Virus record (IMG/VR): IMGVR_UViG_3300009285_016375 | Coordinates: 1-64,000 of that record | Source: a virus | DNA length: 64,000 nucleotides | Reading direction: 5' to 3' (one strand) | In this document: positions 1-64,000 of the stretch, piece by piece | How positions within the stretch are numbered: position 1 is the stretch's first letter | Layout of the letters: each line of letters starts with the position of its first letter | Made by a program: the position numbers and the translations under genes | Notes under the pieces: generated by a model | What the model saw: the letters and a program-made list of their open reading frames with translations, nothing else | Told to the model about the DNA's origin: nothing | Databases searched by the model: none

Positions 1-25
1 TCATCGCTGAGCTTGGTCGTTAGCC
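1..25 (+). repeat. attC-like site, right half
   Basis: The window opens inside the right arm of an attC-like palindrome. It shows the CTGAGCTTGGTC arm followed by the core-type heptamer GTTAGCC at 19-25. The left arm lies outside the window. The same arm recurs at every other cassette boundary in the first 7.3 kb. Confidence 0.5.
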
Positions 26-34
26 TGGTCCAGT

Positions 35-286
35 ATGTTCGCGTCACTCAAAGAATGGTGGAAGAAGTGGTTCTGCATCCCGCCGAGGAATGACGAAATC
101 ACCACGATTCCAGGTCTGGGCGTTTTCCTGCCATACAACCCGCAGGAATCGCTGTTCACGCGCGAGTTCATTTGGCCGGTGAAAATCTTCGGGCGCGAGC
201 ACTGGAAGTGGATCATCGGGACTTTAGTGGCCATCATCGTCCCGCTTTCTGGAGCGCTTATTGTCGCGTTCCTCCGACGCCATTGA
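35..286 (+). CDS. small membrane protein in a cassette
   Basis: This 83-aa protein of unknown function starts 10 bp after the core heptamer of the preceding attC-like site, as expected for a gene cassette. Its N-terminal half is Trp- and Lys-rich (KEWWKKW). Residues about 60-79 form one strong membrane helix (WIIGTLVAIIVPLSGALIVAF) followed by a short basic tail. It lies on the plus strand, the orientation expected for integron cassettes. No family was recognised. The antisense frame at 1-237 looks less protein-like. Confidence 0.55.
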   Translation: MFASLKEWWKKWFCIPPRNDEITTIPGLGVFLPYNPQESLFTREFIWPVKIFGREHWKWIIGTLVAIIVPLSGALIVAFLRRH

Positions 287-355
287 CAGTAGGAGCATGA
301 TTCCAGGCAATGAAATCATCATGGTTATTACATACAGTTCGAGAAAATCGTCCAT
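224..355 (-). CDS. possible 43-aa membrane peptide
   Basis: A short minus-strand frame opens at 355, just beside the attC-like site starting at 359. It encodes a peptide beginning MDDFLELYVITMM with a hydrophobic stretch (residues about 8-25) and a basic, Asp-ending tail. It overlaps the 3' end of the plus-strand membrane gene by 63 bp, and only one of the two may be used. The evidence is composition and position only. Confidence 0.25.
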   Translation of the reverse strand: MDDFLELYVITMMISLPGIMLLLSMASEERDNKRSRKRDDDGH

Positions 356-358
356 GAT

Positions 359-451
359 GGCTAACAAGGTCACTGGAGCGGACGGCTGGGGGCCGCTCCA
401 GTTTCAGGTTGATTGTCTGCGGCCAGCCGCCGCTCAGTTCTCACGTTCGGC
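359..451 (+). repeat. attC-like site
   Basis: Left heptamer GGCTAAC (359-365) is followed by AAGGTCACTGGAGCGGAC. The right arm GCCGCCGCTCAGTTC ends in heptamer GTTCGGC (445-451). The inner arms GGCTGG and CCAGCC pair across a roughly 40-bp loop. This follows integron attC architecture (R''-L''-L'-R'), with a GTTCGGC variant of the core. Confidence 0.55.
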
Positions 452-705
452 TTCTGTGGGCACGCGGCCTCGAATCCGAAAAATGAATGTTCCGTCATGT
501 CCCACCGGCACGCATTTCCGCAGATGATACACTCCTTCATCTCGTCGTTGATACAGCCACGCATCCGGCTGATTGTCGGCCCACCGATTGCCGCACAGTC
601 AGGATGTCGCTGGCCAGAAGCCGAACAAGACGCTGGAGCACAACGGCCCTTGTCCTCTCCGGTTATGGTGTCGCAGGTTGTCGGGAGTTTTGTTTCTTCG
701 TTCAT
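370..705 (-). CDS. small cysteine-rich protein in a cassette
   Basis: A 111-codon frame spans the cassette between two attC-like sites; both its first and last 25-30 codons are read from those sites. The unique middle part contains a compact metal-binding-like cluster, CIICGNAC (residues about 59-66), with further Cys and His nearby. The start is uncertain: ATG at 705 lies in the upstream site, while ATGs at 564 and 540 lie in the unique part. The function is unknown. Cassette position and Cys pattern support coding. Confidence 0.42.
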   Translation of the reverse strand: MNEETKLPTTCDTITGEDKGRCAPASCSASGQRHPDCAAIGGPTISRMRGCINDEMKECIICGNACRWDMTEHSFFGFEAACPQKPNVRTERRLAADNQPETGAAPSRPLQ

Positions 706-750
706 ACTTTTGGGTTGTTGGCCGGGCCGTGGCTCAGCTTGTCGTTAGGC
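620..750 (+). repeat. attC-like site (long form)
   Basis: Left heptamer GCCGAAC (620-626) is followed by AAGACGCTGGAGCACAACGG. The right arm GGGCCGTGGCTCAGCTTG ends in heptamer GTTAGGC (744-750). The central loop resembles that of the 2249-2379 copy and carries a minus-strand ATG used by the flanking leftward frame. Confidence 0.6.
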
Positions 751-944
751 GCACTCGTCTCTTGTGATTCCAGCGCCATCAGCATTTCAGCCGTATGACA
801 CTCGCTCTCGTAGTGCGATCCTGGCATACAGCACTTGCCGGGGAAGCAGCAGCCTTCCGGGCCGAGCGGCGATTCGTCGTCTTGGCAGCGTTCTTCGGGT
901 TCGTCCACGCCGTCGTCCATTTCGATTCCATTTATGATTATCAT
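702..944 (-). CDS. cysteine-rich small protein
   Basis: This 80-aa protein may start at an internal ATG at 920 (MDDGVDEPEE...). It has an acidic N-terminus and then a dense Cys/His block, CCFPGKCCMPG followed by SECH, which looks like a small zinc-binding fold. The last ~13 residues are read from the attC-like site. The function is unknown. Similar short CCxPGxCCMPG proteins feel familiar from environmental cassette arrays, but I cannot verify a family here. Confidence 0.6.
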   Translation of the reverse strand: MIIINGIEMDDGVDEPEERCQDDESPLGPEGCCFPGKCCMPGSHYESECHTAEMLMALESQETSAPNDKLSHGPANNPKV

Positions 945-968
945 AGCGTTCTTTGAGTTTGACCGTGC

Positions 969-1060
969 GCCTAACCATGCGCTGCAGCGAACCCGGCCAT
1001 CGCATCACTGTTGCAATCGTGGCGTCTCGTGGGCCGGGTCGCTGATCCGGGTCGTTATGC
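969..1060 (+). repeat. attC-like site
   Basis: The canonical left heptamer GCCTAAC (969-975, matching RYYYAAC) is followed by CATGCGCTGCAGCGAACC. The right arm GGGTCGCTGATCCGGGTC ends in heptamer GTTATGC (1054-1060). Inner arms CCCGGCC and GGCCGGG pair. The start codon of the following plus-strand gene lies inside the right heptamer. Confidence 0.6.
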
Positions 1061-1341
1061 CAAAATACGTTGCAATCTTCTGTGGAGTAGATGACCTGCC
1101 ATCCGAAAAGCTGCCAGGATTGGATGCCTTCGCGCGCTCCAACTGCCGTAGCGCCAGACAACTGTCGCGTGAGGCGATGGCGTTTGACTATAAAGGCTCC
1201 GAAGATGAGTTCTTTCAGCAGGTCCATACCAAACTTGGCCGAACCATCCCCGTGATTGTTCTGACCGTTGAGTCGGCTCGTTGGGCGATGCCAAGTCAGA
1301 GCATTGATGACGCCTTAAAGCGATTCTTTGATGAAGCATAA
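1057..1341 (+). CDS. cassette protein of unknown function
   Basis: This 94-aa soluble protein has its ATG within the core heptamer of the preceding attC-like site and ends within the left heptamer of the next (1336-1342). That is a textbook cassette arrangement on the plus strand. The sequence (MPKYVAIFCGVDDLPS..., ending DDALKRFFDEA) looks like a compact alpha/beta protein without recognisable catalytic motifs. No family was identified. Confidence 0.65.
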   Translation: MPKYVAIFCGVDDLPSEKLPGLDAFARSNCRSARQLSREAMAFDYKGSEDEFFQQVHTKLGRTIPVIVLTVESARWAMPSQSIDDALKRFFDEA

Positions 1342-1427
1342 CAAGTCACTCCAGCGGACGGCGGGGGGCCGCTTCAGGTTGATGGGGTTGCTCAGTGGCC
1401 CGCCGCCGCTGAGTTCTATCGTTCGGC
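1336..1427 (+). repeat. attC-like site
   Basis: Left heptamer GCATAAC (1336-1342) is followed by AAGTCACTCCAGCGGACGGC. The right arm GCCGCCGCTGAGTTCTATC ends in heptamer GTTCGGC (1421-1427). The arms are strongly complementary. It closes the plus-strand cassette on its left and also supplies the 3' end of the minus-strand methyltransferase frame. Confidence 0.6.
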
Positions 1428-2050
1428 ATTTCTACGTCGTTGGCGATTTCGTTGCCCCAGACGTGCCAGCCGGGCCGTTTGCGGCGAGCAAAGAGTTCGA
1501 GCCGTGGCCCATCGTCTGTCTGCTCAATGAGCCATTGCCACTCGACAGGTTTCTTGGAGTGCTTCTTTGTCATCGGCAGTTTTATGACCGCTGATGGCAG
1601 ACGTTTCTTGCACGGTGGATTTCCGCGCACCGCGACCAGAAGAAACTCCGCTCCGTTTGAAGTGACCGAGCCGGTGAGCGGAGCAGGGTCGGCCTTGTGC
1701 CAGACCAGAGTTTGCCGGTATCGGAATCCCCAGGCTTCAATCACGCGAAAGGCGTCAGGCAGATATTTATTGGTCGTCCAGAGCCAGAGCCGACAGTCCT
1801 TGTCCGCAAGTTCACTGACTTTAAGCGCGCAGATTTCTTTGACCGTCATTGACGGATACGGAAGCGGCTTGGACGTGATTTCCCCGTGCCAGTTTCCAGA
1901 GTGCGACGAGCCTCGGAATCCATCGTCATATTCCCAAGGCGGGTCTGCGACAATGACCCGAAATGCCGAACAAGGCGCTGGACACGAATGAGAGGGAGCG
2001 CGTTGAGGCTCTGTCTCAAAGTCGAACATCATTGGCGCGCTCCCTCTCAT
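1346..2050 (-). CDS. MT-A70-type adenine N6-methyltransferase
   Basis: This 234-aa protein carries the DPPW catalytic motif at residues 36-39 (IVADPPWEYDD), followed by features typical of MT-A70 methyltransferases: LWLWTTNKYLPDAF, then WGFRYRQTLVWHK, and a C-terminal K-K-H-S-K-K-P segment. The family transfers methyl from S-adenosylmethionine to adenine N6, and phage members probably protect DNA from restriction. The ATG at 2050 lies inside an attC-like site and the C-terminal ~25 residues are read from the next one, so both ends are cassette-derived. It has no restriction partner beside it. Confidence 0.85.
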   Translation of the reverse strand: MRGSAPMMFDFETEPQRAPSHSCPAPCSAFRVIVADPPWEYDDGFRGSSHSGNWHGEITSKPLPYPSMTVKEICALKVSELADKDCRLWLWTTNKYLPDAFRVIEAWGFRYRQTLVWHKADPAPLTGSVTSNGAEFLLVAVRGNPPCKKRLPSAVIKLPMTKKHSKKPVEWQWLIEQTDDGPRLELFARRKRPGWHVWGNEIANDVEMPNDRTQRRRATEQPHQPEAAPRRPLE

Positions 2051-2071
2051 CGGTCAGCTTTTTCGTTCGGC
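1965..2071 (+). repeat. attC-like site with long perfect arms
   Basis: Left heptamer GCCGAAC (1965-1971) and right heptamer GTTCGGC (2065-2071) flank a strong stem. ATGAGAGGGAGCGCG pairs with CGCGCTCCCTCTCAT, among the longest perfect arm pairs in the array. It contains the start codon of the minus-strand MT-A70 gene. Confidence 0.6.
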
Positions 2072-2322
2072 GAGCGCGCATCCAGCCACTTCTGAGATCG
2101 CGTGCCGATTCCGTCAGGGATGCCGCACTTCTTTGTCTCGGCGATGAAGACATCTGTCGCAAAGCACGAGACGATCACTCGGCTGGCGGCGGCGAGCGCG
2201 TTCCGCAAGTCACGGATCAGTAACCATGTTTCTTCGTCACAGGGGATCGCCGAACAAGACGCCGGAGCACAACGGCCCTTGTCCTCTGCTGTTAGTCTGC
2301 CTTGGATTGTCGAGAGTTTCAT
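2047..2322 (-). CDS. cassette protein of unknown function
   Basis: A 91-codon frame spans one cassette. Its first ~25 codons fall inside the upstream attC-like site and its last ~10 in the downstream site. The unique core (EETWLLIRDLRNALAAASRV, then a Cys-containing segment and KKCGIPDGIG) reads like a real small alpha-helical protein. No family was recognised. The true start may be a non-ATG codon near 2246. Confidence 0.5.
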   Translation of the reverse strand: MKLSTIQGRLTAEDKGRCAPASCSAIPCDEETWLLIRDLRNALAAASRVIVSCFATDVFIAETKKCGIPDGIGTRSQKWLDARSPNEKADR

Positions 2323-2379
2323 TTCTTCGTTCAGAGTCTTGGTTGTTCGCCGGGCCGTGGCTCAGCTTGGTCGTTAGAC
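2249..2379 (+). repeat. attC-like site (long form)
   Basis: Left heptamer GCCGAAC (2249-2255) is followed by AAGACGCCGGAGCACAACGG. The right arm GGGCCGTGGCTCAGCTTGG ends in the canonical heptamer GTTAGAC (2373-2379). It closely resembles the 620-750 copy over both arms. Confidence 0.6.
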
Positions 2380-2630
2380 GACTTGTTCATCTCGCGTCCA
2401 ACGGGGAATATCGGGCCTTGCCATTGCGCTTTCTCGAACTGCTCGACGTTGAGTCGCACGCCGCCGCTATTCTCCCATGAGTGACCATTCCAGAACGCCG
2501 GGAAGATTGGGGTCCACATGCCGTAGTCCATCCAATACCAGCCTGTTTGTTCGGGCGGGTCGTCTAACCAGGCGCTGGAGCACCACTGCCGCCCCGCGTC
2601 TCCGATTTGTTGCGTTGTTGGTTCACTCAT
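2331..2630 (-). CDS. cassette protein, Trp-rich, unknown function
   Basis: The likely product starts at ATG 2630 (MSEPTTQQIGD...), giving 99 aa. It is rich in Trp and aromatic residues (TGWYWMDYGMWTPIF, then FWNGHSWENSGGV), a pattern seen in small beta-rich phage proteins that present W-x-G-x-W surfaces. The C-terminal NDQAEPRPGEQ tail is translated from the attC-like site. The function is unknown. Confidence 0.6.
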   Translation of the reverse strand: MSEPTTQQIGDAGRQWCSSAWLDDPPEQTGWYWMDYGMWTPIFPAFWNGHSWENSGGVRLNVEQFEKAQWQGPIFPVGREMNKSSNDQAEPRPGEQPRL

Positions 2631-2689
2631 ATTCTCAGTGCCGGCCACCGTCGCTGCCGGGCGGCAGTGGCTCAGCTTTTTCGTTAGGC
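2562..2689 (+). repeat. attC-like site
   Basis: The canonical left heptamer GTCTAAC (2562-2568) is followed by CAGGCGCTGGAGCACCACTG. The right arm GGCAGTGGCTCAGCTTTTTC ends in the canonical heptamer GTTAGGC (2683-2689). CACTGCCGCC pairs with GGGCGGCAGTGG across a loop carrying the ATG of the minus-strand gene at 2630. It is one of the best-formed copies. Confidence 0.65.
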
Positions 2690-2946
2690 GGCACAGGCAC
2701 GATTCGGACTTCGACCTGCATCGCGTCGGGAGTTTCTCCGGTGTAGGTGCACCGGTTTAGTGCCTCGTCTTTCGTCGCGCAGAACGGGCTTGTCATCTCT
2801 CCGTTTGAATAAAGGTTCACCCAATAGGTGCGCTGAAATCCGGGATGGCATAGGTTGCAGGCGATTTCAGGTTCTAACGCCGAACCAGGTCGCTGCACCG
2901 AATCCGCGCCCCGCTTCTCACGCTCAATCGTTGTTGGTTCATTCAT
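2635..2946 (-). CDS. small cassette protein
   Basis: This 103-aa product starts at ATG 2946, 13 bp after the dnaB stop, so the two may be cotranscribed. After an N-terminus typical of the local leftward cassettes (MNEPTT...), the core contains CNLCHPGF, YWVNLYSNGEMTSPFC and a C-terminal beta-like segment. The final residues are attC-encoded (NEKAEPLPPG). A GCCGAAC half-site sits inside its 5' coding region (2879-2885), without an obvious partner. The function is unknown. Confidence 0.55.
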   Translation of the reverse strand: MNEPTTIEREKRGADSVQRPGSALEPEIACNLCHPGFQRTYWVNLYSNGEMTSPFCATKDEALNRCTYTGETPDAMQVEVRIVPVPPNEKAEPLPPGSDGGRH

Positions 2947-2959
2947 GCGTTTCTTTCGT

Positions 2960-5476
2960 TCATGGATCCTTGTATCTGGGGTCGGGTGCGCAGGCGGGCT
3001 GGCTTCTGGCGACGCTCTCGAAGCGGGTGTAGCTGCGCAGGAAGGTGAGGGCGACGTCGCCGGTGGGGCCATTGCGTTGCTTGGCGAGGGCGAGCTGGAC
3101 GGGGGCGGCCTCCCGCTCGGGCACGCCGGCCTGGACTTCCTCGGTGTCGTCGGCCTTGGGCCTATAGAGCAGGCCCACCACGTCGCTGTCCTGTTCGAGT
3201 GCGCCGGACTCGCGCAGATCGGAGAGGCGCGGTGGGCGGCCTTCCCGTTCCAGGTCGCGATTGAGTTGACTGAGCACCAAGACTGGCGTGTTCAACTCTT
3301 TGGCCAGCGACTTGAGCCCGCGGGAAATCTCGGCCACTTCCTGCTGGCGGTTTTCGGTCTTGGGCGAGCTGCCGCGCAGCAGTTGCAGGTAATCCACAAT
3401 GAGGAGCTTGAGGCCGTGCTGCTGCCAGAGGCGGCGGGCCTTGGCCCGCAGTTGCATGATGGTCAAGTCCGAGGAGTCATCGATGAACAGGGGCGAGACG
3501 GCCAACTGGCCCGCCGCGCCGGTCAGCTTCGGAAAATCGCGCTCCGTAAGGAACCCCTGCCGGAGGTTGCGCAGGTTGACCCGCGCCCGCGAAGCCATCA
3601 TGCGCAAGACCAGCGACTCGGCGGTCATTTCCAGGCTGAACACGCCCACGGGCAGCTTGAGGTCCAGGGCCACGTGCTCGGCAATGTTCATGGCGAGCGC
3701 AGTGTTGTGCGTCACAATGAAATCATCCGTCACGTAAAGGTGGTCGGCGGAATCCAGCAGGAGGCACTGACACTCATCGTTTCCGTCGGGATGAATTTCC
3801 ACGATGCTCTTGTGCACATGGCGCGCATCAAGTCTCAGCTTGGAAAGATGTTTTGCTGAGGTGACTGGCACCACGGACGGGTCCTCAAACCATATTTGGC
3901 ACCGATAATTCACCAGCCCGATCTTTCGTGCTCCGCGGTGGGTGTAGGTCGGAATTCGGCTCGGCCCCTCCACGCAAATGCCCCCGAGCGAACGCACCAG
4001 GTATTTCACGTCCGCCATGAGTCGTTCGCTCGAAGTGCTGAACTCGATGGATGTCCCACCAACACATCCGTCCGTGTCCAAAAGGCCGCGCAGCAGTTCC
4101 AGCCGGTTGGGGATGGACGCATGTAAATACGACCCCGGAATGAATTTGCGTTCCGAGCGCACGTTCAACCCCAGACGCTCGATGGCCGTCATGGTTTCCG
4201 ATCGGTCGTTGTCCCGCTGCCGTCGTTTGATGCGGAGGCTCATTTCGTCAGCCACTACGGCGGTGTCATCGGGTGGAAGCAAGCCCATCAATTTCCGGTG
4301 CAAGTCGGCCTCGGGTTTGGAAAATACAACGCATCCATTAGCCAACGATCCGTCGCCGAGCAACGCCCCGCACAACCACGGGTGCAAGGGCAGGCCATCT
4401 CCCTGCGCAAACTCCACCGGGCGCACGGCCGGAACGACGTGATTTCGGTAGGCGCCGTCCGGACGCCGAATGGTGCGGTGAATTTCCGCGGTGGTTTTCA
4501 CGGAACCTAAAACACCGCGCCGCCGCTCATTTCTGGTTTGCGTGAACCAGAGGTGTTCGTCACAGCAGCGCGTGAATGTTCCGTCGGAGAAAATGACCTT
4601 GCTCACCTTTTTCTGCCCTTGAGGGAACACGCCCACCACTGGGTGCGGCCTGCCATCTGCGCCAATCACCATGGACCCAACAGCGATCTGGGACATGGCT
4701 ACATAGCCTTCCGGCGTGAGCACGCTCACATTCAGAGGTTGCGCCTTGCCCAGGCTCGGGCGGGCCGCGATGACGATCATTTCCCCGGCGTGCAGCCCGC
4801 TGGTGAGCTGGTCGAAATCGGGAAAGCCGGTGGCCAGGCCGGTCAGTGCGCCGCCGCGCGCGTGGGCTTGCTCGATGCTGTCCAGGGCCACGTTGACCAG
4901 GGTGCGAATGGGTCGGGCTGCGCTGGTGCCCCGCTGTTCGCCTACCTGGAGGATTTCGCTTTCGGCGCCGTCCAGGAGTTCCTCGGCGTGGCCGGCGTGT
5001 TCGTAGATGCGGCCCGTGATGCTGGTGCAGGCCCGCAGCAGGCGCCGGAGCAGGTATTTGTCCCAGACGATGTCGATGTAATAGCCGGCGTGGGCGGAGG
5101 AGGGGGCCACGTCCGGCAAAGGGGCCAGGAAAGCCATCCCGCCGACGGCTTCCCACTGCTGCTGGTCCTTCAGGCGCTGGGCCAGGGTGATGAGGTCGAT
5201 TGGGTGGCGCTGGTCGTAGAGGGTTTCCAGGGCAGCGTAGATGGCGCGATGGCGGAGGTCGTAGAAGGCCTCACGGCCCGCGAAGCGCTCGAGGCACAGC
5301 GGCAACACGTCTTGGGGGGCGAGCAGGATGCAGCTCAGCACGGCCTGTTCGGCTTCGAGGCTGTGCGGGGGCAGCCGATCCCTGAGCACACGGGCCCCAT
5401 CGGCTACCAGTTCAGCTAACAAGCTCACCGGAGCGGACCCGGCCCTTGCGTCTTCGTTGCAGTCGTTAGTCTTCAT
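2960..5476 (-). CDS. dnaB: replicative DNA helicase DnaB containing an intein
   Basis: This 838-aa precursor is a DnaB-family hexameric helicase. Residues 34-244 give the N-terminal domain (SLEAEQAVLSCIL) and the start of the RecA-like core. The Walker A loop (ARPSLGK-T) is interrupted after Lys244 by a 347-aa intein. The helicase resumes at Thr592 and continues with FSLEMTAESLVLRM, LLIVDYLQLL (Walker B) and VLVLSQLNRDLE. Splicing would leave about 491 aa, normal for DnaB. The ATG lies inside an attC-like site (5414-5507), so the first ~20 residues are site-encoded. It probably unwinds phage DNA at the fork, recruited by the leftward replication genes upstream. Confidence 0.93.
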   Translation of the reverse strand: MKTNDCNEDARAGSAPVSLLAELVADGARVLRDRLPPHSLEAEQAVLSCILLAPQDVLPLCLERFAGREAFYDLRHRAIYAALETLYDQRHPIDLITLAQRLKDQQQWEAVGGMAFLAPLPDVAPSSAHAGYYIDIVWDKYLLRRLLRACTSITGRIYEHAGHAEELLDGAESEILQVGEQRGTSAARPIRTLVNVALDSIEQAHARGGALTGLATGFPDFDQLTSGLHAGEMIVIAARPSLGKAQPLNVSVLTPEGYVAMSQIAVGSMVIGADGRPHPVVGVFPQGQKKVSKVIFSDGTFTRCCDEHLWFTQTRNERRRGVLGSVKTTAEIHRTIRRPDGAYRNHVVPAVRPVEFAQGDGLPLHPWLCGALLGDGSLANGCVVFSKPEADLHRKLMGLLPPDDTAVVADEMSLRIKRRQRDNDRSETMTAIERLGLNVRSERKFIPGSYLHASIPNRLELLRGLLDTDGCVGGTSIEFSTSSERLMADVKYLVRSLGGICVEGPSRIPTYTHRGARKIGLVNYRCQIWFEDPSVVPVTSAKHLSKLRLDARHVHKSIVEIHPDGNDECQCLLLDSADHLYVTDDFIVTHNTALAMNIAEHVALDLKLPVGVFSLEMTAESLVLRMMASRARVNLRNLRQGFLTERDFPKLTGAAGQLAVSPLFIDDSSDLTIMQLRAKARRLWQQHGLKLLIVDYLQLLRGSSPKTENRQQEVAEISRGLKSLAKELNTPVLVLSQLNRDLEREGRPPRLSDLRESGALEQDSDVVGLLYRPKADDTEEVQAGVPEREAAPVQLALAKQRNGPTGDVALTFLRSYTRFESVARSQPACAPDPRYKDP
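3704..4744 (-). other. class 3-like intein with LAGLIDADG endonuclease
   Basis: This 347-aa intein (precursor residues 245-591) begins with Ala rather than Cys or Ser, and ends in Thr-His-Asn followed by extein Thr592. Three positions match the class 3 signature: Trp310 in block B (CCDEHLWFT), Cys571 in block F (CQCLLLD) and Thr589 before the terminal His-Asn. Class 3 inteins use the block F Cys as first nucleophile, so an Ala1 start need not be inactive. Two dodecapeptides, LCGALLGDGSL (368-378) and LLRGLLDTDG (461-470), indicate an apparently intact homing endonuclease. Confidence 0.88.
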
Positions 5477-5507
5477 GGGCCGGGTTGCTCAGTTCAGTCG
5501 TTAGACG
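5414..5507 (+). repeat. attC-like site upstream of dnaB
   Basis: Left heptamer AGCTAAC (5414-5420) is followed by AAGCTCACCGGAGCGGACC. The right arm GGGTTGCTCAGTTCAGTC ends in the canonical heptamer GTTAGAC (5501-5507). GGACCCGGCCC pairs with GGGCCGGGTTG. The dnaB ATG (5476) is in the loop. Confidence 0.6.
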
Positions 5508-5835
5508 ACTTCGGATCGTAGCACTCGCACCCGCCTGAGTGCTGCGGCCAGTTGTCGAAAATTCTTCCGTCCATTTCCGGGTTGTGACACGCCCAGCCTT
5601 TTTGCACGCCACAGACGCAGCGGCCTTTGATGCCTGCCGCTTTCTTTTGCTCATCCGTCGGCTGTGGCTCTGTGCCGCAGTGATAGTGGACTGGATGCAG
5701 ATGCTTGCAGTTGCAGCAGCATTGCACGAAGGTCGGGTCGTCTTTCAGTCCGCACCACGTCGCCGACCCGGCGGTTGGAGCTAACGGCCGCCCCGCTTCT
5801 GGCTTCGGTTGAGTCTCGGTTAATTCGGTCGTCAT
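5494..5835 (-). CDS. cysteine-rich protein of unknown function
   Basis: This 113-aa protein has at least ten Cys residues in clusters typical of zinc binding: CCCNCKHLHPVHYHC, CVCGVQKGWAC and GGCECYD. The N-terminal ~25 residues (MTTELTETQPKPEAG...) overlap an AGCTAAC half-site (5779-5785) on the opposite strand. The C-terminal SND is attC-encoded. It resembles the other Cys-rich cassette products, and no known family is visible. Confidence 0.62.
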   Translation of the reverse strand: MTTELTETQPKPEAGRPLAPTAGSATWCGLKDDPTFVQCCCNCKHLHPVHYHCGTEPQPTDEQKKAAGIKGRCVCGVQKGWACHNPEMDGRIFDNWPQHSGGCECYDPKSSND

Positions 5836-5861
5836 GTGTCCTTTCTGGCGTCACTGCTACA

Positions 5862-6212
5862 TCAGTTACCCATGACTTGCTTGAGCGCCCAGTATTCAGG
5901 GTTCACGAATCCGGCCACGATGTTGCTGACAGAGCAGCACAGTGCGATGAGCAGACAGAGCGTTCCGACGCCCCAGATTAGCCACGGCAGCGCGATGCTT
6001 CCACAGTTGTCGTTCCAGTCGCCGTCATCCTTGGTTTTATCACGCACGAGCCGGTAGCCCAAGACCATCACGGCAGCGTAGATGCAGAGCGCGATTGCTT
6101 CGGTCGTGCTGGTTATCGGCGCTTGTCGCACCAGCACCGCCCACAGGTGTTCGGCAGTCGTGCCGAGTTTCTCTGCGAGCTTTTCGATGAGTTGCTGTGT
6201 TTGTTCGTTCAT
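5862..6212 (-). CDS. two-helix membrane protein
   Basis: This 116-aa protein starts at ATG 6212 (MNEQTQQLIEKLAEKL...). An amphipathic N-terminus (LAEKLGTTAEHLWAVLVRQ) precedes two membrane helices, about residues 36-56 (TTEAIALCIYAAVMVLGYRL) and 78-102 (LPWLIWGVGTLCLLIALCC). The 'EKLGTTxEHLWxVLVxQAPI' style of N-terminus is common in phage and environmental small membrane proteins, with no assigned function. It lies just downstream, on the minus strand, of the attC-like site at 6239. Confidence 0.65.
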   Translation of the reverse strand: MNEQTQQLIEKLAEKLGTTAEHLWAVLVRQAPITSTTEAIALCIYAAVMVLGYRLVRDKTKDDGDWNDNCGSIALPWLIWGVGTLCLLIALCCSVSNIVAGFVNPEYWALKQVMGN

Positions 6213-6238
6213 ACATTTATTTCGAGTTCGACCGTGAT

Positions 6239-6331
6239 GCCCAACCATGCGCTGGAGGCAAAGCGGCGGGCGCATCTGGGTTGGCAATCGGACGCCCGCG
6301 TGCGCCGCTTGCCTCAGCTTGGTCGTTCGGC
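6239..6331 (+). repeat. attC-like site
   Basis: The canonical left heptamer GCCCAAC (6239-6245) is followed by CATGCGCTGGAGGCAAAGCG. The right arm CGCTTGCCTCAGCTTGGTC ends in heptamer GTTCGGC (6325-6331). GGCAAAGCGGCGGGCG pairs with CGCCCGCGTGCGCCGCTTGCC with only bulges. Confidence 0.65.
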
Positions 6332-6516
6332 GAAAGAGCGCGCCCGCATGTCCTATAGTGCCACGGGTCGGTTTTTATCCGCATCGGACATCTGCCACTT
6401 TTCAGCGCAGCCTTGTAACGATAGTCAGTCGGGACCAGAGTATGTCCTCTGGTGCAGCGCAGACCACAAGTCGCCGAACAATTCGGCGACACCACGTTCA
6501 GTAGTTGCGAGTTGAT

Positions 6517-6926
6517 ATGACCGACATCCCTACGGAACTGAAGGCAATGACCGCAAACATCGGGAAGTGCATCCTGATTTGTCAGGGGATTGAGGTCATG
6601 CTCGCGACGATGATTCTCATAGAGCGCAAGCAACCAAAGAGCGCGGTCGATGAGTTCATCCGCGAGTTTGCGCGTCTCAGGCTTCAGATACTCGGTGCCC
6701 TCAAAAAAGAGCTTCTCAAACTGAAGGTTACGTATGCTGAGTTTGACCATCTCGATGATGTCATTGAGCGAAGAAACTGGCTTGTTCATATGATGAGGTT
6801 GGATTGCGTGGAGAGGCTCGCGAGGCTCACTACAAGCTCCGTCAGGAGATTTTTGACGGAGATGATCGAGAATCCAAAGCCCTTCTCGATACCGTGCGAG
6901 CAACGATTCAGAGTGTTGATAGCTAG
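6517..6926 (+). pseudogene. HEPN-like cassette gene with an apparent 1-bp frameshift
   Basis: The plus-strand frame from ATG 6517 encodes an alpha-helical protein (TDIPTELKAMTANIGKCILI...) ending in ERRNWLVH. That R-N-x-x-x-H pattern matches the active-site motif of HEPN ribonuclease domains. In the same frame the protein-like character stops at about 6789. Read one base over, it continues as YDEVGLRGEAREAHYKLRQE and on to a TAG at 6924-6926, exactly 10 bp before the next attC-like site. A single missing T near 6788 would restore a ~137-aa product. It could be a real mutation or a sequencing/assembly error. HEPN proteins are often toxins or RNases; here the function is inferred. Confidence 0.6.
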
Positions 6927-6935
6927 TTTTCATAC

Positions 6936-7053
6936 GCCGAACAAGGGCGAACAGCCGCCCGCCTTTCCGTTTCGTGAGGTTTGGATTTTTCATAGGTCTT
7001 TCGTGTCGGCGACAGTCGTGGTCGGCGGCTGTCGCTCAGTTCGGTCGTTAGAC
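6936..7053 (+). repeat. attC-like site
   Basis: Left heptamer GCCGAAC (6936-6942) is followed by AAGGGCGAACAGCCGCC. The right arm GGCGGCTGTCGCTCAGTTCGG ends in the canonical heptamer GTTAGAC (7047-7053). GAACAGCCGCC pairs with GGCGGCTGTC. The loop holds a minus-strand ATG. Confidence 0.65.
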
Positions 7054-7256
7054 CACAGCGACCGCCCACTTCGCATGAGCTTTTCGAGACGCTTGAATGT
7101 TGGACTGCCAGACCTGATAATGACGTGCATGAGGCCAGCGGATGTTTTCACCGCTGCTGTGCCGTATCCGATGATGTCAGCATCCGCAATGGTGTGGTCT
7201 AACAAGGGCGCTGCACCTACCCGCCGCCCCGCTTTCCGTTTCGAGTTTGATTTCAT
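6990..7256 (-). CDS. small cassette protein
   Basis: This 88-aa product starts at ATG 7256 inside the next attC-like site. The unique core (DHTIADADIIGYGTAAVKTS, then HVIIRSGSPTFKRLEKLM) looks like a small alpha/beta protein. The NDRTERQPP tail is attC-encoded, as in several neighbours. No family was recognised. Confidence 0.5.
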   Translation of the reverse strand: MKSNSKRKAGRRVGAAPLLDHTIADADIIGYGTAAVKTSAGLMHVIIRSGSPTFKRLEKLMRSGRSLWSNDRTERQPPTTTVADTKDL

Positions 7257-7322
7257 TTCGATTGTCCTTTCTGCGCACCACCGTCGCCGTCGGGCGGCAG
7301 TGGCTCAGCTTTTTCGTTAGGA
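7197..7322 (+). repeat. attC-like site
   Basis: The canonical left heptamer GTCTAAC (7197-7203) is followed by AAGGGCGCTGCACCTAC. The right arm GGGCGGCAGTGGCTCAGC ends in GTTAGGA (7316-7322), one base off the consensus. It is the last complete attC-like site before the phage replication genes. Confidence 0.6.
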
Positions 7323-7564
7323 GACTCCATGCGTTCACGGGTTCTCATTTCCACGGACTTGCGAGTTGCGAACATGGCGAGGCTGTTCATCCGCTCGACA
7401 GCATATTTAGCGGCGGCGGTGGTGTGCGTGGTTGGCGATGCTTCCTCGGCTTGTACCGCACCTTGCTCGAAAAGGTCGGCGGCGTCATCCCAGTCTTTTG
7501 CGGTGAGCCGTCTCCTCACCAGGCGCTGGACACAACCGCCGTTGGCGCGTTCTGTGTTGCTCAT
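7253..7564 (-). CDS. small helical protein, cassette-type
   Basis: The likely product starts at ATG 7564 (MSNTERANGG...), 103 aa. It is mostly alpha-helical (DWDDAADLFEQGAVQAEEA, then TTAAAKYAVERMNSLAMFAT), with a C-terminal attC-encoded tail (PNEKAEPLPP). It is the last cassette-style gene before the replication block. The function is unknown. Confidence 0.58.
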   Translation of the reverse strand: MSNTERANGGCVQRLVRRRLTAKDWDDAADLFEQGAVQAEEASPTTHTTAAAKYAVERMNSLAMFATRKSVEMRTRERMESPNEKAEPLPPDGDGGAQKGQSK

Positions 7565-7829
7565 ACCGCCGCCCCACTCCATCGTGCGACGGATTGCCTG
7601 GGGCCTTGTCCAGGGCTGCCACCGCGCCGGGGCGCCCCACCGGTCTCGCCGCCAATGGCCCGCCATCGCGCGGAAATGGCCCGCCACGGCGTCGCAACGC
7701 CGAGGTGGTTGCTTCCTACCTGCCCGCCCCCTACGATGCGTCCTGGTGGCGCCCAGAGGCCAAGGAATCTCTTTCTACCCAACCTCGGCGCTCTGGTCTC
7801 GGCGCTCTGGTTGTCATAAGTGGTTGGTT
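7565..7829. other. 265-bp non-coding stretch with short tandem repeats
   Basis: No convincing gene is seen. The stretch has two copies of ATGGCCCGCCA about 20 bp apart (around 7655 and 7675) and a 13-bp tandem repeat CTCGGCGCTCTGG (7784-7796 and 7798-7810). It separates the replication operon from the cassette array and could hold a terminator or the array junction. Confidence 0.4.
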
Positions 7830-8513
7830 TCAAGCCGGGCATGGGTTTTGGGGTTGGGCGATCTGGGCCAGCAACTCCCGGCGCTGGCGGCGCCAGGCCA
7901 GGATTTGGTCGCGGTTCTTCTCCGGCAGCTCGCGGGCCTGGGCGTGTTCATGCGGCTGGAGCAGCTTTTCCAAGGCGTCCAGGCGTTGGCGGAGCGCCCA
8001 GAGCCGGGCGGTGGCCGATTCCCTTTCCCCCCCTGGACCCCCCTTATTCTTTTTCTTATTATTTTCCTCTTCCTTTTCCTTTTCCTCTTCCTGTACCCTA
8101 TTGCATAGGGTATTTGAGGGATGGGTATTAAGAGAGGTAGTAAATACCCTATTAAATAGGGTATGGGGTAGGCTAGCGGCGAGGAGGATGCGCACCTCGG
8201 GTTGGGCGGCCAGCAAGCGTAAGATCGGCTTATGGGCGGGACAGGTCTCCGACAGTTGGCCGTATTGAAATTCAATGAAGCCAATGAGCCACCATTTGCC
8301 GTCGGCGAGCCTCTGGACGCGCCCTTGGAAATGGGCCAGGTCTTGGGCGCTGACGGGCCCGCCGATCTGGAAGCTAGCCAACTCGAAATCCGGTTCCCAA
8401 ACGCCGATGGCGTTGCACTTGGCGCAGAGGTAGGCCCAGAAACATTTGAGCCGGCAATCCAGTTTGCGGTGCCATTCTTTGTCCCATTGTTCAGTGGCGG
8501 TGAAGCGCTTCAT
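7830..8513 (-). CDS. replication-initiator-like protein with internal origin
   Basis: This 227-aa protein starts at ATG 8513, overlapping the stop of the RuvC-like gene as ATGA. The N-terminal ~100 residues (TEQWDKEWHRKLDCRLKCF, CNAIGVWEPD..., DGKWWLIGFIEFQYG) resemble the winged-helix N-domain of phage replisome organisers (DnaD/DnaT/O-like). A variable Asn/Thr linker and a strongly charged stretch (EEEKEKEEENNKKK) follow, then a basic helical C-terminus that might contact DnaB. As in lambda O, the linker-coding DNA holds palindromes that could be the origin. The family assignment is by style, not by decisive motif. Confidence 0.62.
   Translation of the reverse strand: MKRFTATEQWDKEWHRKLDCRLKCFWAYLCAKCNAIGVWEPDFELASFQIGGPVSAQDLAHFQGRVQRLADGKWWLIGFIEFQYGQLSETCPAHKPILRLLAAQPEVRILLAASLPHTLFNRVFTTSLNTHPSNTLCNRVQEEEKEKEEENNKKKNKGGPGGERESATARLWALRQRLDALEKLLQPHEHAQARELPEKNRDQILAWRRQRRELLAQIAQPQNPCPA
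8041..8164. other. candidate replication origin inside the initiator gene
   Basis: Two near-identical palindromes sit 51 bp apart (centre to centre): TACCCTA-TTGCA-TAGGGTA (8094-8112) and ATACCCTA-TTAAA-TAGGGTAT (8144-8164). Between them is a related half (GGGTATT). To their left, 8041-8093 is an almost pure pyrimidine tract, AT-rich against a GC-rich genome. Iterons plus an easily melted tract inside an initiator gene is the lambda-type origin layout. This is inference from structure only. Confidence 0.5.
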
Positions 8514-9019
8514 CGAGGCGTGTTCAGCAGTTGCCGGCGCTTCCATTCCGCGATCAGCAGGGCGTCCACCATGCCGGAATGAAGTTTGCGGCAGCGGGGC
8601 GAGGCGCGCAGGTCCAAGGCGGGGAAGAGCCGGGTGGCCACCACAGCGGCGGCGGCCTCGGTGTCGCCTTTGGCCACGTCTGCCAGCATGGCGCCACTCC
8701 AGCGGCGGGGATGCACGATGTCGTAAGGGATGCCCAGGCCCGCCAGCAGGCCCAGCCAGAGGCCAAAGCCTTTGCCAATCGAGAACATGGAGCTGACGCC
8801 CTGGCCGGGCCTGGCTTGGGCAGATTCAATGACGGCCAGGTCCACCGTCGCGCCGAGCAGCCGGCGCATGGCGGGCACATCGTATTCGCGGCGGTGGCCT
8901 TTGCCGGAGGGATGCGGCAGGGTGGGCGTGATCCAGGTGTGCACGAGCTCGCCATCTTCGCCGCCGCCCAACAAGGCCACGCCGCCATCCAGGCCGGGAT
9001 CAATGCCGATGAGTTTCAT
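8510..9019 (-). CDS. RuvC-like Holliday junction resolvase
   Basis: This 169-aa protein has an RNase H-like fold signature: first acidic motif MKLIGIDPGLDGG (Asp7), second LAVIESAQARPGQG (Glu ~65), and C-terminal HSGMVDALLIAEW with the catalytic Asp. Spacing and length match bacterial and phage RuvC. It would cut four-way junctions formed during phage recombination and before packaging. Its stop overlaps the next gene as ATGA, and its own start overlaps the DUF5131 stop by 4 bp, so it is part of a tight leftward operon. Confidence 0.85.
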   Translation of the reverse strand: MKLIGIDPGLDGGVALLGGGEDGELVHTWITPTLPHPSGKGHRREYDVPAMRRLLGATVDLAVIESAQARPGQGVSSMFSIGKGFGLWLGLLAGLGIPYDIVHPRRWSGAMLADVAKGDTEAAAAVVATRLFPALDLRASPRCRKLHSGMVDALLIAEWKRRQLLNTPR

Positions 9020-9933
9020 GCATGAACTGATAGTGCTTCAAATGGACTCCCGCTCCGCTCAGCGGGCGGGAGTATCGCGGCGGTCTTGGATAGGCTGTTC
9101 TTTCGCCGTGAAAATTCGGTCCGGTCCGATTCTGGGAATTGTTTTATATTCCATAGTTCGTCTGGAATCAGACCTTGCTGTCCCGGTCTTTGCCCAGAGC
9201 ATTGTTTGACGAACACCGGCACTTGAGCGCCCCGGCACTGGTCCCGGATGCTGCGAATCCAGGCGAGATGGCACGGCCGGGCCTGAAGTCCGCTCTCCCC
9301 TCCGATCACAACCCAGTCCATGTGCCGGCCGATTGGCGTCTCCCAGCTATCCCCGGTCAGCCAACTGCGGTCTAACATGATCGGCCCCAGCAACGGCTCG
9401 CACGATAGCCAGCGGATGTGCGCCGGGATGTGCAGCAATGCGGGGATGCGTTCGTCGGCTCGCTCCTGGTCCTCAACCGACACACCGATCCAGACGTTGG
9501 GGGGCGGGGTGCCGTTCAACCAGTCCACCGCCCAGTGATGGCGGACGTGAACCGCAGAATATACGCGCGCAGGCCATAGCTCCGGGCGCTTCGTCAGCAA
9601 CAGCCAGTCGAGGCGCGGTGTGTCGTGGATCACCGCGAGCAGATCCGCCAGCCACTCAATCGGGACCTCCGGGTCCAGCCAGTCGCACAGGCTGGGGAAC
9701 ACGCGCGGCCGCCGTTCGAGCTGCCCGGCGGATTTGTTCCACCGCCGCGGCTTGCGCCAGTCCCGCGTCCGCCACCGTGGTTTGCCCGGTCCCCAATGGT
9801 CCACATCTTCCAGCAGGTGCCGCTTGTCGCGGGCCTCGGCGTAGCAGTTAAGGCATCCGGGTGAGACTTTCGTGCAGCCGATCCACGGCGACCACGAGTG
9901 GTCACACCACGCGATGCTAGTGTGGTCTCCCAT
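9016..9933 (-). CDS. DUF5131 / phage Gp37-Gp68 family protein
   Basis: This 305-aa protein begins at ATG 9933 with TSIAWCDHSWSPWIGCTKVS followed by PGCLNCYAE, the hallmark start of the phage Gp37/Gp68 (DUF5131) family. It continues with LLTKRPELWP, NVWIGVSVEDQ, IRWLSCEPLLGP and WVVIGGESGLQARP. The Cys pattern suggests a bound metal cluster, and the family is often compared with radical-SAM-like proteins. Its reaction is not established. It overlaps the downstream RuvC gene by 4 bp and the upstream wHTH gene by 17 bp. Confidence 0.88.
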   Translation of the reverse strand: MGDHTSIAWCDHSWSPWIGCTKVSPGCLNCYAEARDKRHLLEDVDHWGPGKPRWRTRDWRKPRRWNKSAGQLERRPRVFPSLCDWLDPEVPIEWLADLLAVIHDTPRLDWLLLTKRPELWPARVYSAVHVRHHWAVDWLNGTPPPNVWIGVSVEDQERADERIPALLHIPAHIRWLSCEPLLGPIMLDRSWLTGDSWETPIGRHMDWVVIGGESGLQARPCHLAWIRSIRDQCRGAQVPVFVKQCSGQRPGQQGLIPDELWNIKQFPESDRTEFSRRKNSLSKTAAILPPAERSGSPFEALSVHA

Positions 9934-10081
9934 ATAGTCCTCGCTGTAAGCGTTGGAGTTTTCCTTCCGAAACAAGTTTTGAAGCCATGCACTTGCACGC
10001 TGGTAGTGACTGTCCGGTTTTCACTGCGACTGCATTCAGTCGGCTTCCATTTCCGGTTGAGATGATGGATGATTTCTCCAT
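9917..10081 (-). CDS. 54-aa winged-helix-like DNA-binding protein
   Basis: A short frame from ATG 10081 ends inside the start of the DUF5131 gene. Its C-terminal half, CMASKLVSEGKLQRLQRGLY, fits the recognition helix and wing of small wHTH domains (such as the N-terminus of AbiEi-type antitoxins: V..L..eGkL.Rl.RGlY). It could be an autoregulator of the replication operon. It is too short for firm family placement. Confidence 0.5.
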   Translation of the reverse strand: MEKSSIISTGNGSRLNAVAVKTGQSLPACKCMASKLVSEGKLQRLQRGLYGRPH

Positions 10082-10116
10082 TGTGCAATCGCCTGCCAAG
10101 CGGCGCGCCCTACGGG

Positions 10117-10410
10117 TCAGCAATCGGCCGGTTTTTGGGGCGCCCAATCCTCGAAGCGGTAGCAGTGGGCTTCGGCCAGGGTCAAGGCCTTCTGCCGCGC
10201 TTTGATGTGCTCGGCGCTCAGGTGTGGGCGCTGCGTTTTCAGCAGCTTGCGGTTGCACTTGATCCAGTGGCGCAGCACGGGGGCCGCGGTTTGGTCCTGG
10301 GCGCGGAGGAGAAAGACTGGTTCGTCCTTCGGAATGAGGTGTTGTTTGCCCGCGGCATCGGTGTAGCCGGGGTCTTGAATGCGTTGGTAGTCAGAACGGG
10401 CGTGAATCAT
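10117..10410 (-). CDS. phage protein of unknown function
   Basis: This 97-aa protein starts at ATG 10410, overlapping the previous stop as ATGA. The middle reads as a well-folded domain: IPKDEPVFLLRAQDQTAAPV followed by LRHWIKCNRK. Phage genomes often encode short proteins with this P-x-D-E-P-V-F-L-x-R-A-Q-D segment, without known function. It is cotranscribed with the recombination genes. Confidence 0.65.
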   Translation of the reverse strand: MIHARSDYQRIQDPGYTDAAGKQHLIPKDEPVFLLRAQDQTAAPVLRHWIKCNRKLLKTQRPHLSAEHIKARQKALTLAEAHCYRFEDWAPQKPADC

Positions 10411-10631
10411 GGGGTGGATTGGGGTTGGGGTTGGGGTGGTGGTTGCGGTAGTGAGGCTGCAAATTCTTGGCGCCATGCTGCGATCTGCCGGGCTTTCTGC
10501 AGGCGGAGCAATGCCTCACACCATGCCTGGCGCGCCACGGCAATCGGGGGCTGATGCTCGGCTTCGACGCGCAGAAAGTCATTCCAGAGCTGCGCTTCCT
10601 CGGAAATCAGTTGTGGCAGGGCGGGGTTCAT
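10407..10631 (-). CDS. small helical phage protein
   Basis: This 74-aa protein starts at ATG 10631. It is almost wholly alpha-helical (EEAQLWNDFLRVEAEHQPPI, EALLRLQKARQIAAW) and ends in a Pro-Gln tail. It sits between the YqaJ exonuclease and the next small gene with a 4-bp stop-start overlap. The function is unknown. Confidence 0.55.
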   Translation of the reverse strand: MNPALPQLISEEAQLWNDFLRVEAEHQPPIAVARQAWCEALLRLQKARQIAAWRQEFAASLPQPPPQPQPQSTP

Positions 10632-10641
10632 GCGGGTGTTT

Positions 10642-11322
10642 TCACGGCATGAGGTCGATGGGGTTGGGTTCGGGTGGTGCCGGCGGGGCAGCAAAGCGGG
10701 CGGGTGGACCGCCGTTCAGTTCCGTCAACCGTTTCAGGCCCGCGTCCAAGCGCTCCAGGAATGCGTCCAGCGCTGCCCGCAAGACGGCGATCAGCTTCTC
10801 ATCCCGCTCGATTTCCAGCAACAGGGCCGGGAAACGGCGCCGGTAGGAGAGGAACTGCCAGGCGGCGCGCCCGGTGACCAGCATGGCGCCTTGGACTTGC
10901 AGCACGTAAGCGGCGGGCAGTTGGCCGGCCAGGAGGCAGGCGACGTGGGTGTGGGCGGCCGGGCATTTGATCTCGAGGCCGCTCTGGTCGCCGAGCAAGC
11001 CGTCCGGCGAACAACCGAGCCGGCCGTCATCGGTGGTGACGAAGCCGACCCGGGTGATGGACGTGCTGCGCTCCAATTCGTAAAACGGGATGGCTTCTTC
11101 CTCGAGAATCTGGCCGAGTTCCATGTCGATGGACTGGTAGCCGGGCAACGGGCCGCCCAGCCAGGCTTCGGCGAGTTTGCGGGCCAGGTAACTCCGGGGC
11201 ATTTCCCCGGTGCGGAGTTCGCCCTTGGGCGTGACCAGTTGATCGAACTCGCTGGCGGTGGGGATGCCCGCCCGGGCCCGCAGCCATTCCAGGCTGTTCT
11301 GTTCGCAAGGGACGATTTTCAT
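10642..11322 (-). CDS. YqaJ/lambda-type exonuclease
   Basis: This 226-aa protein matches the YqaJ-like recombinase nuclease family. N-terminal EQNSLEWLRARAGIPTASEF is the typical 'qgs.eWl..R.g.itaS.f' start. The metal site appears as GCSPDGLLGDQSGLEIKCPA (Asp, then Glu-x-Lys). It would resect double-strand ends 5' to 3', handing single strands to the ERF protein encoded just upstream. The two genes overlap by 4 bp (11319-11322), the usual exonuclease/annealase pairing. Confidence 0.88.
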   Translation of the reverse strand: MKIVPCEQNSLEWLRARAGIPTASEFDQLVTPKGELRTGEMPRSYLARKLAEAWLGGPLPGYQSIDMELGQILEEEAIPFYELERSTSITRVGFVTTDDGRLGCSPDGLLGDQSGLEIKCPAAHTHVACLLAGQLPAAYVLQVQGAMLVTGRAAWQFLSYRRRFPALLLEIERDEKLIAVLRAALDAFLERLDAGLKRLTELNGGPPARFAAPPAPPEPNPIDLMP

Positions 11323-12104
11323 TTGCCTTGCTGTTCTTTTTTGCGGAGCTGCGCGTCCAGCACCTCGTATTTGCCGGACATGATCTGCTGGTAATGGGTG
11401 CGGGCGGGCAAGCCGTCCACCTGGACGCCGGCAAACCGGAGAAAGCGCACTTCATCCACCCGGTCGTGCAGATCCTGGACGCGCCGGTGCAGTTCCTCGG
11501 CCAGGGCGGCGGAGATGAACTCACCGACGTGGCGCGGGTCATCATCGGCCCGGAGCCGGGTGCGCAGGCCAAAGAAGCGAATGAGCAACTGGCGCTCGGC
11601 CGCCGTGGTGGCGGCGGCGTCGCATTGGGTGGGGCTCATCAAGCTGGTGCCCGGCGAAACGCGGGTGGTATAGCTGCGCGACTCGCTGTGGCCCAGCTCA
11701 TGGATGACGGTGAGCGTGACCGTGACCTGGTTGTTCTCCAGCGCTTGGCCGACGATGGTGGAGAAGCCGTGCTGGAGGAGATGCGGCTCCAGGGCGTCCT
11801 TGATCTCCTGCGGTGAACAGTATTGGAAGGCGAGCTCGCCCGACTTGGTGCGGACCTCGCGGTCGGCGTAGATGGCCGGCATCGTCTTGCGCAGCCTGAA
11901 GTGCGCGCGAAAGAAAGCCGTTTTCGATTCTTCGGCCCGGACCTCGCGACACATGCCGGCGAGCCTCTCGACCACGGCCATGTTTTCCGGGGTGATCCCT
12001 TTCTCCACCACGGCCCTGAGGATGTCCGCCGGGGAAGGGGCCACGGGTGTAGCCAGGGGCTGCAGGGTGATCGGCGCCAGGTCCAGGGTGGTGGGTTCGC
12101 TCAT
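11319..12104 (-). CDS. ERF-family single-strand annealing protein
   Basis: This 261-aa protein shows the ERF pattern: KTMPAIYADREVRTKSGELA, FQYCSPQEIKDALEPHLLQH, and the later TRVSPGTSLMSPTQCDAAAT with AAERQLLIRFFGL. ERF proteins anneal complementary single strands for phage recombination and circularisation. The residue after the core (DDDP) is typical of linkers before the variable C-terminus. It forms an operon with YqaJ. Confidence 0.88.
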   Translation of the reverse strand: MSEPTTLDLAPITLQPLATPVAPSPADILRAVVEKGITPENMAVVERLAGMCREVRAEESKTAFFRAHFRLRKTMPAIYADREVRTKSGELAFQYCSPQEIKDALEPHLLQHGFSTIVGQALENNQVTVTLTVIHELGHSESRSYTTRVSPGTSLMSPTQCDAAATTAAERQLLIRFFGLRTRLRADDDPRHVGEFISAALAEELHRRVQDLHDRVDEVRFLRFAGVQVDGLPARTHYQQIMSGKYEVLDAQLRKKEQQGK

Positions 12105-12115
12105 GGGATCAAAAA

Positions 12116-12214
12116 ATGGCTGCTCGGCTGGACGACCGGCTATGATACATGCGCCAAGAGATGGCGGCAGAGGAGCCGGCAGTTGTGTGGAAGCCCAAGA
12201 AACCGAGCAGCCAT
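12116..12214. repeat. 12-bp perfect inverted repeat upstream of erf
   Basis: ATGGCTGCTCGG (12116-12127) and CCGAGCAGCCAT (12203-12214) are perfect inverted copies flanked by A/T runs, with 75 bp between them. They occupy most of the 123-bp gap between the DUF2303-like and ERF genes. A long stem-loop in the leftward mRNA, or a regulator site, are the simplest readings. Confidence 0.5.
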
Positions 12215-12227
12215 AAAAATCGAGTCC

Positions 12228-13067
12228 TTACGAAGGCCAGCCGTGCAGAGCCGCCAAGCCCGTGGTTGTCTGGATTTCGCTGACCAGTTCGTGCATCGCG
12301 CTCTTGACCACCAGATCGGGCCGGACCGGCTCGTAACGGAGGGACAACTTGTGCTCGCGGACGGTGTAGCGCAGCCGAACAGTGAGGGCGTAGGGCGGCA
12401 GGCCCTCGAAAGGCGCCACGCCGCAAACCAGTTTGGCGGGAAGCTCCATCTGGCCCTGGCTGATGTTTTCGCCGCCGCGCACGACCACGTCTTCGTCGTA
12501 GTGCAGGCGCACGGCCCCGGTTTGCAGGCGCACCGCGGCACTAAAGCGCGCCTCGGCGTGTCCGTGCAGGGTGTGCACGAGTTCGAGCAACTCCGCTCCG
12601 GGCGGATCCACGAACAAGGCCGCGTTGTCTTCCAAAAAGAGGGCCAGCTCCACCTGGGTGAGCCAGACGTTGGCTTGGCTGAGGAACAATTGCCAGTCCT
12701 TGGTGGGCTTGGGCCGGAAAGTGGCCCGATGCGCGCAGCGCCCCGGCGCAGCGGCGTGGTAATCGAACACGCACAGCATCCGGGAGGAGTCATCGGCCGG
12801 GTGGACAAACAGATGGGTGGTTTCAGGCCGAAGGTGCCGCTGGACGTAGGCGGCGAAGCTCTGCGTGTGGGTGAACTCCGGCGCGGCTTTGACCCACTGC
12901 GGGGGCAAGAGCGCTTCCAAGCTTTGCAACTGATACCCGGCTGGGACCAGCACGGCGGGCAGGCCGTCCTCACCGGGTTTGATGAGTTCGCTGCCTAACG
13001 CTCGGCCAGCGGCCAGTAACACGTCCACTTCCAGTCGAGGGGGAGCGGAGTCATGGGTGGTTTCCAT
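12228..13067 (-). CDS. DUF2303 (YfdQ-like) phage protein
   Basis: This 279-aa protein resembles the YfdQ/DUF2303 family found beside phage recombination genes. Features are VPAGYQLQSLEALLPP near residue 45, then TQSFAAYVQRHLRPETTHLF, LFVHPADDSSRMLCVFDYHA, PTKDWQLFLSQANVWLTQVE and FLEDNAALFVDPPGAELLEL. The family has no proven activity. Its position upstream of ERF and YqaJ matches other phages. Confidence 0.82.
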   Translation of the reverse strand: METTHDSAPPRLEVDVLLAAGRALGSELIKPGEDGLPAVLVPAGYQLQSLEALLPPQWVKAAPEFTHTQSFAAYVQRHLRPETTHLFVHPADDSSRMLCVFDYHAAAPGRCAHRATFRPKPTKDWQLFLSQANVWLTQVELALFLEDNAALFVDPPGAELLELVHTLHGHAEARFSAAVRLQTGAVRLHYDEDVVVRGGENISQGQMELPAKLVCGVAPFEGLPPYALTVRLRYTVREHKLSLRYEPVRPDLVVKSAMHELVSEIQTTTGLAALHGWPS

Positions 13068-13096
13068 AGGTTTCGAGTTTGGTTCAGGTTTCGAGT

Positions 13097-13498
13097 TTAT
13101 TGGGAGGCGGCCTGGCGCAAGACCGCCGTGGCCACCGGCTCAACCTCCACGGTGCGGAGCTCCATTCTCAATTGCTGCGGGTGGTCGCGGGAGAGGTTGT
13201 GGTCTGGGTCCACGAAAAAGACCGAGGGTTCAACGGGCAGTTTGGGGGCCGTGAGGCTCAACTCGTCCTCGATCAGCACCAACAGGGCCTGGCCCTTGTT
13301 GGCGGGTTTCACGAAGAGCTTAAGGGTGAGGCTGCCCGGTTTCCCGGTTTCCTCGCAGGCAGCCAGCAGGGCCCGCAGCTCGGTGGAGAGCTCGTGCGCC
13401 AGGTGGCCGCAGCGATGCTCGCTGAGCAGGCGGGTGAAGCCGTTGTCGATCAAGGGCGGCCGAGCCGCTGGGTCGTCGTTGGGAATGGGTTGTTTCAT
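13097..13498 (-). CDS. phage protein of unknown function
   Basis: This 133-aa protein starts at ATG 13498, overlapping the preceding stop as ATGA. It has a helical N-terminus (NGFTRLLSEHRCGHLAHELS) and a later beta-rich part (TLKLFVKPANKGQALLVLIE). It lies in the leftward operon just upstream of DUF2303. No family was recognised. Confidence 0.62.
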   Translation of the reverse strand: MKQPIPNDDPAARPPLIDNGFTRLLSEHRCGHLAHELSTELRALLAACEETGKPGSLTLKLFVKPANKGQALLVLIEDELSLTAPKLPVEPSVFFVDPDHNLSRDHPQQLRMELRTVEVEPVATAVLRQAASQ

Positions 13499-13752
13499 AG
13501 GGATGGTTTTGGATAGGGATGGAGTGCGCCCGAAGCCGGTGCGGCCCAAGGCCATTTTATCGCACCTGCCTTTCCGGCCCGGCATCCGAACCGGCACCGG
13601 CTTGGCGCGGGAAGGAAATAAGGGGATGGCCACCCCCCCGGCCTTGACTCCACCGGGAGCCAGTGGCTTTGCACGGCCTGGCCGGTAGCCGGGGATGAAG
13701 CAGTACTGCCCGCCCGCGGGCGGTGGCCAAATGGTGCGAGGGAATCATTCAT
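13495..13752 (-). CDS. 85-aa protein supported by overlaps at both ends
   Basis: The frame from ATG 13752 overlaps the upstream stop (13749-13751) as ATGA and ends at 13495-13497, again overlapping the next ATG as ATGA. That double coupling supports translation even though the sequence (Pro-, Ser- and Gly-rich, probably disordered) is not obviously a folded protein. The function is unknown. Confidence 0.42.
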   Translation of the reverse strand: MNDSLAPFGHRPRAGSTASSPATGQAVQSHWLPVESRPGGWPSPYFLPAPSRCRFGCRAGKAGAIKWPWAAPASGALHPYPKPSL

Positions 13753-13967
13753 AGTGGCAGAATGCGGCTGGTGCCGCAGCGGCAAGTCCAGCGGCGATAG
13801 GAATAGAAAAGCCCGCCCTCAACGGGGTGCGGCACCCAGGGCCGGCCGCACTTGGGGCAAGAGGGGCCCTGCCCCCGGTCCCTCCGGTCAGCGGCTTTCC
13901 AAACCGCGAGCCCGGCGGCGATGATGCTGGCGGCCCACAGCGCAGAGAGGATCAGGATCACGCTCAT
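13749..13967 (-). CDS. small membrane-anchored zinc-ribbon protein
   Basis: This 72-aa protein has an N-terminal membrane helix (ILILSALWAASIIAAGLAVW). A cytoplasmic zinc ribbon follows, with CPKCGRPW and CRCG knuckles. It is probably cotranscribed with the leftward early genes. The function is unknown. Confidence 0.65.
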   Translation of the reverse strand: MSVILILSALWAASIIAAGLAVWKAADRRDRGQGPSCPKCGRPWVPHPVEGGLFYSYRRWTCRCGTSRILPL

Positions 13968-14016
13968 TTCTTCCTTTCCAGGTTCAGCGGCCCGTGGGAT
14001 GGCGTCTCAGTGGTAT

Positions 14017-14295
14017 TCATACGGTTGGGCAGCTTGGGGTGTTCAGGCCCGCCCCGTTTCGTTTCTCGGGGTTTCCCTGAGCCGGCCTTGGGCGTTGGCT
14101 GCGCCGGGCATAGGGGCGTGAAGTGTAGAAGCGGGCACGCTCGCTAAGCGACCAGCTTCTGAAGAAGTCTTGAAGCGCCGCAGTCACAATGAGTTCAGAG
14201 GTTTTGTTGGTGCGGATGGCCTCCACTTGGATTTTCTTGCGCAGGGCGCTCGGCACGCGGACGTTTAGTTGGCACTCGTCGTTCACGCGGGCCAT
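14017..14295 (-). CDS. ribbon-helix-helix transcription regulator
   Basis: This 92-aa protein starts at ATG 14295 (MARVNDECQLNVRVPSALRK). The N-terminal ~50 residues fit the Arc/Mnt/CopG ribbon-helix-helix fold: a beta strand (CQLNVRVP), helix A (ALRKKIQVEAIRTN) and helix B (TSELIVTAALQDFFRS). The C-terminus is basic and disordered. It is the first gene of the leftward early operon and is divergent from another RHH gene, so it probably controls that promoter. Confidence 0.78.
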   Translation of the reverse strand: MARVNDECQLNVRVPSALRKKIQVEAIRTNKTSELIVTAALQDFFRSWSLSERARFYTSRPYARRSQRPRPAQGNPEKRNGAGLNTPSCPTV

Positions 14296-14372
14296 TCTAG
14301 CTAGCACCACCAGTCTAGCAAGAAAAATGTCTTGCGCCCGCTAGCAACTATGCAAGACTGCCCTTGCTGGAT
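14296..14372. promoter_or_regulatory. divergent promoter region with CTAGCA repeats
   Basis: The 77-bp gap between two divergent RHH genes holds three CTAGCA direct repeats (14301-14306, 14315-14320, 14341-14346), plus TTGC/GCAA inverted pairs (for example TGCAAG near 14351). RHH proteins typically bind short repeated half-sites, so these are likely operators covering the early leftward and rightward promoters. Clear -10 elements were not assigned. Confidence 0.5.
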
Positions 14373-14636
14373 ATGAAAAAAGCGACTGTGCAACTGAACG
14401 TGCGAACCTCTCCGGAGGCCCACCAATTCCTGCGGCAAGTGGCCGTGCTGGCGGGGGTGTCGCAGGAAATGATCGTGAACGCCGCCCTCGGGCTGTACTA
14501 CGAACAAAAGAGTGCAACCGTAGCTGAGATTCACCACCGCTGCATTGAAGTGGTGAGGCGGCACAACCTGGAAGTGCCGTCTTTTAAGCATCCCCTTGGT
14601 TTGGCCCAAGGGGAAGAACAGTTGGTAGCGGCGTGA
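14373..14636 (+). CDS. ribbon-helix-helix transcription regulator
   Basis: This 87-aa protein starts at ATG 14373 (MKKATVQLNVRTSPEAHQFL). It has the strand VQLNVRTS, then helices AHQFLRQVAVLAGV and SQEMIVNAALGLYYE, an RHH fold. It shares the V-L-N-V-R-[VT]-[PS] strand with the divergent RHH protein, and the pair may be ancient paralogues. The tail (EIHHRCIEVVRRHNLEVPSF) is helical. It could act opposite the leftward RHH protein in a lysis/lysogeny-type switch; this is inference. Confidence 0.78.
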   Translation: MKKATVQLNVRTSPEAHQFLRQVAVLAGVSQEMIVNAALGLYYEQKSATVAEIHHRCIEVVRRHNLEVPSFKHPLGLAQGEEQLVAA

Positions 14637-14749
14637 GTTGAGAGCCACGGCTCAGCCCGCGTTCTGAGAGAGAGGAACGCCGCGAGTCGGGAGAGGGGTG
14701 AAATGCGCGCACAATGTGTGGAACCTTCACCGCCATAGGATCATCCGGG

Positions 14750-14813
14750 TTATTCTCAAGTTATTCACAGGCGGGCCGATTTAACAGCAAATGGGCCGGC
14801 TTAACAGCAAATG
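14750..14813 (+). promoter_or_regulatory. DnaA-box-like pair and 20-bp-period direct repeats
   Basis: TTATTCTCA (14750-14758) and TTATTCACA (14761-14769) are 11 bp apart; the second is a perfect match to the bacterial DnaA box TTATNCACA. They are followed by two copies of GGGCCGRYTTAACAGCAAATG with 20-bp period (ending 14793 and 14813), the second including the next gene's ATG. This could be a host-DnaA-responsive origin or an operator for the downstream gene. Confidence 0.42.
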
Positions 14814-15269
14814 ACGTCAATGGAAGAGTTTGACCAGTCAGCGAAACGAATTGCTGAGGAGCTAACGGCCTTGCGGCGGCGTTGCGAGGCGCGGTTTATC
14901 GAAGTGAAGCTGGTGGCCTGCCAGATGGCCGTGCCCCACGATGGCTTGGGGCAAACCGCCGACGTGCGCCTGGTGCGCTACGCCAACGCCGTGCGCTTGG
15001 AGGTGCGCCGGGCCGGGCATTGGCGGCCTCTGGAGTATTTCCCCGACGAGATTGATGCCCTGGGCGCCGCCGCCGAGAGCCGGGCGCTGCACAGCGCCTG
15101 CCTGCCGGAGTTGCGGGCGCTGGAACCGTTCACGTTCGAGCTGGTCCAGCGCGGCGCTGAGGCCAGCCCGCAGCCGGCCCAACCCTTCCGCCGGGGCACC
15201 CGCTGGAGCGGCGGGCGGTTGGTGCGCTTGCCGGGCGCCAGCCACAAGGCGTGGTTGACGCCACGCTAA
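14811..15269 (+). CDS. protein of unknown function
   Basis: This 152-aa protein has its ATG at the end of a repeated TTAACAGCAAATG element. It has a helical N-terminus (EEFDQSAKRIAEELTALRRR), a central VPHDGLGQTADVRLVRYAN segment and a C-terminal half rich in Arg and aromatic residues. No family was recognised. Its TAA falls in a long inverted repeat that looks like the transcription end. Confidence 0.5.
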   Translation: MTSMEEFDQSAKRIAEELTALRRRCEARFIEVKLVACQMAVPHDGLGQTADVRLVRYANAVRLEVRRAGHWRPLEYFPDEIDALGAAAESRALHSACLPELRALEPFTFELVQRGAEASPQPAQPFRRGTRWSGGRLVRLPGASHKAWLTPR

Positions 15270-15310
15270 CCAGCGCTGGCCACGGCCAGGGCAACCGAGG
15301 GTTAGCGTGG
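15261..15310. terminator. putative bidirectional terminator
   Basis: Perfect 11-bp arms CCACGCTAACC (15261-15271) and GGTTAGCGTGG (15300-15310) enclose a nested CTGGCC/GGCCAG stem. The element lies between the ends of two convergent genes. There is no clear U-tract, so termination strength is uncertain. Confidence 0.45.
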
Positions 15311-15367
15311 ACACCCAGCAACGAACTGCTGAACGCGGCGACGGTGGAAGGCGGACGGGAAGGGAGG

Positions 15368-15547
15368 TTAACGCCGGGCGTGATGGCCACCCTTTGACAA
15401 CGCTTGCAGTTGCTGGATCAGGGCCCGCAGCTGCATTTGGACACTGGGCCACTGCTTGCCTACGCTGTACATGTCATCGACCAACTGACACACGACAGCC
15501 GCAGTGTACAGCGCTTGCAATACCTTTTTTGTCTCGGCAGCGGTCAC
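15368..15547 (-). CDS. 59-aa protein with GTG start
   Basis: This short gene begins at GTG 15547, two bases after the preceding lipoprotein stop (15550-15552). It encodes a helical protein, TAAETKKVLQALYTAAVVCQ followed by LVDDMYSVGKQWPSV and ending GGHHARR. Codon pattern and tight spacing support it. It is the last gene of the leftward lysis cluster. The function is unknown. Confidence 0.55.
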   Translation of the reverse strand: MTAAETKKVLQALYTAAVVCQLVDDMYSVGKQWPSVQMQLRALIQQLQALSKGGHHARR

Positions 15548-15549
15548 GG

Positions 15550-15855
15550 CTAGGGCTTGGCCGCGCGCACCGCGGCGCCCACCGCCGCCTCGACCAGCGC
15601 GGTCAAGTTGGTGGTGGCGTTGCTTTCCAGGCTCAGGTTGCCGACCGACGCGCCTTGCGTCTTGTCGGTCTGGCTCGCTTTCCAGGTCGCGAGGGTCGCG
15701 CGGCTCGCGAAGAACGAGAGCCCCGAGGCATGCGTGGTAATCGTGCGGAGCGGTTGTCCGTTTTCATAGGAGAGGTCGGTTTGCGTGGTGCCGAAGCGAG
15801 CGCAACCGATCAGAGTTACGCCCGCCAAGGCGATGAGTGTCAGGTTCAGTTTCAT
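15550..15855 (-). CDS. small lipoprotein of the lysis cluster
   Basis: This 101-aa protein has a signal peptide ending in a lipobox, MKLNLTLIALAGVTLIGC, with Cys18 as the acylation site. The mature part (FGTTQTDLSYENGQPLRTIT...) ends in an Ala-rich helix. Its ATG overlaps the holin stop (ATGA). A small lipoprotein directly after a holin suggests an outer-membrane spanin-type lysis role, but it lacks the Pro-rich look of classic Rz1. Confidence 0.65.
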   Translation of the reverse strand: MKLNLTLIALAGVTLIGCARFGTTQTDLSYENGQPLRTITTHASGLSFFASRATLATWKASQTDKTQGASVGNLSLESNATTNLTALVEAAVGAAVRAAKP

Positions 15856-16193
15856 TTTGGTGTTTCCGGCGGTTTCGGGAATAACTCGTCCGGGAGGAAG
15901 CGTTCCAATTTGCGCAGCACTTTGTCGTGCGCAAACCAAGCGATAAACCACAAGACGGTCCCGGTCAGTATCTCTCTCACCAGCGGGTAGCGGACCTCTG
16001 GGTTGATGGCGCTGGGCGGGCACAGCAGGGGATAGGTAGTAGTGGCCACCAGCAAACCGATGGCGGGGATGAACTGGTTCCGCACCCAGGTAGAGAGCTT
16101 GCAGGCGTAGCCGACGACGACGACGGCCAGGATGGTGAGCAGTTCGGGCGAGGCCGAACTGACTTGCGAAATGAGATCGTTGAGCAGGTCCAT
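15852..16193 (-). CDS. holin-like membrane protein
   Basis: This 113-aa protein has a short N-terminus (MDLLNDLISQVSSASP) and then hydrophobic helices at about 17-34 (LLTILAVVVVGYACKL), 42-58 and 76-88, with a charged C-terminus (HDKVLRKLERFLPDELFP). Size, topology and position beside a lipoprotein fit a phage holin that permeabilises the inner membrane. No endolysin gene was recognised next to it. Confidence 0.62.
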   Translation of the reverse strand: MDLLNDLISQVSSASPELLTILAVVVVGYACKLSTWVRNQFIPAIGLLVATTTYPLLCPPSAINPEVRYPLVREILTGTVLWFIAWFAHDKVLRKLERFLPDELFPKPPETPK

Positions 16194-16208
16194 CAGAGGA
16201 TGTCAAAA

Positions 16209-16556
16209 CTAAGGTGTTTGGGAAATGGCCGGCGGATAGTTCGGTTTGACAGCCGCGCTCGGCGAGCCCTGCCATTTCACCCAGAGGCCGGCGGCGCCGA
16301 AGAGCAGGGAAAGACAGGTGGCAATGACGGCCGCCTCGCGGCGGATGCCTGTGATTCTCTCTTCGTTGATCTTGCACAGGGTCGTGCCTTGGTCGCGCAG
16401 CCCCGCCAAGTCCTTCTGAATACCGCCTAAAGCCGAGTCGATAGAGTCCAGGCGGCGGTTCAGTTCCGTTGAGTGCGCGGAACAAAACACATCGCGATGG
16501 GCGCGCAGCGCCTCCTGAAAGGCCAGGCTCAGTTCTTCATTGAGCTGGGCGCTCAT
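16209..16556 (-). CDS. coiled-coil protein with one membrane helix
   Basis: This 115-aa protein starts at ATG 16556, overlapping the previous stop as ATGA. It has an N-terminal coiled coil (LNEELSLAFQEALRAHRDVF ... STELNRRLDSIDSALGG) and one membrane helix (AAVIATCLSLLFGAAGLWVK). It could be a second holin or antiholin-type protein. There is no specific family match. Confidence 0.55.
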   Translation of the reverse strand: MSAQLNEELSLAFQEALRAHRDVFCSAHSTELNRRLDSIDSALGGIQKDLAGLRDQGTTLCKINEERITGIRREAAVIATCLSLLFGAAGLWVKWQGSPSAAVKPNYPPAISQTP

Positions 16557-17881
16557 TGGTTGGTCCACCGAATCAGATCCCCTGGCAGGGTGCGGTTGCC
16601 CGACGCGTCCACCGCGCCGGCCCCGTATGAGTGCATGCGCTGGCCCCAGGGGCCGTCCAGCGCGAGCCAGTTGTCTCGGGCCTGGATGTGCGCGACGTTG
16701 TGCACCTCAAATACAAAGCCGGTCGCCGCCGAAGTGTTGGTGGGCGGCTGTGACCACCCGACAAAGTTCCTGGTGAATTCCAGGTGCTGCACGGGCTCCC
16801 GCGCCCACAGGTAAACGCCATGCGGGGGATAGCGCCCCGGCCCGCGTGGCGCCAGCAAAAACACGTTGTCCTCGAGCACGGCGCGGCCCAGGGTAGCCTG
16901 GTGTGAGTGGGCCGAGCCTCCGAGCACCCACTGCACGGCATTGGCCGCGTTCACGAACCGATTCCGGCGCAGGGACACGGACTCGGTGCGCCAGGAATCC
17001 ACATAGAACCCGAAATCGCAGTTGATGGAAACACAGTCTTCGACGGCCGCGTCTTTGCAACCGAGGGCCGCGAAGGCTTTGGTGGGCGGGTACGTCGAGC
17101 CATCGACCCGGCAGCGAGCGATGACAGCGTCGGTGGCCTGGCGCATGAGGCCATACGACCAGCTCGCGCCCACGAGGATAGCGCAGATGCCCGCCCGGTC
17201 GTCCGTGCGCGGGTCGCACTGTTCGACGACACAATCCTCGATGCGCAGCCCGGTGACATTGGAGCGGGTAATCGGGCAGCCGGCCACCAGCAAAAACGCT
17301 TCGGCGTTGGTCCGGGTGCCGCCATGGATGACGCGGACGCGGCGAATCGCGGCGTAGTCGCCCGACACGGCCACCGCGCAGGTGGAGACCGGGCGCGCCT
17401 CTGGACTAACGGCCAGGTCCACAGTCAAATCCGAGACGATGACAGAGTCGCCCGGGAGGTCTGTCAGCGTGGCCACGGCGATTCGGCCCGGGGCCGGATT
17501 GGGTTGGGGGCGGGCTTCCGGCGTGAGGGCTAAAACGGTTCGGTCCATGCCCTGCCCGATCAAACGCGCCCCTTTGGGCAAATGCCACTCGAGGGGGTGG
17601 CGCCACCATGATTCGCGGTGCCCCCCGCCATACGTGATGAAGGTGGTGGTGCCCACGGCGTTGGTGCCCAGGTAAATGGTCGTGTGTTCCCGCAGCCGCT
17701 TCAGCAGCAAGGCGTCCAACTCGTCCGCAGACGACACCAGAAACGGATCCGCTTTGTAGCCGCCGCCTGTCTTGTGCGTGGCGTTGGTGACCCAATGCAC
17801 GTAGTGGGTGTTGCGCGGGGCCGGCAGGGGGCCCTTGGGGGCCGCCGCGGTCAAGGCGAGCAAGGCAAAAAGTAAACTCAT
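16553..17881 (-). CDS. secreted right-handed beta-helix protein (pectin-lyase-like)
   Basis: This 442-aa protein starts with a Sec signal peptide (MSLLFALLALTAAAP). The body looks like a parallel beta-helix: repeated rungs such as SVIVSDLTVDLAVS, AAIRRVRVIHGG, VTGLRIEDCVVEQCD, AAVEDCVSINCDFGFYVDS and AVLEDNVFLLAPRG. Phage beta-helix proteins are often tailspikes that bind or cut surface glycans. A cleavable signal is unexpected for a virion part. No catalytic triad was assigned. It may act on the host surface from outside. Confidence 0.7.
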   Translation of the reverse strand: MSLLFALLALTAAAPKGPLPAPRNTHYVHWVTNATHKTGGGYKADPFLVSSADELDALLLKRLREHTTIYLGTNAVGTTTFITYGGGHRESWWRHPLEWHLPKGARLIGQGMDRTVLALTPEARPQPNPAPGRIAVATLTDLPGDSVIVSDLTVDLAVSPEARPVSTCAVAVSGDYAAIRRVRVIHGGTRTNAEAFLLVAGCPITRSNVTGLRIEDCVVEQCDPRTDDRAGICAILVGASWSYGLMRQATDAVIARCRVDGSTYPPTKAFAALGCKDAAVEDCVSINCDFGFYVDSWRTESVSLRRNRFVNAANAVQWVLGGSAHSHQATLGRAVLEDNVFLLAPRGPGRYPPHGVYLWAREPVQHLEFTRNFVGWSQPPTNTSAATGFVFEVHNVAHIQARDNWLALDGPWGQRMHSYGAGAVDASGNRTLPGDLIRWTNQ

Positions 17882-17908
17882 GGGTAATGGGATGAGGAGT
17901 AGGGCATA

Positions 17909-18304
17909 TCACTGCGTCTGCCGATAGATGCGGGCGCGCTGGGCCGCGTCCGCCTGAAGGTAGCGGCGTCGCACTTCCTCGGCCAGATAGCGCTCGGATT
18001 TCTCGGCATAACCCGCCAGCGCGGCCTCGGCGATGCTCTCGACGTAATCGCGGAACGTCTGTGCCGAGACAGGGGGGCTGGCGTTGGTGCGCGAGATGTT
18101 GCGGGCCTCCCAGGCGCTGCGCAGCCGCTGGAAGTTGACCAACTCAGTGGTCAGCGTCAGTGGCAACGTGGCCGTGATATTGGTCGTGTAATTGGTGGAC
18201 CCAAAGCCGTTGGTGCTCACGATGGCCGTGACGTTGGTTTGCCAAGAGATCTGAGCCAAACAGGCCAGGGGCGCGAATAGAATCAGGACAAGGTATTTTT
18301 TCAT
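17909..18304 (-). CDS. secreted protein of unknown function
   Basis: This 131-aa protein has a signal peptide (MKKYLVLILFAPLACLAQ), an Asn/Thr-rich beta segment (FGSTNYTTNITATLPLTL) and a helical C-terminus (DYVESIAEAALAGYAEKSER...). Its ATG overlaps the stop of the large fibre gene as ATGA. It may be an accessory or chaperone for the neighbouring fibre proteins. Confidence 0.62.
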   Translation of the reverse strand: MKKYLVLILFAPLACLAQISWQTNVTAIVSTNGFGSTNYTTNITATLPLTLTTELVNFQRLRSAWEARNISRTNASPPVSAQTFRDYVESIAEAALAGYAEKSERYLAEEVRRRYLQADAAQRARIYRQTQ

Positions 18305-21300
18305 GGTGCTAACACTTTCATTGCTGTGGTTGAGCCATCGAGGCTATAGAGTGTGACCAAATTCCCGTTGCTATTGACCAACCAAAATCCGCCGGCGCCC
18401 AGCATAGCCGCCGTGGGCAGGAACGTGTTGGATGGGTAATAGGTGCCGGATTGAAATTTGGCGCTCCCGTTGGTGGTGATAGTAGCCACAGCGTTATTGC
18501 CGGGAGAACTCAGTTGGAACAGGGTAGCCGCGCTGTTGCTGACCGACAGCGGGGCCAGGGGGGCCGTCGTCCCGATGCCGACGTTTCCATTAGTCACCAG
18601 CACTCCGCCGGCGAAGGTCCAGTTGGTTCCATCATCCCGCAATCGGATGGTGCCGTTGCCGTCGGCTAGAATGATGTTGTTCGACACACCGCTTGAGACC
18701 GTCGTGTTGGCCCCCAGAATGGTGTTGCCAGAGCCGTGGGCCAAACCTTTGCCCGACCAATAACCCAAAGCAGTGTTGTTGGCGCCCGTGGTGATGTCGT
18801 ACAAAGCCAGGGATCCAATGGCGACATTCCAGTTGCCGCTATAACTCAGATGGAGCGCATCAGTGCCGACCGCGACGTTATAGATGCCATTGGTGTTCTG
18901 AAACATCGTGTCCGCCCCGACGGCCGTGTTTAGCAGGCCGCTGATATTATTGAGCAATGTGTTTTGCCCGACAGCGGTGTTATTGTGACCAGTGGCGTTA
19001 TACCGTAACGCCCAGTTTCCCAGCCCGGTATTGGACACGGCTGCCGGTGAGCCATTGCTGGCGCCATCGGAGCTCCCGGCTCGATAGCCGACATAGAGGT
19101 TTGCCGAGCCAGCATCGTTAATCCCAGCATGGTAGCCCAGGTAGAAATTGTAGGACGCATCATCGAATGTGAGGTAGTCCGTCCCAGCCAAATTGGTCAG
19201 CGTGGCGCTGGCCGGCTGAAACTCGGCTGTGTTGGCGGCGATGACCACGTTGGTGCTCGAATCGTCCAGCGTTATGCCGCTGCCCGCGCTCAGCGATTTC
19301 AGCGTGCGGTTCTGCTGGAGCGGCACGTTCAGCGCCTCGGCGTTCGTCAGCGTGATTTCCGCCAGCGTCACCAAGCGGTTGGCGTCGGAGACGGGTTCCT
19401 CCCAGAGCACGTAATTGGTTTGCCCGAGGTAAAACCGCAGGCCGGGGCCGTATTCCCCGTCGTAGATCGCCTCGATGCGATTGGTCTGGCTGCCCTGGTC
19501 CGGGTCGGATGACTGAAAATCGACATAGTTGGTGATGATCGGCCCAACCAGCCGCTTGTTGCTCAGGTCTTCAACGCTGGCGATGCGACTTATGGGGTTG
19601 GCTCCACCCAGCGTGGGGCCATTGGTGTCCCAGAGGTTGTTGCCGGGCCGGATCACGACCCCGTGCGCTGCGGTCAGAGTGATCTCCTCCTCCACACCCG
19701 CAAACGATTCCCCCTCGAAGACGAGGGTGCCGCTGCTGATCGACGTGACGCGTTTTAAGCCGTTATTACTCGCTTGCGATGAACCGGCCACCCACACAAA
19801 GGTTGCGTTGGTGAACACGACCAGATCGTTGGTGCTGGTATTGTCCACAATGCTATCCCCCAGGAACTCCAGATAGCCCGAGAGCGTGGCGGCCGTGGTG
19901 TTCGTGCGCCCGGCGACCACCGTAAAGGCGTGGGTGTTGGCGTCGGAGGCGAGGTCGAACGCGGTCACTCCGCCCACGTACGCAATGGCGGGACTACCAC
20001 CGGACGATGAGTACAGCGACAAATTGGTAGCCACGCCACTGAGTCGCGAGACCCGCGCGTTACCTACACCATCCACGTAGGCCGTGCTGGCAAACGCGTT
20101 TGTGGACAGGGTCGCCCAGTTTGTCAGGTTCGCCGCCGCCGGCTGATAGGAATTGGTCCAGGGCGCGTTGGTGATGGCCCCCGTTCCGGCCAGGTTCGTC
20201 AGCCAGGTGGCCCCCAATTGATACGAGTTCGTCCAGGGCGCGTTGGTGATCGCCCCCGTTCCCGCCAGGTTGGTGAGGGTGGCGCTGGCCGGCTGAAAGG
20301 CGCCGCCTGTTTCGGTAGCATCTGTGCCCCAGCCCAGGTTGCCGCTGCCGTCGTTGGTTAAAATAGAGGCGGCCCCACCCTGGCCGCTGGGCCAATGGTA
20401 GGACACCCCGCGAATGGTAGTGTTGCTGCCGGAAAGAGTGAGGGCCTGCGCGCTGAGCAAACCATTGCTGCTGATGGTCAGCGCCGCGGGCACGCCGGGC
20501 GAACTCAATTGGAACAGGGTCGCAGCGCTGTTGCTGACCGACAGCGGGGCCAGGGGGGCCGTCGTCCCGATGCCGACGTTGCCTTGTTTAAAAGTCAACA
20601 CATTATACCTTACCCCATTTATGTTTTGTGAAAAGTCATATTGTATGTGATCGCCAGCTGGACGGTTTTGGGTTAGGGTCAAATCATATAAACTGTTTAA
20701 TGACCATTTTTGAGAAGTAGTAGTAGCGCCGTCATCGGTAGTTTTGTAAATATCTAACAACGCCCCCGGCGCTGTCGTCCCGATGCCGACGTTGCCGTTG
20801 GTGGCGACGATGACGGGATTGCCTGCACTGCTCAGCACACGGAACGTATCCGTGGAGGTTGCTCCCTGAAACCTGACGCCGCCCAACACGTCCAGCTCTT
20901 CCACGGGAGTCATGTTTACTCCCAGGTTACCGGCGTTGACCATTGCGTCGCCGTGGACGTGGAGAGTCTCGGATGGCGCATTAGTTCCGATGCCGACGTT
21001 GTAACCGAAGGTGGCATCGCCCGTGGTGCGGTTTATAACGAGATTGGATCCGACCAGGGTGCCGCCCGTGTTGACGACAAAATGCCCATCGTCGGCGCGC
21101 AAGCCCAGGCTCCATTGGCCGGTGCCATCATTGTCGAACGTGATCCGGTTGTCGGTGCCCGAAGGTTGCACTATCGAGACGCCGTTAGACCCGGTCGCAG
21201 TGTAGCCGGCTTCGTTGCCGAACGTCCCGGTGGCGACGGCCACCGAGGCCGCATCCGCCAGATTCGTGAGCGCAGCATGCGCCGGCTGAAAGGAAGCCGC

Positions 21301-22647
21301 GTTGGTAATGGCCCCCGTCCCCGCCAGGTTCGTCAGCCAGGTGGCCCCCAATTGATACGAGTTCGTCCAGGGCGCGTTGGTGATGGCCCCCGTTCCGGCC
21401 AGGTTGGTGAGGGTGGCGCTGGCCGGCTGAAACTCGGCTGTGTTGGCGGCGATGACCACGTTGGTGCTCGAATCGTCCAGCGTTATGCCGCTGCCCGCGC
21501 TCAGCGATTTCAGCGTGCGGTTCTGCTGGAGCGGCACGTTCAGCGCCTCGGCGTTCGTCAGCGTGATTTCCGCCAGCGTCACCAAGCGGTTGGCGTCGGA
21601 GACGGGTTCCTCCCAGAGCACGTAATTGGTTTGCCCGAGGTAAAACCGCAGGCCGGGGCCGTATTCCCCGTCGTAGATCGCCTCGATGCGATTGGTCTGG
21701 CTGCCCTGGTCCGGGTCGGATGACTGGAACTCGATGTAGTTGGTGATGGTGGGGCGGTCCAGAACCTTATGGGTCAGCGTGGCGGCGTTGGTTTGGCGCA
21801 CGACGGAGTTGGGGCCGGTCAGCAGGCGGCCGTTGACATCATAGATGTCATTGCCGGGCTTGACGATCAGGCCTTGGGCGGCGGTGATGGTGAGCAGCAC
21901 GCCTGACTCTTCGGCCAGGACCTGACCGCCGCCGAGGTAGAGTTCAGCGGTGGTGGCCAGCACGACTTCCTTGAGGCCGTTGTTGGTGGCAAAGCTGGAG
22001 CCGGAAATCCAGACGTAGCTGGCGTTGGTGAACACCGACAGGTTGTTGGTGCCGGTGTTGTCCTGAACGATGTCCCCGAGGGTGAGATCGAGTGTGCCGG
22101 TCAAGGTGGGGGGCGCGCTCTGGCCGCCGACGGCTGCGGTAAAAGCGTGCGTGGTGGCGTTGCTGGAGACCTCGAACAGGGTTTTGTCGCCCAAGGTGGC
22201 TTTGATCGAGCTTTTGTTGAGGGGACTATTGAGAATGCGGAGTTCATCCGTGACCCAGAGCTGCGGTATAAACACGCCCTCCACACTGGTGTCGTTGGAA
22301 ACATCAATCAAGCCGACGCCATTGTTGTCGTCGTAGCGGAGGCGCAGGTAGTGGGTGGGGTTGAGGGCGGAGAGCGCCCGGATTTCATTGGTGGCGATGA
22401 GGGTGCCGGCGGTGGCGGTATTGGTGACGAAGAGTCCGGCAAAGTTGGTGCCGGTGAGGGTGGTGATGGCGTTCGTCCAGCGGCCGGACGCGGCGTGATA
22501 GATCAAGGCCTGGCCGTCGGCCGGGCTGGCGAGGCGCACGTCTTGCAGTTGCCGGAGCAAGGGCGGAGCGCTGGCGGCCCCGAGGAGGAGCAGCAAGGCC
22601 AGGACAGCCCACGAGGCACGCCGGAAAGCGGGAGAGGTTGGTTTCAT
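18301..22647 (-). CDS. giant secreted fibre protein with YadA-like repeats
   Basis: This 1,448-aa protein starts at ATG 22647 with a signal-like N-terminus (RRASWAVLALLLLLGAASA). The body is made of repeated fibre modules: FQPASATLTNLAGTGAITN blocks, and NVGIGTTAPLAPLSVSNSAA, a common phage-fibre and tail-collar motif. Near the C-terminus are YadA-head-like rungs (GHNNTAVGQNTLLNN, LLNTAVGADTMFQNTN, YNVAVGTDALHLS, GNWNVAIGSLALYD). It contains a 314-bp perfect internal duplication. The expected role is receptor binding as a trimeric fibre. An exported adhesin is the alternative, given the signal peptide. Confidence 0.8.
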   Translation of the reverse strand: MKPTSPAFRRASWAVLALLLLLGAASAPPLLRQLQDVRLASPADGQALIYHAASGRWTNAITTLTGTNFAGLFVTNTATAGTLIATNEIRALSALNPTHYLRLRYDDNNGVGLIDVSNDTSVEGVFIPQLWVTDELRILNSPLNKSSIKATLGDKTLFEVSSNATTHAFTAAVGGQSAPPTLTGTLDLTLGDIVQDNTGTNNLSVFTNASYVWISGSSFATNNGLKEVVLATTAELYLGGGQVLAEESGVLLTITAAQGLIVKPGNDIYDVNGRLLTGPNSVVRQTNAATLTHKVLDRPTITNYIEFQSSDPDQGSQTNRIEAIYDGEYGPGLRFYLGQTNYVLWEEPVSDANRLVTLAEITLTNAEALNVPLQQNRTLKSLSAGSGITLDDSSTNVVIAANTAEFQPASATLTNLAGTGAITNAPWTNSYQLGATWLTNLAGTGAITNAASFQPAHAALTNLADAASVAVATGTFGNEAGYTATGSNGVSIVQPSGTDNRITFDNDGTGQWSLGLRADDGHFVVNTGGTLVGSNLVINRTTGDATFGYNVGIGTNAPSETLHVHGDAMVNAGNLGVNMTPVEELDVLGGVRFQGATSTDTFRVLSSAGNPVIVATNGNVGIGTTAPGALLDIYKTTDDGATTTSQKWSLNSLYDLTLTQNRPAGDHIQYDFSQNINGVRYNVLTFKQGNVGIGTTAPLAPLSVSNSAATLFQLSSPGVPAALTISSNGLLSAQALTLSGSNTTIRGVSYHWPSGQGGAASILTNDGSGNLGWGTDATETGGAFQPASATLTNLAGTGAITNAPWTNSYQLGATWLTNLAGTGAITNAPWTNSYQPAAANLTNWATLSTNAFASTAYVDGVGNARVSRLSGVATNLSLYSSSGGSPAIAYVGGVTAFDLASDANTHAFTVVAGRTNTTAATLSGYLEFLGDSIVDNTSTNDLVVFTNATFVWVAGSSQASNNGLKRVTSISSGTLVFEGESFAGVEEEITLTAAHGVVIRPGNNLWDTNGPTLGGANPISRIASVEDLSNKRLVGPIITNYVDFQSSDPDQGSQTNRIEAIYDGEYGPGLRFYLGQTNYVLWEEPVSDANRLVTLAEITLTNAEALNVPLQQNRTLKSLSAGSGITLDDSSTNVVIAANTAEFQPASATLTNLAGTDYLTFDDASYNFYLGYHAGINDAGSANLYVGYRAGSSDGASNGSPAAVSNTGLGNWALRYNATGHNNTAVGQNTLLNNISGLLNTAVGADTMFQNTNGIYNVAVGTDALHLSYSGNWNVAIGSLALYDITTGANNTALGYWSGKGLAHGSGNTILGANTTVSSGVSNNIILADGNGTIRLRDDGTNWTFAGGVLVTNGNVGIGTTAPLAPLSVSNSAATLFQLSSPGNNAVATITTNGSAKFQSGTYYPSNTFLPTAAMLGAGGFWLVNSNGNLVTLYSLDGSTTAMKVLAP
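19202..19515 (-). repeat. 314-bp direct repeat within the fibre gene (copy A)
   Basis: This segment is identical base for base to 21413-21726, with a constant offset of 2,211 bp. The reading frame is preserved, so the fibre protein carries an identical ~104-residue module twice. Divergence begins abruptly at 19516. Confidence 0.9.
21413..21726 (-). repeat. 314-bp direct repeat within the fibre gene (copy B)
   Basis: This is the second copy of the module at 19202-19515. Perfect identity in a gene whose flanks have diverged implies recent gene conversion or duplication. Recombination between the copies would delete 2,211 bp (737 codons) in frame. Confidence 0.9.
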
Positions 22648-22648
22648 G

Positions 22649-23503
22649 CTAGTTGTAGAGGTGCACCAGAAGGCCGTCGGCGTTGTTGCCGGTTTCGAGA
22701 TACCAGTTGGCCAGGTTGTCGCGGCGGGCTTCCGAGATGCCCACGGTATAAGGGCCGGCGCCGGCCAGCACTTTGATGGGCTGCGCGTTCGAGCCCGCCG
22801 TTGGCCCGACGTAGGCATCGGCGACGTTGTCCGTTTGGGCGGCTTTCAGGCCGTAGAAAGCGGCTTCGCGGAACTGGAGATGGGCGGTGACGGTGGCGTT
22901 GCGGGTGTAGTTTTCCAGGGTAACAATGGTGTCGCCAACCCCGGCGGTGATGAGATCAATGGCGGTGCCCGCAATGGCATTGGCGAAACTGGAGGCCAAT
23001 TTGAGTTCGGTAGTGGACTCGATGATGAGGTAGTAGGTGGTGTCTTCGGCCAGGCCGGTGGGCAGGCTGCCCCCATCTGCGGCCACCGTGCAGGCTTGGC
23101 CTGTGACCCAGTTGGATGGAATGGTGCCATCCGTAATGGTGAGAATTTCGCTGGTCTCGTCGGCCGAAAAGTTGTCAGACGCCGCGAGCAGGGCAATGGT
23201 GCCTTTCGGGGCAATCGTCAAATAATCGCTTTCCACGGCCAGGATGACGGCTTCAAAATCTGCCACCGGGGCCAGGCCGTCGGTGATAGAGATGGTGAGG
23301 CGATCTCCGGCTACCAAGTCCGGGACGCTGCCGGAGTAATCGGCAAAGTTCAGCAGGGTGGCGTAGTCGTTGTTGTAAACCCAGTTGAGCAGGCAGGCAT
23401 AGGCCGTCAGGCCGGTGGTGCCGGCGCTGGCCAGCACGCGGGTAAACTGGCGGGGATGGTTCAGGCCGGAGAGGTCCGGGAAACTGGGGTCGCTAGGATT
23501 CAT
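22649..23503 (-). CDS. virion-associated protein of unknown function
   Basis: This 284-aa protein has no signal peptide. The N-terminal DPSFPDLSGLNHPRQFTRVL precedes a beta-rich middle (DRLTISITDGLAPVADFEAV, DSDYLTIAPKG-like segments) and a C-terminal QPIKVLAGAGPYTVGISEAR. It is immediately upstream of the giant fibre gene, so it may be the fibre's virion-attachment or collar subunit. Confidence 0.55.
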   Translation of the reverse strand: MNPSDPSFPDLSGLNHPRQFTRVLASAGTTGLTAYACLLNWVYNNDYATLLNFADYSGSVPDLVAGDRLTISITDGLAPVADFEAVILAVESDYLTIAPKGTIALLAASDNFSADETSEILTITDGTIPSNWVTGQACTVAADGGSLPTGLAEDTTYYLIIESTTELKLASSFANAIAGTAIDLITAGVGDTIVTLENYTRNATVTAHLQFREAAFYGLKAAQTDNVADAYVGPTAGSNAQPIKVLAGAGPYTVGISEARRDNLANWYLETGNNADGLLVHLYN

Positions 23504-24011
23504 GGTTCAAAGTGTTTGCCTCTTTAAGGGTATTCTCAGAGGCCAGCGGGGCGGGTGGGAGGGGGTGAATGTTCTGTTGGACGTAGGCGACGTCCGCATG
23601 AATATCTGGGAGATTGGAGCGCGGGGTGCCTTTGGGGTTTTTGGAGTGGCCTTGAATCTCGGCCAGCTTAAGTTCCAGCTCGGCTAAAGCGACGTGGGAG
23701 CGGATGGCTTCGTTGAGGGCTGCGGCCCAAGCCAGGTAGTCAGCGGGCTGTTCTCCCGCTCTGGCCAGACGCTGGGAAAGATCGCGCAGCAGCCAGGCGA
23801 TGCGATCATGGGCGTCCAGGGTTTCGGTGGCGATAAAGCCGCGGAAGTTACGGGTGACAAAGGAGCCGAGCAGGCTTTTGCCCTTGAACTTTTCCAGGTC
23901 CAGGGTCACGCCGGCGGCCTTGGCCGCTTTGAGGACTTCTGCATCATCCCAGGTGACCAGCTCGGCCTTGGCGGCGTGGGCGGCGTCGATATGGGTGAAA
24001 TGGTTAGACAT
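23493..24011 (-). CDS. protein of unknown function
   Basis: This 172-aa, mostly helical protein starts MSNHFTHIDAAHAAKAELVT. It contains LDLEKFKGKSLLGSFVTRNF and DAHDRIAWLLRDLSQRLARA. It overlaps both neighbours by about 10 bp, indicating translational coupling. No family was recognised. By position it is a virion or assembly factor. Confidence 0.55.
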   Translation of the reverse strand: MSNHFTHIDAAHAAKAELVTWDDAEVLKAAKAAGVTLDLEKFKGKSLLGSFVTRNFRGFIATETLDAHDRIAWLLRDLSQRLARAGEQPADYLAWAAALNEAIRSHVALAELELKLAEIQGHSKNPKGTPRSNLPDIHADVAYVQQNIHPLPPAPLASENTLKEANTLNHES

Positions 24012-24369
24012 GGGCGGCGGGGGGGAAAGAGTTCAGAGCCGCGGGCCAGCCGATGTGGTTGGTTCCGGCGGTTTCGTCGTAGGCCCAGCAGTTGGCCGGG
24101 CCGGCGGCTTTGGTGGGCATGTGGCAGTGGCAGCCGAGCGAGCGCAGGCCGCGCCGCAACGGGGTGCCGCAGGTGGCCAGTGGGCGAAAGAAAATGGGGC
24201 AAACCCGACAGGACTGGAGCCGGGCGGCCGTCAATTGAGGATCGAGGCTGGCCCGGGAGCGGGCGTAAGCGGCCAGAAAGGCGCGCCCAGAGCGGGCGCA
24301 GCGGCCGGTGACACAGGCGTGCAGAGCGGCCAGGGAAACGGCGGCGAAGAACTGAAGGCAGCCCTTCAA
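24004..24369 (-). CDS. cysteine-rich zinc-binding phage protein
   Basis: This 121-aa protein has a Cys cluster, CRVCPIFFRPLATCGTPLRR followed by GCHCHMP and NCWAYD. The pattern C-x2-C-P-...-C-G-T-P-...-G-C-x-C-x-x-P is one I associate with small phage structural or assembly genes. It is the first gene of the leftward late cluster, divergent from the DNA-binding gene across a promoter at 24382. The function is unknown. Confidence 0.6.
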   Translation of the reverse strand: MKGCLQFFAAVSLAALHACVTGRCARSGRAFLAAYARSRASLDPQLTAARLQSCRVCPIFFRPLATCGTPLRRGLRSLGCHCHMPTKAAGPANCWAYDETAGTNHIGWPAALNSFPPAAHV

Positions 24370-24381
24370 GCGTTCCGAATG

Positions 24382-24410
24382 TTGACTAACCTGATCAAGT
24401 TACGCATGAT
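24382..24410 (+). promoter_or_regulatory. promoter/operator 1 (TTGACTAAC-TGATCA)
   Basis: TTGACT (24382-24387) lies 17 bp before CATGAT (24405-24410). The spacer carries a TGATCA palindrome. The same TTGACTAAC[CT]TGATCA string recurs at 26962, upstream of the virion operon. It probably drives the rightward DNA-binding gene under a shared regulator. Confidence 0.55.
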
Positions 24411-24420
24411 TAGAAACCTT

Positions 24421-25413
24421 ATGGAAAATGGCGCAGAAAGTCAATCGTGGCCGGTGCTGGTGCCGCCCCAGATGTCGCACAAGCGGCTGGTGGCGCGCGG
24501 GCAAAGCCGCGTGAACACGAGATTGATGATGGCCATGCTTGACCGGCCGGTGAGCGGGGTGCGGAAAAACTGGCGGCAGGCGGCGGTCTATTCTCGGGCC
24601 CAGCAGCCCACCGCGGAACAGGTGCGGGAACTGGTGATGTGGGCGCAGCAGGTGAAACAATGGAGCCTGGGCATGCTGTCGGTGATGACGGGCATTCCGC
24701 CCCGGCGCTTGGGCGAGATTCGGAAAGGCGCCGCCGCCACCCTGCTGGAAACGCGGGTGTTATGGCTCTACTGGATGCTGGATCAGGCGCCGCAACTGCT
24801 CTACGACCCGTGGCACCTGGCGACTTGGGGCCGGTATCACGGTTTGGATCTGCCGCGGCGCCGGAATTTTCAGGAGGCGCGGCGGGAAATGCTGGCTTTT
24901 TGCCTGGCGGAAAAGGAGACGGGCCGCCACCCGCACACGCCGATGGGTTTGGCCCGGCGCTTCAACATGTGCCTGGCGAGCGTGCGCCACGCGGCCAAAA
25001 AGGCCGGGCTGCGTTTGGCCGACGGGCGGGCGCGCAGCCACCAGATCAAGGCTGGCCGGCGGCCCGCGTTTCTGGACACGTGCAAACCCTATTTGTACAT
25101 GGACTGGCGCAAAACGTATGCGCAACTGATGAAGGAGTGGGGGGTGAGCCAGACGCAGTTGATAAAAGCGCGGCAGTTTTACCTCAAGCTGTCGATCGAG
25201 AAGCTGCGCGGGCATTTTACGGCGGTGGGCAACGATCCCAAGGTGGTGGACGGGATTTTTGCACCGCGCCGCGGGGGTTGGGGCGGCGGGCGGGTGTTGC
25301 TGTGGGAGTACCGGCACCAGCGGGCGGAAGCGGAAAAAGCGGAAGCGGAAAAGAGCGCCCCGCCCACTGAGTGCACCGGGACAGAGGCCCCCTCGGTCAC
25401 AGCGGCACCGTGA
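24421..25413 (+). CDS. DNA-binding protein with two HTH-like segments
   Basis: This 330-aa protein may start at ATG 24421 or 24472. A first helix-turn-helix-like segment is LGMLSVMTGIPPRRLGEIRK (residues ~80-100). A second is PMGLARRFNMCLASVRHAAK, and a later WGVSQTQLIKARQFYLKLS could be a third. The C-terminus is Glu/Ala-rich. It is convergent with the large terminase gene (17-bp overlap), so a small-terminase or late-gene activator role is plausible, but no defining motif was found. Confidence 0.55.
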   Translation: MENGAESQSWPVLVPPQMSHKRLVARGQSRVNTRLMMAMLDRPVSGVRKNWRQAAVYSRAQQPTAEQVRELVMWAQQVKQWSLGMLSVMTGIPPRRLGEIRKGAAATLLETRVLWLYWMLDQAPQLLYDPWHLATWGRYHGLDLPRRRNFQEARREMLAFCLAEKETGRHPHTPMGLARRFNMCLASVRHAAKKAGLRLADGRARSHQIKAGRRPAFLDTCKPYLYMDWRKTYAQLMKEWGVSQTQLIKARQFYLKLSIEKLRGHFTAVGNDPKVVDGIFAPRRGGWGGGRVLLWEYRHQRAEAEKAEAEKSAPPTECTGTEAPSVTAAP

Positions 25414-26953
25414 CGATGCCGCCCGATTGCGGCAAGCGGACCAGCAAGGCTTCTTCCAGCTCCGCCCAGCTTTTGGCGGCAATGCAGTAGCGCAAAGCGT
25501 CCAGGCGGTGCTTGAGCGGGTCCGCAGCGGCCAGGCGGCCCTGCCGATTGAGGGCGATGTTGGAGAGGCATTCCCGCAGCAGTTCACAGCGGACATCCAC
25601 GATAATGCGGTCCTCGTGCATCAGCCGGCGGAGGAGCTTCAGGCCGGGCATAACCTTGCCCTTGGGGGCGGCCTCCAGTTCGATGCGGCCCTCACTGTAG
25701 CGGTAGATGGAGCGGGCTTCGAAAGCTTCCAAGCCTTCGCGCGGCGAGAAGGAGGAGGTGTCCGAGTAGTGGTGCCACAAGAGCCGTGTCCCGGCGCGTG
25801 CGGCCAGGGCGTCCATTTTCTCGAGCACCATTTCGGTGAAGTCCTTCAGGGAAATATTTTCCTTCAGGAGGACCAACTCGTCGTGGACTTTGAACAGGTA
25901 AATGGGTTCGTTGGCCGCCGCCGCCGAAATATCGACCGGCTCGATGAAGAGCACGGCCGGGTTGCGCCCGCCGTAGTCCCAGGCCGTGTTTAGCTCGACA
26001 CAGCCGGGTTCGAGCAACAGGTATTCGTCGTCCTGAAAGCGACCGGGATGCGCGTCGTCGGGGATGTTGCCGATGCGGCCGAAGACATGGGCGGCGGGGC
26101 GCCAGACGTCGGCAAAGTAACCGGCGCCGCTGGCCTTGACGTAAAGGCCGTAGTAGTAGCGAGCCAGGAGCACTGGGTCGCTGTAATAGGAGGAGTACAC
26201 GTCGCGGCGGTCTTCAGGGGACAGGAAGGTGTTGTCGTCGATGTTGACGGTGATGACTTCGATTTGGCGGTAGAACTCCTGCAGCGCTTGCCGGGCCTGG
26301 CCCGTGATATGATCGGGGATGGGCTGGTGCGGTTCCTCGAAGAAGAGCTGGTAGAACCAGGAATCTTTGCCTTCGGGAGGGGGGTTGACGTCCGCCAGGA
26401 ACATGTATTGGTCTGGCTGGATCGGGACGCCCGGCGGGGCCCGCAGGCATTGGCGGAGGATGTCGAAGGACTTGCGGCGGGTCAGCACTTCGTCCATTTG
26501 CGTGACCCAGAGGCCGGTGTAACGGCGGCCTTTGAAGCGCTGTTCCACCTCGTCTTCCACGGCCAAAGAATCGAGTTGGATGTAGGCTTTGCCAGCCGGG
26601 CCGAGAATTTCGCAGTATAGCTTTTTGGTGAGCCCTTTCTGGCGGACGCGCTTTTTGTGGTCCTCCACCCACTCGACCAAGCCATCGGCGGCCCATTGGT
26701 CAATGACGCCGCCGTCGCGGGTCAGGTCTTCCCAAGCGCCACCGTCGGCATTGAAGGTGTTGGTGGCCCCCAGGATGGAAAAGGAGGCCGGGCCGATGTC
26801 GCGGCAGTGTTTGAGGACGGCATGGGCGCACCCGATGGTTTTTCCGCATTTTCTCGGCCCGGAGAAGAGGCGGAAACGTTTGCGGGAATTGATGAGGCGG
26901 GCCTGCTTTTCAAATACGTCGAGGTAGTGCGAGCCGTCAGTTCTGAAAGGCAT
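25397..26953 (-). CDS. terL: terminase large subunit
   Basis: This 518-aa protein has the packaging ATPase motifs: Walker A GPRKCGKTIG (32-41), an adenine-binding-like RLFSGPRK segment before it, and Walker B GLWVTQMDEV. The nuclease domain begins with the acidic AWDYGGRNPAVLFIEP and ends with DPLKHRLDALRYCI. It cuts concatemeric DNA and drives it into the prohead through the portal. It is transcribed leftward, opposite to the portal across a 66-bp divergent promoter region. Confidence 0.9.
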   Translation of the reverse strand: MPFRTDGSHYLDVFEKQARLINSRKRFRLFSGPRKCGKTIGCAHAVLKHCRDIGPASFSILGATNTFNADGGAWEDLTRDGGVIDQWAADGLVEWVEDHKKRVRQKGLTKKLYCEILGPAGKAYIQLDSLAVEDEVEQRFKGRRYTGLWVTQMDEVLTRRKSFDILRQCLRAPPGVPIQPDQYMFLADVNPPPEGKDSWFYQLFFEEPHQPIPDHITGQARQALQEFYRQIEVITVNIDDNTFLSPEDRRDVYSSYYSDPVLLARYYYGLYVKASGAGYFADVWRPAAHVFGRIGNIPDDAHPGRFQDDEYLLLEPGCVELNTAWDYGGRNPAVLFIEPVDISAAAANEPIYLFKVHDELVLLKENISLKDFTEMVLEKMDALAARAGTRLLWHHYSDTSSFSPREGLEAFEARSIYRYSEGRIELEAAPKGKVMPGLKLLRRLMHEDRIIVDVRCELLRECLSNIALNRQGRLAAADPLKHRLDALRYCIAAKSWAELEEALLVRLPQSGGIVTVPL

Positions 26954-27000
26954 TTCTAATCTTGACTAACTTGATCATCTTGCTTACCATTCTGCTAAAC
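26954..27000 (+). promoter_or_regulatory. promoter/operator 2 (TTGACTAAC-TGATCA)
   Basis: TTGACT (26962-26967), a 17-bp spacer containing AACTTGATCATCTTG, then TACCAT (26985-26990). It shares TTGACTAAC[CT]TGATCA with 24382-24397. It sits between terL and the rightward virion operon, and the TGATCA palindrome is a likely operator. Confidence 0.55.
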
Positions 27001-27019
27001 AATACGCAAGAACTTGTTT

Positions 27020-27355
27020 ATGCGCAACTCAGAGCGGCACCATGAAATGATGGACTTGGGGACGCGTCACGACGACGACCTGGCTTCCGGCCCCGGCGCC
27101 GGCCCAGCGCCTGAGCCCGAAAGGCCGAGGGTCAGTTACCCGAAGTTTTCGGTGCATGGCGGCGTGAAGGAGGCGATGGAGAAGGAGCTGGGGCCGATGA
27201 AGCGCGGGGACCGGATGATGGCGCTGTGCGACCTGGAGGTGTCCGGGACGAGCGAGAACGAATACGAGGCGAGCCTTGAGTTCAGCGTGTGCGGGCTGAA
27301 AGCGAGCGACGACGTGGCTGAGGGCCAGCCCAAGGCAGAGAAAGGCATGAGGTAG
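27020..27355 (+). CDS. protein of unknown function, first gene of the virion operon
   Basis: About 111 aa from ATG 27020 (a TTG at 27014 also opens the frame). It has an acidic, Pro-rich N-terminus and then KFSVHGGVKEAMEKELGPMK, followed by DRMMALCDLEVSGTSENEYE and SLEFSVCGLKASD, a small beta-rich domain. It lies directly upstream of the portal gene. The function is unknown. Confidence 0.58.
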   Translation: MRNSERHHEMMDLGTRHDDDLASGPGAGPAPEPERPRVSYPKFSVHGGVKEAMEKELGPMKRGDRMMALCDLEVSGTSENEYEASLEFSVCGLKASDDVAEGQPKAEKGMR

Positions 27356-27425
27356 ATGCTGGCGGTGTGGTCTGTCCTATTGGGCATGGCGATTTTCTCG
27401 CGAACGCGAACGCGAACGCTCAGCG

Positions 27426-29963
27426 ATGACTGCCCGTAAGAAACCCAGTATGGACGAAACGGATTCTCCCCAGCCGCCGCCCCCGGCCGAAGAAGCGCCC
27501 CGGCCGAACGAGTTTTACAAGCGGATCGGGATCAGCCCCGAGACCCTGCGGCCGCTGTTCGAGACCAAGACACCCTCGAAGCGGATCAAGGCGTTGCTGC
27601 ATTTGATCCGCACGCGCCTGGAGGAAACGCGGCGCCGCAACCTGGCTGATGCGGCCACCTGGACGGCGGTGGATTTGGCCGTGGACACGGCCCTGAATTC
27701 GACCACGCCCACGCTGCTGGACAAGCTGCTCAACGGGCGGCTGTGGAAGGAAAGCGAGTTGGTGGACAGCCTGAAGCAGTGGAACATCTCCGAGCAGGAA
27801 GCGTTCGATTACGTGACGGAGGGCAACCAGACGGTGCGCGCCTTAAAGCAGCGCACGTTCTGGAAGGTGAAGCTGCCGTTGGCGGCGTCGATCCTCAAGT
27901 CGCGGGTGTCCCGCCTGTACACGGATCGCGATGTGGTGCCGTGGCTGCCGTATGAGCCGGTGGTCTCGACTGAGGCCAACCGCCTGAAATGTGAGCTGTT
28001 GACGAATTTGGCGGAGCGGTGGGTGGAACAGTTTGCCATCAAAGAGACTTACCGGCAGGCGCAGTTGCAGGCCGGCAAGTACGCGCGGGTGCTGGCGTTT
28101 GTGCAGGAGGCGTGGCACGTGGTGACCGAATACGACGCCGCCGGCAAGCCTGTGACCCTGAAAGAAGGGCTGCGTTACAACACCCCGCCGATCTATCGGC
28201 TGGGCTGGGACCTGGCGCATCCGCTCTACACCCTGAACACGGACACCGGCTGCACCTGGGCGCTCTACTGGCGGCTGGTGCGGGCCGGGGAGGTGATCAA
28301 CAACCCCGATTACTGGAACCGCGACCAGATCAGCTTCGGGTCAGCGTGGTTCGACCCGCTGATTTCCAACAACTATTTCAAAGAGATTTATCCCTGCCAA
28401 GCGACGCTGCCGTGCGACACGGACACGTGGCGGAGCTACCAGAACGACCGGGAAAAAGCGGCCCACCTGTATGACAACAACGAGCATGACGCGGCGCTGT
28501 TTCTGACGAACAAGGTGGCCAAGTTGGTGCCGGCGCAGTGGGGCCTGGGCGATTACCGGGGCGAACTGTGGTTCCGGTTTGTGATGGCGAACGATGACAC
28601 GGTGGTGTTTTCAGAACCGCTGCCGGCCTGCCCGGCGCTGTTCCTGGGCTGGGACGTGGACGAGAGCAAGACGCGCGACCCGAGCTTGGTGCTGGAAGCA
28701 CTGACGCACCAGGATTTCATCAACAACCTGGTCAGCCAGCATCGGCTGACGGTCACGCAGAACCTGATCAAGATCGTCTGGTACGACACGGCCAGCGGCG
28801 TGACCCTGGACACGCTGAAAAAAACCAAGGCGGAAAGCCACGAGTTCGCCCATATCTGCTACCTGCCCTACGACAGCCGCCGGTTTAAGGGGCAGGGGAT
28901 CGACCCGACCAAGATATTCGTGCCGCTGAATTTCGGGTATCAGGACACGACGCAGTTGATTGCCTGCCTGAACACGTATCTCAGCTTGATGGAGCGCATG
29001 ACGGGGATGAGCGCCAACGAGTTTGGGGTGAACGCGCCGCGGGTCACCACAGCTCAGGAAACGCTGCGGGTGGCGGAAAACGCCGGCTCCCGCCTGAATT
29101 ACACCGGGAGCTGGGCGGATGATTTTTTGGACGCGATGAAGCGGCAGTTTCATCGGTTTGCGCTCGCGTTTAGCGACGACGAGTTCACCGCCCACGTGAC
29201 CGATGCCACCGAGGCGAGCTTGCAGACCCTGCGAGCGCTGGGGTTTGAGGTGAAAGATACCGACTCGAACCGCAAGACCGAGGTGCGGGGCAACAAGCGG
29301 TTGTTGGACATCGACGATTTTGTGTCGAGCCGCTCGTTGCAGAACCGGATCAACAACCCGCAGGTGGCCCTGGTCATGTTCCAGGCCATTCAAGCCGTGG
29401 CCCCGTTCTTGATGGACGGGTCGGCGGGGGGCCGGCGGGAAGTGATCGGCCTGTTGAACCGGGCCGCGCAGATGGCCGGAGTGCCCCCGGACTTCAAATT
29501 CAACCTGCCCGAAAGACAGGACGAGGGGCCGCCGGCGCCGGCGGTGAAAGTGACTGAGACGGTGAAGTACGCGGACCTGCCCGAGGACGTGAAGCGGCAA
29601 GTGGAAGCGCAACTGGGTTTGCAGCCTTCCCAACTGCCCAGCCCCGAACAAATGCAGGCAGTGTTGGCGCAGCAAATGGTCCAGGCCGGGGAAGCCATCC
29701 AGCAGGGAGCGGTGCAGAAAGCGGTGCAAGAGGTGGGCCAGGGACTGGAGCCGGTGCTGGCGGCCATCCAGCAGCAACAGACGCAACTGAGCCAATTGGC
29801 CCAGGCGCTGGCGCAAAACCGGGATCAAGACGCCCAAGTGGCGGCCGGGGTGGGAGAGCTCCAGCAAGCGCTGGCGGGGCTAGCGCAGCAACACCAGCAA
29901 CTGCAAGGGCTGCTGGCTGATCAGGCCAGCCAGGCGACGGGCCCGGGTGTTCCCAGCCTATGA
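27426..29963 (+). CDS. portal protein (podovirus-like, large)
   Basis: This 845-aa protein is placed as portal by size, order (next to terL, before scaffold and capsid) and sequence style. It has a helical N-terminus, KVKLPLAASILKSRVSRLYT, a central WALYWRLVRAGEVINN region, SLMERMTGMSANEFGVN, and QETLRVAENAGSRLNYTGSW followed by FLDAMKRQFHRFALAF, like the stem/crown helices of large podoviral portals. The last ~150 residues are a Gln-rich coiled coil. The portal forms the dodecameric DNA gate. The family was not confirmed by a diagnostic motif. Confidence 0.68.
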   Translation: MTARKKPSMDETDSPQPPPPAEEAPRPNEFYKRIGISPETLRPLFETKTPSKRIKALLHLIRTRLEETRRRNLADAATWTAVDLAVDTALNSTTPTLLDKLLNGRLWKESELVDSLKQWNISEQEAFDYVTEGNQTVRALKQRTFWKVKLPLAASILKSRVSRLYTDRDVVPWLPYEPVVSTEANRLKCELLTNLAERWVEQFAIKETYRQAQLQAGKYARVLAFVQEAWHVVTEYDAAGKPVTLKEGLRYNTPPIYRLGWDLAHPLYTLNTDTGCTWALYWRLVRAGEVINNPDYWNRDQISFGSAWFDPLISNNYFKEIYPCQATLPCDTDTWRSYQNDREKAAHLYDNNEHDAALFLTNKVAKLVPAQWGLGDYRGELWFRFVMANDDTVVFSEPLPACPALFLGWDVDESKTRDPSLVLEALTHQDFINNLVSQHRLTVTQNLIKIVWYDTASGVTLDTLKKTKAESHEFAHICYLPYDSRRFKGQGIDPTKIFVPLNFGYQDTTQLIACLNTYLSLMERMTGMSANEFGVNAPRVTTAQETLRVAENAGSRLNYTGSWADDFLDAMKRQFHRFALAFSDDEFTAHVTDATEASLQTLRALGFEVKDTDSNRKTEVRGNKRLLDIDDFVSSRSLQNRINNPQVALVMFQAIQAVAPFLMDGSAGGRREVIGLLNRAAQMAGVPPDFKFNLPERQDEGPPAPAVKVTETVKYADLPEDVKRQVEAQLGLQPSQLPSPEQMQAVLAQQMVQAGEAIQQGAVQKAVQEVGQGLEPVLAAIQQQQTQLSQLAQALAQNRDQDAQVAAGVGELQQALAGLAQQHQQLQGLLADQASQATGPGVPSL

Positions 29964-30259
29964 TTACCGCCGAGCTGGTGCCGTTGCTCGAGCCCGAGCA
30001 ACAAGCGTTGCGCCAATGGTTGGCCAGCCCGCTGTGCGAGGAGTTTTTGCGCAGCGTGCAAGCCGAGATCGACGTGGAGCTGGAGCAGGCGAAAACCGCG
30101 ATGCTGGAGGCCCAGGAGTTTCCCAACATGGCCGCCGAGGCAGGGCCGCATTTGGCCCGGGCCAGCGACTGGCAGAAAGTCGTGCGGATGCTGATGGTTT
30201 GCCGCCGGAGTTACGAGTTTAAGCAGGTGCATATTACACATCAACCCAATCCCGCATGA
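29960..30259 (+). CDS. small helical virion-operon protein
   Basis: This 99-aa protein starts as ATGA over the portal stop. It is helical and acidic (LVPLLEPEQQALRQWLASPL, LEQAKTAMLEAQEFPNMAAE). Its own stop overlaps the next ATG. Its position between portal and scaffold suggests a head-assembly helper. The function is unknown. Confidence 0.6.
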   Translation: MITAELVPLLEPEQQALRQWLASPLCEEFLRSVQAEIDVELEQAKTAMLEAQEFPNMAAEAGPHLARASDWQKVVRMLMVCRRSYEFKQVHITHQPNPA

Positions 30260-31653
30260 GTACTGAAACTGAGGGCAACCCAGCCGAGCAGAAAGCAGGA
30301 GCGTTCGCCCGCCGTTATTTGGGCGAACAGGCCGAAGCGGTCCCAACCGAGGCCGCCGCGCCCGAGGCGGCGCCGCCCGCGGCCCCGGTTCCGGATGCTG
30401 GAGCCGGCTCGCCCTCTGATTCAGCCTCGAAGGAGGCTGCCACTGCGAGCGCCGCCCCAGAGAGTGGCGCACCGCCCCAGGGTGAGCCGAAAAAGGTGGT
30501 GACCTACAAGGTGCCGCGCAAGCATCAGGAGGCGCCCCCCCCGGCCGCGCCCGCCGTGGCGACTTTGGATGAGGAAGCGGCCAAGCGGATCGGCCAGGAA
30601 ACAGCCCGCGCCCTGGCCGAAGCGCAGGCCAAGTCCCTGGAGGTGGAATTCGAGGCGGAAGAGCGCGAGACGATCGCCCTCATTCACGTGCTGGAAGAGG
30701 AGAAGGTGTATCCCCAAGGCGCGGCCGACAAGGTGAAAAGGGTGTTGGCCGCCATTGCTGAAAAAGAGTTGGACCCGGACGGCGCGGAGGCCAGAAAGCT
30801 GTGGGAGGGGCTCGGGTTTGGTGTGACCGAACGGGACCTGGCCCGCGCGGAAGGGTTGCGCCGGGAACGGCCTTGGAAAGCGCGGCTGGCCGCGGCCGAA
30901 GAGGGGCGTGAAGCCCTGGAAAAGCAAGTGTTGTCGCTGCGGCTCGACCGTGTGGCGGAACGGGCCGGAGCGGCGGCCGCTCGCCAAGCGGCCAAAGCAC
31001 TGGCGCCGGAGGCCGGCTTGGCCGACCGGAACGGCTTGGACGAAGAAAAACTGGAGGAGTTTGCCCAGAGCGGCGCCACGGGCCAAAAGATTGCCCAGGC
31101 GATAGTCAGCGCGCGGAACTGGGCCGCCGGTGCGCAAGCGACGATAGCGTTGCTGGAGCAGGAAGCCGCCTATACCGGCAAAGGGAAGACCCCGCCCAAG
31201 TGGTTGGTGGAAGAGATCAACGGCTCCGAGCTGATGCACTTCGTGGCCGAAGCCAGCGCCAAGCTGCCGGGGGTCGAAGACGGGGAAGGCCGCGCGTTCG
31301 TGGCCCCGGCTGAGTATGAGAAGCTGCCCGCCGAGGCGCGGGCAGGGCACTGGACGATCACGCTGGACAACGCCATTCCCCTGGGCTTGCAGCGCATTAC
31401 CCAGGGGGCCAAACAAGCCGCGGAAAGGGTGACTCGGGAAAAGCAGACCGACCGGTCTGCTGTGGAAGCCGAGCTGAGAGCTAAACTGGCCAAGGAATGG
31501 GGAGTGGACCCAGCCACCGGCAAGCCGGCCGGGGCGGGGACCATGCGGACGGAAAAGCCGAAAAGCCCGGCGGCCCTGGACCCAGCGGTGGCCGCGGCGG
31601 CGCCGAGTCACACGCAGGTGGCCGCGTTTGAGCGCAGGTTTTTGGGGAGGTGA
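30256..31653 (+). CDS. scaffold-like protein
   Basis: This 465-aa protein has a low-complexity Ala/Pro/Glu N-terminus and long charged helices (DEEAAKRIGQETARALAEAQ, LRLDRVAERAGAAAARQAAK). The C-terminus ends VAAFERRFLGR, echoing the N-terminal AFARRYLGE. This composition and its location directly before the capsid gene fit a prohead scaffold, which occupies the shell and is removed before DNA entry. There is no protease signature. Confidence 0.55.
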   Translation: MSTETEGNPAEQKAGAFARRYLGEQAEAVPTEAAAPEAAPPAAPVPDAGAGSPSDSASKEAATASAAPESGAPPQGEPKKVVTYKVPRKHQEAPPPAAPAVATLDEEAAKRIGQETARALAEAQAKSLEVEFEAEERETIALIHVLEEEKVYPQGAADKVKRVLAAIAEKELDPDGAEARKLWEGLGFGVTERDLARAEGLRRERPWKARLAAAEEGREALEKQVLSLRLDRVAERAGAAAARQAAKALAPEAGLADRNGLDEEKLEEFAQSGATGQKIAQAIVSARNWAAGAQATIALLEQEAAYTGKGKTPPKWLVEEINGSELMHFVAEASAKLPGVEDGEGRAFVAPAEYEKLPAEARAGHWTITLDNAIPLGLQRITQGAKQAAERVTREKQTDRSAVEAELRAKLAKEWGVDPATGKPAGAGTMRTEKPKSPAALDPAVAAAAPSHTQVAAFERRFLGR

Positions 31654-31807
31654 GAGCCACCCCTGAGGGTGGGAGAGGGTGGGGGGTGCGCCTATCTGGG
31701 AGATAGGGACGGGGCCGCGGGTGGAGCCAGGTAACAAAACTTGAGCGGCCGCGCTCCGCAGCGGGGGCGGGCGGTGATGTTAATGCGAACAACGACATTG
31801 ACATCTT
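31654..31807 (+). other. 154-bp intergenic region before the capsid gene
   Basis: It holds a G-rich hairpin-prone stretch: ACCCCTGAGGGTGGGAGAGG, then CTATCT-GGG-AGATAG (stem 6, loop 3, around 31690-31705). A TTGACA hexamer at 31798-31803 is probably too close to the ATG to be a -35. A processing site or a separate capsid promoter is possible, but nothing is decisive. Confidence 0.35.
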
Positions 31808-33628
31808 ATGCCCACACCAACCGAAGCGCTGACGACTGAAAATTTCTTCGCGTCTTGCACCCCTGGCATTCGCACGGACTTAGACAAGTCGGGCGTGATG
31901 ACCCTGACCAACATTGAGGTGCCCACCCCGTCCGAACTGGACGGCATCTTCAGTGGGTCCAGCCAACTGGCCACGCTGAGGATTCTGGAGGACCTGTTTC
32001 TCTGGAAGCTGGAAGTGAACGCGATGGGTTACAAGAAGTATGACCTGTTCGACCTGTTCACGGACCTGGCGGTGGACGTGTCCGGCAAGCTGGGCGGGAT
32101 CGAGAAACGGGCCGGGGTGCCGGAGATTGCGCCGTTCATCTACGCCCGGCGCGAGGAGCCCATCAACAACATTTCCTGGAAGCTGGCCAGCGGCTACCGC
32201 AGCAACGCTGCCGGCGCAGTGGATGCGGCGGGCGATTACTGGACGGTCTCAGTGACCAACTCAGAAGGCATCCCGCTGGACGACGATGGCAGCGGCGGCT
32301 CCGATTGGTTCCACGAGAACGAGATTGTCTTTGCCACCACCTTGACCGAGGGCGGGACGGTGGCCCACACGCAGTGGAAGGTGAAACTGTTCGTTTCCAG
32401 CGGCGACAAACTGGTCTTGGAACCCGCCATGCCGACGGCCGCGCCCACTACTGGCTCGTCCGCTGCGCCGGGCGGTTTGTTTGACTGGGGCGTGACCAAC
32501 CCGACCCTGACGCCGCCGGTGACGGGCGATCTGGTGCGGGGCACGAACAACGTGACGCCTTGGGAAAGCTGGTGCTATCAGCCGCCGGGGTTGATTTCCA
32601 ACCAGGTGGACCCGTTCTGGTTCCAGCACAGCCAGGAGAGTTACAAGGTCTCGGAATCCTACCGGAAATGGCAGGAGATGATTGCCCGGAAGAACGTGCT
32701 CTACGACAGCTTCTACAATCTGCCGGAGGCCCAGGGGCGGCGCCAGGCGGCGGACGATTTCAAGCGGCGGGTTGCCAACCAACTGATGTTCGGCTATCCC
32801 AGCAGCAGGGAACAAACCCTGTACAGTTACCGGAACCTGCCCACGGCCACTTTCTATTATCCGGCGACCCTCAACCCCACTTCCGCGACCGACGCGTACG
32901 TGGGCACGGCGGGCGCCACCGAAGTCGTGACCCGGAAGGCCGATGCCGTAGGATTTTATTGGCAACACAAGGCCAGGGGGAGAGTCATCGATCTCCAAGG
33001 CCGGGCCCTGAACATTCCGGCCTTGATCGACCTGCTCTATGGGCTGGTGCGGTATCGCAAGCAGATTGGGATGCCCAACGCGGACACGGTGGAGATCATG
33101 TGCACCAGCGAGTATCATCCGGCCTTCGACAAGGCCATGATGTTGCACTACAAGGACGTGTATAGCGACCAACTGCGCTTTAACGCGGACGCCAGCAAAC
33201 CGCTGCTCAGCAACCTGAACCTGCGGTACGTGGAGTATCCGCTGCGCTACCCGGCCGGGGTGACGCTGCGGCTGGTGTTCCACCCGTTCTTTGATGACCT
33301 GATCTCGCGCATGAAGACCAGCGGCAACGAGAACGCCGGGCGGCAGTTGTGGATGTTGCCCTGGAAATACAACCGGATGGGCATCATCAACACGGTGCGC
33401 AAGACGCGCACGGTGGGCGACATTGAGGAACTGGCCAAGGTGAACCCGTTCTATCAGTGCCAGATTTACGGGCGGAAGACCTACATCGACCTGATGAACA
33501 TGTGCTTCACGGCGCTGAGCACGGCGCCGATGGCGGGCATCATCTTCCAAGGCGTGAGTTCGGCAGTGCCGGAAGCGATCTCCAAGGGCACGGAAGATTA
33601 CGTGCAGGCGTGCTCGCTGATCCCGTAA
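31808..33628 (+). CDS. major capsid protein candidate
   Basis: This 606-aa protein follows the scaffold-like gene. It has an N-arm (TPTEALTTENFFASCTPGIR), a Trp/Tyr-rich inserted domain (SGGSDWFHENEIVFATTLTE), and a C-terminal core with RALNIPALIDLLYGLVRYRK, EIMCTSEYHPAFDKAMM and LRLVFHPFFDDLISR. It ends with GRKTYIDLMNMCFTALSTAP. Order and length fit a large podoviral HK97-fold capsid with an insertion. No diagnostic motif exists, so the call rests on synteny. Confidence 0.6.
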   Translation: MPTPTEALTTENFFASCTPGIRTDLDKSGVMTLTNIEVPTPSELDGIFSGSSQLATLRILEDLFLWKLEVNAMGYKKYDLFDLFTDLAVDVSGKLGGIEKRAGVPEIAPFIYARREEPINNISWKLASGYRSNAAGAVDAAGDYWTVSVTNSEGIPLDDDGSGGSDWFHENEIVFATTLTEGGTVAHTQWKVKLFVSSGDKLVLEPAMPTAAPTTGSSAAPGGLFDWGVTNPTLTPPVTGDLVRGTNNVTPWESWCYQPPGLISNQVDPFWFQHSQESYKVSESYRKWQEMIARKNVLYDSFYNLPEAQGRRQAADDFKRRVANQLMFGYPSSREQTLYSYRNLPTATFYYPATLNPTSATDAYVGTAGATEVVTRKADAVGFYWQHKARGRVIDLQGRALNIPALIDLLYGLVRYRKQIGMPNADTVEIMCTSEYHPAFDKAMMLHYKDVYSDQLRFNADASKPLLSNLNLRYVEYPLRYPAGVTLRLVFHPFFDDLISRMKTSGNENAGRQLWMLPWKYNRMGIINTVRKTRTVGDIEELAKVNPFYQCQIYGRKTYIDLMNMCFTALSTAPMAGIIFQGVSSAVPEAISKGTEDYVQACSLIP

Positions 33629-33672
33629 GCAATAGCAGATAGCAAATCGCAAACAGAACAATGGAACGAACC

Positions 33673-34434
33673 ATGAAACAAATCTCTCTGACTCTGGCGA
33701 CCCTGGCAGGGGCCTTGACTTTGGCTGGGGGCGCGGCCCGAGAAGTGAACCCGGCGGATACCTTCTCGGTGTATGGGGTGCAGCACGGGTGCGTGAAGAC
33801 CAACATTTGCGTGGTGCCAGGATCGCCGATAGCCAGTGATCCATTGATCAGCACCACCACCTACAGAAAACGGGCGGGGGTGACCTATGCGGCTCTGACC
33901 TGTTACACCAACGATGGGACCGGCGTGCTGAACCTGTACACCAGCGGGCCGCCGGCCAGCATCAGCCTGCTGAACACCAATCTGGCTGGACCGGCCAGTG
34001 TGACCAACCTGATCTTCGGCAGTTCCAACTTCTGCGTGTCCGGGGATCAGGTGCTGATCTACGATGGATGGCTGGATACCTATCATTGGGCCGTGGCGGA
34101 TGTGTGGCATACCAACGGACCTCCGGGCGGCACCAGCTACCGCTGGCTGAAGCTCAAGGCCAATACAGTGCTGACCAACGCCAGCAGCGGTTCGGGCACG
34201 ATGCAACAAGTCAAGCCTGGCCAGAACAGTGGCGCTTGGAAGCTGGGTTTGGTGGGTCAAATCCCGCTCAGCACGGCCTTGAATACTTTCGCGCCCGCCA
34301 GTGGCTATTTGCTCAGTTCCCCGCAGCCGAACCTGCCTTTGGTCCTCTCGGTGACGACCGGGACAGCGGCCCCGCTGTATGCCGATGCGCTCTATACCAA
34401 CCGCATCCGGTATGTGACGGGAGCGTACCGCTAA
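33673..34434 (+). CDS. exported protein encoded beside the capsid gene
   Basis: This 253-aa protein starts at ATG 33673 (ATG 33661 is an in-frame alternative). Its N-terminus is a Sec-type signal (MKQISLTLATLAGALTLAGG). The mature part is beta-rich (TTYRKRAGVTYAALTCYTND, LIFGSSNFCVSGDQVLIYDG). A decoration protein would not need a signal peptide, so this may be a periplasmic factor or a virion protein with a hydrophobic arm. The function is unknown. Confidence 0.58.
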   Translation: MKQISLTLATLAGALTLAGGAAREVNPADTFSVYGVQHGCVKTNICVVPGSPIASDPLISTTTYRKRAGVTYAALTCYTNDGTGVLNLYTSGPPASISLLNTNLAGPASVTNLIFGSSNFCVSGDQVLIYDGWLDTYHWAVADVWHTNGPPGGTSYRWLKLKANTVLTNASSGSGTMQQVKPGQNSGAWKLGLVGQIPLSTALNTFAPASGYLLSSPQPNLPLVLSVTTGTAAPLYADALYTNRIRYVTGAYR

Positions 34435-34453
34435 CCCCAAGCACCCAGAGGCC

Positions 34454-34942
34454 ATGAGATATTTCGAGAAGCAACTGCCGAACCTGGCGTTTTACTTTGC
34501 CGATGGCAGCCCGCCTGAATACGCAGCCCGCTCGGCGGGGTCCGGGCTGATCGCCTTGGACGAAAGCCAGCAGCCGGAGAAGGTGGCGGAACTGGAGAAG
34601 CTGGCCCGACAACGGGTGGGCGGGATTGTGGCTTTGAGCGCCGAGCAGTTCGACGCCAAAAAAAAAGCCATCAGCTTGCTGACTTTGACCGCGCCCGCCA
34701 CGCCGCCCAAGCTGCGCGCCGTGCGACCCGATCAGAACCCGTTTCTGGACGCGTTGGAGGGCCGTGCCCGGCCTGCGGCGGTGATGGCTACTGCAAAACC
34801 GGTTGCGGCGCGGGAAAGCCCTGCCCAGCCTGCGGCGGCACCGGCCGCGCCCGATAACCCCCAGCCCGCGCGCCAGCGCTACCAACCGCGGGCGGGAACA
34901 TTGAGCAAGGAACGGGCCGAATCGCCCGCGCCGTCCCAGTAA
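34454..34942 (+). CDS. Pro/Ala-rich virion-operon protein
   Basis: This 162-aa protein has a folded N-terminal part (MRYFEKQLPNLAFYFADGSP, ALDESQQPEKVAELEKLARQ) and a disordered Pro/Ala/Arg C-terminus. It lies 7 bp before the neck-phosphoesterase fusion gene. The function is unknown. Confidence 0.55.
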   Translation: MRYFEKQLPNLAFYFADGSPPEYAARSAGSGLIALDESQQPEKVAELEKLARQRVGGIVALSAEQFDAKKKAISLLTLTAPATPPKLRAVRPDQNPFLDALEGRARPAAVMATAKPVAARESPAQPAAAPAAPDNPQPARQRYQPRAGTLSKERAESPAPSQ

Positions 34943-34948
34943 CCTCCC

Positions 34949-36550
34949 ATGACCTTTGCCGCGTTCAAGGACGCCCTGCGGGCCGACCTCTGGCCGGAAG
35001 GCGTGCCGGACGAACTGTGGTATGCTGCGGATTTGACGAGTCCCGGCCCCCTGCAGAAGCGGGTGGTGGACGGGTTGTTCGAGCTGCAACGGGTGGTCAG
35101 GCGCTTGCAGCAACACCACCGGGACATTATCCCCTTTTGCGCGACGCTCTTCGAGTGCAGCAGCGGCCTGACCGTGGCCTCAGCCCCGCGCGGCCGGATC
35201 ACGCGCGTGGTGACCCTGGCAGACGACTGCTGCGAAGCCCACTACCATTACACCGACCGCTTGCCGGCGCTGCAGGAATGGTCCGGCGAGTTTGTGGAGC
35301 GCTACGCCCGGCCCAATCGCGAGGCAGATTTGCCCATCGGCGTCGCCTCGGCCAGCGCCGAGCGCGACAAAGACGCCGGGCGGGCGCGTTTCGGTTTTTT
35401 CACCCTTTACCAAGGCCGGCTGTATTTGGGGCCTTGGATTCAGAGCACCGAACGGATCGGGGTGGACTGGGAGGGGTACAAGCGGTCCTGGCTGGAGAGC
35501 GACGAGGTGGACGACGATCCCGAGCTGTTCCGGGCCGTGTGCAATTATGGGTGGTGGGAGTATCTGAAGCGCTGGCCGGAGTATGCCAACACCGACCTGC
35601 GGCAACTGGAGGCGGCTGAGGCGGCGTGGCTGGAAGCGCGGGCCAACCTGATCATCGACGAGAACTTGGAAAGCGTGCCGGACACACCCGAGATGGTGTT
35701 TCCTTCCCGGCGCCGTTTGGCCTGCACCAGTTGCACGGAGGTGTATCCGTGCGACGACCCGACGGCCGGCAGCGAGGCGAGCGACAGCAGCCAAGTGTTT
35801 GCGGTGGTCAGCGATTTTGGGACCGACCTGCCGGAAGACCCGGAGGAAGTGGCGGCTTTGGTGGCGGGCTGGAGCCCGCAGTTCATTGCCACCACTGGCG
35901 ACAACATCCAGGAGGACGCCGGGGAGGGCGATTACGTGGAGTTGGTCAAGCCGCTTTACGGGGCCTACATCACCGGCCATCTGGCCAGCACCCGTTTTTT
36001 CCCGGCGCTGGGCAATCACGATTTGAACGACGCCAGCCTGGCGGATTACCAGGCGTTTTTCACGCTGCCAGGCAACGAGCGCTATTACCAGGTGCGGCGC
36101 GGGTTTGTGGAGTTGTTCATCCTGAACAGCAACAGCAGCGAGCCGGCCGGGCGCAGCAGCACCAGTGCTCAAGCCAAATGGCTGGAAGCCATGGCGGCCC
36201 TGAGTTCGGCGCCGTGGAAGATCGCGCTCTTCCATCACCCGCCGTATAGCTCGGTGGACGGAGCGGCGGTGGCGGCCCTGCAATGGGATTTCAAGAAACT
36301 GGGCCTGGACCTGGTGCTGAGCGGGCACGCCCACGTGTATGAGCGGCTGGTGGTCAATGGGCTGACTTATCTGGTCTGCGGCTTGGGCGGGGCGGCCCTG
36401 ACCAGTTTCGGCACAGTCTCGCCTTACAGCCAATACCGTTACGCCTCCGAGCACGGCGCCCTGAAGATTACGGCTTCCTGCCAGCAACTGCTGATTGAAC
36501 CGACGAACACAGACGGAAATGTCATCGAGACGGTGACGCTGACGAAATGA
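34949..36550 (+). CDS. neck/adaptor protein fused to a purple-acid-phosphatase-like domain
   Basis: This 533-aa protein joins two modules. Residues 1-270 look like a head-tail adaptor (MTFAAFKDALRADLWPEGVP..., two WWEYLKRWPEY/EAAWLEARANL helices). Residues 283-533 are a calcineurin-type metallophosphoesterase with all metal-binding blocks: SDFG (Asp289), GDN (Asp318), GNHD (355-358), FHHPPYSS (His429/430) and GHAHVYER (459-466). GHxHxYER is characteristic of purple acid phosphatases. The fusion would mount a phosphoesterase at the neck or tail of the virion. The substrate is unknown. Confidence 0.75.
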   Translation: MTFAAFKDALRADLWPEGVPDELWYAADLTSPGPLQKRVVDGLFELQRVVRRLQQHHRDIIPFCATLFECSSGLTVASAPRGRITRVVTLADDCCEAHYHYTDRLPALQEWSGEFVERYARPNREADLPIGVASASAERDKDAGRARFGFFTLYQGRLYLGPWIQSTERIGVDWEGYKRSWLESDEVDDDPELFRAVCNYGWWEYLKRWPEYANTDLRQLEAAEAAWLEARANLIIDENLESVPDTPEMVFPSRRRLACTSCTEVYPCDDPTAGSEASDSSQVFAVVSDFGTDLPEDPEEVAALVAGWSPQFIATTGDNIQEDAGEGDYVELVKPLYGAYITGHLASTRFFPALGNHDLNDASLADYQAFFTLPGNERYYQVRRGFVELFILNSNSSEPAGRSSTSAQAKWLEAMAALSSAPWKIALFHHPPYSSVDGAAVAALQWDFKKLGLDLVLSGHAHVYERLVVNGLTYLVCGLGGAALTSFGTVSPYSQYRYASEHGALKITASCQQLLIEPTNTDGNVIETVTLTK

Positions 36551-39114
36551 AATTTCCCATCGAACGGGTAGCGTCTTGCCGGCTGTCAGCCGATGATCCC
36601 AGCAGCACTTGTGACTTGGCGAGCCAGCCGAACACGGGGGAGATAGAGCAATGCTCCGACCCGGCCTTTGCCGCGGCCCACCCGGCGCTGTGCCGGAACT
36701 ACCCGCGGCTGCGGATTCAGCCCAGCCTGGCCACGGTGTTAGTGAATGAGGATGTAGATTTTCAAGCCTTCGTGACCCAAGGGGGCATCGAGCAGGCCCT
36801 GGACGATGACAGCGGAGTGGTCTGGACGCTCTCGGATCAAACGGTGGCGGTGATCGGCGGGCGCAGTGGCAAGGCCACCGGCGTCACCGCGGGCACCGTG
36901 CAGATTTCAGCGGTTTGGCAGAATTTGACGGCTTCCGCGCAGTTGACGGTGTTGGCCGCCGGGGGCGAAGGGGCCGGGTGCCAGGGCAAACACGTGGGGG
37001 TGGTGGTGGTGCTGGATAAGAGCAAATCCATGAGCCAGGGTTTTGGGGGCGGGTTTTCGAGCAAGCTGGCTTACGGCAAGGCCGCGGCCAAGCTGCTGGC
37101 CAACAGCCTGGACTTGACCAAGGACACCATTGGATTGGTCTCGTTCCATGCCACCGCCACGGAGGAACTGGGACTGACCACGGATTTGGCCGCCTTCGAG
37201 ACGGCGGTAAATGGCGTGGCTCAAAGTGAGAACGGCACGTCCCTGTTGAGCGGGGTGCGGGCGGCGGTGGAGATGCTGGAGGCGGCGGGAAACGATTACT
37301 CGGTGGTGGCGCTGATTACGGACGGCAACGACAGCGGCTTGTTCGGAAGCAACAGTGTGCCGGCGGAACTGAGAACGGCGGTGCCCAACACCATGAGCCT
37401 GGCTGTGCTGGGGACGCGGGCCAGCGGGCCGGGATTCCATTTGCTGCGGGACCTGACCATCAACGGCTTTTTCGTGAACGGTTACGCGGAGGGCGGGGTG
37501 GAGAACGGAGCGGATGAGGCGTTCGCGCAGTTGAAGCGGTATTTCTGCGGGTGTGGGGAAACGACCCGGCCGTGTGCGTCTATCTTCATGCCGCGGTTGA
37601 ACTACACTGGTTTTGCCAATTGGGAGGTCACGGGCTTGGTGGATTTGATCGGCGGGTTCGAGCCGTGGACCTTGTTTGATTTTCTGCCCGGCAACGGACT
37701 TTACCCGGACATGGTGGGGAGCCCCAATCCGGGGCAGAGTGGGTTGGGGCGGCTGACTTTGAAAGCGTCCCAGCAACCGACCTTCACTGCGGCTGCCAAT
37801 TACACCCTGACGGTGCGCCTGGCGGGAAACCAGCGGGAAGGAAGCGCGACCCAGGTAAAACTGAAGGTGGGCACATTGCTGGCGGAACAGAGTGTCAATT
37901 TCGCGGCTTCAGACTGGACCCAGGATTTCACCGATCACGAGTATGAATTCGTGGGCGACGGGGCGGCGCACGCGGTGGAGATTTGGCAGTCGAGGGGCTG
38001 TGTCAACCCTGCGTTCGGCAACTTGTTGAAGTCAGTCACGATCCGCAACGCCGACACGGACGCGCTGGTGTTCCACGATGTTTTCAACACGGAAAACTAC
38101 CAGGCCGTGGATTGCGGGGCCGTGGATTGCGGCGGCCACGGTTTCTGGAACGGCTACCGGTGCGTGTATCGCTGCCAGGAAGTGACGGTGCCGACGGCCC
38201 AGCCTGACCCCGCTCCCTTGACGGATAATGAGAGCGAGGCGGCACCGGATTTCTGGACCAGCCAGCAGACCTACACCCGGACGTGTGCCGAAGGGATACT
38301 GGTGACGGGCACCGGCACGGCCAGCAGCAGCCTGAGCCAGGCGCACGCGGACGCCCAAGCTCTGGCGCGCGCCCAAGCGGCGGCCGTGTGCCCAAGCGGG
38401 GAACTGGCCCCCAACGATTTCATGCTGATCCATTTCGAGCGCGGCATGAACTATGGGTCGGAGGATGCCGCCCGCTGGCCCACTACGCGCATCAAAGGGT
38501 TGGGGTTGGTGCCGGTGGGCGCGACCAATGACGTATGGAACCAACCCAGCGTGGATTTGCTGGAAGGGGTGCTGGCGCAAATAGATAATGGGTTCTATTT
38601 GGAGGACAACGGGGGGGCCACTACTTCCAGTTGGATGCCGGTCGAATATTCTTCCTTGCAACATTTGTCCGGGGTCAGCAGCACGCATTATGCCCCGATC
38701 TCGTTGGGCCAGGCCGGGCCGGAGTTTTATCAGCGGACGGAAGTGATGCAGGAGGAGCAATACCGGACCATCCACAATCTGCCGGCGGGCAACTACGATG
38801 TGTATGTGTGGGGCGCGGCCCGGAACGCAGACGGGAAGGACGGCGGGCTGGCCACCACCCAGATGTATGGGGGCCGGTTCAACCTGGAAGTGCTGGATGC
38901 CGACGGAGCGGTGGATACCGATCTGGGCGCCAAGGAACACACCCTGGCCGACCCGGACGTGCTGAGCAATTGGCCGCTGGTGGAAGACCAGGATTACGTG
39001 CGCTGGAGCGTGGCGCCGGTGCCGGCCGGCGGGTCGTTGCGGGTGACGGTCAAACAGCCCAGCGGCGGCGGCTGGCTGGTCATCAGCGGCATCCAGATTC
39101 AGCGTTTTCCATGA
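36547..39114 (+). CDS. virion protein with Big2-like and von Willebrand A domains
   Basis: This 855-aa protein overlaps the previous stop as ATGA. Residues ~55-135 resemble a bacterial Ig-like Big2 domain (SGVVWTLSDQTVAVIGGRSG, KATGVTAGTVQISAVW). Residues ~150-320 are a vWA domain with a MIDAS site: Asp157-x-Ser-x-Ser (VVVVLDKSKSMSQG) and ALITDGND around Asp259. Downstream is a beta-rich C-terminus with several Cys pairs and a terminal jelly-roll-like part. Such domains bind ligands through Mg2+ and are unusual in phages. A tail adhesion role is inferred. Confidence 0.75.
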   Translation: MKFPIERVASCRLSADDPSSTCDLASQPNTGEIEQCSDPAFAAAHPALCRNYPRLRIQPSLATVLVNEDVDFQAFVTQGGIEQALDDDSGVVWTLSDQTVAVIGGRSGKATGVTAGTVQISAVWQNLTASAQLTVLAAGGEGAGCQGKHVGVVVVLDKSKSMSQGFGGGFSSKLAYGKAAAKLLANSLDLTKDTIGLVSFHATATEELGLTTDLAAFETAVNGVAQSENGTSLLSGVRAAVEMLEAAGNDYSVVALITDGNDSGLFGSNSVPAELRTAVPNTMSLAVLGTRASGPGFHLLRDLTINGFFVNGYAEGGVENGADEAFAQLKRYFCGCGETTRPCASIFMPRLNYTGFANWEVTGLVDLIGGFEPWTLFDFLPGNGLYPDMVGSPNPGQSGLGRLTLKASQQPTFTAAANYTLTVRLAGNQREGSATQVKLKVGTLLAEQSVNFAASDWTQDFTDHEYEFVGDGAAHAVEIWQSRGCVNPAFGNLLKSVTIRNADTDALVFHDVFNTENYQAVDCGAVDCGGHGFWNGYRCVYRCQEVTVPTAQPDPAPLTDNESEAAPDFWTSQQTYTRTCAEGILVTGTGTASSSLSQAHADAQALARAQAAAVCPSGELAPNDFMLIHFERGMNYGSEDAARWPTTRIKGLGLVPVGATNDVWNQPSVDLLEGVLAQIDNGFYLEDNGGATTSSWMPVEYSSLQHLSGVSSTHYAPISLGQAGPEFYQRTEVMQEEQYRTIHNLPAGNYDVYVWGAARNADGKDGGLATTQMYGGRFNLEVLDADGAVDTDLGAKEHTLADPDVLSNWPLVEDQDYVRWSVAPVPAGGSLRVTVKQPSGGGWLVISGIQIQRFP

Positions 39115-41648
39115 AGCTGCGCCTGACAGCCCCCAGCGATGAGACGAGCAGTTTTGGCCTTCAGGCCAGCAAAAGCCAGCAGGCGTTGAGCAAGTTGGGG
39201 GTAGTCTGGGATGAGAGCGCGGAGACCGAACTGAGATTTGGGCACCCGCTGCAAGGCACGGACAAAAAGGCCCGGCGGCTGGTCTGGTGCACGAACTGGG
39301 AAGCGCCGCGGCTGACGGCGGAGGCCAAAGCCAAGCTGGCCCAGGCGGACCTTTTGCTGGTGCCGTCCCACTGGACGGCCACGGTGTTTTCAGCCGCCGG
39401 CCTGGATAATGTGCAGGTGGTGCCGCTGGGGTATGAGCCGGCGGTGTTCTACAGCATCAAAAAGGCCCAGGCCCAGCGGCCCTTTGTCTTTGGCTGCGCC
39501 GGAGACGCCCGGAGCGGGGTGCGGCGCAAGAACCTGGAACAGGTGGTGCGCTGTTTTCAGGCGGCCTTCGGGGAGAGCAAGGAAGTGCGGTTGCACGTCA
39601 AATGCCGGGCGGGCCACCTGGCCAGCCCGCAGCCGAACGTGCTGGTGGATACGGTGCGGATGAGCGAAGCGGAGGTGGGGCACTGGCATCGGGCACTGGA
39701 TTGCTTTGTAAATCTGGCCACGGGCGGTTTTGAACTGCATATCTTGCAGAGCATGGCTTGCGGGGTGCCGGTGGTCAGCCATGCGTTTGGGGGGCACACG
39801 GATTATTTCCACGAGCGGAACGGGCTGGTGGTGGCACACAGCTTGGAGCCGGCGCAAGAGACCTGGGCCGGGTGCGGGTTGTGGGCCACGGTCAAGGATG
39901 AAACGCTGATGGAAGCGATGCGCTGGGCGGCGCGGGAGCGGGCGTATGCCGAAAGCATCGGGTGGAGTGCGGCTTACTGCGTGCTGGAGCTGACGTGGGA
40001 GAAGCACGGGCAACGCCTGGCTGAGCTGCTGGGAGAGCCCGAGGAAGCCGCGCCTGACAGTTTCACCGCGCCGGTGCGGGTGAAGCCAGTGAACACGCCC
40101 GCGAAGCCTGCGAAACCAGTGCGTGTCCGGCTCCTTTACCAGGAATACACACCGGACGCCGACACCCGCGGACGGATCGAATTTGCCAGGACCAGTTGGG
40201 ACCTGGCGGCTGGTTCCGGCGTGACTGTGGAGTTCGTCCCCTTCCGCGTCTCCGACCTGCCCAGGAATGCGGGGGAGGTGGGCGATGACCGGCAATGTCC
40301 GTTCGTGAAGGATGTGTTCAACTACGGCCTCCAGGGTTGCGACGATGATACGGTCATTGCCTATGTCAACGCCGATGTCGCGCTCTGCCAGGACTGGTTC
40401 GAGACGGCCCGGCCGTGGATCGGGCAGTGTGGCTGCTGGTATTCCAACCGGTGGGACGTGAGCCGGTTCGGCCGGGCGGTGACGCCCGAGTGGCTGGCCC
40501 GTAGCCCTGGTGCGGCGGCCACGGTGGGAGCCGATCTCTTCACCTTCACGCCGGAATGGTGGCGTAACCATCGCGACCAGATGCCGGATATGATCCTGGG
40601 GTATGAGGGGTGGGACTTCGCGTTTCAGTGGCTGATGCAGGCATCGGGGTTTGACCCGGCCAAGTCCCGGATGGTGATCTATCACGAAAGGCACTCGTCG
40701 TTCTGGTCCCGTTCCGTGAATCTCTCCAGGCACCCTGCCCAGGTTTACTGCCGCAAGGCTGGCTTGGACTGGGCGACCCAGAGGGGCCTGCTGCACTATG
40801 TCGGAGGGCGTCACGGTTATTTGTTCCGTGGGTTGTCGAATGCGCGCGCCAGGCGGCAACCGAAAGGGTTGCCTAAACTGGCCATCCTGGGCCTGGCCAG
40901 GAATTGCGCCCACACCCTTGTGGGACTGACTCGAAGCCTGAGCCCTTTGCTGGAACGATGGCAGTGTGCTGCGTGGGTCTGTGCTGGGGATAACGACACT
41001 GCCGGAGCACTCGACGCCTGGCAGGAGGAGGCGATGCCCGTCTTTCAAGTGGCCGAACCGCCGGCACGCCACGGCGAGAGCCGATACGGGCGGCTGGCCA
41101 GCCTGCGGAACGCGGTCCTCGACGCCTGGCAGGAGAGCGGGTTCGGTGCCGAGACAGTGCTGTGGCTGGACATGGACGCGGCGAAGATGAGGGATGAGGG
41201 CGGGCTTGCCAGGGTGGCCAAAGCGGAGTGGTCGGGTGTGGCTACGCTGGGCCTGGCTGCCGCCAGCAAGGTGAATGGATACCATTGCGGGCCGGTCCTC
41301 AACCGCTACGGCCGGGACTGGGTGTACTACGACACGTTGGCCCTGGAGACGGTGGATGGGGCGCGCTACCTCTGGCCGGACATATCGCACCCGGCCTCCT
41401 GGTATTCACATGGGACTGTGCCCGCCGGCACGACGTTCCTGGCCTGCACCCCACCCTTGAAGCTGGATGGGTGGCAGGAGGTGAACAGCGCTTTCGGGCC
41501 GGCGACGTTCTACCGGTGGGCGGACATCGAAGGGTTGCGCTACGACGAGCACGCGCAACAGTGCGAACACCAGTCGTTTCACCAGAGCCTTCGGGAGCGG
41601 GGTGGGCGCATCGCCCTGGCAAATGACATCATCTTTCTATACGCGTGA
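39111..41648 (+). CDS. three-domain glycosyltransferase
   Basis: This 845-aa protein overlaps the vWA gene stop (ATGA). Residues ~1-310 form a GT4-like domain: VPSHWTATVFSAAGL, VVPLGYEPAVFY, LHVKCRAGHL and LATGGFELHILQSMACGVPV. Residues ~335-570 look GT2/nucleotide-sugar-like (AYVNADVALCQDWFE, EGWDFAFQWLMQ). Residues ~590-845 carry a third module with LAILGLARNCAHTLVGLTRS and a DxD-like LWLDMDAAK. It probably builds a glycan on a virion protein or host surface. Its neighbours are FkbM and GT17-like genes. Confidence 0.8.
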   Translation: MKLRLTAPSDETSSFGLQASKSQQALSKLGVVWDESAETELRFGHPLQGTDKKARRLVWCTNWEAPRLTAEAKAKLAQADLLLVPSHWTATVFSAAGLDNVQVVPLGYEPAVFYSIKKAQAQRPFVFGCAGDARSGVRRKNLEQVVRCFQAAFGESKEVRLHVKCRAGHLASPQPNVLVDTVRMSEAEVGHWHRALDCFVNLATGGFELHILQSMACGVPVVSHAFGGHTDYFHERNGLVVAHSLEPAQETWAGCGLWATVKDETLMEAMRWAARERAYAESIGWSAAYCVLELTWEKHGQRLAELLGEPEEAAPDSFTAPVRVKPVNTPAKPAKPVRVRLLYQEYTPDADTRGRIEFARTSWDLAAGSGVTVEFVPFRVSDLPRNAGEVGDDRQCPFVKDVFNYGLQGCDDDTVIAYVNADVALCQDWFETARPWIGQCGCWYSNRWDVSRFGRAVTPEWLARSPGAAATVGADLFTFTPEWWRNHRDQMPDMILGYEGWDFAFQWLMQASGFDPAKSRMVIYHERHSSFWSRSVNLSRHPAQVYCRKAGLDWATQRGLLHYVGGRHGYLFRGLSNARARRQPKGLPKLAILGLARNCAHTLVGLTRSLSPLLERWQCAAWVCAGDNDTAGALDAWQEEAMPVFQVAEPPARHGESRYGRLASLRNAVLDAWQESGFGAETVLWLDMDAAKMRDEGGLARVAKAEWSGVATLGLAAASKVNGYHCGPVLNRYGRDWVYYDTLALETVDGARYLWPDISHPASWYSHGTVPAGTTFLACTPPLKLDGWQEVNSAFGPATFYRWADIEGLRYDEHAQQCEHQSFHQSLRERGGRIALANDIIFLYA

Positions 41649-41653
41649 CACCT

Positions 41654-42298
41654 ATGAGATTCGAGCTGGAAGAATGGTCCGGACTGCTGCTCCTGCCCAA
41701 CGACAACCTGGCCACGCCCAAGATCAAGGCGGCGGGGCGGCTGGACTGGGATAGGAACTTTGCAAACATCCCGGAGGTGGCCGCGTTGCAGCCGGGTCAG
41801 GTGGTGTTTGACGTGGGGGCGTTTATAGGCGACACGACGCGACTGTTCCTGAACCTGGGATGTGAGGTGCATGCGTTCGAGCCGCGCCCGGACACATTCG
41901 TCTGCCTGCTGCATAACTGCCCGGAAGCTCACTGTTACAACGTGGCGCTGGGGACCGGTCAAAGGTTTGAGACGGCCACCGCCACCGGGGGCAACCTGGG
42001 AGGCTACCCGTTGCGCGACGGCCTGCGCTACGCGGTGGGGTTGGATGCATTATGCGCCCAGAGGCTGGATTTCCTGAAGATCGACACAGAAGGGATGGAT
42101 GCCGAGGTGCTGAGTGGTGGTATAAAGACTGTCATGGCCTATCATCCAACCATCCACATCGAGTGCAACCCGGCCGCCCTGGCCGGCTTCGGCCGGACCG
42201 AAACCGACCTGATAGGCGTTCTGAAATGTCTTGGCTATACCCGGTTCCAGGAGACTTACCGGTATGGGGATTCGCACTGGGACCTGGTGTGCGTATGA
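41654..42298 (+). CDS. FkbM-family methyltransferase
   Basis: About 214 aa; a GTG at 41645 that overlaps the previous stop is an alternative start. The SAM-binding loop is VVFDVGAFIGDTTRLFLNLG, followed by VHAFEPRPDTFVCL and the FkbM-typical LDFLKIDTEGMDAEVLSGG. FkbM enzymes often O-methylate sugars, consistent with the flanking glycosyltransferases. Its stop overlaps the next ATG (ATGA). Confidence 0.87.
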   Translation: MRFELEEWSGLLLLPNDNLATPKIKAAGRLDWDRNFANIPEVAALQPGQVVFDVGAFIGDTTRLFLNLGCEVHAFEPRPDTFVCLLHNCPEAHCYNVALGTGQRFETATATGGNLGGYPLRDGLRYAVGLDALCAQRLDFLKIDTEGMDAEVLSGGIKTVMAYHPTIHIECNPAALAGFGRTETDLIGVLKCLGYTRFQETYRYGDSHWDLVCV

Positions 42299-43035
42299 AA
42301 CACATCGACCTCAGGCTGTTCGCTGGCGAAAACGACGTGTTCGAGACGGCTTACCATCAGGTCGTTTCAAAGGTGGATATGTTTGTGGTGGTCGAGTGCC
42401 TGCGCGCTTTCGGGGGGAAGATGTTGGAAGCCCCGTGTTTCACCCACAGCAGCTTGCCGAAGGTGAGGCACATCGTGCTGGATGATGTGCCTGGAACCAA
42501 CCGTCGCGAGAGACAGCATGCTCTCCGGCAGAGCGCCACGGAGTGGATTCCAGGAGGGACCGGCCCGGAGGACATCGTGTGCTTTGGGGACTGCGACGAG
42601 ATCGCCCATGAAGAGACATGGGACAAGGCCGAAGCGATCCTGGCGGAACACCCCGAGGTCACCGTGGCTGGATACCTGGAGGAGCGGCAGTTCTTCGCGA
42701 ACTGGGAGGTGCCGGGCGTGGTGAACCGGCGCCTGAAATTTGTGCGGGGCCGCAAGTTCAACGAGCAGGGGATGCACGCCTTGCGCTGGTCCGAGGACAA
42801 TACTGTGATTGAGCGAGCTGGGTGGCACCTGGCCTACTGTGGTGGGCCGTGGCCCTACGCCGTCAAAGCCGATCGTTACGGCCGAACCCGCCCCAACGAC
42901 GCCCTTCAGACATGGTGGGGGCACGTCCGAAACCGCCGGGCTGTTGACGGTCAAGTGATCAACACGCAGGGCCTATGGCCAACGGCCATTAACGCCCGCC
43001 ACCACCTGACCGAGACGTTGCTGTATTTCCCATGA
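42295..43035 (+). CDS. GT17-like glycosyltransferase
   Basis: This 246-aa protein begins MKHIDLRLFAGENDVFETAY and shows DMFVVVECLRAFGGK and EDIVCFGDCDEIAHEETW (a DxD-type metal site), then WHLAYCGGPWPYAVKADRYG. These features match the family 17 glycosyltransferases (N-acetylglucosaminyltransferase type). It is the last gene of the glycan block. Confidence 0.78.
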   Translation: MKHIDLRLFAGENDVFETAYHQVVSKVDMFVVVECLRAFGGKMLEAPCFTHSSLPKVRHIVLDDVPGTNRRERQHALRQSATEWIPGGTGPEDIVCFGDCDEIAHEETWDKAEAILAEHPEVTVAGYLEERQFFANWEVPGVVNRRLKFVRGRKFNEQGMHALRWSEDNTVIERAGWHLAYCGGPWPYAVKADRYGRTRPNDALQTWWGHVRNRRAVDGQVINTQGLWPTAINARHHLTETLLYFP

Positions 43036-43096
43036 AGCCGCGCTCTCAGTTCACAACGGTCCGCCCGGTGGGTTTGACGCAGATCGCCGCGAAGTT

Positions 43097-44035
43097 ATGA
43101 TCCCCGCGCTTTCCAGATTTACCGGGCAGGCGGTGCAGACGCTGGGGGTGATGACCGACAATGCGTCGGGCATCGCCTATTGCGGGACCACCAACACCTT
43201 GTTCGTGGTGCGCAACAAGACGGGCGGCGCGCCCCCGCCGGTGCTCTACGAGTATTCGATTGCCGGCGCGCATCTGCGGACCATCACCTTGACCGGGTTC
43301 GATGACGTGGAAGGCATCTGTTGGACCGATGAGAACGATTTCTGCCTGGTGGAAGAGGATAACGCGCATCTCTGCTTGGTGACGATTACCGCCGGGACCA
43401 CCACCTTGGATAAGACGGCTGATGCCACGGTGATTGATACCGGCCTGGGGCCGCTGGGCAATACCGGCCTGGAAGGCGTGACCTACGACCGGACCAACGA
43501 CTGGTTCTATGCGGTCAAGGAAAAGACGCCCATCGCGGTTTATAAGGTGGAGATGGATGGAACGACCACCGCCTTGTTTGACGCGCCGGCCCTGCTGGGG
43601 GGGACTGTCACGGATTTGGCGGGTTGTTACTACGATAATAGCGACGGGCACCTGTATGTGCTGAGCGAGGAATCGAACGTGATTCTGAAGCTGGAATTGG
43701 ACGGGGAAATCCTGGAGAGTTCCACCTTGCCGGCGGCTTTGACTCAGCCGGAGGGGATCACCTTTTCGGAAACCGGCAGACGGCTATGGATCGTGGGCGA
43801 GGCCAATGAACTGCGGATTTGCGCGGCGGCGGGTTCGCCGGTCTTGCCCAGTGAATTCAGCCACTTGGTGCCTGATCCCAATGAAGCCGTTTGGAGCATC
43901 TGGGCCAAGTTTTACGCGCAATCGTTTTTGTGGGAGAAATGGCGGCACTATGCGTTTGGCGGCCAGAACGCCATTACCCCGGAGTTCGAGGCGGATTTGT
44001 GCGAGGCGCGCAACCGGGAACTGGAGGATAGTTGA
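43097..44035 (+). CDS. SdiA-regulated-like beta-propeller protein
   Basis: This 312-aa protein has propeller-blade repeats matching the SdiA-regulated/phytase-like family: DNASGIAYCGTTNTLFVVRN, GFDDVEGICWTDENDFCLVE, GLEGVTYDRTNDWFYAVKEK, DLAGCYYDNSDGHLYVLSEE and QPEGITFSETGRRLWIVGEA. The last ~60 residues form a separate helical tail (FYAQSFLWEKWRHYAFGGQ). In the virion operon it may serve as a tail or fibre-tip propeller. Confidence 0.75.
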   Translation: MIPALSRFTGQAVQTLGVMTDNASGIAYCGTTNTLFVVRNKTGGAPPPVLYEYSIAGAHLRTITLTGFDDVEGICWTDENDFCLVEEDNAHLCLVTITAGTTTLDKTADATVIDTGLGPLGNTGLEGVTYDRTNDWFYAVKEKTPIAVYKVEMDGTTTALFDAPALLGGTVTDLAGCYYDNSDGHLYVLSEESNVILKLELDGEILESSTLPAALTQPEGITFSETGRRLWIVGEANELRICAAAGSPVLPSEFSHLVPDPNEAVWSIWAKFYAQSFLWEKWRHYAFGGQNAITPEFEADLCEARNRELEDS

Positions 44036-44038
44036 AGC

Positions 44039-45142
44039 ATGGCCAGCACCGTGACATTGAGTGAATTGAGAGCCACGCTGCCCACCAGCGACAAGACGGT
44101 TTGTCAAAAGCTGCTGGCGGTGCCGGAGCACATTGACCTGGTGGCGGAGGACGTGGCCTGGATGTTCACGGACGCCGGGGCCCTGTCCAGCGATCTTCAG
44201 GCTATGATCTGCGCCTTGAGTTGCTTTGCGCCACCCGCCCTGCCCGCGCCGGATGTCTGCGCGGACATTTTGCTGGTTGGATCAGTGGTGAGCGGCAACC
44301 ATTACAACAGCGTCCGGTTCCGGGCGGGGGCCATGACCGCCGGCTACAACTGGACCTTGCAACAAAGCCCCGACGCGGCGGCGTGGTCTGACCTGGCCAG
44401 TGGCATCACGACTGGGAGTGAGATCACCTACAAGCATGAGAACCTGGCCAATGGCACGGCGGTTTATTACCAGATGACCGTGAGCAAAACAGGCTGCCCA
44501 GCCATTGACCCGGCGGAAACGAGCGGCACGCCCAGCGGCTGTGACGCGCCGAACGTGACCTTGACCATCACCTCGCCGGCCGCGCGCACGGCGCGATTGA
44601 CGTTGACTGGCCTGCCGGAAACGGGTTGGACGGTGTGGATTTACAGCAGCACCGACCCGCGCCAGTTCGGCAGCCAGGTGGTCCTGGCCACGGTGGGCGA
44701 TTACAGCTACGAAGACAGTAGTTTGAATGAGACGTTGACCTACTATTATCTGGTGCAAGTGCAGGAGCCAAGTGGCGAATGCCCGCCTTTGCCCGGGGTG
44801 CGGGGCAGCGTGCGTCCGATGGCCCCGGCGGTGACGGCCCCGGCGGCTCAATTGAGCGGGCACGTGGTGAGTTGGGCCAACGTGGATGGGGCGGTGAAGT
44901 ACCGGGTGTATCGGAAGGCGACCTACCAGGACAGTTTCGCCTATGTCCACGTGCGGGACGTGGCTGCAGGCAGCGGCGGCGAAAGCAGCTTCAGCATCGT
45001 GGCAGGGGACTGGCCCGCCAACTACCCGTTCTACGGCACGCGCACCCGGAGGAGTTACCATATTTCAGTGGTGAGCGTTAACGCGGCGGGGGCGGAAAGC
45101 CCGCATTCGAGCGCGCCCATCACTTTCCTGGAGGAGGTATAG
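44039..45142 (+). CDS. tail-associated protein with fibronectin-like repeats (paralogue 1)
   Basis: This 367-aa protein has a helical N-domain (MASTVTLSELRATLPTSDKT..., SSDLQAMICALSCFAPP) and then beta-sandwich repeats of Fn3 type (YNWTLQQSPDAAAWSDLASG; VYYQMTVSKTGCPAIDPAET; VKYRVYRKATYQDSFAYVHV). It resembles the next gene in overall architecture. It is probably a tail or fibre component. Confidence 0.62.
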   Translation: MASTVTLSELRATLPTSDKTVCQKLLAVPEHIDLVAEDVAWMFTDAGALSSDLQAMICALSCFAPPALPAPDVCADILLVGSVVSGNHYNSVRFRAGAMTAGYNWTLQQSPDAAAWSDLASGITTGSEITYKHENLANGTAVYYQMTVSKTGCPAIDPAETSGTPSGCDAPNVTLTITSPAARTARLTLTGLPETGWTVWIYSSTDPRQFGSQVVLATVGDYSYEDSSLNETLTYYYLVQVQEPSGECPPLPGVRGSVRPMAPAVTAPAAQLSGHVVSWANVDGAVKYRVYRKATYQDSFAYVHVRDVAAGSGGESSFSIVAGDWPANYPFYGTRTRRSYHISVVSVNAAGAESPHSSAPITFLEEV

Positions 45143-45143
45143 A

Positions 45144-46277
45144 ATGCCCTTGCCCATTGAAGCTTTGCCGGCAGTGTTTGCAGGAACGCAGTTCACCGTG
45201 AATGCCGGGCTGTGCGCCAAGGCCATTCCGAGCGTGATTGCGTTCATGGAAGCGCGGGCGGCCCTGCTGGAGTATCTGGTGCGGGAGAGCGACGGCTTGG
45301 TGTCGGACGAGATGGCCAGGGATTTGCAGGCGCTGACTTGTTTGGATGCCTCCAGCGGCGGCAACGGCGGCAGCACCTGCCCGAACCCGCACCTGGTGGC
45401 GACGGTGACCGCAGCGCCGACACAACTGACGCTGGCGGTGAGCGGAAGCAATCTGAGTGCGGGCTGGGCGTGGTCGCTGTACCGCAAGGGGGAGGAAGCA
45501 GAGGCCTGGCCGGGCAGCCCGCAATACAGCGGCACGACCGCGAGCGCTACCGTGACGCAGGTGGATGCCGGGCTGGCCAATGGAGAAGATTACTTTTACA
45601 AGATGGTGGTGCAAAAGCCTGGGTGCCCGGCTTACACGGTGGAGATGAGCGGCACGCCCGACGCCATTACGGTGAACCCAGCCATCCAGGTGGAAGCACT
45701 GCAAGTGGAGTGCGCTTGGGTGCGGCTGCGGGTCACGACGGGCGGCGGCGGGGTGACCAGCGCCATGCAGGCCGACTTTTACGTGCGCACCCAGACTGAC
45801 GGCGTCTGGAGCGAGTGGGCGCTGGGGCAGGAGAACGTGGGCTCTTCCACGTGTCCCGGCGGGGCCGGGGTGTGTTTCACGGCGGCAATAGACGTGACTG
45901 GGACCTACCAGCAGGTGCAGGCTAAAGCGGTGGTGAAGCAAGGGGCTGCGACCACGGAGGTGTTGGCCACGGCCATGGCGGTGGCGTACCCGCCGGGGCC
46001 GCCGGTGTTGGAACCGCGGGTGGGGGCTTGGCTCGCCTGGTCGGCTAATCCTGGCTGCGGCACGACGGTGGCGTATAGGCTGGAAGTGGCCGGGCTGCCC
46101 ACGGGCGGGCAGTGGGTGGGGGTTTATGCCGGGCCGGCGACGGGATACTACGCGCCCGAGGTGGCGCGAGCCGTGGCGGGCAACTGGGCCGGGCAGTTGG
46201 CGCATTTCCGGGTGAGCGGCCGGAGCGCTCAAGGGGGATTCAGCCTGCCGACAGCGCTGGGGGCTTTCATCATGTAA
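45144..46277 (+). CDS. tail-associated protein with fibronectin-like repeats (paralogue 2)
   Basis: This 377-aa protein starts one base after the preceding stop. It repeats the preceding gene's layout: a helical N-domain (VFAGTQFTVNAGLCAKAIPS, SDEMARDLQALTCLDASSGG), then beta repeats (YFYKMVVQKPGCPAYTVEMS). The shared VxKxGCPA segment indicates duplication within the operon. Confidence 0.62.
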   Translation: MPLPIEALPAVFAGTQFTVNAGLCAKAIPSVIAFMEARAALLEYLVRESDGLVSDEMARDLQALTCLDASSGGNGGSTCPNPHLVATVTAAPTQLTLAVSGSNLSAGWAWSLYRKGEEAEAWPGSPQYSGTTASATVTQVDAGLANGEDYFYKMVVQKPGCPAYTVEMSGTPDAITVNPAIQVEALQVECAWVRLRVTTGGGGVTSAMQADFYVRTQTDGVWSEWALGQENVGSSTCPGGAGVCFTAAIDVTGTYQQVQAKAVVKQGAATTEVLATAMAVAYPPGPPVLEPRVGAWLAWSANPGCGTTVAYRLEVAGLPTGGQWVGVYAGPATGYYAPEVARAVAGNWAGQLAHFRVSGRSAQGGFSLPTALGAFIM

Positions 46278-46292
46278 CCTCCCTCTTCCGAT

Positions 46293-48347
46293 ATGAGCGC
46301 ACTCAAACCGATTTCACTCAAACCTTTCACCGGCCTCCTGGACGTGCGGAGCCCGCCCGACCTGATGCCGGCAGGGTCCTGGCGGCGGCGGCTGAACTGG
46401 ATGACGGTGGAGACCCACAAGCTGGGCCGGAGGGACGGCTGGCGGCGGTTCTTGTATTCGGCCAGCGGCTATCACAACGCCGACTGGCACGACCAGTTGC
46501 TGGCGCTGGTGCCGGGGGCGACCCGGGAACCCTGCACGTTGCTCAAGGAACTCGTGACGACTTGGGGCACGCGTTACCTTTTGGCGGGCTCGGCCAGCCG
46601 GCTGTATCAGTTGAACGAGACCACCGGCAACTGGAAGATGCTAGGGCACAGCTTCGGCGCCGGCCACCCGGATCCGGGCAGCTTGCGCTGGCAAGCTGCG
46701 CAGGTGCTGAACACGGTGGTGTTGACCAACAACTGGGACGCGCCGGTCAGTTACACCATCGACGCGGAGCCCGACGCCGACGGCCAAACGGTCTCGGCCC
46801 TGGCCGACTTGGACCTGATCGGCCTGAGCAAAGCGGGGGCCGTGGGTGTGTTCAAGGACATCGTGATTTTCGGCAATGTGATCCTGGAGGGAGGCCGCCA
46901 GGAGAATTTGCTGGTCTGGAGTGATCGTCTGGCGCCGGCCTCGTTTGATCCCTCGAAGGCCGGCACGCTGGCGGACAGCCAGGCGCTGGCTTACGGCGAG
47001 CGCATCGAGCGGATCGAGGAGTTCGGGGATTACGTGCTGGTGTACACCAACCAGCGGATTTGGCGCGGGGCGGCCACCGGAGACCCGGACCAAAGCACCC
47101 TGGCCTTTGTGACGGTGTACGAGTCGCCCGAGAAGGCGCGCGGCTACCGGTGCCTGGCGTATCCTTACACGCTGGTTTCGACCGGAGCCGAGCATTACTA
47201 CTTGGGGCGGGACGGCATCTATCGGGTGACCGGTTTCACGGCGCCGAGCAACCCGCCGGAACGGGTGGGCTGGGCGCACCTGGCCAGCGACCTGATCTTT
47301 CGCAGCGGGGAACTGGATGCGACCAACTGCCACGCGCACGTGGGGGTGTATTGGAGCGCCCGGCAGGAAGTGCAGTTTTTTTGGGCGGTGCCCGGCGCCA
47401 GCACGCCCGGACACGGGCTGGCCTTGGATTTCGGGGATCGCACTGCCCACGAACTGGACTACGGCCTGACCGCGGGCTGCGAGTTTCGGTCGGACAGCCG
47501 CATCTCGTATCGGGACTGGATTCGGCAAAGCTGCGGGTGCGATGTGGCCGCCTTGCCCGCTGGCTTTGCCCTGGAGGGGTTGCCGGCCAGCGACGTGGCC
47601 TGCGACTCGACGCCGGCGGTCTGGTTGACCAGCGCCACCGAAACCCTGGATGGCTTGGCGACCGAGCGGTGGGACACGCTCTCGCCTGAGGCCGGGGCCT
47701 GGGCCGACGGCGAGGAGGTGCTGGGCAAACGGGCGGACCACTTTTGCGCGGGCTGCAATGAGGCGGCGGTGCTGGTGGTGGCCGCCGGCAGCGATTACGC
47801 GCTGAAGCAGTGCGGCGGGGTGTACCAATTCGAGCGGTGCAGCAATGCGGGCAGCGGCAGCGGCACCCTGGATGGAAACGGGCGCTATCAATCGTTTGCC
47901 GGCACGTACGAGAGCGACGGGTATCTGAGTGTGCTGACCTCCGGGCCGCTGGCTTTGGGCGAACCGGGCCTGGAAAAAGCGATCCGCCGCTTCATTCTGG
48001 ACGCCGAGCCGGCCGTGCAAGCCACCCCCTCGGCGGTGTCGTTGCGGATCGGAACCAGTTACTCGCCGTTGGACCCGCTCAACAGCGCCGCCGGCGAGAT
48101 CATTTGGACGCACCCGCGAGCGGTGTTATTGGCCTCAGCCCAGAAACGGACGGCCGCCGAATACCAGGCCAAAGGCACGCGGCCGGGCAGCGGGCTGAAC
48201 TGGCCGCTCTTTGCCAAAGGCAGATACCTGTATTTGGAGCTGAGCATCGGCAGCCTGCAGGAGGCGAATGACCTGCGCAGCAATTTGTTGCCGGGCACGG
48301 GCGGAGCCTGTAATGTGTCGGGAGCCTTGCTCCATGTGGTAAAATGA
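46293..48347 (+). CDS. tail nozzle-like beta-propeller protein
   Basis: This 684-aa protein starts MSALKPISLKPFTGLLDVRS and runs through repeated blades (YLLAGSASRLYQLNETTGNW, DIVIFGNVILEGGRQENLLV, YVLVYTNQRIWRGAA, YYLGRDGIYRVTGFTAPSNP). Short-tailed phages carry a beta-propeller nozzle of about this size (P22 gp10/T7 gp12-like), usually encoded before internal proteins, as here. The call is by size, order and repeat style. Confidence 0.6.
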   Translation: MSALKPISLKPFTGLLDVRSPPDLMPAGSWRRRLNWMTVETHKLGRRDGWRRFLYSASGYHNADWHDQLLALVPGATREPCTLLKELVTTWGTRYLLAGSASRLYQLNETTGNWKMLGHSFGAGHPDPGSLRWQAAQVLNTVVLTNNWDAPVSYTIDAEPDADGQTVSALADLDLIGLSKAGAVGVFKDIVIFGNVILEGGRQENLLVWSDRLAPASFDPSKAGTLADSQALAYGERIERIEEFGDYVLVYTNQRIWRGAATGDPDQSTLAFVTVYESPEKARGYRCLAYPYTLVSTGAEHYYLGRDGIYRVTGFTAPSNPPERVGWAHLASDLIFRSGELDATNCHAHVGVYWSARQEVQFFWAVPGASTPGHGLALDFGDRTAHELDYGLTAGCEFRSDSRISYRDWIRQSCGCDVAALPAGFALEGLPASDVACDSTPAVWLTSATETLDGLATERWDTLSPEAGAWADGEEVLGKRADHFCAGCNEAAVLVVAAGSDYALKQCGGVYQFERCSNAGSGSGTLDGNGRYQSFAGTYESDGYLSVLTSGPLALGEPGLEKAIRRFILDAEPAVQATPSAVSLRIGTSYSPLDPLNSAAGEIIWTHPRAVLLASAQKRTAAEYQAKGTRPGSGLNWPLFAKGRYLYLELSIGSLQEANDLRSNLLPGTGGACNVSGALLHVVK

Positions 48348-48541
48348 CGACGCCGGGCGGAAACATTCCTGGGGCTGGCAGTGGGCCACTGCGGTTGCCG
48401 CTGCCGCGCCTGCCCTTGCTCCCTTTGCCGGAGAAGCTCAAGCAGATCGCGCCCGAGCTGGCCGAGTGGGAACGAGGGCAGCAAGAGGCCTTCGAGCAAT
48501 ACCGGCGGGAACTGGACGTGTATATGAAAGGACTGAGTTAG
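48344..48541 (+). CDS. 65-aa Pro/Leu-rich protein
   Basis: This small gene overlaps the nozzle-like stop as ATGA. It has a Gly/Pro/Leu-rich start (PLRLPLPRLPLLPLPEKLKQ) and a helical end (EQYRRELDVYMKGL). The function is unknown. Tight coupling supports expression. Confidence 0.58.
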   Translation: MTTPGGNIPGAGSGPLRLPLPRLPLLPLPEKLKQIAPELAEWERGQQEAFEQYRRELDVYMKGLS

Positions 48542-48542
48542 T

Positions 48543-50093
48543 ATGGCTTTAGATCGAGACCCTTACCCGCGGGCGTTTCTGAATGATCGGCCCGCGTTTC
48601 AAACCTATGGCGGGGTGGTAGATGACTTTGCCAGGCAGATGCAGGAGCAAGCCAATCGCACTGGCATGCCGCGCTGGGCTGGAGGCCGGGCGATTGTCCC
48701 CACTGGCGGCTTTGTGGCCCCCGGTTATGAGGCAGCGTTTCGGGCCTTGGGCGGCCAAGGCGCGCGCACTTCCATTGGCGACATCAGACCCATCCGGATC
48801 AGCAAGGACCCCGCCCTCAGCGCCAGCCTGGCCAATGTGATCGGCGATTTGGGCACCGACCAGGCGCTGGGCCGGCAGGAGTTTGATCGGTGGATGGGGC
48901 AGCAAAACAGAACCAACCAGCAGATTCAGGCGGATATTGAGCGGGTCAGCCAGCCGGTGAACCGCTTGTTGAGCGGCGACCTGGGGCGTGAGTTGGCCAC
49001 AGGCCGGGAGAGCTACCGGGGCGCCCTGAGCGGCTTGATCGGGCAGCAGTTCAATACCGTCAGCGGTCTCCGGGATGCTGACCTGGCCAAACGCAGCGCC
49101 TTGATTGAGGGGTTGGAAGGGGACTTGGGCGGAACCAACCAGCGCGGTTTGGATGAGATGCTGGGGAGGATTACCGGGCTGGAAAGCATGTTGGGGTCGA
49201 AGAACCAGGACATCTTGCGGAATGCGCTGGCCCAAAACGCCTACAATGTCAATGACCTGTTCTCGCTGCAAAAAAAGGCCGGCCTGGTGCCGGGCACGGC
49301 GTATTCGGCCCGGGGCGCGCTGGGCGAGGCGGGCCGGCTGGGGGCCGATTTGCGGCTGCGGCTGGGCGACATCGAACGGGAGGATGTGAACCGGTTGGCG
49401 GCCCTGCGGTTGGGTGTATCCGAGAAAGGCCTGGATTTGCGCCGGGGCGATTTGGCCAACATCTACAACCAACGGGCGCCGTTGCTGGCGGGATACTCGG
49501 CTGGGCAGATTTCCGATGCCACCAGCCGGGCCTTGGCGGAGATGGACCTGGAAGGAACGCTGTTCAACGCCGGGAGGGGCGACACGATGGGGGTGCTGAA
49601 CGCGCAACTGGGGGCGGCCAACATTCTGCCCGCGCTGCGCACCAGTGCGTTAAACACCGGCTGGCAAGGCCTCAGCGCCCGGCAAGCACTGGGTGCGGGA
49701 CAACTGGCGAACCTCGGCGCGGCGGGCAATGTGCTGAATAACATTGACTGGCTGGGGTTGGATGATGGGCGGGCGGATTCCCCGTATCTGCCCAGCCGAC
49801 GCAGCTATCCGCAGTTGCCGTTGTGGGCGGAGAATTTTGAGCAGCCCATGAGCGCGGCCTTGCAGCCCAGGCCTGGGTTTGATTACAGCCAGCCTTGGCT
49901 GAACCCGAATGCCTGGGGAGATTACCGGAACCGGACTCCGGCCCAACAGAGGGCCTTTGACACGGCCGGCAATTATTATGAGGAAAGCGGGCCAGCCAAC
50001 TACAATTGGCAGACGTGGAACTCGGATTTCATTGGGCCGAGGCCGGAGTATTACCCGAACGGGGCTCCGGCCCGCGTGATTTCGGACGAGTAG
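48543..50093 (+). CDS. internal virion protein candidate 1
   Basis: This 516-aa protein is rich in Gln, Arg, Ala and Leu with long helices (DRWMGQQNRTNQQIQADIER, LRLRLGDIEREDVNRLAALR, GQISDATSRALAEMDLEGTL) and a C-terminal Pro/Tyr/Asn-rich tail. Position between the tail propeller and the giant polyvalent protein fits the ejectosome proteins of podoviruses, which leave the capsid with the DNA. There is no specific family. Confidence 0.55.
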   Translation: MALDRDPYPRAFLNDRPAFQTYGGVVDDFARQMQEQANRTGMPRWAGGRAIVPTGGFVAPGYEAAFRALGGQGARTSIGDIRPIRISKDPALSASLANVIGDLGTDQALGRQEFDRWMGQQNRTNQQIQADIERVSQPVNRLLSGDLGRELATGRESYRGALSGLIGQQFNTVSGLRDADLAKRSALIEGLEGDLGGTNQRGLDEMLGRITGLESMLGSKNQDILRNALAQNAYNVNDLFSLQKKAGLVPGTAYSARGALGEAGRLGADLRLRLGDIEREDVNRLAALRLGVSEKGLDLRRGDLANIYNQRAPLLAGYSAGQISDATSRALAEMDLEGTLFNAGRGDTMGVLNAQLGAANILPALRTSALNTGWQGLSARQALGAGQLANLGAAGNVLNNIDWLGLDDGRADSPYLPSRRSYPQLPLWAENFEQPMSAALQPRPGFDYSQPWLNPNAWGDYRNRTPAQQRAFDTAGNYYEESGPANYNWQTWNSDFIGPRPEYYPNGAPARVISDE

Positions 50094-50141
50094 GAAATAT
50101 CAAGGCGAACTGCTCCCGCGGTCCGCCAGGAGATAAATGTT

Positions 50142-51122
50142 ATGGCCATTGCAGGACCTGTGTACGATCAACTGAACGCGAGCAACCAGTGGCGAATAGG
50201 CCGTGGGGAAAACTGGGGCCGCTACGAGACACAACAGGACGCCGCTCAAGCGGCGTGGCTGAACAGTTTGGCCGAGCAAGCCTGGAGCCGCCGGATGCAG
50301 CAGATGAACACGGCCCGGCTCCAGCAGTTGGACCAGCAAGCGCTCTTGAACCAGTCCTGGCAGCGGGCGTTCAACGAGCGGCAACTGGGAGAGCAAGCCC
50401 AAGACCGGAACCGCTATTGGGATGCCCTGACCGGCGCGCAAGCCAGGGAGGACAACGCGGAGCGGACGGCCACGTCCCGGAGTTTGGCAGAGGCCGACCA
50501 GCAGGCGCGAGCGCTGCCCTTGGCCCGGCCTGACCTCATGGCCCGATACCAGAATTTGACTGCCGGTGAATATGACCGGCTGGCGGCCGCGGCCGCCGCC
50601 CAAAACCAGGGCGAGACCGAGGAGTTCCAGGCCGTGGAGAATGCGGCTAAGCTGCTGAACCTGCCCGAACCCACTGCGGAAGAATTGGCTGAAATGGAGG
50701 CTTTGCAGTTGCGGGGCTTCTGGGGGGGCCGGAATGTGCCCGGGGAGCAGCGTGTTTTTAAGCTGGCGGAGAAATACGTCCGGCCCTTGGGCCAGCCAGT
50801 GGCGGCCGATCCAGAATTGGCCCTGAACCAACTGCGCCAAGCCATGACCAGCGAACTGAAGCGGCGCCGGGACGCTGGCACTCTCCTGGCCAAGGGCCTG
50901 CCGAGCGGCGCGCTGACTTTCACGGAGCAGGGATACCGACCGGCCTTCGCGGCGCCAAGGCGGCCGCTCTTGGGCACCAACGCCCCGGCCGCCCGGCCGC
51001 TGCGGCCGCCGGCCACTGGCGTTCCGCCTACTTATCCCAACGAGGCGGCGGCGTGGGCGGCCGGGCACCAACCAGGAGATCGTGTGCGTTTGCCGGGAGT
51101 GGGCTTGGTGGAGTTGGAGTAG
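50142..51122 (+). CDS. internal virion protein candidate 2
   Basis: This 326-aa protein has a Gln- and Arg-rich helical N-terminal half (EQAWSRRMQQMNTARLQQLD, NQSWQRAFNERQLGEQAQDR). Its C-terminus carries TYPNEAAAWAAGHQPGDRVR and LPGVGLVELE, a small beta patch. It lies 3 bp before the giant gene and probably works with it in DNA ejection. Confidence 0.55.
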   Translation: MAIAGPVYDQLNASNQWRIGRGENWGRYETQQDAAQAAWLNSLAEQAWSRRMQQMNTARLQQLDQQALLNQSWQRAFNERQLGEQAQDRNRYWDALTGAQAREDNAERTATSRSLAEADQQARALPLARPDLMARYQNLTAGEYDRLAAAAAAQNQGETEEFQAVENAAKLLNLPEPTAEELAEMEALQLRGFWGGRNVPGEQRVFKLAEKYVRPLGQPVAADPELALNQLRQAMTSELKRRRDAGTLLAKGLPSGALTFTEQGYRPAFAAPRRPLLGTNAPAARPLRPPATGVPPTYPNEAAAWAAGHQPGDRVRLPGVGLVELE

Positions 51123-51125
51123 CTG

Positions 51126-54100
51126 ATGGGTTACAAGATTATTGAGCCGGAACCTGTTTTGGGTCGTTATCGGGTCATTGAGCCGGAAACGAACCGACCC
51201 CGTTATCGAGTCATCGAGCCGGATCAGCTTATCACGCCAATGGGGACGCCAGAGACCCCAGATGATTACAGCATCCCGGCTGAGGTGGGCAAGGGCATCG
51301 TGCGCGGGCTGGCGCGGGGGGTAGCCGCCGTGCCCAGGTTCGGCGGAGACGTGGCCGATGCGGTGCGCCGGTGGGTGGGATCAAGCCCCGAAGCGCCGGG
51401 GCCATTGGATACAGCCATCGGCGGGAGGAAGAGCGCGCTCAGCCTGCTGGGCGATGTGATTGACGAGACAGTGGCGGAAGCCTTGCCGGCCCGGAAACCG
51501 GAGAGCTTTTGGCTGGGGGTGGTGCCGGAAGCCATCGGGCAGGTGGTGCCAATGGCAGGGGCCGGGCTGGGGGCCGGGCTGGCCCGCAAGGGCGCTGGCC
51601 TGGCGGCGCAAATGAGCGCCGCCACCGCCGCCAGTACGGCCGTGGGTTTCATGGCTGAGTTCGATGACGCGTTCCAACGCGAGACCGAACGGCAACAGAA
51701 AGCCGGCGAGAACGATCCTGATTTGGCTTTTGTCAAGGCGCTGAACTACGGGACCATTGCCGCCGCTTTAGAAGGCAGGTTTGGGGCGGGACGCCTGGCC
51801 CGGAAATGGGTGGAACGGTTTGGCGGGGAGAGCATCAATGAGTTGGCGAAGCGCGGGGTGAGCGGGGGGATGATCGGAAGATTTCTGGGGCGCACGGCGG
51901 GAGACGCCGCCACCCAAGGACTGGAAGAAGCTGCCCAACGGCTGGCTCAGAACGTGATCATTGAAGGTCCTCTGTTACCGCCGGAAAAGTTGATGGAAGG
52001 GATCGGCACGGAGGGCGGGGCAGGCGCCGTGGTGGGAACGCTGTTGGGGTTTCCCGCCAACATACCCCGGCGGGGGCGCATACCGGTGCAGAGGATGCCG
52101 TCACGTTTGCCGCCAGAAAGCCTGGCACCGGGGCACGTGCAGAGCGAAGCACTGGTCGAACTGGGCGTTGGCCCGGCGCCAGATGAGCGCGGACGAATTC
52201 CCATCACGACCGGAAACCAGTATGCCATTCAAAAGCCAAGCCCAGCGGCGCTACCTGTGGGCCAAACACCCCAAGCTGGCGCGCCGGTGGAGCCAGACGA
52301 AGAAACGACGGGGAAGGATACCGGTGGAGTAGCGCCGGTCTGGACGCCGCAGGCTACCGCAGCAGCGCGCCAGGCACTCCGGGGCAACCTGCAAGGCCGC
52401 ACGGTCAATGTGCCGCAGGAACAGTGGGCCGCTCCTTCCGTGCATTTGCAGTATTTGTTTGGGGCCCAGGCTCCTACCTGGAACGATTTGGTGGCCGCTG
52501 GTGTGCTGGAACTCACCGATCCAGCGGCCCCCGCCGCCCCCGGCGATTTGGGGGTGCGCTTGAAAAGAGAGCAGCCAGCCAACGCACCCACAGAACCCGC
52601 ACCCGCCGCTTCACCCAGCCTGAAAGTTTGGAAAGCTGGCCAGACCGGAATCGGTAGAGGTGGAATGCAATATTTCGCGCTTTCAAAAGAGCTTGCGGAC
52701 AAATTCTCAGAAGGGGGCGAGTTTGGGCGACCGGGCGCTGTGGTTACGGAGACTCAATTGCCAGAAGGCTCAATGGTGTTTGATTGGAAGGCGTCAACTC
52801 CAGAAGAGAGAATCGAATTGAAGGCTTCTTCCTGGATTGAGCCAGACGGCTATCCGAACTGGCACTGGTTTGAAAACACTCCCGGCATTCAGGCGAAGCT
52901 CCGAGAGCTTGGATACAATGGGATCAAACTTTCAGAGGGAGAATCCAACGGCCTATCCATAGCCATTTTACCGGAATCCAAACCCGCCGCCCCCGCCGCT
53001 GTGAAGGCAGGCGAACTGCAAGGGGCGGTTCCCCCGGAGGCCCAGCCGCCGGAGTTGATGACGCCGGATTATTCGGCGCCCAGCGTTACACAAGATTTTT
53101 CCCCCGCTCCGGCCCCGGCAACTGCAAATGTAACGCAACTGAGCGACGCGACCATGCGCCCATCTGCCCCGCGCACAGCGGACCCAGGCACAGGGCCAAC
53201 ACCGAGCCAACAGGCCGCGGCGACCGGGGCGGGGGTGATTTTACACAATGAGCAACCTGAAATAGAGCTACAGCTCGATGAACTGGCCCAGTCCATCCCC
53301 TTCGATCCGGCCGCGACCATCGCCGGCCCGGTCTGGCAGGATGTGTCGGGCCAGGATTTCAGCAGCGCGGAATCACAGCGCACCTTACTGGCGGGGGCCC
53401 GGGCCGAGGGCGTGGGCGGAGGCGGCAGCCGCCAAGCCACTCAGCAGTCACACCGCTTGGTAGTTTTGACTAACCGGCAGGACGGTTCGCGCCACGCTGC
53501 CAGCGTTTACGGGTCGCACCGCCGAGTGTTTGCCACAGACCCGGCCACGGGCCAAGGCGTCCCGCTGGATACGTTGCTGCCGAAGTGGCAACCCACGCAC
53601 TGGTTTTATTCGGGCCCGGCGCGCAATAGGTATCGGCTGGCTCTGTCGCCCGCTCACTTCGCGGCGTTGCGGGCTCAAGGCGAGGCGCACCAGCAAAAGC
53701 TGGACAGCTATGAGGCGCCCAGCGAGGTGACTGGACCGGCCGTGCCCAGCGAGGAAGGGGAGGAAGGGGAGGAAGGGGAAGGTTTGCCGGCCAAGCCCAA
53801 GCCCAGTGCGCGGAAACCAATCGCAGAGGAAACAAAGCTGGGGCAGGTAGTGGCCAGCGCGGACTTGACTTTCACCCTGGCCCAGGCAGAGGAATTGCAT
53901 GAGTTGCTGGCCTGGCGCCCTGGGGACAGCGAACAGGATATTCGGGACGCGCTGGCGGACAACGCCACGGCGCGGCCAGTGAAAAACCTGTTGATAGCCG
54001 TGTCCGACAAGTTTTACCGCAATGAATACAAAGCCCTGGCAGCCATCACTGACCCCGCAGCCAAACCCGCAGCCAAAGACGCCTTTGACGCCACCGTGGC

Positions 54101-57100
54101 GGACCGGGCGGGCGGCCTCGTCGCGGGACTATTGGGAGCAACGGATGGCCGACCAGGTTTCGCGTCAGCGCTTGCAGGAGCACTGGCGCCGACCGAAACG
54201 CAACGGCCCACCCCAGAGCGGGCTGCGCCGGGGGCGGATACCAGTCAGCCAGAGGTAGCTCCCGGCACGCCGCAACCGCTCACGGCTCAGGAGACCGCCG
54301 AGGCCGCCCGGCTGGGCGTGCGGGAGGTAACGGTCCAAACTGAGGCGGAGGCGCTGGCTGCCATCAATGGGCAACGCCAAGCTTCCGGGCAGCCAACCCA
54401 AGCAGCCCAGGGCACCGAGGGGGCACTGGCGTTCTACGACCACGGGGTCATTTACTATGTGCGCGGGCAATTGGACGATGACGCCCTGTTTCGCGAGGTG
54501 CGCGCCGAAGAGATCGGACACCACATTCTGTCCGGGCCACAAGCCCAAGAGGTGATCGGGCAGATAGCCGATGATCCGGCCTTCGGTGCCGAGATGGAAG
54601 GCATGGCGCAGAGGTATCCCCGGTTTGAGGGCGAGAGCGAAGGGGCTTACCGGCTGCGTTTGGCCAATGAGCTTTTGGCCCAGTCACGCCGGACGGACCG
54701 GAATCTGTTCCAGCGGTTGCTGGACTGGATTGTCGAGCGCCTGGCGCAATGGCCGGGCATGGGGGAGTGGATCAAGGGCAGCGCGTCCAATCGGCAGGGG
54801 ATTCTCCGGGCCTTGATGCGGCGGGCCGAAGCGGGGTTCAGTGCGGCGGGACCGACGGCGCAGGCGATGGCTGCTACTATCAGCCCGCAACGGCAGGCCG
54901 AGATCATCGCCGCCCAGGCCGAGGCGGACGCGGCCCGCGCGGGGGGCAGGGCCCAGGTGCCTGCGCGGGAAGCCACTTTGTTCCACGCGGCCCAAGTGCT
55001 GCGGCGCGGGGCGGAAGCCACCTTGCAGCTCTGGCGCCAGGCCGTGACCCGGCTGGACACCTTGCGGTATCACAACAAAGAGTATGTCCGGGCCAGGAAA
55101 ACGCTGGAGGCGCTGCGCAGTTTCCTGCAGACCGAGTATCAGAAGCTGAGCCAGGGCGACAGGCTGGTCTTAAACCTGCCAGAAAAGGTGCCGGGGATTC
55201 TGGATGGTGAATTTGTAAATGCGCTGCAAACATTAGGTGTGGGCACGCGCTCAGCAGAGGCGGGAGCCGGCGAGTTCGTGATACCAGCGGATACCGAGGA
55301 GACGGCTGGCCGATTGAGCAGGCCCCCTGGACTCGGGGCGCTGGACGCAAACCGCATCCGGGCCCTACAGGCTGAGGTGCAGACCGAAAACCAGGCCCGC
55401 GGGTATGCCGCCCTGCTGCAGGAACAGGCCCGGTTGCGGGTGTGGCGGCGCTGGGGCACCCAGTTCGATTTGGGCGAGGAGTATCAGCAGGCCTGGGTGA
55501 GCCGGCAACGGGCAGTGGAAGAGCGCATGAAACGGATCCGCCAGGGCAACCCGGAAGCGGCCCGGCGCGGCCAGCAGATGTCTCGGGACCGGATCACGCG
55601 CGGGGAAGTGGGAGAGTTTGACCAGGCCAGCGAAGAAACCTGGCTGTCCCGGTTGGGAGAGTGGCAGGCGCAACAGCGGGCTTACGAGTCCGGCCCGGTG
55701 CGGCGGGCCTTCCGGCAAGGGCTGGAAGGGGCGCGGGCCTTGGCCGATCAATGGCAGACGCGGCTGGCCACGTTTGAGGAGGCGATGGCGGATCCGACTA
55801 TGCCGGAGGACGCCCGGCGCCGGCTGGCCGGGGAGGTGTTGGCCAGTTGGCGGCAGATGCAGGCTGAGCAGCAGCGCTTTGAAAACCTGTATGCCGGGCG
55901 GGCAGGCTTGTTGAAACAGATGCGCCAGCTCGAGGATCAGTTGGCCTCAGCCAAGATCACCCAAGGCGAGGCGGAAGGATTGATCGGCCGGGCCATAGCC
56001 GCCCTGAGCAGCGAAGCCGAGCGCGCTTGGGCGGTGATCCCCACCGGGCTGGAGCGGGTGTTGCTGGACAACGCCGAGGCCATTCGCTTGGCCGCCCGGC
56101 GGTTGGCTAAGTTGCCCGCCTGGCAGGGCACCCGCAACGCGCGGGCGGTGTTCGAGCGCTTGACCGAGCAGGGCCGGATTCTGCGGCAGGAACCCATGGG
56201 CCGGCCGGTGATGACCGGAGAACCTTTGGTGTTCGCCGCTGAGCTGGGGCTCTCCGAGGAGGCTTACACGGCCATGCTGTGGGCGCTCGAACATTCGGAG
56301 AGTTTTCGGGATGCCGTGGAAACGCTGGCCGAACTGGCGGATCAAAAGCTGGCCGAGGTGCCGGTGGTGCCGGTGCAGAGAATTGCCGAGTTGCTGGAGG
56401 CGGGCCAGGCAGAGCAGGCGCAAGCGGCTTTCGAGCAGTTGCGCCGGAAGCTGGGCAATCAAGCGGTGGCCGCCGAAAAGGCCCAGGCGCCCCTGACGCG
56501 CCAGTTGCTGAAACTGGCCGTGCAAGTGCGGGCGTTGGACCTGGGGCGCCAACTGTTCCAGGCTGTGCTGGGCGAGCCGGGCCAGCCTCAGGCGGAACTG
56601 ACCCGCCTGGTGCGGCAGGTGATCGAGCTGACTCTGGATCATCCGCCCATGATCGAGGCCAACGGGGACGGGACGACCTACCACGCCTTTCCCGGGCAGC
56701 CGGCGGTGACGGTGCGGGCGGCCAGTTGGCTGAGCCCAACCAAAACGCAGCGGTCTGTCAGCCAGTGGTATGAGCAGGCCGCAGAGTATTTGGCCGGGTT
56801 CGAGGCGGCGGAACTGGCGCAGGCGGCTAATCCGGGTCAACCGACCGCCGAGCAGCAGGGCTACGATTACGGGGTGGTGCTGGGCTTGCGGGAGGCGCTG
56901 GAACAGCAGGACAGCGACACCAACCATGCCTTGTTGCTGGATGAGGATCGTTACCAGATGTCGCGCTGGCAGGGTTGGAGCCAGAAGTTCAGTTACGGCC
57001 AGCAGATTTGGACCACCATCACCCATGCGGCCGGGCTGGGCCGCGGAGCGCTGCACCGCTGGGCCTTGGCGTTGGGGCGCGGCCAGGCCATCGGTTCGCG

Positions 57101-60100
57101 GTTGCTGAAGCGGGATTTTCGGGGGCGGCACGAGGCGCGCACCGCCGCCTTAGTGAGCCACCCGGAGTGCGAAAACAATCTGGAGCGTTACCAGTTGCTG
57201 GTGATGAACCCGATGGGGCATTTGGGCCGGCAATGGGACAGTCCTTTGAGGGTCGGTTACGCGCTGGACAGCGGTTCGGTGGTGACCCGGGAAGACCTGG
57301 CCTTCCTGCGTTTGACCGAGCGCTTTGGCCAGGCGGTGCGACGGGAGATCACCGAGCAGGAAGCCGGCGAGCCGGGCCAGCGCTATCTGCGCGGGGGCGT
57401 GGAGCGCCAGCAGGGCGGTCAAGTGGTGAGCCGCAGCCTGAGTCTGGGCGTGGGCGACTACGCGCTGGCCCGCGTGCTGAACTGGGGCGGTTTTCTGAAC
57501 GCGCTCCGGGAACTGGCCGCGGCCTATCACGGCCCGGACCACAAGCTGCAAAGCGTGGGGGCGGAGACCAATTTGCGTTTGACTCAGGAACCCGCGGCCC
57601 TGGAAGCGGCGGCCGGCTGGCGGGTGGCGGCCTTTTGGAACGAGCACCTGGCCGATCTGGTGCGGCACGTGAGCGATGCCGGGCGGACCGACAGCGCGGT
57701 GTCCCGGCAGCCGCCTCTGATGCGGGCCGCCCTGGAGTTGCGGCGGCGTTGGGAAGTGGGCGAAACGGGCCGCCCGGCTGATTTGCAGGAACTGGTGGAA
57801 CAGTTGACGGCCGCCTTGCCGGTCAATTTCGATCCGGGTGTGCCGCGCGCCCGCTATGTGCGGGAGCAACTTTTGGCGGAACTGGCCGAGTATGGGCGCG
57901 GGGCGCTGGCGGCCGAGCAGGAAGTGGTGGCAGAAGTGAAGCGGGCCAGCGCCGAGGCGGAGTATGACCCGGTGCGCGTGTTCAAGAGCGAGTTCACCCA
58001 GGAAGCGGCCCGGCTGCGCCTGCCCTCGCGCTGGTATAACTACGGGGCAGTGCGGGAAGGGGAGTTCCATGACCTGGTGGCCCGGGCCTTGAGCGAGCGG
58101 GCCATCCAGTTCCGGGCGGCCTTGGACCGGACCGTGGATGGCATGCAAGCCCTGCGGGCTCAGGCGCGGGACGTGAGCCAGCCGGTGGCCTTTGAGTCTG
58201 CGCAATATCCCGATCTGCACAATTTCAGCCGGGCGTTGGCCAACTTGGAACGGCTCCAAGACCAAATGAAAGCCGCCGGGACCGCGCGGTTTCGGGAGCC
58301 GGGTTTTTGGCAGGAATTGTTTGGGTTCTTCCAGGGCGGGCTGTTGTCCGGGGTGGACGTGGGTTTTGGGAACGTGATTCTGAACGCGGGTTTTGCCGGC
58401 TGGGTGCTGGCGCACTTGCCGGGGCAAACCCGGCGGATGACGCTGGGCCGGGAGCTCGCCGGCTTGTTCCGGGGCGGGCTGGTGCTGGTGAATAATGTGC
58501 TGGAGCATACCGAGACAGGGCGCGCGCTGCGCCGCTTGTGGCCGGCCAGCCTGCGCGGGTTTTTGGCCGAGCAAGGGGCTTTGCTGGAGGAGGTGCAGCG
58601 GCTGGGCTTTTCGCACCGAGAACCGTTTCTGGCCGAGGCGCGGCGTTTGTGGCAACAGGCGCTTGAGTTTCGCGGCACGGAAGAGCAGCAGGAAGCCACG
58701 GCCTGGAGCCAGGCGGGCCGGCGCGTGCGGGCGGTGCTGCGGCTGGGATCAGCCGCCTTGCGCAAGGTGGGAGCCACCGCCTTGGGCGACTTGGCCACCA
58801 ACGCCACTCTGGTCGGGCAGGCCGGCATGGTGGCGGATGCCGTGCGGTCGATGGCCGGGCGTTACCAGGCGCGGGATTTGAGCCAACCCTTTAACGCGGC
58901 TGATCCTCTCTGGCAGGTCAGCGAAGCCGATGTGCCACACGCTTGGACGGCCCAAAGGAGCCAGCGCCTGGCTCTGTTGCGCCTGATTTTCGAGCGGGCC
59001 GACGTGAGTTTAGAGCGGGTGCTGTATCGCTACTCCAAGGCCGCTCAGGCCGCCGCGCGCACGGGCGGGGAAAGCCCCGAAGTCTTCACGCCCGAGGAGC
59101 ACGAGAAACTCAAGTTTGCCCTGCTGGCGTTGCTGAACCAACCCACCAGTGTGAGCCGGCAGTTCAAGGCGCAGTACGACCGGACGTTCAAGTTTTTGGT
59201 GACGTTCCAAGGTTGGGTGGCAAACGCCGCCAATACCTACGCCGAACTGTATCAGCAGACCGGGCGCACCCGGTCGCTGCCGCCGGCCGCGCGGGCCGCC
59301 ACGCATTTGCTGCCGTTGCTGGGCACCACGCTGCTCTTTGCGCTGGTGTTTGGCAGCATCAACCAGTGGTGGCGGCGCAAGGTGAAGAAGCATCTTTACG
59401 GCATTGACACCCAGGTGGCCAGCATTTTGGAACGGGACACTTGGTCCAGCCCCGGCACGGCGTTCCGGGGCGCGGCCGTGGGCACGCTGTCGGCCTTGCC
59501 GATTGCCGGCGATCTGGCGCTGAACTGGCTCAACGCCACCGTGGGCGGGCGGGGGTTTGATCCCGCCTCACGGGTGGTGGGCTTGAACCTGATGAGCAGC
59601 ATATTCTCAGCGTTCCGGGCCGCGGCCGGCCAGCCCTGGCCAGATAAGTGGATGATCCTGACCGATTTCATGGTGCGCCCGCACTTCGGGCTGAGCGGGC
59701 CGCTGCTCTATGCCGGCAGTCCGCGCTACCGCGGGCAGCGGGAGGTCTCGAATGTGCGCCGGTTGATCGAGGACAAGGCCCACACGGTGTTGGGCATCGA
59801 ACGGCGCCGGAGCGGCCAGCGCTGGGCCGGCAGCGATTTATCCCCGACCTACGCGATGCGGATGAAGATGGCCAGCGCGGCGGTGCGGGAGGATTGGGAG
59901 GAGTTCGGGCAGCAAAGCCAGCGGCTGGTGGAGTGGCACCGCCAAGCGGGGGCCGCCGAGCCGGCAAAAGCCGCCTTGCGCGATTTCCAGGCCATGCACC
60001 CGGTGGCGCGCGGGGCCGGACGCAAGCTGGAGGCCGAGGAATTTGCCCGGATCAGCAGCGCCCTGAGCGCCAGCCAGCGCCAGCAGGTGGACCACGCCAG

Positions 60101-60497
60101 GCAGGCCTGGGCGCAAGGCGAGACCCTCTTGGGCGCCGCTCAACCACGCAGCGCCATCCATGAAGCCCGCCCGGCCGGCCGGGCGGGCGGAGGAGGAGGG
60201 GGAACAGGAACGGGCGGGCAGGGCTGGGACGGCGTGAAACGGGTGCCAGCGCTGAGCGGGCAGAGCGGGCGCGGGCGGCGATTTGGACGCTTGGCCAGTC
60301 CCGTGCCGCGGGTGTTATCGACCCGGAGCGCGGTGTCCGTGGCCAGCCGGGTGGGCCGATCCTCCCGGCGTTGGGCGGGCCGGGTGCCGCCGATGAGCCT
60401 GAAATCACCCCGCCTGCGCGCGCCCAAAATGCGGCGTGCGCGCGGGGCGCGGCTGCCGAGATGGCCGCGGGGCACGGGCCGGGTGCGGATTTATTGA
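51126..60497 (+). CDS. giant polyvalent (ejection-type) virion protein
   Basis: This single 3,123-aa frame covers 15% of the window. Residues 3-33 hold three short R-x-I-E-P repeats. Residues ~499-617 resemble the ART-type domain of phage polyvalent proteins (GGMQYFALSKELADKFSEGG, LGYNGIKLSEGESNGLSIA). Residues ~1062-1218 contain a protease-like EEIGHHIL at 1128-1135, where the usual first His of HExGH is Glu. Long helical regions follow. A membrane helix lies near 2725-2745 (HLLPLLGTTLLFALVFGSIN). The last 90 residues are very Arg-rich. It is probably injected with the genome and acts as protein toolkit or conduit in the cell envelope. Confidence 0.75.
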   Translation: MGYKIIEPEPVLGRYRVIEPETNRPRYRVIEPDQLITPMGTPETPDDYSIPAEVGKGIVRGLARGVAAVPRFGGDVADAVRRWVGSSPEAPGPLDTAIGGRKSALSLLGDVIDETVAEALPARKPESFWLGVVPEAIGQVVPMAGAGLGAGLARKGAGLAAQMSAATAASTAVGFMAEFDDAFQRETERQQKAGENDPDLAFVKALNYGTIAAALEGRFGAGRLARKWVERFGGESINELAKRGVSGGMIGRFLGRTAGDAATQGLEEAAQRLAQNVIIEGPLLPPEKLMEGIGTEGGAGAVVGTLLGFPANIPRRGRIPVQRMPSRLPPESLAPGHVQSEALVELGVGPAPDERGRIPITTGNQYAIQKPSPAALPVGQTPQAGAPVEPDEETTGKDTGGVAPVWTPQATAAARQALRGNLQGRTVNVPQEQWAAPSVHLQYLFGAQAPTWNDLVAAGVLELTDPAAPAAPGDLGVRLKREQPANAPTEPAPAASPSLKVWKAGQTGIGRGGMQYFALSKELADKFSEGGEFGRPGAVVTETQLPEGSMVFDWKASTPEERIELKASSWIEPDGYPNWHWFENTPGIQAKLRELGYNGIKLSEGESNGLSIAILPESKPAAPAAVKAGELQGAVPPEAQPPELMTPDYSAPSVTQDFSPAPAPATANVTQLSDATMRPSAPRTADPGTGPTPSQQAAATGAGVILHNEQPEIELQLDELAQSIPFDPAATIAGPVWQDVSGQDFSSAESQRTLLAGARAEGVGGGGSRQATQQSHRLVVLTNRQDGSRHAASVYGSHRRVFATDPATGQGVPLDTLLPKWQPTHWFYSGPARNRYRLALSPAHFAALRAQGEAHQQKLDSYEAPSEVTGPAVPSEEGEEGEEGEGLPAKPKPSARKPIAEETKLGQVVASADLTFTLAQAEELHELLAWRPGDSEQDIRDALADNATARPVKNLLIAVSDKFYRNEYKALAAITDPAAKPAAKDAFDATVADRAGGLVAGLLGATDGRPGFASALAGALAPTETQRPTPERAAPGADTSQPEVAPGTPQPLTAQETAEAARLGVREVTVQTEAEALAAINGQRQASGQPTQAAQGTEGALAFYDHGVIYYVRGQLDDDALFREVRAEEIGHHILSGPQAQEVIGQIADDPAFGAEMEGMAQRYPRFEGESEGAYRLRLANELLAQSRRTDRNLFQRLLDWIVERLAQWPGMGEWIKGSASNRQGILRALMRRAEAGFSAAGPTAQAMAATISPQRQAEIIAAQAEADAARAGGRAQVPAREATLFHAAQVLRRGAEATLQLWRQAVTRLDTLRYHNKEYVRARKTLEALRSFLQTEYQKLSQGDRLVLNLPEKVPGILDGEFVNALQTLGVGTRSAEAGAGEFVIPADTEETAGRLSRPPGLGALDANRIRALQAEVQTENQARGYAALLQEQARLRVWRRWGTQFDLGEEYQQAWVSRQRAVEERMKRIRQGNPEAARRGQQMSRDRITRGEVGEFDQASEETWLSRLGEWQAQQRAYESGPVRRAFRQGLEGARALADQWQTRLATFEEAMADPTMPEDARRRLAGEVLASWRQMQAEQQRFENLYAGRAGLLKQMRQLEDQLASAKITQGEAEGLIGRAIAALSSEAERAWAVIPTGLERVLLDNAEAIRLAARRLAKLPAWQGTRNARAVFERLTEQGRILRQEPMGRPVMTGEPLVFAAELGLSEEAYTAMLWALEHSESFRDAVETLAELADQKLAEVPVVPVQRIAELLEAGQAEQAQAAFEQLRRKLGNQAVAAEKAQAPLTRQLLKLAVQVRALDLGRQLFQAVLGEPGQPQAELTRLVRQVIELTLDHPPMIEANGDGTTYHAFPGQPAVTVRAASWLSPTKTQRSVSQWYEQAAEYLAGFEAAELAQAANPGQPTAEQQGYDYGVVLGLREALEQQDSDTNHALLLDEDRYQMSRWQGWSQKFSYGQQIWTTITHAAGLGRGALHRWALALGRGQAIGSRLLKRDFRGRHEARTAALVSHPECENNLERYQLLVMNPMGHLGRQWDSPLRVGYALDSGSVVTREDLAFLRLTERFGQAVRREITEQEAGEPGQRYLRGGVERQQGGQVVSRSLSLGVGDYALARVLNWGGFLNALRELAAAYHGPDHKLQSVGAETNLRLTQEPAALEAAAGWRVAAFWNEHLADLVRHVSDAGRTDSAVSRQPPLMRAALELRRRWEVGETGRPADLQELVEQLTAALPVNFDPGVPRARYVREQLLAELAEYGRGALAAEQEVVAEVKRASAEAEYDPVRVFKSEFTQEAARLRLPSRWYNYGAVREGEFHDLVARALSERAIQFRAALDRTVDGMQALRAQARDVSQPVAFESAQYPDLHNFSRALANLERLQDQMKAAGTARFREPGFWQELFGFFQGGLLSGVDVGFGNVILNAGFAGWVLAHLPGQTRRMTLGRELAGLFRGGLVLVNNVLEHTETGRALRRLWPASLRGFLAEQGALLEEVQRLGFSHREPFLAEARRLWQQALEFRGTEEQQEATAWSQAGRRVRAVLRLGSAALRKVGATALGDLATNATLVGQAGMVADAVRSMAGRYQARDLSQPFNAADPLWQVSEADVPHAWTAQRSQRLALLRLIFERADVSLERVLYRYSKAAQAAARTGGESPEVFTPEEHEKLKFALLALLNQPTSVSRQFKAQYDRTFKFLVTFQGWVANAANTYAELYQQTGRTRSLPPAARAATHLLPLLGTTLLFALVFGSINQWWRRKVKKHLYGIDTQVASILERDTWSSPGTAFRGAAVGTLSALPIAGDLALNWLNATVGGRGFDPASRVVGLNLMSSIFSAFRAAAGQPWPDKWMILTDFMVRPHFGLSGPLLYAGSPRYRGQREVSNVRRLIEDKAHTVLGIERRRSGQRWAGSDLSPTYAMRMKMASAAVREDWEEFGQQSQRLVEWHRQAGAAEPAKAALRDFQAMHPVARGAGRKLEAEEFARISSALSASQRQQVDHARQAWAQGETLLGAAQPRSAIHEARPAGRAGGGGGGTGTGGQGWDGVKRVPALSGQSGRGRRFGRLASPVPRVLSTRSAVSVASRVGRSSRRWAGRVPPMSLKSPRLRAPKMRRARGARLPRWPRGTGRVRIY

Positions 60498-60559
60498 ATC
60501 CACTCCAGCAGCAGCACGATCAGGAACAGCAGGAGAACAAACTTGTCGAACGACGTCAT
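60491..60559 (-). CDS. possible 22-aa membrane micropeptide
   Basis: The minus-strand frame from ATG 60559 encodes a 22-residue peptide (MTSFDKFVLLLFLIVLLLEW plus Ile-Gln), a complete single membrane helix with a short polar start. It is antisense to the end of the giant gene and the start of the HU-like gene. It may be chance; the hydrophobicity is the only evidence. Confidence 0.25.
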   Translation of the reverse strand: MTSFDKFVLLLFLIVLLLEWIQ

Positions 60560-60947
60560 AGAGGTTCATGGTTCGAGGGTGCAGGTGACGCGTCAGGCGC
60601 TGGCCGCCGCCCTGGCCGAGGAACTGGAACGGGCGCTGGCGGGGTATCGGCCCTGCGCGTTGCTGCCCGCTTTCGTCTGGCGCCGCATTGCCAAGGCGGC
60701 GGTGCGCGCGCTTTTGCAACTGATCACGGAGTTCATTGGCCGCGGCCAGCCCATCGCGCTGCCGGGGTTCGGCTCCTGGCGCTTGATGCGGCGGGCGGCG
60801 CATCTGGGCACCTGCCCGGCGGCTTGGGGGCCGCACGGCCACCCCGCGCAGCGCGCCGAGCGCTATCTGGTGCCAGCCCACACCAAGGTGGTGTGGCGGC
60901 CGGCAGAGCGGCTGCGGCAGCGGTTGTTTCGGGTACAGGTGGAGTGA
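60543..60947 (+). CDS. HU/IHF-like DNA-bending protein
   Basis: 134 codons from a TTG at 60543; GTG at 60579 or 60585 may be the true start. The core matches HU/IHF: VTRQALAAALAEELERALAG (helix 1), ITEFIGRGQPIALPGFGSWR (compare the HU 'GFG.F' turn), then RAAHLGTCPA, RYLVPAHTKVVWRPAERLRQ (compare 'iPA.k...F.p.k.L'). HU-type proteins bend DNA for packaging, replication or site-specific recombination. Lying 28 bp before the CRISPR array and near a recombinase, it might assist integration. Confidence 0.7.
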   Translation: MSNDVIEVHGSRVQVTRQALAAALAEELERALAGYRPCALLPAFVWRRIAKAAVRALLQLITEFIGRGQPIALPGFGSWRLMRRAAHLGTCPAAWGPHGHPAQRAERYLVPAHTKVVWRPAERLRQRLFRVQVE

Positions 60948-60975
60948 GAGCGAAACAACAAACAGCGCCCTTCTT

Positions 60976-61299
60976 GCCACAGCATTCGCCAAGTTGTTTG
61001 GTTGCTGCGAGGCGGCGCTCGTGACCGAGCCGAGCCGATGGCAGGCGCCCACAGCAATAAAGTCGCTTGGTTGCTGCGAGCAGTTCGGCGCCAGTAAGGC
61101 GGATGCCGCGCAGCGTCCCCACAGCATTCACCAAGTTGTTTGGTTGCTGCGAGGACGGTTTCCGCTGAAATGTCATGGCCCAGCAGGTCAGCCCACAGCA
61201 TTCGCCAAGTTGTTTGGTTGCTGCGAGGACGGAGCGGGCCTCGTCCACTTCGGGGTTCATTTGCCCACAGCATTCGCCAAGTTGTTTGGTTGCTGCGAG
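60976..61299 (-). CRISPR. CRISPR array, five 36-nt repeats and four spacers
   Basis: Repeats lie at 60976-61011, 61048-61080, 61118-61153, 61192-61227 and 61264-61299. The consensus starts CCCACAGCATTCGCCAAG and ends TTGTTTGGTTGCTGCGAG (plus strand). Copies 4 and 5 are identical, copy 3 and copy 1 differ by one base each, and copy 2 is degenerate (33 nt). Spacers are 36, 37, 38 and 36 nt with unrelated sequences. The repeat can fold: CAGCA pairs with TGCTG and CCAA with TTGG. Degeneration at the 60976 side marks the old end, so the leader is toward 61300, next to the effector gene, implying transcription on the minus strand. Confidence 0.93.
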
Positions 61300-61419
61300 G
61301 GCGGTGCCTGGGCAGGCTGTATCCTCGCGCTTGCAAACCGCGTTCCGCGAGTGCCTGGGCCGGCAAGCGTGCCCAACCAGACTCGCGCTGCGCTTTGTGG
61401 TAGCGCAAAGAATTGATTA
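61300..61419 (-). promoter_or_regulatory. putative CRISPR leader
   Basis: The 120 bp between the effector stop and the conserved repeat end has no gene. Reading leftward it has an AT-rich start (TAATCAATTC) and a CTTTGCGC...CAAAG stem-loop just after the effector stop, then GC-rich sequence up to repeat 5. It is the natural leader position. The array could also be read through from the effector transcript. Confidence 0.5.
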
Positions 61420-62661
61420 TCACGGCTCGCGAGCGGTGTCAAGGCTTTCCACCGCACCGGCGCACTCGCAAGCCATCCCAAACTCACGCAGCTTGTTGGC
61501 CAGCATGACCTGCAACTCGTGCCAGGGAAACTCAGGCAGATAACCGCCTTGAGTTTCATCATAGACAACCGTGTTGACGCCTTGGCGCTGAGCGAACTTG
61601 GCCAAGGCTGAGCAGGATTGCTGCATGAAAGATCGGACCCGACGATGATGCTTGGCCACTTGCGCCTGGCGGTATTCTCCCAACCGCGGCGGTTCGCCCA
61701 AGCGGACCTCGTATTTTGAGTCGTCGGAAAGCCGGTCCAACTGCCGGCGATGAGCAGCGATCCAGCGGCGGACGTGATCAGCGTGCAAGCGCCACGGTTC
61801 CCGCCCTTCCACCTCGGCGATCCAGAAAGCATCCGGCGCCCTGCTGAGCACCAGCCGGCGCTGAACCGGGGCCGGGCGCTGCGGTTTGGGCAGCCACGCC
61901 ACCAGCTTGACCATCACGTCGTAGCACTGGCGGGCGCCGCCACCGGCTGCCCGGTCTGGCAAGCCAGGCCGATGGGTGTTGCCAGAGACCCTTTTGCGGT
62001 AGAGGGCCAATTCGCCAGGCACGGCTTGGCCACTGACAATCTGCTCGAAGGCACCCAGTTGGCGGCGGAAGCCTGCCCCACCCCGCAACCGCAAACTGAT
62101 GCGCTCGCCGCCCAAACGCACTGAGACCACGGGCACGCGTTCGGTGTCCGAGAGCCAGCGCGCTTGCCAGGAGGCGTTGTGGGCGGGGTAGGGAACCGGG
62201 TAACGGAACCAGGGCAGGGTGGCGCTGCCCGACCAGATGGTGGCCCAGCGGGCGGAGTTGTATTTCTGTTGGGCCATTCGGGAAACGGCCGCCGCGGCTT
62301 GGCTTTCCATGTCCGGCCGCCGCTCACGAGCGATCTGATAGACGTTCAGCTTGGGGGCGGGCGGGAGCTTGGTCAGGCTGGGTGAGCGCACCACGTCGGC
62401 CTTGGCCAAGGCGGTCAGCACGGTGTTGGCCACTTCGGTGGCTTGAGCCCAGGCCGCGCCCAAGCGGGCGCGGAAGGCCGGCCAGTCCAGGCCGATGGGT
62501 GAAGCCACCGGGAAGGTGACGGCCCGCAGAATGTAGGCATGGCGCCAACAGGTCTGGCACCAAGGCTGGTCCTGATGGCGTTTCCAGCCGGCGGGCACGC
62601 GCTGGCGCCCGGCTTTGGTGGGTTTGGCGGCGGCTTCCCGGCCGCACAGGTGGCATTTCAT
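61420..62661 (-). CDS. compact type V (TnpB/Cas12-like) CRISPR effector
   Basis: This 413-aa protein is encoded directly beside a CRISPR array. It has an N-terminal zinc ribbon (Cys3-x2-Cys6, Cys35-x2-Cys38), a middle domain with FRYPVPYPAHNASW and SLRLRGGAGFRRQLGAF, and a C-terminal RuvC-like part. The second RuvC motif is VNTVVYDETQGGY (Glu369) followed by FPWHELQVMLANKLREFG, the spacing seen in TnpB and small Cas12 proteins. The first motif is weak: APDAFWIAEVEG offers only Asp277. The third could be Asp408 six residues from the end. The usual zinc finger between motifs II and III is absent. It may bind without cutting. The ATG overlaps the recombinase stop (ATGA). No Cas1, Cas2 or Cas4 is present. 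The subtype cannot be fixed by eye. Confidence 0.78.
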   Translation of the reverse strand: MKCHLCGREAAAKPTKAGRQRVPAGWKRHQDQPWCQTCWRHAYILRAVTFPVASPIGLDWPAFRARLGAAWAQATEVANTVLTALAKADVVRSPSLTKLPPAPKLNVYQIARERRPDMESQAAAAVSRMAQQKYNSARWATIWSGSATLPWFRYPVPYPAHNASWQARWLSDTERVPVVSVRLGGERISLRLRGGAGFRRQLGAFEQIVSGQAVPGELALYRKRVSGNTHRPGLPDRAAGGGARQCYDVMVKLVAWLPKPQRPAPVQRRLVLSRAPDAFWIAEVEGREPWRLHADHVRRWIAAHRRQLDRLSDDSKYEVRLGEPPRLGEYRQAQVAKHHRRVRSFMQQSCSALAKFAQRQGVNTVVYDETQGGYLPEFPWHELQVMLANKLREFGMACECAGAVESLDTAREP

Positions 62662-63602
62662 AGCAGATGTCCGGTGAGTTTCTGCCGGCCTTCTTGGGCC
62701 AGGGGGGCGCGCACGTAATCCAGGCTCTGCCGCGGGCTGGCATGGCCCACTAAAGCAGCAATCTGTTCCGGGCTCAAGCCCGCCGCGCGGCAGTGCTCAA
62801 TAAAGGTGGCCCGCAGATCGTGAATGTTCAGATGCAACAGGCCCAGTTCGGCGCGCAGTGCCCGGAATTGCAGGCGCAAGGCTTTGGCCGGCACGCGCCG
62901 CACCCGTTCCGGGAAGACGAAACGCTCGCCGTTGGCCCCGTTGGCCCGCGGGATGGCTTGCAGGATAACCGCCAGAGGCGGGGCCAATGGAATGACCACG
63001 CGCTGGTGCTGCCGTTTCTTGGTCCAGACCGTGATCGTCCCAGCCTCCAGATCCAGGCTGTCCCATTCCAGGCATTGGACGTCCGAGGGGAAGCGCAAGC
63101 CCGCGTGGACGCAGAGGGCCAAGGCCGCCTGCCAAAATTCCCAGCGTTCCAGCCGCTGCCCGGCTTGGGCGCACTGGCCGGCGGCTTGCTGGGCGCGAGC
63201 GCGATCTATCCGGGCCTGGATGGCGGTGAAGAGGGCCTGCACCTGGGCCCGGCTGTAGGTGCCACGGGGGCGACTTTCGCGCAGGGCATGGGGCAGGGCC
63301 TCCAGGCGCAACTTGCGGAAGCGGGCGGGGTTGCCGTGCAGGAGGCCGGCGTCGCCGAGAAAATCGCACCAGTGTTGCAAGGCGGCCTTGCAGATCTGGC
63401 GGGTGGCCGCTTTCCAGGGCAGGGCGGGGTCCTCCAGGAAAGCGCGCACGCTGGGTTTTGTGATGTCCGAGAGCCGGGACGGCTGGGTGCGAGCCAGATA
63501 CCAGCCGACGTAGTTGGTGTAGATTTGGGCGGTGGAGGCGCGCACGTCGCCTTCCTGTTGCAGGTGGTCGGTCCAGCGTGCTAGGGCGTTCAGGGGTTTC
63601 AT
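62658..63602 (-). CDS. tyrosine recombinase/integrase
   Basis: This 314-aa protein starts at ATG 63602. It has a SAM-like N-terminal DNA-binding domain (STAQIYTNYVGWYLARTQPS, LSDITKPSVRAFLED) and a catalytic domain with Arg170 (CVHAGLRFPSDVQCLEW), Lys195/196 (WTKKRQHQRVVIPL), His261-x2-Arg264 (HDLRATFIEHC), His287 (LVGHASPRQSLDYV) and nucleophile Tyr296. It lacks the extra helix segment that defines integron integrases (IntI), so it is a phage/Xer-type integrase. Its ATG is adjacent to an attC-like half-site, and it is translationally coupled to the CRISPR effector. Confidence 0.9.
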   Translation of the reverse strand: MKPLNALARWTDHLQQEGDVRASTAQIYTNYVGWYLARTQPSRLSDITKPSVRAFLEDPALPWKAATRQICKAALQHWCDFLGDAGLLHGNPARFRKLRLEALPHALRESRPRGTYSRAQVQALFTAIQARIDRARAQQAAGQCAQAGQRLERWEFWQAALALCVHAGLRFPSDVQCLEWDSLDLEAGTITVWTKKRQHQRVVIPLAPPLAVILQAIPRANGANGERFVFPERVRRVPAKALRLQFRALRAELGLLHLNIHDLRATFIEHCRAAGLSPEQIAALVGHASPRQSLDYVRAPLAQEGRQKLTGHLL

Positions 63603-63629
63603 CGCGGGTGCTGAGCTGGGTCGTTCGGC
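63603..63629 (+). repeat. attC-like right half-site next to the recombinase
   Basis: GGTGCTGAGCTGGGTC leads into heptamer GTTCGGC (63623-63629), the right arm of the attC-like sites elsewhere. No matching left arm is visible on the recombinase side. A lone arm abutting the integrase gene could be a junction created by insertion. Confidence 0.45.
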
Positions 63630-63630
63630 G

Positions 63631-63888
63631 TCAGATAATCCTCGCGCAGGCTTCGGACTCCGCGAGTGCGACAGCATCGTCAAGCGAGTCAGGTGCGGGA
63701 AAGACACCTACTCTCAGGAAGTTACCTTCCCGCGCGTACCAGTGTCCGGTTTTGACGGTTTTGCCGTCCGCAGGCTCCCAGCCGGGGAACGTATTGCGAA
63801 TCGCATCACGCGGGGTCATTGCCGCAATGGTCTTGCTTTCTTGCACATGTCCGATCCGGTAGTCTTGCAGTTGCACTATGTATGTCAT
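63631..63888 (-). CDS. small cassette protein
   Basis: This 85-aa product starts at ATG 63888 (MTYIVQLQDYRIGHVQESKT). It is a compact alpha/beta protein with TPRDAIRNTFPGWEP, KTGHWYAREGNFLRVG and a C-terminal helix (LDDAVALAESEACARII). It lies between two attC-like elements and is upstream of, and codirectional with, the recombinase. The function is unknown. Confidence 0.6.
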   Translation of the reverse strand: MTYIVQLQDYRIGHVQESKTIAAMTPRDAIRNTFPGWEPADGKTVKTGHWYAREGNFLRVGVFPAPDSLDDAVALAESEACARII

Positions 63889-63906
63889 ATTGTCTTTCCA
63901 TTGCCC

Positions 63907-63994
63907 GCCAAACAAGACACTGGAGCGGACGGCGGGGGGCCGCTTCAGCGAGCGGGGCGTTACGGGCGCCGCCGCTCAGTTCGGGTCGTTCGGC
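63907..63994 (+). repeat. attC-like site at the right end
   Basis: Left heptamer GCCAAAC (63907-63913) is followed by AAGACACTGGAGCGGACGGC. The right arm GCCGCCGCTCAGTTCGGGTC ends in heptamer GTTCGGC (63988-63994). It is very close in sequence to the 359-451 and 1336-1427 sites, so both window ends share one cassette family. Confidence 0.6.
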
Positions 63995-64000
63995 GTCACA

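Follow-up and report, generated by a model that had tools for sequence, protein, structure and literature searches.

A purple-acid-phosphatase-like domain fused to a predicted phage head-tail adaptor, and the repeated loss of its active site

Why would a protein encoded among the presumed virion genes of a phage carry the fold of a phosphatase? This question was raised by an open reading frame (ORF) at 34949-36550 in a 64,000-nucleotide stretch of DNA (hereafter, the window), taken from a virus record of 74,507 bases. The ORF lies on the plus strand, is open from its ATG to its stop codon and encodes 533 amino acids. The first-pass annotation read it as a head-tail adaptor fused in one frame to a purple acid phosphatase (PAP)-like enzyme, which could process envelope phosphates during entry.

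Gene neighbourhood and distribution of the fusion

We assessed the gene order around the ORF. The terminase gene, on the minus strand, is followed by candidates for the portal, scaffold and capsid proteins, two further ORFs and the adaptor ORF. The order is similar in relatives, in which an ORF of similar size lies at the same place as the 606-aa capsid candidate; the portal and the capsid protein were assigned by position only. The genes and the domains of the ORF are as follows:

25397..26953, minus strand: terminase large subunit (phrog_2, E 2.3e-15)
27426..29963, plus strand: portal candidate, 845 aa (by position only; no named portal-family match)
30256..31653, plus strand: scaffold candidate (by position only)
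31808..33628, plus strand: major capsid protein candidate, 606 aa (by position only; no family match)
34949..35674, plus strand: N-terminal adaptor-like domain, residues 1-242 (alignment A3, AlphaFold2 model, Foldseek matches)
35675..35788, plus strand: linker, residues 243-280, mostly predicted disordered (low pLDDT; varies in length and sequence in the alignment)
35789..36547, plus strand: C-terminal PAP-like metallophosphoesterase domain, residues 281-533 (PF00149 and VIA-align)
36547..39114, plus strand: next gene, with Big_2 and VWA domains and a weak DUF5977 match (MIDAS-type DKSKS from residue 157)
46293..48347, plus strand: virion structural protein, nozzle candidate (phrog_3287, E 6.9e-13; relative in L054, E 5.8e-29)

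Also among the presumed virion genes are a glycosyltransferase (phrog_2170), an FkbM methyltransferase and a weakly glycosyltransferase-17-like gene at 39111-43035, and an SdiA-regulated family protein (PF06977, E 3.8e-45) at 43097-44035. Further downstream, a 3123-aa ORF at 51126-60497 had no PHROG match and starts with repeats of 'YRVIEP'; a gene in locus L013 has a repetitive start (YLDDA/YLDEA) that resembles it. A tandem repeat with a period of 74, 3.5 copies and 70% matches lies at 60977-61232.

An AlphaFold2 model of the 533-aa protein, built from 32 aligned sequences, had a mean pLDDT of 86.1 and a pTM of 0.56, and pLDDT fell below 50 only in the linker (residues 243-265 and 270-278). 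A model from the single sequence (P0001; pLDDT 34.6) was discarded.

When a single protein (one of the two domains, the terminase or the capsid candidate) served as the query, pattern searches of viral and genome collections retrieved no relatives. A scan of IMG/VR with the pattern GH[AV]HVYER retrieved L011 (L-numbers, such as L011 and L023, label the loci or records compared in this analysis), which has the gene order of the window and a full-length homologue with both domains at 39% identity. Using the two-sequence alignment A2, we obtained 31 loci; an alignment of the phosphatase domain gave 22, partly overlapping. The adaptor-PAP-like fusion was present in 14 lineages besides the window, with close groups counted once (L014, L015 (= L011), L016, L018, L019, L020, L022, L023/L024/L025, L037, L049, L052/L054/L056, L053, L060/L062 and L063). 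Since the two domains also share one frame in 14 further distinct viral lineages, the fusion goes beyond chance or assembly error. An assembly artefact was also ruled out by the fusions of L017/L018, L020/L021 and L025/L033, each of which occurs in two independent metagenome contigs. Thus, gene order, the AlphaFold2 model and conservation in 14 other lineages support the annotated fusion of an adaptor-like and a PAP-like domain in one frame.

Sister adaptors carry other domains in place of the PAP-like domain, namely DUF5977 repeats in L026 and L030 (PF19404, E down to 2e-29) and a chitobiase C-terminal-like domain in L038, indicating that different C-terminal domains can be swapped onto a conserved N-terminal one. 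In L037 (9314-11419), an in-frame intein splits the adaptor gene within the N-terminal domain (Hint_2, E 2.9e-8; TIGR01443 intein C-terminus, E 1.2e-6, with its end at VHN|C).

The adaptor profile had no match among 84,980 prokaryote species in a search whose pattern method reaches near matches only; therefore, no host or prophage was identified. Three 'Bacteriophage sp.' records from human faeces retrieved by tblastn (L002, L003 and L005; MT835841, MT835888 and MT837099) were set aside because their gene content was like that of bacterial chromosome fragments.

Fold and metal ligands of the C-terminal domain

Residues 284-464 matched the Pfam family Metallophos (PF00149) with 58.4 bits (cut-off 21.5; E 1.7e-15). 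With a profile score above the curated cut-off and five motifs, the domain belongs to the calcineurin-like metallophosphoesterases. The motifs, taken from the ligand table, are as follows:

35813..35815, plus strand: motif I, Asp289 (SDFG, 288-291)
35900..35911, plus strand: motif II, Asp318-Asn-Ile-Gln321 (TGDN, 316-319)
36014..36022, plus strand: motif III, Asn356-His357-Asp358 (GNHD, 355-358)
36233..36235, plus strand: motif IV, His429 (FHHPPY, 428-433)
36323..36346, plus strand: motif V, GHAHVYER (459-466), with His460 and His462

The closest solved relatives by sequence were PAPs (PDB, E about 5e-6), and the domain was modelled as a PAP fold, with a VIA-align Z of 28.5 against human PAP 2bq8 (2.3 A, 243 residues). 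The best 23 VIA-align rows were PAPs, PAP phytases and GAP50, with Z values of 25.2-28.5; PfGAP50 scored 27.1, and PhoD, GpdQ and Rv0805 scored about 20. The window domain shares with the mammalian PAPs (TRAP/ACP5; PDB 2bq8, 1ute and 1qfc) the fold, at Z 28.2-28.5 and 2.3-2.6 A, and the five metallophosphoesterase motifs with GHxHxYER. However, it is only ~20% identical to them, is fused to a phage adaptor-like domain and has Gln321 in place of the tyrosine ligand.

The tyrosine of GDxxY is a ligand of the ferric site of PAPs and the source of their purple charge-transfer colour. Since Gln321 occupies this position, we filed the window domain as PAP-like and not as a strict PAP. The core residues D289, D318, N356, H357, H429, H460 and H462 are all retained. 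Accordingly, the complete metallophosphoesterase motif set of the first-pass annotation was recovered, including GHAHVYER, but the PAP set lacks its tyrosine. Some relatives possess the tyrosine ligand (L016, L019, L037, L052, L013 and L055).

The PAP fold also occurs in larger assemblies and larger proteins. PfGAP50 (PDB 3tgh), the apicomplexan glideosome anchor, has its fold in common with the window domain and uses it as an anchor in a larger machine (PMC8949495), which may be a precedent, by analogy, for the exaptation proposed below. Unlike the window protein, PfGAP50 is a eukaryotic membrane anchor that is also reported to be an acid phosphatase, and it has no phage adaptor domain. Bacillus phage G gp352, an annotated metallophosphoesterase, resembles the window ORF as a large phage protein with a C-terminal metallophosphoesterase; its gene lies beside a very large ORF, and it matched the window protein structurally with E 2.4e-14. 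However, its N-terminal part differs, with no adaptor fusion as far as compared. A PAP-like domain with all core ligands and the tyrosine was also observed in a 1773-aa phage protein (L055:6144-11465, in a contig of 202,975 bases); judged by eye only, the start of this protein resembles that of a tail or baseplate protein.

Active-site loss under purifying selection

The ligand table revealed three catalytic states across the family: intact, partial and dead. The core was intact in 12 distinct sequences (the window and 11 others), three of which lie outside adaptors. This retention of all core ligands fits selection for catalysis in those phages. The partial sites of L049, L053 and L060/L062 lack N356 and the first histidine of GHxH and keep D289, D318, Tyr321 and H462; in PAP numbering, we take this to mean that the M1-site ligands were kept and the M2 site was broken. 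In L018, L020, L022, L023, L024 and L025, all seven catalytic positions were lost.

No Pfam family match was obtained for L018 and L023, the two dead proteins scanned. The profile of the intact domains found all six dead domains with E values of 1e-55 to 1e-69; therefore, their homology is not in doubt. None of the seven catalytic positions was kept in at least half of the dead members, as against 39 of the 44 other conserved positions (Fisher p 7e-6, which describes a pattern, as alignment positions are non-independent samples). In L022-L025, NG86 omega was 0.09-0.15 for the dead domain compared with 0.05-0.15 for the adaptor, both being rough values with dS often above 1. Plain decay of the dead domain was thus ruled out, given the low omega and the persistence of conserved positions outside the catalytic set. 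A relocated enzyme was tested for as a second PF00149 match, and none was present in the dead-clade records, several of which are fragments.

In the adaptor-domain tree, the dead members clustered together (88/68, 91% of bootstraps) beside L035, which has no PAP-like domain (100/100). The tree has long branches for the window and L063 and many deep forks without resolution. Four changes are needed on it to account for intact and eroded sites; for the intact label, branches with good support require two or more. Judged from sequence, the active site has been lost repeatedly on separate branches while purifying selection persisted, and catalysis is dispensable in this fusion family. That the domain is dead yet conserved suggests that, in these little-studied tailed phages, an enzyme has become a component of the virion with a binding or structural role; such a domain can, in principle, also be retained for folding or solubility.

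The neighbouring VWA gene was compared with the catalytic state. All searched records in which the adaptor carries an intact domain have it beside the adaptor gene (weakly in L014), as do those with DUF5977 adaptors. It was not found in the records of L018, L020, L022, L023, L024, L025, L035 and L049, several of which are fragments and in which the dead clade represents one event. In L013, the PAP-like, Big_2 and VWA domains share one ORF. The gene following the DUF5977 adaptor in L030 (L030:11684-15637) encodes VWA, P-domain and F5/8 type C domains together with a divergent Metallophos domain (34.6 bits), which the family alignment missed. These two arrangements and the co-occurrence of the VWA gene hint that the PAP-like and VWA parts may work together.

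We then weighed the annotated role in entry. In that case, the virion would carry an active phosphoesterase whose substrates at entry are envelope phospholipids, phosphorylated glycans or extracellular phosphates, and the dead relatives would be derived exceptions that use another entry route. The intact core positions and the close match to the PAP fold speak for this role, as does the exopolysaccharide-degrading activity reported for KP32 tail tubular protein A (TTPA; PMC5440376). In addition, the VWA neighbour is missing from the site-less clade, which could mean that a function in two parts was given up. However, purifying selection holds the dead domains, which were neither decayed nor deleted, and several branches separately show erosion of the site: six relatives lost all seven residues, and three more lineages lost part of them. 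The window protein itself lacks the PAP tyrosine. The entry role is only partly supported, and we consider it rather unlikely.

The N-terminal domain and a proposed role at the neck

In the model, residues 1-242 form helices at 3-14 and 34-54, a beta region at 57-175 and helices at 191-208 and 217-241; alignment A3 contains a conserved GPWIQSTE motif at 161-168. The domain had no Pfam or PHROG family match, and tblastn found no relatives in 50,697 phage records. A missing sequence match to adaptor families is not decisive because known adaptors share no sequence homology with each other (PMC6702177). Similarly, hhalign of the adaptor profile against T7 gp11, PhiCHU_65 and the phi14:2 tail tubular protein gave no signal, that is, similarity to T7 gp11 was undetectable; as single-sequence profiles are weak, these blanks were not counted against an adaptor.

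Adaptors of the gp11 type consist of a helix bundle, a beta dock and a C-terminal embracing helix (PMC6702177; PMC5440376). The modelled layout of the window domain resembles that of T7 gp11, P22 gp4 and KP32 TTPA in its helix bundle, beta insertion and long C-terminal helix (PMC6702177). These proteins are located between portal and nozzle, and the same position would be expected for the window protein. To our knowledge, none of the three carries a C-terminal PAP-like domain.

The viral Foldseek matches of the two-domain model, in rows without a residue range, included a crAss-like protein named 'putative tail tubular protein', a structural protein of phi14:2 and a constituent protein of PhiCHU; the best was a phage protein of 554 aa, with 520 aligned columns. 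The phi14:2 protein among them is probably gp069, which is annotated 'Tail tubular protein (P22 gp4-like)' and is also 243 aa long. The window ORF lies in the block that follows the capsid candidate, and the gene for the 208-aa constituent protein is placed likewise in PhiCHU. The PDB rows for the two-domain model were all taken up by the phosphatase domain. The modelled helix/strand layout, the gene order and the Foldseek matches support, but do not prove, the identity of residues 1-242 as a P22 gp4/T7 gp11-type head-tail adaptor.

Alternatively, the N-terminal domain may not be a portal adaptor but a different protein, of the virion or not, whose gene follows that of the capsid protein. The blank family and profile searches would agree with this, as would tail-tubular matches that are not tied to particular residues and a PDB list filled by the other domain. 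We regard it as improbable, given that the helix/beta/helix layout matches the description of gp11-type adaptors, that the gene follows the capsid candidate and that the Foldseek matches bear tail-tubular and structural names.

As an adaptor, the protein would form a portal-bound ring in a tailed, probably short-tailed, phage, with about 12 copies per virion if the ring is dodecameric as in T7 and P22. The flexible linker C-terminal to the adaptor would display the PAP-like domain around the neck. We think it fairly probable that such a neck adaptor now displays the domain as a binding or assembly module for which hydrolysis is optional. The domain may first have been acquired as an enzyme, and it would now most likely serve at the virion surface by holding on to the neighbouring VWA protein or to a phosphorylated ligand, either in the envelope or extracellular. 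In some phages, perhaps in that of the window, hydrolysis may be retained, and it may be dispensable in others.

We regard it as very improbable that the domain acts inside the infected cell, possibly once the disordered linker (about 36 residues) has been cleaved. There it could be a nuclease or a counter-defence phosphodiesterase, a role reported for the metallophosphoesterase gp48 of mycobacteriophage A10ZJ24 (PMC12287305). Against this, the nearest folds are PAPs and not nucleases, related PAP-like domains occur in other large phage proteins (L055 and L008) or, in L013, next to Ig-like and VWA domains, and dead copies were retained.

Display at the neck is not without parallel. The first-pass annotation knew of no standard neck protein of this kind, which is fair for the adaptor-PAP-like fusion: the open-access text that we searched contained no description of this fusion or of a phage PAP-fold pseudoenzyme. 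However, neck proteins with extra functions have been reported, including KP32 TTPA (PMC5440376) and the neck passage proteins of the 936 group of lactococcal phages, with their carbohydrate-binding modules (PMC6669499). The 936 phages would share accessory binding domains at the neck with the window phage as proposed here, whereas the phage type and the domains differ.

The chances seem evenly balanced that these phages form an undescribed group in which a PAP-fold enzyme, fixed on the head-tail adaptor, has repeatedly become a virion pseudoenzyme, a display module without catalysis, and in which site loss correlates with VWA gene loss in one clade. If so, adaptor rings at the neck, usually viewed as plain connectors, would be a platform for swappable displayed domains, whether PAP-like, DUF5977 repeats or chitobiase C-terminal-like. 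The natural series of intact, half-eroded and dead sites on the same protein allows one to ask whether catalysis or binding is selected and why a phage neck bears an enzyme fold. A 'phosphatase' label given by homology alone is wrong or doubtful for 7 of the 15 fusion lineages, i.e., about half.
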